Positions 1 to 23,185 of a stretch of DNA of 23,185 nt are shown one piece after another (the first letter of the stretch is position 1; the number at the start of each line of letters is the position of its first letter). The translations under genes and the position numbers were made by a program. The notes under the pieces are model-generated. The model did no database searches. It saw nothing but the letters and a program-made list of their open reading frames with translations, and was not told the origin of the DNA. This stretch comes from a virus, in the IMG/VR virus record IMGVR_UViG_3300009181_000358, positions 1 to 23,185 of that record, one strand, 5' to 3'.

Positions 1-295
1 CCTTCGCCGCCGCGACTAACTCCGGCGCAACAAAGCGATTGTGGAGCAGGACGTGGGCGGAGGTAACATCTTTCTTCTTCATCGGAATGAGGGCGGATAG
101 CTGGCCGCCGGCAGGTCGCACTTTTAGGACATAGGTGACGTAACACTCCGAGAACATAATACCTGCTTCTTGGAGGAGGCGCGCTAGCTCGGCGCCAGCG
201 GAACCGGAGAAGGGGGCAGAACGATCTTGCTCGGACGGGAACTCTCCCACCAGCATAATGCGTGCCGGGATAGGGCCGGTGCCCTCCACCCTCAC
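1..295 (-). CDS. Uracil-DNA glycosylase-like protein (partial, C-terminus beyond window)
   Basis: The visible 98 N-terminal residues begin at a GTG whose last bases overlap the TGA of the upstream methyltransferase gene (GTGA), with GGAG 8 nt before it. The segment MLVGEFPSEQDRSAPFSG, followed by SAGAELARLLQEAGI and a Tyr/Thr-rich strand (ECYVTYVLKVRP), matches the N-terminal pattern of family-4/SPO1-type uracil-DNA glycosylases (VGE-P-G-x-ED, PF-G-AG, LL-AGI). Such enzymes excise uracil from DNA and in phages often sit with replication genes. The usual Gly after the Pro is Ser here, and the Fe-S cysteines preceding the motif in cellular enzymes are absent from this N-terminus, so catalytic activity is uncertain. 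The gene is cut by the window edge. Confidence 0.7.
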   Translation of the reverse strand, partial: MRVEGTGPIPARIMLVGEFPSEQDRSAPFSGSAGAELARLLQEAGIMFSECYVTYVLKVRPAGGQLSALIPMKKKDVTSAHVLLHNRFVAPELVAAAK

Positions 296-1620
296 AGTGG
301 CAACTCCGGTTCGGCATCCAGCGCTTTTAAGCGGTTGAGGATTATTCCGTAGTTCCCTGTGTCCATCTCTACTGCGGTCGCTACGCACTTGAGGAGGTGG
401 GCCGCCGGCAAGATTGGCCCGCTCCCCGCGAAGGGATCGAGCACGCTGTCGCCGGGGCGAACAGAGCGAGAGAGGAGATCGGTGAATAGGGAGACGGGCT
501 TCTGCGCGTTGTGGCCGAGGTTGGCATCGGGGAGATGTTGCATCACGTCGCCGGCCATCTTGGTCACCATCTTCTTCCCCTTCACCGCGAACAGACAACA
601 CTCATACTTCCGCTGCGGGCCGTGTTGTGGCCAAGGTGCGCGCATGCCGCCGGGCTTGAACCAGATCAGGGGCGTGCGGAATACCCACCAGCCAGCGTTT
701 GAAAACTCTCGCTTCGCTTCATGGAAACGGTCAAAGTCACAGAACCAATAAAGGTGAGCTTCTGGCTTTGTAACACGGATGAATTCGGTAGAGCAGACGG
801 AGAGGATCTTGTTGAAGGTGGTGTAGTCGTCTGCGTAGGTGTGGGCGCCGGTAGCGAGGCCGCCGCTGTCCCCAAATTCATCTGCGCCCATGCCGTAGGG
901 CGGATCGGTGCAGATAACGTCGAACTGGCCGGCGGCCGACTTCACCAGCCAATCGAGCGCATCGGCGTTAATGACGCTGTGTAAGTTAGATGAGTGTGTT
1001 CGTCCAACAGATTCCCCGAGCGCTCGATTCTTTTCTGTCTCTTCTGCGCGTTTGAGGATTTTGAAGGCTTCGTCGACTGTCTTGGCGGCGGCGATAGCAG
1101 GGTTGGTGAGGTGCTTGGCAAGGACGATTTCCTTGCGGAGGCGGCTCCCTTGGCTCCCGTTGGACGCGTCGAATAGCTCGCGAGATAGATCAGCGTTTGT
1201 AGGCTCGGGGAGATTAGCGGCGGCTGCTTGCGCGCGGCGGAGGTCGAGAAGTCGGGCGGAAGCGACGGAGCGTTCTTGCCAAGTAAGGTCTTCACGATGA
1301 GTGTTCTCCTCAAGCTCGGCTTCCTCGGCGGCAAGAGGGTCGAGATCGGATAGTAGGGTGTAAGGGATGTGGCCGAGAGGGACTGGCTCGCCGTCGCACA
1401 TTATAGACGTGCCGAAGTCGGACAGGTCGGAGATGGCGCGAAGGCGGCGCTCGCCGGCGACGAGGATGAACTGCCCGGCGGCTGGATTGCGCAGGACGAT
1501 TGGGTGCAGAAGGCCGCGCTTCTCTATCCCGGCGGCGAACTCCCGCATCTTTGTCTCGTCGAAGTTCTTCCGCTGGCGATTCGGGGGGATACTGATAGTG
1601 TCTATACGGAGGATTTTCAT
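292..1620 (-). CDS. ParB-like domain fused to beta-class DNA (adenine) methyltransferase
   Basis: 442 aa. Residues about 1-110 form a ParB/Srx-like domain (NRQRKNFDE, GLLHPIVLR, LVAGERRLRA). A helical linker follows. The C-terminal half is an S-adenosylmethionine-dependent methyltransferase with DPPYG (about residue 240) before DPFAGSG (about residue 400). That motif order (IV before I) is the beta class, and DPPY usually indicates N6-adenine or N4-cytosine methylation. Phage ParB-methyltransferase fusions are known and are thought to protect phage DNA or regulate it. No restriction partner is visible, so it is probably an orphan enzyme. An intrinsic terminator ends about 12 nt upstream of the ATG and there is no obvious promoter between, so expression probably relies on read-through. 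The RBS (GAGTAGATAATG) is weak. Confidence 0.88.
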   Translation of the reverse strand: MKILRIDTISIPPNRQRKNFDETKMREFAAGIEKRGLLHPIVLRNPAAGQFILVAGERRLRAISDLSDFGTSIMCDGEPVPLGHIPYTLLSDLDPLAAEEAELEENTHREDLTWQERSVASARLLDLRRAQAAAANLPEPTNADLSRELFDASNGSQGSRLRKEIVLAKHLTNPAIAAAKTVDEAFKILKRAEETEKNRALGESVGRTHSSNLHSVINADALDWLVKSAAGQFDVICTDPPYGMGADEFGDSGGLATGAHTYADDYTTFNKILSVCSTEFIRVTKPEAHLYWFCDFDRFHEAKREFSNAGWWVFRTPLIWFKPGGMRAPWPQHGPQRKYECCLFAVKGKKMVTKMAGDVMQHLPDANLGHNAQKPVSLFTDLLSRSVRPGDSVLDPFAGSGPILPAAHLLKCVATAVEMDTGNYGIILNRLKALDAEPELPL

Positions 1621-1631
1621 TATCTACTCGT

Positions 1632-1656
1632 AAAAGAAAAGGGGGCCGAAGCCCCC
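1632..1656 (-). terminator. Intrinsic terminator between the SSB-like gene and the ParB-methyltransferase gene
   Basis: On the minus strand GGGGGC-TTCG-GCCCCC is followed directly by TTTTCTTTT. This 6-bp GC stem with a UUCG tetraloop and a U-tract is a textbook rho-independent terminator. It begins about 6 nt after the stop at 1662 and ends only 12 nt before the next start codon, so it probably attenuates rather than fully stops transcription into the methyltransferase. Confidence 0.88.
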
Positions 1657-1661
1657 GAAGG

Positions 1662-2144
1662 TTAACCTTTAAACACGCCGGCGACTTTTTCCACCACCGC
1701 TTCTTGATACAACTCGTGGGTGATTTTAATCTTCACCACCTTCCCTTGCAGCATCCGCCAGTTCCACGGCTCGCCGGCTACGTTAGTGTCGGTTGCGATG
1801 CGATAATTGCGCTGACCCCGATTGCGACCGATGCCGTTGTCGATGCTGCCGGACGGCGTAAGGTCAATCATGGGACGGTCGGAGATGGTGAGCTCGGCGG
1901 GGAGACCGAGTCCCTGCACGGCGGCGGGAACCTGGATGCGGAGGGGGATGACCATCTGCAGCCACGGCTGGCCCGCGCGCTCGCCCTTCCCAATCGTTCC
2001 GCTCGCCGGCTTGATCTCGCCGATCACAGCGGTGTAGTAGCCGTTGGTATCGTCAGGATTATCGACGGGCAGCGGGGGGCGCTTCTCGTTCACCTCGGTG
2101 GTGGTTGCGTCAAGAAATGCGTTTGGATCGAACATGCTAGACAT
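1662..2144 (-). CDS. Putative phage single-stranded DNA-binding protein
   Basis: 160 aa. The start is the first ATG (MSSMFDPNAF), with AAAGGAG 6 nt upstream. The body alternates short beta-strand stretches (YYTAVIGEIKPASG, PWLQMVIPLRI, VVKIKITHELY), as in OB-fold-like phage proteins that accompany a Sak4/RecA-type ATPase. The gene immediately upstream is such an ATPase, and that pairing is the main reason for the call. I recognise no conserved single-strand-binding motif with certainty. An intrinsic terminator follows its stop, making it the last gene of the main leftward operon. It could instead be another nucleic-acid-binding or structural early protein. Confidence 0.55.
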   Translation of the reverse strand: MSSMFDPNAFLDATTTEVNEKRPPLPVDNPDDTNGYYTAVIGEIKPASGTIGKGERAGQPWLQMVIPLRIQVPAAVQGLGLPAELTISDRPMIDLTPSGSIDNGIGRNRGQRNYRIATDTNVAGEPWNWRMLQGKVVKIKITHELYQEAVVEKVAGVFKG

Positions 2145-2170
2145 ATAGTGCTCCTTTATTACGTTAATTT

Positions 2171-2192
2171 GAGACTGTGTTCCCGCAGTCTC
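2171..2192 (-). repeat. Inverted repeat GAGACTG...CAGTCTC in the intergenic spacer
   Basis: 7-bp perfect arms with an 8-nt loop lie between the ATPase stop and the SSB-like start. No T-run follows on the minus strand, so it is not an obvious intrinsic terminator. Its arm GAGACT is complementary to the AGTCTC core of the recurrent ribosome-binding leader used elsewhere in this genome. Confidence 0.5.
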
Positions 2193-2204
2193 GACGGGTC
2201 AATT

Positions 2205-3074
2205 CTACTTTGCCGCGAGCCCTGCCCGTTTCGCCCATACGTCGAAGATGAGGGCGAAGTCAGGCGAGATGCCACTGCGGTATCCGAGGGATCGCGTCTT
2301 CACATCTACGCCGTAGGCGGCTGTGTCCCAGGAAAACTTATCTCCATTGCGGACGCAGTAAATAACGTCGGAGAACAACGTGGGAATGTCGGTGGAGAGG
2401 GCGCGACCGATTGCCTTGATCATTGTCTTCGTTGTTTGCGAGACCGCATCTTCTATCCTATCCACATGGGCGGTCATGACGAAGGGACAGTCGATCCCCT
2501 GCGTGACAAGGCGGAGGAAGTTAATGAGGTGGTTCTGGGCGACCATGTAGTCTTGCTGGGCGGCGGTAGGCCGCCCGCCAATCTGCATCTTCATCGCGGC
2601 GTTGCCGAGCTCGGTGAGGGAGTCGATAGCGAATATGCGGGTGGGAGGGAATAGGTCAAGGGGGCCGAGCACCTTGCCCGTGCGGTCATCATGGAAGTCG
2701 GAGCAGGTTTTGAGGATCTGCATGAAGGCGTTGTTATCGCCGGAGCGGTTCCCATCCACACTTTTCGTCAGGCCCTCGTAGGTTAGCTTGCCCGTAATGT
2801 CGGCGTTGTCGAGGAGCTTTTTCAGGGAGAGGGGGCGCGTGAATTGCTGGTGCCAGTAGACACACGCCGGCGGCTCCCGTCCCTTGTCACGGAAGTATCC
2901 GAGGAACGTTTCCAGGGAATTCTCCGTATAAAGGATTGCAAGCTCGAAGGAGTTGCGGTCACACCATTCAGCGAGAGTGCCGAGAGCGTAACTTTTCCCA
3001 GTCCCGCTTAACCCCATTAAGCATACCTTCGGGCCGATGAGGGTCTTACTGTCTTTCGATACTATCTCGGTCAT
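2205..3074 (-). CDS. Sak4/RecA-like AAA ATPase (putative recombinase)
   Basis: 289 aa from the ATG at 3074 (MTEIVSKDSK), chosen because GAAAGGAACTCGC gives a good Shine-Dalgarno. An upstream in-frame extension lacks one and overlaps the previous gene deeply. Walker A is GLSGTGKS (residues 21-28), just after the first beta strand. A Walker B-like strand RIFAIDSLTEL follows at mid-protein, and a later strand CPFVMTAHVDR resembles the sensor strand of RecA-fold phage ATPases. Such proteins (AAA_24/Sak4 type) are thought to promote single-strand annealing or strand exchange with a phage SSB and a nuclease. An SSB-like gene lies immediately downstream and a Cas4-like nuclease upstream, which supports a recombination role. 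Confidence 0.75.
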   Translation of the reverse strand: MTEIVSKDSKTLIGPKVCLMGLSGTGKSYALGTLAEWCDRNSFELAILYTENSLETFLGYFRDKGREPPACVYWHQQFTRPLSLKKLLDNADITGKLTYEGLTKSVDGNRSGDNNAFMQILKTCSDFHDDRTGKVLGPLDLFPPTRIFAIDSLTELGNAAMKMQIGGRPTAAQQDYMVAQNHLINFLRLVTQGIDCPFVMTAHVDRIEDAVSQTTKTMIKAIGRALSTDIPTLFSDVIYCVRNGDKFSWDTAAYGVDVKTRSLGYRSGISPDFALIFDVWAKRAGLAAK

Positions 3075-3399
3075 GCGAGTTCCTTTCAAAGTAATTAAGG
3101 TGCAATTGTAATTCTCTAGCGAGGAGGGCTGGAGGGAGCGCGTCGAGGGATATGGCGTCTGCCCACTTCCCCACAAACGACAGGCGGGGAAGGATACTCC
3201 CTGGCACCTTTCCCCAGTCTCCTACACATATCGGCGTGTGCGTGGCGCATGGTGTGCTCTCTATGTGATATAAAGGAGAACCAGACACTTCCACCGTCCC
3301 CCACCGTTCCCCGCATGTTTGACAAATATATAGGATAGAGTTCCCACAGGTTTGAGGAACTGTGAGGGAGACGCCTTGGATATTATAATGAATGGGCAT
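3046..3399 (-). CDS. Small Cys-rich (zinc-ribbon-like) hypothetical protein
   Basis: 117 aa. It holds a C-x2-C pair in YICQTCGERW near residue 27, further Cys/His (STPCATHTPIC) around residues 50-58, and then GSILPRLSF. This is consistent with a small zinc ribbon but not diagnostic. The 3' end overlaps the ATPase start by 29 nt. No clear Shine-Dalgarno precedes the ATG and the start follows the 3421 stop by 19 nt, so it is probably translated by coupling. Function unknown. Confidence 0.6.
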   Translation of the reverse strand: MPIHYNIQGVSLTVPQTCGNSILYICQTCGERWGTVEVSGSPLYHIESTPCATHTPICVGDWGKVPGSILPRLSFVGKWADAISLDALPPALLARELQLHLNYFERNSHDRDSIERQ

Positions 3400-3420
3400 T
3401 AGTCGCGCCGATGTTGGTCG

Positions 3421-3909
3421 TTAGTCCTTCAACTGCTCGATTGCTTGCGCTAAATCTTCCTTACCCGTGCCATAGAAGATGCGGCACAGATTTGCACATC
3501 TATCGCGCTCGGCTTGCTTGGCTTTGGCGACTTCTTCTTGCACGTATTTATACAACTCTTTCCAGTAAGCGAGTGCGCGGATTCTTTCTTTAACGATCAT
3601 GCAGCAATTTTGCTTTTGGCAGATAATGTCATCTTCGCTGCCACACGTAGCATCGTGCGCGTCAACTTCTTTCATGGCATCAGCAATCTCAGCCGCCCGC
3701 GCCTGTTCCTTGACCGCAGCCAACTCAATAATAAACAATTCGCGCTCAGACTTCCGCGCCTCTGCCTCAATCTGCGGGCGAACGTGGGCGATTACTGCGG
3801 CGGCGATGCGTTCGTGCTTAACCTTGGTATTAACGTCCTGCTCCTGCCAGAATAAGCCGTAGCCTTCGTTCTCAAACTCAAAGTGGATTTGTCCCGCAGT
3901 CTTATCCAT
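3421..3909 (-). CDS. Hypothetical helical phage protein
   Basis: 162 aa with a good RBS (AGGAGAG-TGAAAA-ATG) lying inside the end of the preceding 48-aa gene. The N-terminus contains FEFENEGYGLFWQEQ. The rest is predominantly helical and charged, with Cys residues in the middle (DDIICQKQNCCM). The C-terminus AKQAERDRCANLCRIF resembles the AEREACAKxC segment that recurs in many uncharacterised phage proteins. Probably cytoplasmic. I do not recognise a function. Confidence 0.75.
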   Translation of the reverse strand: MDKTAGQIHFEFENEGYGLFWQEQDVNTKVKHERIAAAVIAHVRPQIEAEARKSERELFIIELAAVKEQARAAEIADAMKEVDAHDATCGSEDDIICQKQNCCMIVKERIRALAYWKELYKYVQEEVAKAKQAERDRCANLCRIFYGTGKEDLAQAIEQLKD

Positions 3910-3912
3910 TTT

Positions 3913-4059
3913 TCACTCTCCTGTTTCATCCGTTTCGTCTGATTTCATGTCTTCCCTCGGCTTGTTATCTCCACGTTGCTGGTGACGCTCCCATACACTC
4001 TGCGTGGGCTCCGGCGGCGAGAGGGGGCGCTCCGGGCCTTGCCCGTCATAGCGGCTCAT
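3913..4059 (-). CDS. Small hydrophilic hypothetical protein (48 aa)
   Basis: Its ATG overlaps the TGA of the nuclease gene by 4 nt (ATGA), and its own TGA lies within the RBS of the next gene, so it fits the coupled operon exactly. The product begins MSRYDGQGPERPLSPPEP and ends DETDETGE. It is Pro/Glu/Asp-rich, lacks hydrophobic segments and is probably disordered. No function is recognised. Confidence 0.65.
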   Translation of the reverse strand: MSRYDGQGPERPLSPPEPTQSVWERHQQRGDNKPREDMKSDETDETGE

Positions 4060-4961
4060 AGCGGCGTCTCCGTCCTGGCGACTGGATCCCATTTCCTCCG
4101 CTCAAACCGGGTATCGAGTAGCTCCTGGGGGTCACGCATCTGGCACGCTTCTTTAAATGGACAGCCGCCATACTCGGCACACGCATGGTCAAGGTTATAA
4201 TCGAACACGCCAGTCTCCCACGCAGCGCGCATCCTCGCTATATCCCGGTGGAGCTGGTCATACCAGCGATCAACCTGCCACTTGGGGCGATAGGTGATTG
4301 CCTGGAGGGTGTCATACTTTGACTTGAGGATCGAGATGCCGCGAACAAGGAACCCGTCGAGGGCAATCCCCGCGCGACCAGCTCCCCAGACGTATCCGGT
4401 GAATTGACTACGGAGATCCCATTGCCGGCTCCAGCTCGCGCCGAGTTGACTGGTCGTCTTATCATCGAGACCGAGGTGCATTGTGTCGAAATCCACCAGC
4501 ATATCGAAGCGGCCTGAGTAGAGGAGCGGATCGCCGGTCTCTGGGTGCGTTGCGTCGAGCGGCTCGAGGAAGGAGAACTCGATGCCTCGCCGCCCGCCCG
4601 CCAGGGTCATGGGGACAGCCTTGTCCGCGCCAAGGGGATAACGGTCGAAGTGGAATTCCAGCGCACCCGCCATGCGCTCGGCGGACTTCGCAGAGTCCGA
4701 CGGGCACTCGAAGGAACCGTATAGGGTGAGGAGCTTGCCCAGACCGGCGGCGACCGCGTCCTCCGGCGACTGGCCCTCTACGTAGTATGCGACGCGGGCG
4801 GCTTCGAGCCCACCAGCATACGCTGCCCCCGCGTGCAGATGCACCGATTGATTGCGGCTCTTCCAGTGTTGGATAAACTCAAGGTTCGCTTTTTGCGGGC
4901 AACTCTTGAACGCCGCCATCAAGGAACTGTCGATTACAGCGGGGAACGGCGGGCGGGTCAT
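4056..4961 (-). CDS. PD-(D/E)XK nuclease, Cas4/RecB-like with putative Fe-S cluster
   Basis: 301 aa from the ATG at 4961 (MTRPPFPAVID), with AAGGA upstream and a 4-nt overlap with the preceding gene. The core shows GRFDMLVDFD followed by LDDKTTS, the Asp...(D/E)-x-Lys catalytic signature of RecB/Cas4-family nucleases, and then a downstream Gln/Tyr helix (LRSQFTGYVWG). One Cys near the N-terminus (C21, KSCPQK) plus three near the C-terminus (HAC-x5-C-x5-C) match the four-cysteine [4Fe-4S] arrangement of Cas4/AddB-type enzymes. Beside a Sak4-like ATPase and an SSB-like gene, it is probably the exonuclease of a phage recombination module. It is not part of a CRISPR locus, since no repeats or other cas genes are seen. 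Confidence 0.8.
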   Translation of the reverse strand: MTRPPFPAVIDSSLMAAFKSCPQKANLEFIQHWKSRNQSVHLHAGAAYAGGLEAARVAYYVEGQSPEDAVAAGLGKLLTLYGSFECPSDSAKSAERMAGALEFHFDRYPLGADKAVPMTLAGGRRGIEFSFLEPLDATHPETGDPLLYSGRFDMLVDFDTMHLGLDDKTTSQLGASWSRQWDLRSQFTGYVWGAGRAGIALDGFLVRGISILKSKYDTLQAITYRPKWQVDRWYDQLHRDIARMRAAWETGVFDYNLDHACAEYGGCPFKEACQMRDPQELLDTRFERRKWDPVARTETPL

Positions 4962-5149
4962 AGCGATTCCTTCGGCGGGCAATAGGCGGTTATGACAGGC
5001 GGCGGGCACTTGTGCGCCGGGAAGAATACTATCCGATCCATCTTACCTTCATCATCGGTTATGACGAGTTCTGTCCAGCGGCTCATTCCGTCGAGGGAAG
5101 TGAGGGTTTGGACTTCCATAGTAGTTGCGCGGTGAAAATGAATTTCCAT
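4958..5149 (-). CDS. Hypothetical protein, 63 aa
   Basis: Starts behind GGAGCCTCACAATG, a variant of the recurrent GGAGTCTCA leader of this phage, and ends in an ATGA overlap with the nuclease gene. The sequence is mixed alpha/beta with a central WTELVITDDEGKMDRIVF hairpin-like segment and a Cys/Pro-rich tail (HKCPPPVITAYCPP). No family recognised. Its placement suggests an accessory to the nuclease. Confidence 0.75.
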   Translation of the reverse strand: MEIHFHRATTMEVQTLTSLDGMSRWTELVITDDEGKMDRIVFFPAHKCPPPVITAYCPPKESL

Positions 5150-5170
5150 TGTGAGGCTCCAGGTTGGGGG

Positions 5171-5386
5171 TTAAATACTGTCGATCTCGCCGAGCAAGTC
5201 GTCGGCATGGGGTATTGCGATTATTGCCTTCTTGCGCTTGGCCGCCGAGGTTGCTTGGCCGGCGGCGAGCCGTCCTTCCCGCAGCGCGCGAATCGCCTCT
5301 TTCATCTCTTCCTGCGTAATCGTGCCCTCCGCGAGGGAATGGCGCCAATAGGTGATCTTCGCGGATAGTTCTGGTGTGACTGTCAT
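5171..5386 (-). CDS. Hypothetical helical protein, 71 aa
   Basis: The ATG (GGAGCGCCC-ATG) overlaps the previous stop by 4 nt. The product is two helices (ELSAKITYWRHSLAEGTIT and EEMKEAIRALREGRLAAGQA), followed by a basic stretch AAKRKKAII and an acidic end. Similar short helical proteins are common in phage early regions. Function not recognised. Confidence 0.75.
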   Translation of the reverse strand: MTVTPELSAKITYWRHSLAEGTITQEEMKEAIRALREGRLAAGQATSAAKRKKAIIAIPHADDLLGEIDSI

Positions 5387-5658
5387 GGGCGCTCCAGCAT
5401 GGATTTGAGGATTTCAAGGGTCTCCGCGTTGCCGTGGACTACGTAAGTGCCGGCGTCTGCCATCGTGTGTTCAGAGATGTCGAGGTAAGCGGAGGAGAAG
5501 AAGGCGCGTATCAGCTGGCCGAGGAAGCTGGCGTATGCGCCGCGAGGGACGCGGCCTTCCAGCTCGGAGAAGAGGTGAATGGTCATCTTCCGATATGCCT
5601 CGGCGGGAACATGGACTGTGAGGGGGATCGCTGGGTCAACGGCGGCAGGACGAGCCAT
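5383..5658 (-). CDS. Conserved-type phage hypothetical protein, 91 aa
   Basis: The start is the ATG of MARPAAVDPAIPL, preceded by GGAGGGATA. A TAATG junction (1-nt overlap) couples it to the upstream gene, so an earlier in-frame ATG is rejected. The core (PLTVHVPAEAYRKMTIHLFS, ELEGRVPRGAYASFLGQLI) has a short beta strand followed by two helices, reminiscent of small ribbon-helix-helix-like phage proteins. I recognise the type from other phages but not a function. Confidence 0.78.
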   Translation of the reverse strand: MARPAAVDPAIPLTVHVPAEAYRKMTIHLFSELEGRVPRGAYASFLGQLIRAFFSSAYLDISEHTMADAGTYVVHGNAETLEILKSMLERP

Positions 5659-5837
5659 TATCCCTCCTCCCAATCTAAGGACGACTGGAACGGTTCGCCG
5701 CCGACGGACACCTGGACTTCCCAGTTATCGGATATGAACTGGGTGAACAGGTGGGCGAGCATATCCTCGTTATCTCCGGCGAAGGTGGCGGAATCCCACT
5801 CGGTGTCGTCGGTAGGGCGGAGACGGAAGGTTATCAC
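5658..5837 (-). CDS. Hypothetical protein, 59 aa, GTG start
   Basis: I place the start at GTG 5837 (product begins with ITFRLRPTDDTEW), because this GTG overlaps the upstream TGA as GTGA and has GGAG 8 nt before it. The longer in-frame form starting at 5894 would overlap the upstream gene by about 60 nt and lacks an RBS. The product is acidic, with a central helix (NEDMLAHLFTQFISD) between strands. Function unknown. Confidence 0.7.
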   Translation of the reverse strand: MITFRLRPTDDTEWDSATFAGDNEDMLAHLFTQFISDNWEVQVSVGGEPFQSSLDWEEG

Positions 5838-6007
5838 GTTTTCAGCTCCGTCATAATCTGGGAGAACGCGCTGCAAGCGCCGGCGACGTAACACTCCCAG
5901 AGGTAGTGCCAGTCTTCCGGTTCGTCTGGGACGCGCTTGCGGTCAGCCCAGACGTTGAAGTCGAGCCATACCTTTGTGCCGGCGGCACCTTCAGGGGCGC
6001 TTTTCAT
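5834..6007 (-). CDS. Hypothetical protein, 57 aa
   Basis: It has ATGA overlaps at the start with the upstream gene and a GTGA overlap at its end, plus AAGGGA 8 nt before the ATG, so it fits the operon perfectly. The product begins MKSAPEGAAGTKVWLDFNVW, then a WHYLWECYVAGAC segment rich in aromatics and Cys, and a C-terminal helix. No signal peptide is obvious. Function unknown. Confidence 0.68.
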   Translation of the reverse strand: MKSAPEGAAGTKVWLDFNVWADRKRVPDEPEDWHYLWECYVAGACSAFSQIMTELKT

Positions 6008-6213
6008 AATGGTATTCCCTTAACAGCTATGAAGTCTTCACACGTTTCAGCGCGAGCAAGTTCTTTACCGAGATCTACGAGGTCGGGTTCGTCGCCATAA
6101 ATAGTCCAGTGTCCTTTGAGACATTCAAATTTACCGAATTCCCAAGTTGCACTAGAGTAAGCAAATCCCGCTTCATGCTTACAGTATTGACAAAAATAAC
6201 AAAGTTTTATCAT
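6004..6213 (-). CDS. Small putative zinc-binding protein, 69 aa
   Basis: The N-terminus MIKLCYFCQYCKHEAG carries a C-x2-C-x2-C-x-H cluster, with a further C and H in FECLKGHW, a plausible treble-clef or zinc-ribbon knuckle. The C-terminal half is an acidic helix (LVDLGKELARAETCEDF). It is coupled by 4-nt overlaps to both neighbours. It could bind nucleic acid or act as a protein adaptor. Unproven. Confidence 0.72.
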   Translation of the reverse strand: MIKLCYFCQYCKHEAGFAYSSATWEFGKFECLKGHWTIYGDEPDLVDLGKELARAETCEDFIAVKGIPL

Positions 6214-6578
6214 GAGGGTTCCTTTAATTGTGCTGCGAGTTTTTCACATTCCGCCATTACGAATTCTAGGGAGCGAACGGGGCCATATGAGGGCCAGCGA
6301 GAACTGGGAGTTATATAACCATCATCCGCGTGGCAGCAATCGAAACCAAGCCACCATAGATCGTTATTATCAGTGAGTAACTTTCTACTGGAGAAGTTAA
6401 GTCCTCCATGAACGCTTAAATCTAATGCGTCATAATTTTGCATGTAGTAAGAAGAAGCAGGAGGAACTCCAACGTAGCCGCAGCGATGATGAGGGTCGTT
6501 ATCGAAGTTAATGATAAGACATATTGCGCGTAAACCGGCGACAGTTGTCCAGTCTTTTTCAAGAGTCGCGTTTATCAT
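6210..6578 (-). CDS. Conserved-type phage hypothetical protein, 122 aa
   Basis: It starts with an ATGA overlap with the upstream gene and ends in an ATGA overlap with the downstream one. The segment LDLSVHGGLNFSS followed by WWLGFDCCHADDG and a C-terminal helix (SLEFVMAECEKLAAQL) is a pattern that recurs in uncharacterised phage proteins. The conserved His, Gly, Asp, Cys and His could form an active or metal site (inference). Base composition is more AT-rich than its neighbours. Confidence 0.78.
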   Translation of the reverse strand: MINATLEKDWTTVAGLRAICLIINFDNDPHHRCGYVGVPPASSYYMQNYDALDLSVHGGLNFSSRKLLTDNNDLWWLGFDCCHADDGYITPSSRWPSYGPVRSLEFVMAECEKLAAQLKEPS

Positions 6579-7165
6579 AGTTTATTCAACTCAATGCGAA
6601 GGTTGATCTTGCTATCGTGTGCCATGACTGGGAGGATGTTGACGCCGGCGCGCAGCTCGATGAGGGAGTCATCGCCGGCGGAGAACTGCGTGTCGACAGC
6701 TAGCTCCACCCTCACCATGTTACCGAAGGAGAGGCAGACCACTACCTCTACGATAGGGGAGGCGGCGGATAGCTTGTCGAGGAGGAGGGGAAGGATAACG
6801 GTGATACGCTTCTGGGATGGCTCGGCAGCGGCGACTTCCTCCACGGCGGCGGGTAGCCAGTCGGTGTATTCACTCGCGACGATGGAGATGGGGGAGTCAG
6901 CGCGCACGAGGCGGCGGCAACTCTGCTCACTCCGGTGGGTGAGTTCCTGGAAATTGCCCAGGAGGGTGTTGCTGTCCCGGTGGATGAGCGCTATCCCGCG
7001 TCCCGCTATCCAGTTCTCCGGGTCAGTCCACTTCGCCGCCGTCTCCGTTTTGGACGGATCGGGCAGCACTTTCTTGACGGCGACGGGGCGCGCCTTCGGT
7101 GCGTGGAGGGCGTGGAAGGCGCGACGGGCTTCTTTAAAGAGATCGTCTAAGGATGAATCTTGCAT
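6575..7165 (-). CDS. Hypothetical protein, 196 aa, first gene of the main leftward operon
   Basis: The start follows CTTGGAGTCTCACAATG, a perfect copy of the recurrent leader, and lies about 60 nt downstream of promoter 7225-7253. The N-terminal third is helical (LDDLFKEARRAFHALH). The middle contains LPDPSKTETAAKW, DPENWIAGRG and a Ser/Glu-rich helix, and the C-terminal half is beta-rich (ITVILPLLLDKL, VVVCLSFGNMVRVEL). I do not recognise the family. Being promoter-proximal, it should be the most highly transcribed gene of the operon. Confidence 0.78.
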   Translation of the reverse strand: MQDSSLDDLFKEARRAFHALHAPKARPVAVKKVLPDPSKTETAAKWTDPENWIAGRGIALIHRDSNTLLGNFQELTHRSEQSCRRLVRADSPISIVASEYTDWLPAAVEEVAAAEPSQKRITVILPLLLDKLSAASPIVEVVVCLSFGNMVRVELAVDTQFSAGDDSLIELRAGVNILPVMAHDSKINLRIELNKL

Positions 7166-7224
7166 TGTGAGACTCCAAGGTTATGGGCGAGTTGCCCGTG
7201 TTGTATTATTGTATACTACCCGTG

Positions 7225-7253
7225 TATGACCACGGAACGGCGCAATTAGTTCC
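7225..7253 (-). promoter_or_regulatory. ECF-like promoter P1 (main leftward operon)
   Basis: Minus strand reads GGAACT-N17-GTCATA. The -10-like block is flanked exactly by a 5-bp inverted repeat (CCGTG/CACGG, 7220-7235). The promoter overlaps the stop codon of the 58-aa gene upstream. Downstream lies a short GGGC-AACTC-GCCC hairpin and then the GGAGTCTCAC leader. Confidence 0.7.
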
Positions 7254-7422
7254 CCGAACTATTAGCCTTTTTCTGCGCAGCCGCCAGATCGCGGTCACGA
7301 TGCTTGAGGCGAAGTGTCCAGCACGCGACGTTTATCTCCGCCTCGTCACGCTCGACCTGGATTCGCTCGGCGGTGTAGGAAGGGGAAGTAGGGCAGATGA
7401 GGGACTGGATGAATTTAAACAT
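7246..7422 (-). CDS. Hypothetical protein, 58 aa
   Basis: The start at 7422 (MFKFIQSLICP) follows GGGGGGAAATGCG and gives an 8-nt overlap with the upstream gene. A longer in-frame reading that would cover most of that gene is rejected. The N-terminus is short and hydrophobic. The rest is a charged helix (AERIQVERDEAEINVACW, LKHRDRDLAAAQKKA), a likely coiled coil. It might be a small membrane-associated protein, but no function is recognised. Confidence 0.6.
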   Translation of the reverse strand: MFKFIQSLICPTSPSYTAERIQVERDEAEINVACWTLRLKHRDRDLAAAQKKANSSGN

Positions 7423-7630
7423 CGCATTTCCCCCCTTCCACGCTCCAGTAGAGGACGGGGTTCTGGACGAAGTCGCTGGCGGCATATTTGTCAGGGTAGT
7501 CGCGGGCGTAGAGGACGCCGTAAGATTCCCCGCCCCAGGCGTTGGTGTATCGGATGATTCGCTGGGCGTGATCCTCTGCAAATTCCCCGGCGGCGATACG
7601 GTCTGCGATGCTTTTATCTACTGTGCTCAT
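7415..7630 (-). CDS. Hypothetical protein, 71 aa
   Basis: It starts behind CTTGGAGTCTCCACCATG, a variant of the recurrent leader, and is preceded by about 300 nt of highly structured non-coding sequence. The product has an N-terminal helix (SIADRIAAGEFAEDHAQRII) and a compact aromatic-rich domain (WGGESYGVLYARDYPDKY). Unknown function. The structured leader suggests translational control. Confidence 0.72.
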   Translation of the reverse strand: MSTVDKSIADRIAAGEFAEDHAQRIIRYTNAWGGESYGVLYARDYPDKYAASDFVQNPVLYWSVEGGKCDV

Positions 7631-7948
7631 GGTGGAGACTCCAAGATGTTACGAGACTCGCGGGGGAAACCGGCTGGGCAGCCCTCCCACCTGATAAGGA
7701 GAAGGGCTGCCGCCTGGCCGCCGGCAAGTGGAGTCTCACGTCGTCTTGCCGACTCGGAGCGCCCGTCGCAACTTAACACAGCCTTAGTCTGGTGACCCGC
7801 TGGGCTAACCCGGTTAGGGGGATGCTCCTAGTGCCGATGGCCGCTCGCGGCGGCCAAGGGACACAATAACCCGCTTACGCGGGAGGAGGGGGCCGGCCCC
7901 CACTTTAACGTGGAAGGTGGTGACTTGTCGCCGGCCCCTGCCGGAGGC
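7631..7948 (-). other. Structured non-coding leader or small-RNA region (array of hairpins)
   Basis: No plausible gene is seen in these 318 nt. In transcript order it contains a 14-bp palindrome GGGGGCCGGCCCCC (7888-7901) and CCCGC-GTAA-GCGGG followed by TTATTGTG (7870-7883, a possible terminator for the 230-aa gene). Next come a 7-bp hairpin TGGCCGC/GCGGCCA (7838-7856) and a short CTAACC/GGTTAG hairpin (7805-7817). Then follow a 6-bp hairpin with a 16-nt loop (7723-7750), a 9-bp hairpin GGCAGCCCT/AGGGCTGCC (7677-7711), and the RBS of the 71-aa gene. Confidence 0.6.
7723..7750 (-). ncRNA. Hairpin presenting an anti-ribosome-binding-site loop
   Basis: On the minus strand GGCAAG and CTTGCC form a 6-bp stem around a 16-nt loop containing GTGAGACTCC. 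That sequence is the exact reverse complement of GGAGTCTCAC, the leader found before the 196-aa and 66-aa genes, and it matches 8 nt of the RBS about 90 nt downstream. Pairing in cis or in trans would cover the Shine-Dalgarno. Whether an RNA is actually made from here is unknown. Confidence 0.45.
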
Positions 7949-8641
7949 TTACGCCCCAATTCCCTCCAACTCAGCATTCGCGTCCACCTTGGCCGCTTTG
8001 ACGGCCTTCGCCTCTTCCAGACGCTTGATGATAATACCCGTCTTGGTATTCGGCGAACGGAACGAGTCATACAGCGCTCGCCGCGTGAGGCGCTGGTCTT
8101 CCGGCTTGGACAGCTCGGCGTCCAGACGCTTCTGCACCCAGTCCTTGACCGCTTGCATGGTGAGGACAGGCTTGCCATTATCCGGGCGGCCTTCGTTACT
8201 CGCTTCAAGGACTGCTTGCAGGACAATGCCCGCACCCGACACTCCACCACCACCAGCTGCGCGCGCACGACCCCAAGTTCCCTTGCTCACATCAGCATAC
8301 AGATCATCAATAGCGATGACCATGTCTTCCTCTGTCAACGGCTTGTCCGCCGTGGTCGCCAGCTCGTCACCGAACTTCTGTTCCCCGCCGTGACCGGCAA
8401 ACTGCGCCAGCAGCGACAGTGGGAGGGGCAGTGTGCGTGTTTCGCCATTGCGGAAGTCCATGCGAATAGCGATTGCGCCCGCTTGGAATTGCACCACACC
8501 GTCTGCACTTTCCACCTTGCTCTGATCAATGATCGTGTCTTTGAGCACCTTGCGTTTGCCAGGGAACTCAACCACGCGGCCATCTGTCATTGTAACGCTC
8601 GTGTATTCCGTCTTACTCTTTGCTGCTGCTGCTTCGGCCAT
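7949..8641 (-). CDS. Hypothetical protein, 230 aa
   Basis: I choose the ATG at 8641 (MAEAAAAKSKTEY) over one 30 nt upstream, because TAGGAGTATCAAGATG fits the RBS pattern of the other minus-strand genes. The N-terminal third is beta-rich (TSVTMTDGRVVEFPGKR). A central part is Gly/Ala-rich (AGGGGVSGAG). The C-terminal half is helical and charged (VKDWVQKRLDAELSK, EEAKAVKAAKVDANAEL). Probably an abundant cytoplasmic early protein. I do not recognise the family. Its stop is followed by hairpins, one of which may terminate transcription. Confidence 0.75.
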   Translation of the reverse strand: MAEAAAAKSKTEYTSVTMTDGRVVEFPGKRKVLKDTIIDQSKVESADGVVQFQAGAIAIRMDFRNGETRTLPLPLSLLAQFAGHGGEQKFGDELATTADKPLTEEDMVIAIDDLYADVSKGTWGRARAAGGGGVSGAGIVLQAVLEASNEGRPDNGKPVLTMQAVKDWVQKRLDAELSKPEDQRLTRRALYDSFRSPNTKTGIIIKRLEEAKAVKAAKVDANAELEGIGA

Positions 8642-8698
8642 CTTGATACTCCTAGGTAGTTGTTTCGCCATTTCTAACGGGCGGCGAAGTGTCCCGTA

Positions 8699-8857
8699 TT
8701 AAGTGCCCGCTGGTGCGGGAGTGCGGAGATTGAAGGGCTGCATGTGCGGGTAGTGCCCATTCGCGCGGAAGGAGAGCTTCTTCGTGTTCCGCTTGCGTGG
8801 GGTGCCAGGTGCGTTGTATTGCTTGGCGGTTGTGTTGTGGCGACTGTTGGCGAGCAT
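8699..8857 (-). CDS. Very basic small protein, 52 aa
   Basis: The ATG at 8857 follows ACGGAGTCTTCAACT, a variant of the recurrent leader, and lies about 30 nt downstream of promoter 8891-8918. The product begins MLANSRHNTTAKQYNAPG, continues with a strongly basic TPRKRNTKKLSFRANG segment and ends in a Pro-rich tail. It has many Arg/Lys and almost no acidic residues, consistent with nucleic-acid or ribosome binding. No family recognised. A longer reading upstream of 8857 would cross the promoter and is rejected. Confidence 0.6.
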   Translation of the reverse strand: MLANSRHNTTAKQYNAPGTPRKRNTKKLSFRANGHYPHMQPFNLRTPAPAGT

Positions 8858-8890
8858 AGTTGAAGACTCCGTGGTGTTGTGTTGTGATGA

Positions 8891-8918
8891 TTGGACACGG
8901 GGCATTCGCCCCGGTTCC
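8891..8918 (-). promoter_or_regulatory. ECF-like promoter P2
   Basis: Minus strand GGAACC-N16-GTCCAA. A perfect hairpin CGGGGC-GAAT-GCCCCG (8898-8913) occupies nearly the whole spacer between the two blocks. It drives the 52-aa basic protein gene, and probably the 230-aa gene. Confidence 0.62.
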
Positions 8919-8936
8919 ACAGTTCGATGAATCTTT

Positions 8937-9341
8937 TTACACAACTGCGCCGCGACGTAACTCCTCCAGCCGCTTATTAAGTAGTATCTTCAGGCGGAGG
9001 AGCTCCACTTCCGTGAGGGTCATAATGTCCACTCCCTTCGCCACCTTCGCGTAGGTGCGCTTCGGAATCGCTTCATCCCGGACGAGCTGGTCGGGGAGAG
9101 GGCGGACAACGCGGAGGCTGACGTGAGGGCCTTTATGCCCAGGGGCTCGGTCGGAGCTGACGGGGGCGTCCTTCGCCAGCACGAGTTGGGATACGAGAGA
9201 GCTAATCGTCGAGTGCGGCATCGGCGGCTCGATCACTTTATGTAAGTCGGCTGTCGTGCAGCCATCCTCCAGCAACTTGATCGTTTCATACACCTTCACG
9301 ACGTGCTTCCAAAGGGGATTAAACTTATTCATTGCTTGCAT
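8937..9341 (-). CDS. Putative winged-helix DNA-binding protein
   Basis: 134 aa from the second of two adjacent ATGs (9341). This one has GGAG 7 nt upstream, as in the other leaders, while 9344 is the alternative. The N-terminus WKHVVKVYETIKLLEDGCTT followed by ADLHKVI and MPHSTISSLVSQLVLAKDAP resembles a helix-turn-helix (winged-helix) in which PHSTISSLVSQL would be the recognition helix. The C-terminus is a Leu/Arg-rich helix (EVELLRLKILLNKRLEELRR), a possible dimerisation coiled coil. It may be a phage transcriptional regulator. The target is unknown. Confidence 0.62.
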   Translation of the reverse strand: MQAMNKFNPLWKHVVKVYETIKLLEDGCTTADLHKVIEPPMPHSTISSLVSQLVLAKDAPVSSDRAPGHKGPHVSLRVVRPLPDQLVRDEAIPKRTYAKVAKGVDIMTLTEVELLRLKILLNKRLEELRRGAVV

Positions 9342-9372
9342 CATAAGACTCCTTGTCGGCTTGATTGCCGCA

Positions 9373-9394
9373 TCAGCCCGCTGCGACGGGCTGA
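9373..9394 (-). repeat. Hairpin in the leader of the winged-helix gene
   Basis: 8-bp arms TCAGCCCG/CGGGCTGA with a 6-nt loop, followed on the minus strand by a second, smaller hairpin (CGGC-AATCAA-GCCG) and then AAGGAGTCTTATG. It may end upstream transcription or control translation. No T-run is present. Confidence 0.5.
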
Positions 9395-9401
9395 GACTGC
9401 C

Positions 9402-9575
9402 TCACGCCCCTTTATGTCGAGTGGGCGTGTGTGGCGCCCAGATACCTGGTAGGGAGAGTTGTCGAGGGGTCTTCCCGACGGCGCTGCTGGGTTTCGCGAG
9501 TATGTCGCGCATCTTCCCGCACCAGTAGGCGGCGACCAGTCGGTCGTGGAGCCAGCGATCTTTATTCAGCTTCAT
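9402..9575 (-). CDS. Hypothetical protein, 57 aa
   Basis: The start at 9575 (MKLNKDRWLHDRL) has GAGGAG 7 nt upstream, located inside the end of the upstream gene (14-nt overlap). A longer in-frame reading is rejected. The product is helical and basic with two Trp and one Cys (VAAYWCGKMRDILAK), then a Pro/His-rich tail. Function unknown. Confidence 0.62.
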   Translation of the reverse strand: MKLNKDRWLHDRLVAAYWCGKMRDILAKPSSAVGKTPRQLSLPGIWAPHTPTRHKGA

Positions 9576-9762
9576 GGCGCATCTCCTCATCTGCAAGTAT
9601 CCACGCCAGTTCTGCCGCCTCCTCCAGCCCCGCTTCTTCAAGTGTGCAGCATTCCTCCCCACACTTGCAGTCGAGAGTGTCGTCGGCGAGCTGGGCGGCG
9701 AGCAGGGCGGATATCTCCGCCATTTGCGGGGATAGTGCGAGTGTGCGATAGGCTGCTTTCAT
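9562..9762 (-). CDS. Acidic Cys-containing hypothetical protein, 66 aa
   Basis: Starts behind TAGGAGTCTCACCATG, a perfect recurrent leader, downstream of promoter 9808-9836. The product is Ala/Glu-rich and helical, with a CKCGEECC cluster in the middle that could bind a metal. The strongly acidic character could indicate a DNA mimic or host-protein inhibitor, but that is speculation. Confidence 0.7.
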   Translation of the reverse strand: MKAAYRTLALSPQMAEISALLAAQLADDTLDCKCGEECCTLEEAGLEEAAELAWILADEEMRHEAE

Positions 9763-9783
9763 GGTGAGACTCCTAAGTGACCG

Positions 9784-9820
9784 GGGCGGAATTGTCCCGG
9801 TTAATAATTGGACAATGGTG
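9784..9820 (-). repeat. Two overlapping, mutually exclusive hairpins in the P3 leader
   Basis: On the minus strand ATTGTCC can pair with GGACAAT, or CCGGG can pair with CCCGG just before the RBS. Both use the same GGGAC bases, so only one can form at a time. The first arm overlaps the -10 block of P3 and so may be only partly transcribed. Confidence 0.4.
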
Positions 9821-9836
9821 GGGTGGGGCGAGTTCC
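9808..9836 (-). promoter_or_regulatory. ECF-like promoter P3
   Basis: Minus strand GGAACT-N17-GTCCAA. Bases upstream of the -35-like block (CGAACTGTC) also resemble those before P2 (CGAACTGT). It precedes the 66-aa gene with its GGAGTCTCAC leader. Confidence 0.65.
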
Positions 9837-9852
9837 GACAGTTCGCACAATA

Positions 9853-10206
9853 CTACGAGTCGAGCTGGGCGATTGTCGGCGGCGGAATGACTGCTGCGCG
9901 CGCTGCCAGGATAATATCTCGGTCGCACTCTGCCACCTGGCCTTCCGTCCAGCCCTTCGCGGCGATAAGAAGGGCGGAGACCGCGTTAAATCCTTTCCCC
10001 ATAACTTCCACTGCATACATCGTGTGGGAGGAGCGGTGCTTGGTGGCGAAGGCGGCGAGCCGCTCTGCCGCGATACCGGCAGTCTGGGAGTGCCAGACGA
10101 GGGTGAATAGGTCGCGTCCGTGACGCTGCGCTACCGGCCGGAATGTCGGCGGGAGGTCGAGGAAGGGATCGGCGTCGCTTGCGACGGGTATTTCGAGTAG
10201 TGCCAT
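9853..10206 (-). CDS. Hypothetical protein, 117 aa
   Basis: The start at 10206 (MALLEIPVASDADPF) follows AAAGGAGCATATC. A 17-residue upstream extension is rejected because it would include that RBS. The product is a compact alpha/beta domain with HGRDLFTLVWHSQTAGIAA, a long helix, and FNAVSALLIAAKGWTEGQV followed by a helical C-terminus. Probably soluble. Family not recognised. It is the last gene of the unit starting at promoter 11005-11033. Confidence 0.7.
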   Translation of the reverse strand: MALLEIPVASDADPFLDLPPTFRPVAQRHGRDLFTLVWHSQTAGIAAERLAAFATKHRSSHTMYAVEVMGKGFNAVSALLIAAKGWTEGQVAECDRDIILAARAAVIPPPTIAQLDS

Positions 10207-10228
10207 GATATGCTCCTTTGTTGAAATG

Positions 10229-10576
10229 TTAATCTGGTAAGTCGGGCGTCGCCACAATCGCGGCGACTGTCGAGTGATCTACCGATGGCGCGTCTCCGCC
10301 CTCCAGGGGAGAGAGGGGCGGCGGCGGAGTGTCGAGGGAGCGCTGCACCGCGAGCATCCTGGCTAGCATTCTTTCCTCATGTGGTTGTGCGCCCAGTATG
10401 GGGATATCCTTCCACACTTCACCGCGCACTATTCGCCCTATCTGTCCTATCGAGTATGGATAGCGTTTACACAGCGAGCCTTGCGTCTCTCCCCTGGCGT
10501 AGGCAGCACGAATCTCCTTAATAAGCTCCGGCGAATTCGTTGCCCCTTCCCGATTCCCCTTTGTAAATTTACTCAT
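10229..10576 (-). CDS. Helix-turn-helix-type hypothetical protein, 115 aa
   Basis: The start at 10576 (MSKFTKGNREG) overlaps the stop of the 51-aa gene as ATGA. The longer in-frame reading runs through that gene and is rejected. The segment LIKEIRAAYARGETQGSLCK followed by RYPYSIGQIGRIVRGEVWK looks like the resolvase/HNH-type HTH (R-x-x-YA-G, L-x-x-x-Y, I-x-x-I-V-x-G-x-x-W) that reads DNA in many phage proteins. The C-terminal half is Pro-rich and low-complexity. It may be a regulator or the DNA-binding part of a lost nuclease. Confidence 0.68.
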   Translation of the reverse strand: MSKFTKGNREGATNSPELIKEIRAAYARGETQGSLCKRYPYSIGQIGRIVRGEVWKDIPILGAQPHEERMLARMLAVQRSLDTPPPPLSPLEGGDAPSVDHSTVAAIVATPDLPD

Positions 10577-10728
10577 TGCCCTACCCCCAGCCACCGTGAC
10601 GGGAGGGAGTAGTTCATCGGGAGCTGCTCGCACTCCGTATCCGTGCTGCACAGCCAGCCCTGCTCCTCCTTGTAAAAGATGACTCCGATGATAAGTGCTA
10701 TCGTGCAAATTGCTAGTATTGCTTTCAT
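10573..10728 (-). CDS. Small membrane protein, 51 aa (one TM segment)
   Basis: The N-terminus MKAILAICTIALIIGVIFYK is one hydrophobic segment, either a transmembrane anchor or a signal peptide. It is followed by an acidic, Cys-containing tail (GWLCSTDTECEQL) that would be periplasmic or extracellular. CGGAG lies 9 nt upstream. The stop overlaps the next ATG (ATGA). The Cys and length could suit a superinfection-exclusion or lysis-accessory peptide, but nothing proves it. It is the first gene after the long inverted repeat and promoter P4. Confidence 0.68.
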   Translation of the reverse strand: MKAILAICTIALIIGVIFYKEEQGWLCSTDTECEQLPMNYSLPSRWLGVGQ

Positions 10729-10810
10729 GTCGCTATTCTCCGTTAAGTGGTTAAGTAAAACTTGCTCGAATGGGCGTATCCTGTTCCTCTCACCCTCTCC
10801 TCTTTCCCCT

Positions 10811-10839
10811 CCTCATCATACGGCCTTCAATAATTTTAG
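10811..10839. repeat. Long inverted repeat, left arm
   Basis: 29 nt matching the reverse complement of 10946-10974 at 26 positions. Pyrimidine-rich flanks (10793-10810) extend the pairing imperfectly. On a minus-strand transcript two of the three differences become G-U wobbles. Confidence 0.85.
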
Positions 10840-10945
10840 TAATCCATGTCCCAGTGTGTGTGCTCAGGTGTTTGTGTATCTGTTATTGTAGTATTAAAAA
10901 AAAATATAATAATAAACCTAGACCTACAGACAGAATCCTCGAAAC

Positions 10946-10974
10946 CTAAAATTATTGAGAACCGTATGATGAGG
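10946..10974. repeat. Long inverted repeat, right arm
   Basis: Partner of 10811-10839, followed by a purine-rich flank (10975-10990) that continues the complementarity with gaps. The arms are separated by 106 nt. Confidence 0.85.
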
Positions 10975-11004
10975 GAAGGAGAGAGAGGGCGAGACATACC
11001 CGTG

Positions 11005-11033
11005 TATGACATCGTGATGGCGCGAAAAGTTCC
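11005..11033 (-). promoter_or_regulatory. ECF-like promoter P4
   Basis: Minus strand GGAACT-N17-GTCATA. It shares with P1 the 12-mer CCCGTGTATGAC (plus strand) and a common GGCGC near the -35 side of the spacer, about 30 of 42 positions overall. It reads into the long inverted repeat. Confidence 0.68.
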
Positions 11034-11069
11034 TCAAACTGTCGAAGAACTTCCCGCGCCCCTTCGCCA

Positions 11070-11405
11070 TTAAAAGCGCATCCAACTCGGCCGGTCTGGG
11101 GAGAATTGCAAATCAAGTATTCTCTTCTGCTTCGCCGCCATGCGTGCCAGGTATTCCTGGTCAGTTGGCGCTACGCACTCGTAGGTGAAGCTGCCATCAA
11201 TTCTCCCCGCATCGAACTCATCCGGAGTTCCTGCCGCATCAAGCTCGGCGAGAATGCGCTTTGTCCGCTCCTCCCGCTCCCGCGTTTTAATCGCTTCCCG
11301 TTCCACAGCTGCCGCGCGAATGCGCTCTTGATACTCCTCCTCTTTAATCGCGCCTAACCGCTCTTCCGCCATGCGCGCTATATCGCGCGGATTAATCGTC
11401 GCCAT
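11070..11405 (-). CDS. Hypothetical coiled-coil protein, 111 aa
   Basis: Starts behind ACGGAGGTCTCAAATG, a leader variant. The N-terminal 55 residues form a long, highly charged helix (ARMAEERLGAIKEEEYQERI and onward), a probable coiled coil. The C-terminal part is a short basic helix (EYLARMAAKQKRILDLQF). No family recognised. A 10-bp inverted repeat and a TTGACA-containing spacer lie between it and the upstream gene. Confidence 0.75.
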   Translation of the reverse strand: MATINPRDIARMAEERLGAIKEEEYQERIRAAAVEREAIKTREREERTKRILAELDAAGTPDEFDAGRIDGSFTYECVAPTDQEYLARMAAKQKRILDLQFSPDRPSWMRF

Positions 11406-11445
11406 TTGAGACCTCCGTTTGTTAAAAATCTGGGTGTAATTCTGT

Positions 11446-11475
11446 CAATACCCTCACGATGGGGCGAGGGTATTG
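11446..11475 (-). repeat. 10-bp inverted repeat between the 128-aa and 111-aa genes
   Basis: CAATACCCTC/GAGGGTATTG with a 10-nt loop, 6 nt after the upstream stop. On the minus strand it ends in TTGACA, followed 17 nt later by TTAACA, so a weak sigma70-type promoter may start here. There is no U-tract for a clear terminator. Confidence 0.6.
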
Positions 11476-11481
11476 TGTGAA

Positions 11482-11868
11482 TTACGCTCCAATCTTGGCG
11501 AGGCTACTTTTCACAAATTCTTCAATTAGCGATTCATAACTCCGTCCCGTTACCCGTGCGAGTTCTTCTACTTCCGGTATCCGTGGTGCCGCGCGTTTCG
11601 TTTCCCATGTGGAATTCGCGCTATTCTCATAATGCGCGACAAGGGGCGCAACAGCATCATAACGCATTTGCTCTGTCACGGTGATAATGTCACCTGTTTT
11701 CGCATCTTTCCGGGGTATTGCAGCCGCATCGCCCAGCCGCGCCAGCCATCCGTGGCGTTCAGCCGCGATACGATTTTGCGAGGATACTCGTGACGGGTCA
11801 AAGGTGATGCTCGGCACGCCCTCTTCAAAGGTGAATACAATTGTATTTCCAACGATTGCTTTTTTCAT
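11482..11868 (-). CDS. Hypothetical protein, 128 aa
   Basis: Starts behind AACGGAGTCTCAAAATG, downstream of promoter 11915-11942. The N-terminus (MKKAIVGNTIVFTFEEGVPS) is beta-rich, and the product continues with a helix (NRIAAERHGWLARLGDAAAI). Its end, VEELARVTGRSYESLIEEFV, is helical and may contact nucleic acid or protein. The pattern (F-x-F-x-x-G, then RL-GDAA-IPR) recalls uncharacterised phage early proteins. Function unknown. Confidence 0.78.
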   Translation of the reverse strand: MKKAIVGNTIVFTFEEGVPSITFDPSRVSSQNRIAAERHGWLARLGDAAAIPRKDAKTGDIITVTEQMRYDAVAPLVAHYENSANSTWETKRAAPRIPEVEELARVTGRSYESLIEEFVKSSLAKIGA

Positions 11869-11888
11869 TTTGAGACTCCGTTATGTTT

Positions 11889-11930
11889 GGGAAATTTCCC
11901 GCATGATGCACTATTTTGACAATGCATCAT
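11889..11930 (-). promoter_or_regulatory. P5 leader: inverted repeat around the -10 plus GGGAAATTTCCC palindrome
   Basis: An 8-bp inverted repeat (ATGATGCA 11903-11910, TGCATCAT 11923-11930) encloses the -10 block. The 12-bp palindrome (11889-11900) sits between it and the RBS. The same two-part layout occurs at 12173-12212 with different arm sequences. Confidence 0.6.
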
Positions 11931-11942
11931 ATGTGAAGTTCC
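11915..11942 (-). promoter_or_regulatory. ECF-like promoter P5
   Basis: Minus strand GGAACT-N16-GTCAAA, directly upstream of the 128-aa gene. It overlaps the stop codon of the 69-aa gene. Confidence 0.7.
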
Positions 11943-12151
11943 TAGTATTTTACATCTTTATTAACATCGTGTGTCCGTGCGTATTGCCGAGCATTCCGTA
12001 AATCTTTCCATGTGCCAATTGTCGCACCGTCCGGGTGATTTACATAATACCGCCCATTATCCGGGTTCCACGATAATTGCCAGCCGTTAAATATACCTTG
12101 ATCTACCGCCGGTTCATTGCCGTTCATCGGCACATTTACATGTAATCCCAT
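11942..12151 (-). CDS. Hypothetical protein, 69 aa
   Basis: Starts behind AACGGAGTCTCAAAATG, downstream of promoter 12197-12224. The product contains FNGWQLSWNPDNGRYYVNHP followed by TWKDLRNARQYARTH, a small beta-hairpin domain then a helix. It is aromatic-rich and soluble. Family not recognised. AT-richer than the structural genes. Confidence 0.75.
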   Translation of the reverse strand: MGLHVNVPMNGNEPAVDQGIFNGWQLSWNPDNGRYYVNHPDGATIGTWKDLRNARQYARTHDVNKDVKY

Positions 12152-12172
12152 TTTGAGACTCCGTTATATTTT

Positions 12173-12212
12173 GGGAAAATTCCCTCATTGCACACGTTTG
12201 ACCATGTGCAAT
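12173..12212 (-). promoter_or_regulatory. P6 leader: inverted repeat around the -10 plus GGGAA/TTCCC hairpin
   Basis: An 8-bp inverted repeat (ATTGCACA 12187-12194, TGTGCAAT 12205-12212) encloses the -10 block, and GGGAAAATTCCC (12173-12184) precedes the RBS. Architecture and downstream bases match the P5 leader while the arms differ. Confidence 0.6.
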
Positions 12213-12224
12213 AAATGAAGTCCC
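12197..12224 (-). promoter_or_regulatory. ECF-like promoter P6
   Basis: Minus strand GGGACT-N16-GTCAAA. It differs from the consensus at one base of the first block. It precedes the 69-aa gene. Confidence 0.62.
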
Positions 12225-12225
12225 G

Positions 12226-12456
12226 TTATTCGCTAAAATGCGATATATAAACTCCTCGTGAAACGGCGCGAATATCGCCATTTTTAGCCATTCGATCAAT
12301 CACGTTTTCAATTCTTTTCCCATACGGCAATCGTGCGCATAGCCATTTACGTGTAAATGTCCCCGTTGTTTCATCACAAATAACATCCCATGCGGCCTCC
12401 GTTAATCCCGTGAATGATGTTATTGGTGCGCCCGGCTTTGTGTATCGTTTTTCCAT
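12226..12456 (-). CDS. Putative winged-helix regulator, 76 aa
   Basis: The start at 12456 (MEKRYTKPGAPITSF) has GGAGCTCACATG and a promoter (12485-12512) lying inside the longer in-frame reading, so that longer form is rejected. LTEAAWDVICDETTGTFTRK followed by IENVIDRMAKNGDIRAVSRG and VYISH has the layout of a winged-helix domain, with the final RGVY strand typical of AbiEi-type antitoxin or regulator N-termini. It is the gene nearest the divergent control region, which suggests a role in controlling the early or late promoters. This is inference. Confidence 0.65.
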   Translation of the reverse strand: MEKRYTKPGAPITSFTGLTEAAWDVICDETTGTFTRKWLCARLPYGKRIENVIDRMAKNGDIRAVSRGVYISHFSE

Positions 12457-12484
12457 GTGAGCTCCATTTTGTTGATTGTATTCG

Positions 12485-12512
12485 TTTGACCGTTGATGCA
12501 TTGCTTGGTTCC
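12485..12512 (-). promoter_or_regulatory. ECF-like promoter P7
   Basis: Minus strand GGAACC-N16-GTCAAA, about 30 nt upstream of the 76-aa gene start. It supports the shorter start for that gene. Confidence 0.65.
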
Positions 12513-12573
12513 ATTCATTCCAAAAATAATTCAATTTATTTTCAATCGCCACCATAATTTCTTGTTACATACA

Positions 12574-12601
12574 TATGACGCCCCCGCCGTGCAATGGTTC
12601 C
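12574..12601 (-). promoter_or_regulatory. ECF-like promoter P8
   Basis: Minus strand GGAACC-N16-GTCATA, upstream of and in tandem with P7. It would give a longer leader for the 76-aa gene. It marks the left edge of the divergent control region. Confidence 0.58.
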
Positions 12602-12904
12602 AGCAATTTCAAAATATATTCATTACATTATTTCAGCTCACGATATACAAAATGTAATGTGGCTGGTGCGGTGCAACATGGTAATAATGCTGCGCTGCAA
12701 CATGTTGCCGTCGCCGTCCAAGCCGTGGACACACCTGCCGAGTCCAAGCTGTGCAAAAAGGGTGCCGGGGGGCAAATAAAAAAACTTAATTTATGACTTT
12801 AATGCTTTTCCTAAAATTATTTTTTTGGAGTTACGCACGTGTAGTATCGACACGTACAACCCGTGCAATTCGACGGTACCCCTGTTGAATGAGCAGCGCA
12901 GCGC
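12602..12904. other. AT-rich divergent control region (possible origin or operator region)
   Basis: No gene is seen. It contains a 9-bp inverted repeat CATTACATT/AATGTAATG (12621-12659) and GCAACATG at 12673 repeated within the perfect palindrome GCAACATGTTGC (12697-12708). There is also GTCCA-AGCCG-TGGAC (12716-12730), a strongly A/T-rich block (about 12774-12827) with runs of seven A and seven T, and ACGTGT/ACACGT (12837-12855). It lies between leftward and rightward promoters, so it is a natural place for operators or a replication origin. Confidence 0.5.
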
Positions 12905-12933
12905 GGAACTTCCTCGCCTCGCCGCCGGTCATA
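12905..12933 (+). promoter_or_regulatory. ECF-like promoter P9 (structural operon)
   Basis: Plus strand GGAACT-N17-GTCATA, the only rightward copy. It ends 28 nt before the first packaging gene, which has AGGAGCCACATG as RBS. It therefore probably drives the head and packaging genes. Confidence 0.68.
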
Positions 12934-12961
12934 CCCGCAATATCACCCGCCCAGGAGCCAC

Positions 12962-13468
12962 ATGAGTACTGCCCTGCCCGCCGCCGCCACCCCGACAATG
13001 GGGAATCTCGCGAAGGTATCCTACACCCACCAAGATATGATTGATTATATCATCTCGCAGGGGCGGGTGACGAACAAGCAACTTGCGTTGCGATACGGGT
13101 ATAGCGAGGGCTGGGTGTCGAACATCATGGCGAGTGACGCTTGGCAGAGTATGATGGCCGCCCGCCGGGAAGAGATTACTGATCCGCTCCTCAAGACGAC
13201 CCTGGAAGAGCGGTATCGCGGCCTCGCCATGCGATCTGTCGAAAGGTTGATGGAGAAGCTTGACGCCCCCGGCGTGTCAGACGCAGTCGTCCTTAAAGCG
13301 GTGGAGCTGGGCGCGAAAGCGGTAGGGGCCGGCGGCAATGCGCCGCCCGTCGCAACGAGCAATTCCACCGATCACCTCGCGAACCTTGCGAATCGACTCA
13401 TTGATCTCCAATCGAAAGTGCGCGCTAGCGTAGAAAGGACAATAGATGGCACAGCCACGCAAGTATAA
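12962..13468 (+). CDS. Putative terminase small subunit
   Basis: 168 aa, first gene of the rightward operon. After a low-complexity Ala/Pro start, HQDMIDYIISQGRVTNKQLA followed by LRYGYSEGWVSNIMASDAW forms a clear helix-turn-helix. Next comes a helical region (LEERYRGLAMRSVERLMEKL) and a C-terminal helix, as in small terminases that recognise the packaging site and assemble into rings. It lies 0.5 kb upstream of the large subunit with three short genes between. The family is inferred from HTH content and position, and a structural search would settle it. Confidence 0.65.
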   Translation: MSTALPAAATPTMGNLAKVSYTHQDMIDYIISQGRVTNKQLALRYGYSEGWVSNIMASDAWQSMMAARREEITDPLLKTTLEERYRGLAMRSVERLMEKLDAPGVSDAVVLKAVELGAKAVGAGGNAPPVATSNSTDHLANLANRLIDLQSKVRASVERTIDGTATQV

Positions 13469-13613
13469 TGCTCCGAAGATGCCCAAGGGGAATGATGAGA
13501 AGGGGAAGTTTGTCGACCGGAACCTTGCCGCCGTCAACCCGATGAAGCAGCAATTCGAGCCTACTCCCGCCGAGCCCGTCTCCCAGCACAAACGTATGGC
13601 CGGAGCTTGCTAA
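13446..13613 (+). CDS. Hypothetical protein, 55 aa
   Basis: The ATG at 13446 has AAGGA 6 nt upstream and overlaps the preceding gene by 23 nt. The product starts MAQPRKYNAPKMPKGNDEKG, then KFVDRNLAAVNPMKQQFEPT and a short tail ending in Cys. It is hydrophilic, Pro/Lys-rich and probably disordered. Unknown function, though the position suggests packaging or head assembly. Confidence 0.65.
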   Translation: MAQPRKYNAPKMPKGNDEKGKFVDRNLAAVNPMKQQFEPTPAEPVSQHKRMAGAC

Positions 13614-13736
13614 GTGGCCGCCGCCCTTCCTCGCCGCCGAGCACCTTTCCGCGCGCCCTCCTCTGCGCCGGGCCGGATTGCTCCTCTGGCGAGGAAACCG
13701 CGCAGCATCCGCACTAAGGCCCCTCGGACGAAATGA
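13614..13736 (+). CDS. Arginine/proline-rich small protein, 40 aa, GTG start
   Basis: The GTG follows the upstream TAA directly, with CGGAG 8 nt before it. Its stop overlaps the next ATG as ATGA, so it closes the gap between two genes perfectly. The product is Ala, Arg and Pro-rich with about nine Arg and three Lys and no acidic residue. It could bind DNA or RNA, or serve mainly to couple translation. No homologue recognised. Confidence 0.5.
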   Translation: MAAALPRRRAPFRAPSSAPGRIAPLARKPRSIRTKAPRTK

Positions 13737-14032
13737 CCAATGCCTCGTTCCCCATCAAGGACGCCGCCGCCTCGCGGGTCTTCTCGTTTAACTTCCAAGA
13801 CCAGCTTGCTGTTGGCGAAACCATTAGTAGCGCGACAGTCACAGCAGCTGTCTATTCTGGCACAGACGCCAGCCCCAGCTCGCTTATCTCCGGCGCGGCG
13901 AGCGTCTCCGGTGCGACGGTCTCCCAAGTGATAGCGGCAGGAACCGCCGGCGTGACGTATGTGCTGACCTGCACAGCGATCACGTCCCTCTCTCACACAA
14001 TCGCGTCAGCTGGCCCGCTGGTGGTAATGTGA
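13733..14032 (+). CDS. Putative structural protein, 99 aa
   Basis: 99 aa coupled on both sides by 4-nt overlaps. The sequence is almost wholly beta with Thr/Ser/Ala repeats (SATVTAAVYSGTDASPSSLI, GVTYVLTCTAITS), like small virion-surface or Ig-like phage domains. Function is inferred from composition and location. Without a hallmark motif it remains a hypothetical virion component. Confidence 0.68.
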   Translation: MTNASFPIKDAAASRVFSFNFQDQLAVGETISSATVTAAVYSGTDASPSSLISGAASVSGATVSQVIAAGTAGVTYVLTCTAITSLSHTIASAGPLVVM

Positions 14033-15525
14033 AGCTGACCGCGGATCTGATCGAAGCGTTCGCGGGGACTTTCATCTCCCCCCGGTATGACAATCCCGCT
14101 CCCACCCCCGCGATCCACCGGGAAGCGTGGACACTCTACACTTCCGACGCGATGCAGGCTATGGTGGTTGCGCCACGGGAGCATGCGAAGAGCACCGCCC
14201 TCACCACTGTTTACATCCTGGCGGAGGCCCTGTTCCGCACCGCTGATTACATCGTCCTCGTGTCTTCGACGGAGGAGCTTGCCGCCGAGCAGCTGGGCAA
14301 CATCTCCGAGGAACTCCACGAGAATGAGGATCTCCGCAACGAGTTCGGCATCAAGGCGTTCCCGTCGGACAGCAAGCAGGATTTGATTGTCGAGATGAAT
14401 GACGGGCACAAGTTTCGCATCCTGTGCCGGGGCGCAGAGCAGCGGATACGGGGGCGGCTGTGGAAGGGCAAGCGCCCCAACCTCCTTGTCTGTGATGACA
14501 TGGAAGATGATGAACAGGTGGAGAACCCTGATCGGAGAGGGAAATTCCGCCGGTGGTTCTTCAGGGCGGCGAAGCAGAGCGTGGGACGCTACGGGCGCAC
14601 CCGCGTCCACGGCACCATCCTCCATGAGGATAGCCTCTTGTCCCGCCTCCGCAAGAATCGCTCGTGGAAACACCTGTATTACAAAGCGCATCGCGCATTT
14701 GATGATTACTCGAATATCCTGTGGCCCGAGCAATGGCCGGAGGAGCGCCTCCGCGCCCGCCAGCAAGAGTTCATCGAGGACGGGGACGCCGCCGGTTACT
14801 CGCAGGAATTCCTCAATGACCCGCAAGACGGCCTCGCCGCCTACCTTCGCCGCGACGATTTCATCGTGATGAAAGAGGAAGATTACGATGTACCCCTGGA
14901 CGTGCGGGCGGCGTGGGACTTCGCGGTAAGTAAGGCGGATATCGCTAATCGGACGAGTTGCACGGTAGGTGGGCAGTCCGCCGACAATCGGCTGATGTTC
15001 CTAGATTTCTACGTAGGCCGGTGGAATCCGACCGTCTCGCCGGCGGAGCTCGAGCGTGGTGAGCAAGGTTGGATCGACCTGATGTTCGAAGTCCAAGCGC
15101 GCCATTCCCCCGCCTGCCATTACGTGGAAGGTGGGACGATCTGGAATTCCATTAAGAACGTTATCTCTTCCGAGATGAGCCGCCGAGGAATCTTCCTCAA
15201 CATTGAGGTGCTGAACCCGATCAAAGATAAGACGGTTCGGGGCCTCGGATTGAAGAAGCGTCACCGTGCCGGCGCCACCCGCTGGAACGCGAAGGCGACT
15301 GGCTACGAGGGTGCGAAGGAAGAGTGCTTGAAGTTCACTGGCTCCGCCTCCGCCCGCCTCGACGACCAGTTTGACTCGGCGGCCACCCTAGTAATCGGAT
15401 TCGACATGACTGTTGCCCCGCAAGATGAAGATTTCCTCGACGACGACGAGCAGGAAATGGAGCGTGGGTTTTGGCAGACTCGCCCCGGGGTTGCCGCCGG
15501 TCGCAATAGATACAGTGGCTACTAA
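14029..15525 (+). CDS. terL: Terminase large subunit
   Basis: 498 aa, GTG start overlapping the previous TGA. The N-terminal ATPase has Walker A VAPREHAKST (residues 47-56), an adenine-binding context upstream, Walker B NLLVCDDMEDDE (151-162) and a coupling-like VHGTILHEDS (193-201). The C-terminal RNase H-like nuclease begins at AAWDFAVSKAD (Asp297 as a first catalytic Asp), with later strands (RLMFLDFYVG) and acidic residues. The protein powers DNA translocation into the procapsid and cuts concatemers. The GREHAKST-type P-loop is typical of large terminases, so the assignment is firm. Confidence 0.95.
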   Translation: MKLTADLIEAFAGTFISPRYDNPAPTPAIHREAWTLYTSDAMQAMVVAPREHAKSTALTTVYILAEALFRTADYIVLVSSTEELAAEQLGNISEELHENEDLRNEFGIKAFPSDSKQDLIVEMNDGHKFRILCRGAEQRIRGRLWKGKRPNLLVCDDMEDDEQVENPDRRGKFRRWFFRAAKQSVGRYGRTRVHGTILHEDSLLSRLRKNRSWKHLYYKAHRAFDDYSNILWPEQWPEERLRARQQEFIEDGDAAGYSQEFLNDPQDGLAAYLRRDDFIVMKEEDYDVPLDVRAAWDFAVSKADIANRTSCTVGGQSADNRLMFLDFYVGRWNPTVSPAELERGEQGWIDLMFEVQARHSPACHYVEGGTIWNSIKNVISSEMSRRGIFLNIEVLNPIKDKTVRGLGLKKRHRAGATRWNAKATGYEGAKEECLKFTGSASARLDDQFDSAATLVIGFDMTVAPQDEDFLDDDEQEMERGFWQTRPGVAAGRNRYSGY

Positions 15526-15672
15526 GTTGACCATGCGCCCAAGCATCCACTCGCACACCGGCGGCCAACCACAACCATTCCCTGAAAAACCGGGGTTTGG
15601 TGGTTGTCCTTTCAGTTGGCTTTCTCACTGTTTAGCGGCCCGGCGCGGAACGCGCCGCAGGCTGCCCCACGT
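15526..15672 (+). other. Terminase-portal intergenic region with hairpins
   Basis: 147 nt without a convincing gene. One 7-bp pairing joins ACAACCA and TGGTTGT around a pyrimidine/purine loop with an inner AAACC-GG-GGTTT hairpin. Then CGGCGCG-GAA-CGCGCCG (15641-15657) forms a perfect 7-bp GC hairpin ending 15 nt before the portal ATG. Confidence 0.6.
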
Positions 15673-17718
15673 ATGAATCTCGAAAACAAGTTAACCCTCG
15701 ACGTAGCGACAATTCGCTCGCCGAACCTCACTGATCAGTTCACTGACAATGATCTCGCTCTCATCGGCCACCACTGTAAGATGGGGTATGAGCAAGATCT
15801 TGCTTCTCGCTCCGATTGGATGCGGAGGAATGAAGCGGGGATGGATCTCGCCCTTCAGATACAGAAGGACAAATCCTTCCCTTGGGCAGGTTGCGCTAAC
15901 GTCGCTTTCCCTATCGTCACCATCGCCGCCCTCCAGTTCCACGCCCAGGCCTACCCCGCTATCGTAGACGGCAATCAAGTGGTGAAGTGCGAGACCTTCG
16001 GCTCCCAGGACGAGAAGGTCGTTGCTCGCGCTGAGCGTGTTTCTACCCACATGAGCTGGCAAGTTCTTTACCAAGACCGCAGTTGGGAAGATCAAGCTGA
16101 CAAAGGCCTTTTCAACCTTTCCATTGTCGGGTGTAATTTCAAGAAAACCCGCTTCGTCGGCGCCAAAGCTCACAACGTCTCTGAGCTTGTTCTCGCCAAG
16201 AACTTCGTTATCAATTACTACGCAAAGTCCCTCGAGGAGTGTCCGCGTAAAACGCACCAGATCCCCTTATTCCGCAACGAGGTTCGTGAGAGCGTACTCT
16301 CCGGCACCTATCGTGATATTCTCGATGACGCATGGTATCTTGGTGCCCCCGCGCCCCGCTCTTCGCGGCAACAAGCTGAGCAAGACAATCGCCAGGGAAC
16401 TACTCCCCCGCCCCCGAGCCATACTGACGCCCTTCCCTTTTGCGAGCAACACATCAATCTTGACCTCGACCAAGATGGGTATGATGAACCCTACATCATA
16501 ACTTTCCACGAGACTACCGGAACTGTTGTTCGCATTGTAACCCGTTTTGACAGCGACAAAGACATTGAGCGCGCTACGGGCGGTAAGTATAAGGGTAAAA
16601 TTCTCCGGATCAAGGCTACTGAGTATTTCACTAAATACGGTTTCATCCCTTCTCCTGATGGTGGATTCTACGACATTGGCTTCGGAGTGTTCCTCGGCCC
16701 GTTGAACGAAACGATAAATAGTCTCGTAAACGTCCTCCTCGATTCCGGCACGATGCAGGTTACCGCCGGCGGCTTCCTTGGGCGCGGTGCAAAGATTCGC
16801 GGCGGCCAGCAAACTCACGCCCCCTTCGAATGGAAGCGTGTAGACGCAACGGGTGACGATCTTCGTAAGTCCCTCGTCCCTCTTCCCGTCAACGCGCCCT
16901 CCGACGTCCTCTACCAGCTCCTCGGACTCCTCATCAATTACGCCAGTCGCATCTCCGGCACTACCGATACCGTTGTCGGAGAGAATCCTGGTCAAAACAC
17001 CCCCGCCTCCACCACGCAGACTATGGTGCAGATGGGACAGAAGGTCTATTCTGCAATATTCAAGCGGGTTTGGCGGGCAGCAAAAGAAGAATTTCGAAAA
17101 CTATACCTCCTCAATTCTATCTATCTGCCCCTCGACCGCACTTTTCCTGGCGGCGCAACTCGCGCCGACTACACGTCTGAAGGGGATGAGATCTGTCCTG
17201 TTGCCGATCCAAACATCACTAGCGACTCACAGAAGCTTCAGATCGCCATCGCCGTTAAGACCGCTTCCGCTACCACTCCCGGCTATAACAAGGATGCGGT
17301 TGAGAAGTTATTCCTCAAATCCCTTCACGTTGATAACATCGCGGGTATCTTCCCGGGGGGCCAACCGCCGCCGGAAGATCCGAAGCTCGCTATCGCCAAG
17401 CTGCAAGAGGAGAATGAGACCCAACGCCTCCAAATGCAACTTGAATCCGACCAGCAACAGTTCATCCTGGCTACAATGGCGGAGCAACAGCTTAACAACG
17501 CGAAGATTGTCGAGCTCGAAGCGAAGGCCGCGGAAGCTGCCGCCAACGCTCAGAGCGAAATGGCGTATGCTCAAGTCGCCCTTATCAACGCAGAAGTTGC
17601 CCACGTGAAGAACCGCAATGACGCCCTCAACAAGCGCATCGAGCACATTCTCCGTATTGCAGAGTTACGCAGTTCCCACCATCTCGGCCTTAAGCAGATT
17701 GAGAAGAAAGCAGCATGA
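15673..17718 (+). CDS. Portal (head-tail connector) protein
   Basis: 681 aa from the ATG at 15673 (MNLENKLTLDVA). A TTG start at 15604 would add 23 residues but would run through the GC hairpin. The core shows SWMRRNE-like residues (SDWMRRNEAGMDLAL), FPWAGCANVAFP and a wing-to-stem region. It continues with VNVLLDSGTMQV, SRISGTTDTVVGENPGQNTP, and a long C-terminal helical tail rich in Ala, Glu and Gln (about residues 575-675), a likely crown or coiled coil. The size and order terL-portal-scaffold-capsid support the call. It forms the dodecameric channel at the capsid vertex. Confidence 0.9.
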   Translation: MNLENKLTLDVATIRSPNLTDQFTDNDLALIGHHCKMGYEQDLASRSDWMRRNEAGMDLALQIQKDKSFPWAGCANVAFPIVTIAALQFHAQAYPAIVDGNQVVKCETFGSQDEKVVARAERVSTHMSWQVLYQDRSWEDQADKGLFNLSIVGCNFKKTRFVGAKAHNVSELVLAKNFVINYYAKSLEECPRKTHQIPLFRNEVRESVLSGTYRDILDDAWYLGAPAPRSSRQQAEQDNRQGTTPPPPSHTDALPFCEQHINLDLDQDGYDEPYIITFHETTGTVVRIVTRFDSDKDIERATGGKYKGKILRIKATEYFTKYGFIPSPDGGFYDIGFGVFLGPLNETINSLVNVLLDSGTMQVTAGGFLGRGAKIRGGQQTHAPFEWKRVDATGDDLRKSLVPLPVNAPSDVLYQLLGLLINYASRISGTTDTVVGENPGQNTPASTTQTMVQMGQKVYSAIFKRVWRAAKEEFRKLYLLNSIYLPLDRTFPGGATRADYTSEGDEICPVADPNITSDSQKLQIAIAVKTASATTPGYNKDAVEKLFLKSLHVDNIAGIFPGGQPPPEDPKLAIAKLQEENETQRLQMQLESDQQQFILATMAEQQLNNAKIVELEAKAAEAAANAQSEMAYAQVALINAEVAHVKNRNDALNKRIEHILRIAELRSSHHLGLKQIEKKAA

Positions 17719-17960
17719 TCTCTGAAACAGAATTCCTCGAGTGGCTCGATCACCCTGCCACCCGTGACATGAAAAAATTCCTAGCGAGCCGGCGAGAGGC
17801 ACTCCGGCAAAGTTGGGAAGGAGGTAGTTTCACCGACTACACCTCCGAGGGCACAACCCTCACAAGTGTCGGTAATATCGGTCTCTGCCGTGGCTACGCC
17901 ACTGTCATGGACTTAACGTATGACGAATTAGTATCGGAGCTAGATAATGGAAAATCGTAG
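17715..17960 (+). CDS. Hypothetical protein, 81 aa
   Basis: The ATG overlaps the portal TGA by 4 nt (ATGA), and the gene overlaps the next one by 14 nt. The product is mostly helical (EFLEWLDHPATRDMKKFLAS and YATVMDLTYDELVSELDNGK) with a short loop. Similar small proteins are found in this position in other phages, but I do not recognise a function. Confidence 0.75.
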   Translation: MISETEFLEWLDHPATRDMKKFLASRREALRQSWEGGSFTDYTSEGTTLTSVGNIGLCRGYATVMDLTYDELVSELDNGKS

Positions 17961-18264
17961 TGGACTGGAGCCGCGTGGTGTAGCGGTGCTTATTCAATTG
18001 TATGAACCTGAACGTCAAGGTGCTAAGATTGTCATTCCTGATCTTGTGCAAACCCGCATGTCTATGGCAGATACCCGTGCATTGGTTATCGCTGTTGGCC
18101 CGTCGGCTTGGCATGATGAACCGCAGCCTCGTGCCGCCGTGGGTGATAAAGTGCTCGTGACGAAATTCGCCGGCATGTCTGCCATTGGCCCCGCTGATGG
18201 AGCCGCCTACCGTCTTGTAAACGACCGTGACATATTCTGTGCGATCGTGAAGGAGGCCGCATGA
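17947..18264 (+). CDS. GroES-like co-chaperonin (Cpn10-type fold)
   Basis: 105 aa. VAVLIQLYEPERQGAKIVIP (first beta-barrel strands and mobile-loop region), then RALVIAVGPSAW, AAVGDKVLVTKFAG, and DGAAYRLVNDRDIFCAIV, match the order of GroES blocks (G-x-I-IP, G-x-VVAVGPG, VGDRVLF-KYAG, Y-x-x-x-D-DI-A-I). Phage co-chaperonins such as T4 gp31 help host GroEL fold capsid protein. Here it sits between the portal and scaffold genes and upstream of the major capsid gene. It overlaps the scaffold start by 4 nt. Whether it binds GroEL is not shown. Confidence 0.8.
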   Translation: MENRSGLEPRGVAVLIQLYEPERQGAKIVIPDLVQTRMSMADTRALVIAVGPSAWHDEPQPRAAVGDKVLVTKFAGMSAIGPADGAAYRLVNDRDIFCAIVKEAA

Positions 18265-19100
18265 GCGACCTTACTAGCGCCGCCACTCCTGAACAGCAGA
18301 CTGCCGCTTCTGCCCTTGGGTGGACGCCGCCGGAACGCTACAAAGGCGACCCTACCCTTTACATCGACGCTGAAGAATTCATAAAGCGCGGTGAAACCGT
18401 TCTCCCGATTGTGAAGAAACAGTTGGAGAAGACTCGGGAAGAACTTGCAAAGCAGAATCGAGTGAATGCGGAAGTATCTGCCGCCTTGGTCGCCGCGCAA
18501 ACTGCAATTGAAGATCTGAAAGAACACAATACGGTCGCCACTCAACGAGCGGTGGAAAACGCTCGCAAGGAATTGAAAGCGCAACTCGTTGCCGCCTCCG
18601 AAGCTGGCGATCATATCGGTGTCTCCGAGCTAACTGACCAGCTGATCAAGCTCCCCACTGCTGCGCCGGCGGCGGAGAAGAAAGAGACCCCCACACCCGC
18701 CCAATGGCAACCTGAACCTTCCTTGTCCAGCTGGATGGAAGCTAACCCCTGGTGGGGGGTGGATAAGAAAAAGACTGGTCTCGCTCTCGGCATCGCCCAG
18801 GAACTGCGCGAGAAGGGTAATACCCAGGTTGGCACAGATTTCTATGACCTTATCTCTTCTGAAGTCGATAAGGTGCTTGCGCCACCGGCGGCAGACGAGC
18901 CTGTTGACAAGGTTGCTGGTGTTCGCAACAGTGGCGGCGCTTCGCGAGGTGGCGGCAAACAAAGTTTCGCTGCTCTCCCTGCCGATGCTAAAGCGCAATG
19001 TAACGCCGAGGCGCGTGAATTTGTAGGCGCCAGCAAACGCTACAAAACAAACGAAGAATGGCAAGCCCAGTTCGCTAAACTATATTTCGCAATGGAGTAA
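18261..19100 (+). CDS. Capsid scaffold protein
   Basis: 279 aa, starting as ATGA. The N-terminus GWTPPERYKGDPTLYIDAEE followed by FIKRGETVLPI and a long charged coiled coil (KKQLEKTREELAKQNRVNAE) is the usual phage scaffolding layout. Then comes a Pro/Ala-rich linker (about residues 130-150). A C-terminal segment contains GGASRGGGKQSFAALPADAK and a helical end. Scaffolds assemble the procapsid with the major capsid protein and leave before packaging. Order (portal, GroES-like, scaffold, capsid) supports this. Confidence 0.85.
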   Translation: MSDLTSAATPEQQTAASALGWTPPERYKGDPTLYIDAEEFIKRGETVLPIVKKQLEKTREELAKQNRVNAEVSAALVAAQTAIEDLKEHNTVATQRAVENARKELKAQLVAASEAGDHIGVSELTDQLIKLPTAAPAAEKKETPTPAQWQPEPSLSSWMEANPWWGVDKKKTGLALGIAQELREKGNTQVGTDFYDLISSEVDKVLAPPAADEPVDKVAGVRNSGGASRGGGKQSFAALPADAKAQCNAEAREFVGASKRYKTNEEWQAQFAKLYFAME

Positions 19101-19103
19101 GAA

Positions 19104-19622
19104 ATGGCTATCGCACCCCTCAATCCTGCAAACAAACCCGACATGGAGCGCAAGCGTATTCCTATGTCAACCCCCGTCCAGCGTCTTGAGGCGCCTGACA
19201 TTCCCGGTTACCATCTTCATTGGTTTACCGGCTCGTCTGAGCGTATCCAACGCGCCCTGGACGGCGGCTATGAGTTTGTGGATGAGCGTGAAACGAAGGT
19301 AAACAGTGTCGGCATCGGAAACGAATCTACTCGTTCCGGTAACAACGATCTAGGTAGTAGAGTCAGTGTCATTTCAGGGCAAGATATCGGTAAAGACGGT
19401 CAACCCGTTCGACTGGTTCTGATGAAGATTAAGCAAGAATGGTATGATGAAGATCAGAAAGCTGTAACAGCTCGTAACGAACAGGTAGCAGCTTCGATTC
19501 GTGGTGGACTCATCGGTGCAGAGCATGAGAAAAATAATGATGCTCGTCACCGCTATGTTGATCCGGCTCGGACAGCGCTCCCTGACCTATTTAATCCGAA
19601 CAAAAAACGCCGTCAGGCGTAA
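19104..19622 (+). CDS. Conserved-type capsid-region protein, 172 aa
   Basis: MERKRIPMSTPVQRLEAPDI (from residue 14) followed by PGYHLHWFTGS and a helical RIQRALDGGYEFVDE is a pattern I recognise from head cassettes of several phages between scaffold and capsid. The rest is charged and helical and ends basic (NPNKKRRQA). It is probably a head-assembly or internal protein. The exact role is not known to me. Confidence 0.7.
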   Translation: MAIAPLNPANKPDMERKRIPMSTPVQRLEAPDIPGYHLHWFTGSSERIQRALDGGYEFVDERETKVNSVGIGNESTRSGNNDLGSRVSVISGQDIGKDGQPVRLVLMKIKQEWYDEDQKAVTARNEQVAASIRGGLIGAEHEKNNDARHRYVDPARTALPDLFNPNKKRRQA

Positions 19623-19632
19623 GGAGACCTAA

Positions 19633-20268
19633 ATGGCTAACGCCAATCGGCCTTCCGGTTTCACTCCCGTCAGCTATCTGAATGGGGCACCCTGGAATGG
19701 TCAAGCTCGTGTTTATTCTATCGCCGCCACCTACGGCACGGCACTCTACATCGGTGATCCGGTTATCAGCAGCGGCACCGCTGATGCCTACGGCATTGCT
19801 GGCGTAGCAATCGGAGCCGGCAGTGGCGCGCTTCGTGGAGTTATCGTCGGATTGTTCGACTCCGGTTCAACCACAGGTTCGCCTGGTGGCGTAACGGTAG
19901 GTGGCATCTTTGATGCTAACAAAGTCTACCGCCCAGCTTCCAATGCGAACGTGTGGTATGCCGCAGTTGTGGACGATCCGAACGTGATCTTCGAATTACA
20001 GGAAGAGTCCAACGGCACCGCACTCGCCGCGACGGAAGTTGGCCTGAATCAGATTTCCTTAATCGGAACTGGTAATGGCTATCTCTCCGGTTGGTTGCTT
20101 CGTTCTGCAACCGGCGCCACTCCTGCCACCACCGCTACTCTCCAACTGCGTTTGCTCGGCTTGTCCCAAAAGCCCGCCGGCACAAACGTCTTTGGGGCAT
20201 ATGCAAAATGGCTGGTTCAGATTAACGTGCATGAACTCGGTCACGGCACTGGTGCTGCTGGCGTATAA
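19633..20268 (+). CDS. Putative capsid decoration or head-associated protein
   Basis: 211 aa with a typical N-terminus (MANANRPSGFTPVSYLNGAP) and YGTALYIGDPVISSG, followed by Gly/Ala/Ser-rich beta strands and GVTVGGIFDANKV. Similar proteins sit directly before the major capsid gene in many podovirus- or siphovirus-like cassettes. Decoration is inferred from position and beta-rich composition. It is separated from the capsid gene by 12 nt with AAGGAG. Confidence 0.72.
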   Translation: MANANRPSGFTPVSYLNGAPWNGQARVYSIAATYGTALYIGDPVISSGTADAYGIAGVAIGAGSGALRGVIVGLFDSGSTTGSPGGVTVGGIFDANKVYRPASNANVWYAAVVDDPNVIFELQEESNGTALAATEVGLNQISLIGTGNGYLSGWLLRSATGATPATTATLQLRLLGLSQKPAGTNVFGAYAKWLVQINVHELGHGTGAAGV

Positions 20269-20280
20269 GGAGAAACAATC

Positions 20281-21201
20281 ATGGCTGCTGGAGTTATCAA
20301 TACCGCATCGCACCCCAAGTTACTTTGGCCCGGTGTATATACCACGTGGGGTCAGATCTACGACTCTCATCAAAAGGAATACACGGATCTCTACGAGATC
20401 AAGCATTCCGACAAGGCTTACGAGCAGGGCGTGCAAGTTACCCCGTTCGGTTTAGCGCCTTACAAACCGCAAGGCTCGCCGGTCACTTACGACGGTGAAG
20501 TGCAGGGCGTCGTCAACACTTATCAGCATCTCGCCTACGCTCTCGGTTACATCGTGACGTTTGAAGAGTTGCAGGATAATCAGTATAAGGAAGTGGCGAG
20601 CAATCGCGCCGCTGCCAACGCATTCTCAATGCAGCAGACTATCGAGAACGTTGGCGCCTTCCTTTACAATAACGCCTTCGTGACGACTTATTTCACGACT
20701 GGTGATAGCGCCGCACTCGTAAGCACTGCCCACGTTAACGCGACGGGTGGCACTTATAGCAACGCGCTGTCCCCGGCGGCCGACTTGTCGGAAGCATCAC
20801 TCGAAGACTTGACCATCCAGATCATGGGTGCCACCAACGACACGGGCCTGCTGATCAACGTAATGCCACGTTCACTCCACATCGCGCGCCAAGAATGGTA
20901 TAATGCGAATCGGATCTTGAACTCGGTATTGCAATCCGACACCGCGCAGAATAATATCAACGTGCTGAAAGCGACCAACGCTTTCCCCGAAGGTATTAAG
21001 ATGAATCACTATTTCACCTCTGCGCATCCGTGGTTTATCCGCACTAACGTGCAAAAGGGTATGACCATGTTCTGGAGGAATGAACCGATGTTCGATCAGG
21101 ACAACGACTTTGATACCAAGAACGCAAAGGCTGCGAGTTACATGCGGTTCTCCGTGGGTTGCACAGATCCGCGCGGGATCTACGGCAGCAACGGGCCGTA
21201 A
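20281..21201 (+). CDS. Major capsid protein
   Basis: 306 aa. MAAGVINTASHPKLLWPGVY followed by EYTDLYEIKHSDKAYEQ resembles the HK97-fold/Mu gpT-type N-arm. It continues with YALGYIVTFEELQDNQYKEV (a spine-helix-like segment), a long helix (ASNRAAANAFSMQQTIENVG), an E-loop/P-domain stretch (DTGLLINVMPRSLHIARQEW), and a C-terminal DNDFDTKNAKAASYMRF. Placed after scaffold and decoration genes, it is the likely shell protein. The RBS is AAGGAG. The gene ends before a strong hairpin that may limit downstream transcription. Confidence 0.85.
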   Translation: MAAGVINTASHPKLLWPGVYTTWGQIYDSHQKEYTDLYEIKHSDKAYEQGVQVTPFGLAPYKPQGSPVTYDGEVQGVVNTYQHLAYALGYIVTFEELQDNQYKEVASNRAAANAFSMQQTIENVGAFLYNNAFVTTYFTTGDSAALVSTAHVNATGGTYSNALSPAADLSEASLEDLTIQIMGATNDTGLLINVMPRSLHIARQEWYNANRILNSVLQSDTAQNNINVLKATNAFPEGIKMNHYFTSAHPWFIRTNVQKGMTMFWRNEPMFDQDNDFDTKNAKAASYMRFSVGCTDPRGIYGSNGP

Positions 21202-21218
21202 GTTAGACTAGTTGTTTT

Positions 21219-21250
21219 ACCCGTGTTGTATGCGTTCGTATAACACGGGT
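21219..21250 (+). terminator. Strong hairpin after the capsid gene (terminator or processing site)
   Basis: ACCCGTGTT (21219-21227) pairs perfectly with AACACGGGT (21242-21250), and two G-T wobbles allow a stem of up to 14 bp with a CGTT loop. It stands 17 nt after the capsid stop. There is no T-tract after it, so termination is possible but an RNA-processing or stability element is equally likely. Confidence 0.55.
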
Positions 21251-21279
21251 ATCGCAAACAGTTTAGTCAGCACTAGCGT

Positions 21280-21315
21280 GTCGAGCGCACCTCGACGGAT
21301 CTGACCTTTGGTCAG
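21280..21315 (+). repeat. Two tandem perfect hairpins upstream of the beta-helix gene
   Basis: GTCGAG-CGCAC-CTCGAC (21280-21296) and CTGACC-TTT-GGTCAG (21301-21315) lie directly before AGGAGAATCACCATG. Together with the hairpin at 21219 they make a structured leader that may control translation of the next gene. Confidence 0.65.
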
Positions 21316-21332
21316 CGCACAGGAGAATCACC

Positions 21333-22319
21333 ATGCCAATCGGCGGCGTAGTATCGAATTATCCCCAGGGTTTTACCTCGGGAATGCAGGTGCGAGGAAT
21401 GCCCCTGCTTCAAATGCAACCCGGTAATGTATTCTGGGTTGATAACGCAAGTGCGCTTAACGTGGGCGCCAAGGCGGGAAGTGACAGCAATCGCGGAACC
21501 TACCTTGCGCCATTCTCCACTCTCCAATACGGATTGGATAGTTGCACTGCTTCTCGCGGTGATATTATCTTCGTGGGTGGCGGACACGCAGAGACTATTT
21601 CGAGCACTACTGTCCTCGCCTTGAACAAAGCAGGGGTTGCGATCATCGGCCTAGGTTCCGGCGGCTTGCGCCCAACCTTCACATTCACGACCGTCGCAAC
21701 CGCAAATATCCCTGTCACAGCGGCGAACATCAGCATTCAAAACTGCTTATTCCGTGCGAACTTTGCGGACGTTACGTCGATGTTTACCGCTACTGGCGCA
21801 AATACGCCGACAGATTTTGCGATTGATAACTGCGAATTCCGCGATTTGTCGAGTGTTCTTAATGCCATTACTATTTTCACTGGTAACGCAACTGCAAACT
21901 CTTGCGACGGTTTCTCCTTCACGCGTAATACAATCTCGAGCCTGGGCACGACGGCGGCCACCACTGCGCTCAAGCTTAGTTCTGCAACTGATCGTGTAAC
22001 TATTGCAGATAACTTTGGTAACTGGGCGGTGCTGGACAACACGGCGGCGATGCTAGCCGGCGGTGCGAACAACATTACTAACTTGATGTTTGCGCGTAAT
22101 GTGCTGAATCGTCCGAACACCAGTTCCACCGGCGGCTCGTTCATCAGTTCCTCCTCCACCGCTTGCACCGGCCATTGCTACGACAACTATATGTATCAAC
22201 TCGATGCTACCGCCGGTATCTGGATTGCGACCGGCACGAAGCTTGCGTTTAGCAATAACTTCAGTCCCATCACCGGCGCTGCCGATAAGTCCGGGCTGAT
22301 CAATCCCGCCGCTGTCTAA
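21333..22319 (+). CDS. Right-handed beta-helix (pectate-lyase-like) structural protein
   Basis: 328 aa. GNVFWVDNASALNVGAKAGS, then TYLAPFSTLQYGLDSCTASR and GDIIFVGGGHAETIS, form the N-cap typical of parallel beta-helix proteins (G-x-S-x-x-P-F-x-T-L-Q-x-A-L). Repeated short Asn/Thr/Ser-rich strands follow (ISIQNCLFRANF, FAIDNCEFRDLSS, FSFTRNTIS, VTIADNFGNW), each coil about 20-25 residues. It is probably a capsid- or tail-associated spike or decoration protein. It lacks an obvious C-terminal enzymatic domain. The RBS GGAGAATCACCATG resembles the recurrent leader. An intrinsic terminator follows. Confidence 0.75.
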   Translation: MPIGGVVSNYPQGFTSGMQVRGMPLLQMQPGNVFWVDNASALNVGAKAGSDSNRGTYLAPFSTLQYGLDSCTASRGDIIFVGGGHAETISSTTVLALNKAGVAIIGLGSGGLRPTFTFTTVATANIPVTAANISIQNCLFRANFADVTSMFTATGANTPTDFAIDNCEFRDLSSVLNAITIFTGNATANSCDGFSFTRNTISSLGTTAATTALKLSSATDRVTIADNFGNWAVLDNTAAMLAGGANNITNLMFARNVLNRPNTSSTGGSFISSSSTACTGHCYDNYMYQLDATAGIWIATGTKLAFSNNFSPITGAADKSGLINPAAV

Positions 22320-22324
22320 CCTTA

Positions 22325-22346
22325 GGGGGGTTCGCCCCCCGTTTTT
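22325..22346 (+). terminator. Intrinsic terminator after the beta-helix gene
   Basis: GGGGGG-TTCG-CCCCCC-G-TTTTT, a 6-bp GC stem with UUCG tetraloop and a T-run. The RBS (GGAG) of the next gene starts immediately after the T-run, so it probably acts as an attenuator. The tetraloop layout matches the minus-strand terminator at 1632-1656. Confidence 0.92.
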
Positions 22347-22355
22347 GGAGCTATC

Positions 22356-22967
22356 ATGCGGCCATTTATTGTAAGCTACACCCCGCTCGCGGCGGCGACA
22401 ACCTACTTTGCGACAGGACTGACTGGCGCGACTGGCGTAATTGCTACGCCAGCAGTGTCAGACGGACTGGCGCATTTCGTCACACTCGCCTCGGCGGCAA
22501 ATCTTTCCGGCATCACGATGACTTTAACAGGTCTCGATGCAGACGGTCAGGCGCAGACTGAGGCTATCGTCGGCCCGAATATTACGACTGTAACGGGTGT
22601 TAAGTATTTCAGTCGTGTCAACACTATCACATTCGGCGCTACCCTTGGCGCGAATACTATGGATGTGGGGATTTCGGCTGTCGCAATATCTCAGACCTTG
22701 CCCATTAACTATCTACAATCTTCATTCAGCTCAACGCAGATGGTGGCAATCACAGGGACTATTAACTACACCGTGCAATACACCGAGGCGGCGATCTACG
22801 ATGCTGCCCCTTCCACACTCACCTGGTTCAGTCACGCTACACTTGCCAGTAAGACGGCTTCTGCTGACGGTTCAATTACCTCCCCTTTCCGCGCCCTTCG
22901 CCTCCTCATCAATTCCGTGACGGCAAGTGCGACCATTTCTTTAACCAGTATTCAAACGCGAGGTTAA
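22356..22967 (+). CDS. Putative virion structural protein, 203 aa
   Basis: The ATG at 22356 has GGAG 5 nt upstream, directly behind the terminator. The product is nearly all beta with Thr/Ala/Ser-rich strands (ITMTLTGLDADGQAQTEAIV, YFSRVNTITFGATLGANTMD) and no signal peptide. The pattern (D-A-D-G-Q-A-x-T-E-A-I, F-x-R-V-N-x-I-T) is seen in head- or tail-associated phage proteins of unknown role. Short non-overlapping spacing from the next gene suggests a shared transcript. Confidence 0.72.
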   Translation: MRPFIVSYTPLAAATTYFATGLTGATGVIATPAVSDGLAHFVTLASAANLSGITMTLTGLDADGQAQTEAIVGPNITTVTGVKYFSRVNTITFGATLGANTMDVGISAVAISQTLPINYLQSSFSSTQMVAITGTINYTVQYTEAAIYDAAPSTLTWFSHATLASKTASADGSITSPFRALRLLINSVTASATISLTSIQTRG

Positions 22968-22968
22968 T

Positions 22969-23185
22969 ATGGCCCTGTCTAATGTTGAAGAACTTCGCCC
23001 GCTCCTCGCTTTCGTGCAAATGATTAGCGACCCTGATGCCTTTGCCGAAACGCTGAAACGGGTAGAGACGGATCTTGCGCAGTATGACAAGATGATGAAA
23101 GTTTATCCGACGGTAAAAGCGGCGGACAGTTACTTCGCGCAAGCAAAGAAGTATGTGGAAGAAAGCAACGCGATAATTGCAGGGA
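22969..23185 (+). CDS. Hypothetical helical protein (partial, 3' end beyond window)
   Basis: The ATG at 22969, preceded by GCGAGGTTAAT, starts 1 nt after the upstream stop TAA. The visible 72 residues are helical: ALSNVEELRPLLAFVQMISD, then AFAETLKRVETDLAQYDKMM and ADSYFAQAKKYVEESNA. It could be the N-terminus of a coiled-coil tail, tape-measure-like or internal head protein. The rest lies outside the window. Confidence 0.7.
   Translation, partial: MALSNVEELRPLLAFVQMISDPDAFAETLKRVETDLAQYDKMMKVYPTVKAADSYFAQAKKYVEESNAIIAG

Follow-up and report, generated by a model that had tools for sequence, protein, structure and literature searches.

What reads the two-block elements GGAAC(T/C)-N16/17-GTC(A/C)(A/T)A that recur in this phage DNA, and where does the reader come from? 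The window, i.e. the whole 23,185-nucleotide stretch analysed here (IMG/VR record IMGVR_UViG_3300009181_000358), is part of a tailed phage genome (23 kb) and has genes for a terminase, a portal protein (weak SU10-type match), Cpn10 and a capsid protein; no tRNA or Rfam elements were found in it. The original prediction had listed nine elements and assigned them to an ECF sigma factor of the host or of the phage itself. All nine are present on the strands given for them, eight as exact matches and one as a GGGACT variant at 12197-12224, which was confirmed by a scan of the window. The block counts are also correct, with GGAACT found five times, GGAACC three times and GGGACT once in the first block, and GTCATA four times, GTCAAA three times and GTCCAA twice in the second block. 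A tenth site, beyond the earlier list, lies at 3318-3344. The sites and two further genes are as follows:

3318-3344, minus strand: GGAACT-N15-GTCAAA, about 67 nt before ATG 3250 (small ORF 3116-3250, which stands ahead of a Sak4-like gene)
7225-7253, minus strand: GGAACT-N17-GTCATA, 60 nt before gene 6575-7165; GTCATA is flanked by the inverted repeat CCGTG/CACGG
8891-8918, minus strand: GGAACC-N16-GTCCAA; an ATG with the ribosome site GGAGTCT follows about 33 nt downstream; the spacer holds the hairpin CGGGGC/GCCCCG
9808-9836, minus strand: GGAACT-N17-GTCCAA, 46 nt before gene 9562-9762
11005-11033, minus strand: GGAACT-N17-GTCATA, no near gene, about 350 nt before gene 10229-10651; the weakest case
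11915-11942, minus strand: GGAACT-N16-GTCAAA, 47 nt before gene 11482-11868; inverted repeat around the -10
12197-12224, minus strand: GGGACT-N16-GTCAAA, 46 nt before gene 11942-12151; inverted repeat around the -10
12485-12512, minus strand: GGAACC-N16-GTCAAA, 29 nt before gene 12226-12456
12574-12601, minus strand: GGAACC-N16-GTCATA, 118 nt before gene 12226-12456, stacked behind 12485-12512
12905-12933, plus strand: GGAACT-N17-GTCATA; gene 12962-13468, which opens the rightward packaging/head arm, starts 29 nt downstream
14029-15525, plus strand: terminase large subunit (PHROG 38), the query used to find the clade
20281-21201, plus strand: major head/protease-type capsid protein, 78-86% identity in near relatives

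A comparison with shuffled sequence had been named as a check on these elements. The pattern GGAACY-N16/17-GTCMWA has eight exact matches in the window, compared with a mean of 0.07 and a maximum of 2 in 100 dinucleotide shuffles, and with all variants taken together ten sites stand against a mean of 0.08 and a maximum of 2 in 400 runs of a Markov null. Spacer enrichment in the window is limited to 15-17 nt. For most copies, a same-strand start codon follows 29-60 nt downstream, which agrees with the predicted placement at transcription-unit starts; the exceptions are 11005-11033, 12574-12601 and 3318-3344. The weakest placements are those of 11005-11033, whose leader is long, of the stacked pair 12485/12574, and of 3318-3344, which precedes a small ORF only. 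The two blocks and the unrelated spacer sequences bear out the view of a sigma-type element; a promoter for a T7-like single-subunit polymerase needs one contiguous block and was rejected. As anticipated, one class serves both arms, the leftward one for DNA metabolism and the rightward one for structural genes, judging by site positions in the window and ten relatives.

The assignment to an ECF-type factor was right and can be sharpened to the sigmaE/AlgU (ECF02) consensus. The published sigmaE promoter of E. coli and Salmonella has the -35 block GGAACTTTT and the -10 block GTCAAA (PMC1804206), and a GGAACTT-like -35 consensus for sigmaE-type factors also comes from a second study (PMC8103513). 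The phage elements have a GGAACTT-like -35 and, at a distance of 16-17 nt, a -10 resembling GTCAAA/GTCTRA, with GTCATA or GTCCAA at some window sites. At the level of sequence and spacing, the phage element is a match to the sigmaE promoter, and our computations identify the elements as predicted promoters of the sigmaE type (ECF02/AlgU-type), which form the main class in a clade of tailed phages with genomes of about 45 kb. 

To follow the motif beyond the window, relatives were collected with a terminase search, which yielded 65 viral loci; gene coordinates in them derive from simple ORF calling. Across 1.03 Mb of sequence from relatives, 105 copies of GGAAC-N17-GTC were counted, compared with about 33 at other spacings. 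GGAAC-N17/18-GTC with an A/T-rich second block is found in records with roughly 59-69% terminase identity and is essentially absent further out, and 16 clade records contain 91 matches versus 7 for the reversed pattern. Intergenic copies of GGAACTW-N16-GTC(T/A/C)AA number 4-8 per genome in 11 clade genomes, as opposed to 0-1 in 13 other relatives. On terminase, capsid and portal alike, the motif-bearing phages form a monophyletic group, in which the window is the sister of the genome G004. An unbiased dyad search of upstream regions returned GGAAC-N17/18-GTCT as the top or joint-top pair in G005, G011, G014, G015 and G016. Among 29 non-redundant sites, the spacer is 16 nt in 24 and 17 nt in five, a pyrimidine follows the -10 in 28, and a Y-R step lies at +5/+6 (R in 25/29), a putative start-site signature for a promoter type whose transcripts begin about 6-7 nt downstream; none of these flanking positions had been used in the search. 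In the relatives, matching sites precede the same gene as the one at 12962-13468 in the window.

The relatives also encode a candidate reader. Pfam sigma region 4 was matched in 17 of 46 records, nearly always within open frames of 1,300-2,350 aa, and each of these giants is one gene, with regions 2 and 4 of a sigma factor encoded in its middle part. Of the motif-bearing relatives, nine have their giant gene fully covered; in eight of these, a complete ECF sigma lies in the middle of a late-arm protein of 1,340-2,060 aa, and PF04542 and PF08281 score above the Pfam cut-offs in L085, L086, L087, L089, L091 and L093. Sigma regions 1.1 and 3 gave no matches in the giants, and their absence is judged by this lack of matches. 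The best PDB matches of the sigma domain by sequence are E. coli sigmaE (2e-24) and Pseudomonas AlgU (9e-25); a fold search with the sigma model (pLDDT 70, moderate confidence) returned the same two neighbours, and the modelled region 2 has a TM-score of 0.86 to region 2 of sigmaE bound to its -10. In sigmaE, R171, S172 and R176 read -31C, -34G and -35G, respectively (PMC3397946). The equivalent residues are R, S/T and R in 16/16 sigmaE-like giants. Six divergent giants align at these positions; at least one residue is altered in five of them, and all six genomes are without the motif. In the sixth, G024, the R-S-R residues are kept although the motif is absent, which counts against the proposed pairing. 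Other promoters in the genomes with a divergent sigma domain are seen as hints only (CCAAA-N13-CCGATAT in G027, palindromes in G032 and G035), too few for a covariation test. No phage with the same giant was found in GenBank, where the matches were unrelated sigma or SLT stretches. Of the two options left open earlier, a host ECF factor or one encoded by the phage, relatives show the second, as they do encode their own sigma, but in a giant late-arm protein of the ejection type and not in a separate early gene; for the phage of the window, either option may hold. The parallel with the sigmaE/AlgU regulon extends from the -35 GGAACTT, the -10 GTCAAA/GTCTAA and the 16-nt spacing to a sigma domain whose closest kin are E. 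coli sigmaE and AlgU. It differs in that these promoters are the main class of a phage, that the sigma is a domain in a giant phage protein and that no anti-sigma was seen.

The sigmaE-like domain and the motif occur together in G005, G011, G015, G016, G020, G038, G041 and G042, and 13 genomes that lack the motif have either no such domain or a divergent one. The association is therefore 8/9 versus 0/13, which does not amount to 22 independent cases because the genomes are related; the sole exception is G004, which has the motif and no sigma. A search with the sigma domain only gave nine further giant-gene contigs, six of which carry the promoter, in five cases directly downstream of the giant.

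What kind of protein carries the domain? The giant gene lies in the late arm, after the head and tail genes. Homologous giants contain lysozyme-like SLT, LPD23 and MTase domains, and ART-PolyVal in a relative without sigma. Such SLT, PcfJ, ART, MTase and LPD modules mark polyvalent proteins, giant multidomain phage proteins that have been proposed to be injected (Iyer et al. 2017, PMC5512222). Within the motif clade itself, one giant (L090) gave a PcfJ match, whereas SLT and LPD domains were not detected in any. When the C-terminal module was modelled (pLDDT 64), its fold matched those of PcfJ-like proteins, polyvalent proteins and internal virion proteins (internal virion protein D, 2e-5); among PDB entries, the PhiM1 ejectosome alone reached significance (E 5e-4). 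As the TM-scores are low and the C-terminal model is of moderate confidence, this fold evidence is supportive and not proof. Based on fold, position, the PcfJ match and the homologues, the giant appears to be an ejection-type protein. An embedded ECF sigma module sets it apart from the polyvalent proteins described by Iyer et al., whose text never uses the word 'sigma' (PMC5512222).

We propose, and consider probable, that in most of the clade the promoters are read by host RNA polymerase together with a phage-supplied factor, the sigmaE-like domain of the giant, probably ejected protein. The evidence is computed from sequence throughout: it shows the promoter class with its conservation and placement in the clade, the sigma domain, the kinship of that domain to sigmaE and the conserved base-reading residues, while packaging in the virion, ejection and cognate recognition are inferred. 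The domain would be made as the middle of the giant (1,340-2,060 aa), which is encoded late in the structural operon, and the protein would be packaged in the virion and probably ejected with the DNA. If so, the ejected sigmaE mimic would recognize the phage promoters as its cognate sites and steer host polymerase to them from the first minute, and neither host sigma70 nor a phage polymerase would be needed at the start. In its fullest form, towards which we lean with less assurance, the virion would eject a working, anti-sigma-free copy of the host's envelope-stress sigma as the middle of the giant, and the whole genome would be wired to sigmaE promoters, so that infection could begin by turning host polymerase to the phage with no need for early sigma70 promoters or a polymerase of its own. 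As the same promoter class also stands before late genes, the sigma alone fails to explain timing.

Whole RNA polymerases (N4), modifying enzymes (T4 Alt) and polyvalent proteins are known to reach the cell by phage injection, and phages also make sigma factors after entry. The N4 virion RNA polymerase (Schitoviruses; PMC12633501) is likewise a giant multidomain virion protein that is ejected with the DNA and starts phage transcription, but there a whole polymerase is ejected, whereas the clade giant would deliver a sigma domain only and leave the work to host core polymerase. Gp47 of the phiEco32-like phage 7-11 is a sigma24-like, phage-encoded factor that recruits host core polymerase to bipartite GTAAtg-16-aCTA promoters, with transcription starting 6-9 nt downstream (PMC8948821). 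Unlike the giant, gp47 is a separate protein that is made during infection and serves late genes, and its promoter sequence is unrelated. No precedent for a sigma factor inside an ejected protein was found in the literature searched, which was covered in part. If true, a virion-delivered sigma would add a minimal way of taking over the host to those known; one could predict a promoter map by reading a structural protein's sequence, and the passage of the phage through the envelope would be tied to the host's envelope-stress transcription code.

For the window phage itself, no sigma gene or domain was found in the window or in an 11.5-kb extension, both of which stop before the giant-gene position. 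The extension was obtained by an exact-match scan, which identified IMGVR_UViG_3300027754_000654 (L187) as identical over 5,240 nt and reaching 11.5 kb further rightward; it ends about two genes short of the giant-gene start as placed in G004. No contig was found that extends the left end or continues beyond L187 on the right, and a search with the 540-aa gene of the extension gave no close relative. G004, the nearest complete relative, has kept the promoters and encodes a giant of 1,268 aa, in which a hidden sigma was not found by full-sensitivity HMM search or hhalign; a search with this giant matched only itself. The phage of the window may itself carry the sigma domain, as the favoured reading supposes.

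As its sister G004 has the motif without a sigma, the host's own sigmaE is a serious rival for this phage in particular. Envelope damage at entry might free sigmaE/AlgU from its anti-sigma and let it read the promoters; the phage would then be wired to the envelope-stress response and the sigma domain of the relatives would be an add-on. A capsid relative sits in a Rhodocyclaceae (betaproteobacterial) MAG contig, which is the sole host hint and may be a binning error; hosts of this kind would be expected to carry a sigmaE-type factor. The motif is also the host sigmaE consensus (PMC1804206). However, motif and sigma domain co-occur elsewhere in 8/9 cases, and relatives without a sigmaE-like domain, such as G009, have no intergenic copies, which is unexpected under host reading alone. 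Overall, we regard this explanation as possible, yet not probable.

It is rather unlikely that the giant-borne sigma is real and is not ejected, acting instead as a late sigma after its synthesis. Such a role would fit the location of the giant gene in the late arm, often with a promoter directly after it (L164, L173, L175-L177), and late sigmas that phages make as free proteins to serve bipartite promoters are known, as for 7-11 gp47 (PMC8948821), but most sites precede leftward DNA-metabolism genes and the carrier resembles an ejection protein. We consider it very improbable that the elements are operators or RNA/DNA hairpins and not promoters. Several have inverted repeats around the second block, with spacer stems of at least 4 in 11 (5.1 expected) and stems of at least 6 across the -10 in 7 (1.8 expected); stem sequence and position nevertheless vary by site, most sites have no stems, and a fixed 16-17-nt spacing with exact sigmaE blocks is a promoter feature. 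An N4-type hairpin promoter was also rejected, since the inverted repeats are variable and just mildly enriched. That the elements are chance matches is practically inconceivable, being refuted by the shuffles, with a null expectation of 0.07-0.08 in the window, and by the conservation of the motif in relatives.

Regarding the sigmaE-like domain of the giants, which we favour as the reader of these promoters, two members of the clade differ in its surroundings. In G041 and G042, the domain is found on another C-terminal backbone, one that is common to phages without sigma and without motif, which suggests, from the sequences compared, that the sigma domain is a movable module.

Inverted repeats lie within the spacer or around the -10 block at the sigmaE-type promoters 7225-7253, 8891-8918, 11915-11942 and 12197-12224 of the window, and their sequence varies between these promoters. 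Such repeats show mild enrichment at sigmaE-type promoters clade-wide and could be operators.

Operator-like palindromes recur in two of the compared genomes: TAACT-N4-GTTCAAATTTTGAAC is present in six copies in G032 (L137-L139; e.g. G032:15561), one of them immediately 5' of the giant gene for the very large, probably ejection-type protein, and ATTGTTTCA-N-TGAAACAAT is recurrent in G035 (L142-L144). Genome G027 (L134-L136), in which the giant has a divergent sigma, bears a repeated element that is possibly this phage's own promoter class. In several relatives, the giant-gene stop is followed immediately 3' by a sigmaE-type promoter, the predicted targets of which are genes of unknown function.

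Repeated element and 3' promoters in relatives
G027 18916, 21177, 23127: TTTTCCAAAA...TTCCGATAT element
G015:11526, G016:6144, G020:15042, L164:5378, L177:8758: sigmaE-type promoter directly 3' of the giant gene (examples)

An extended ribosome site, GGAGTCT(CA), recurs ahead of leftward start codons in the window. The window's Cpn10 gene is kept in relatives. In the viral loci L101 and L100, a uracil-DNA glycosylase domain and a family A DNA polymerase form one gene of ~820 aa.

Ribosome sites and side genes
Window 7176, 7642, 8870, 9352, 9773, 11879, 12162, minus strand: GGAGTCT(CA), upstream of start codons
Window 17947-18264: Cpn10 (GroES-like) co-chaperonin gene, amid head genes
Window 292-1620: ParB-like nuclease domain and DNA methyltransferase, fused in one gene
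L101:10140-12602: uracil-DNA glycosylase/family A DNA polymerase gene
L100:11644-14121: uracil-DNA glycosylase/family A DNA polymerase gene
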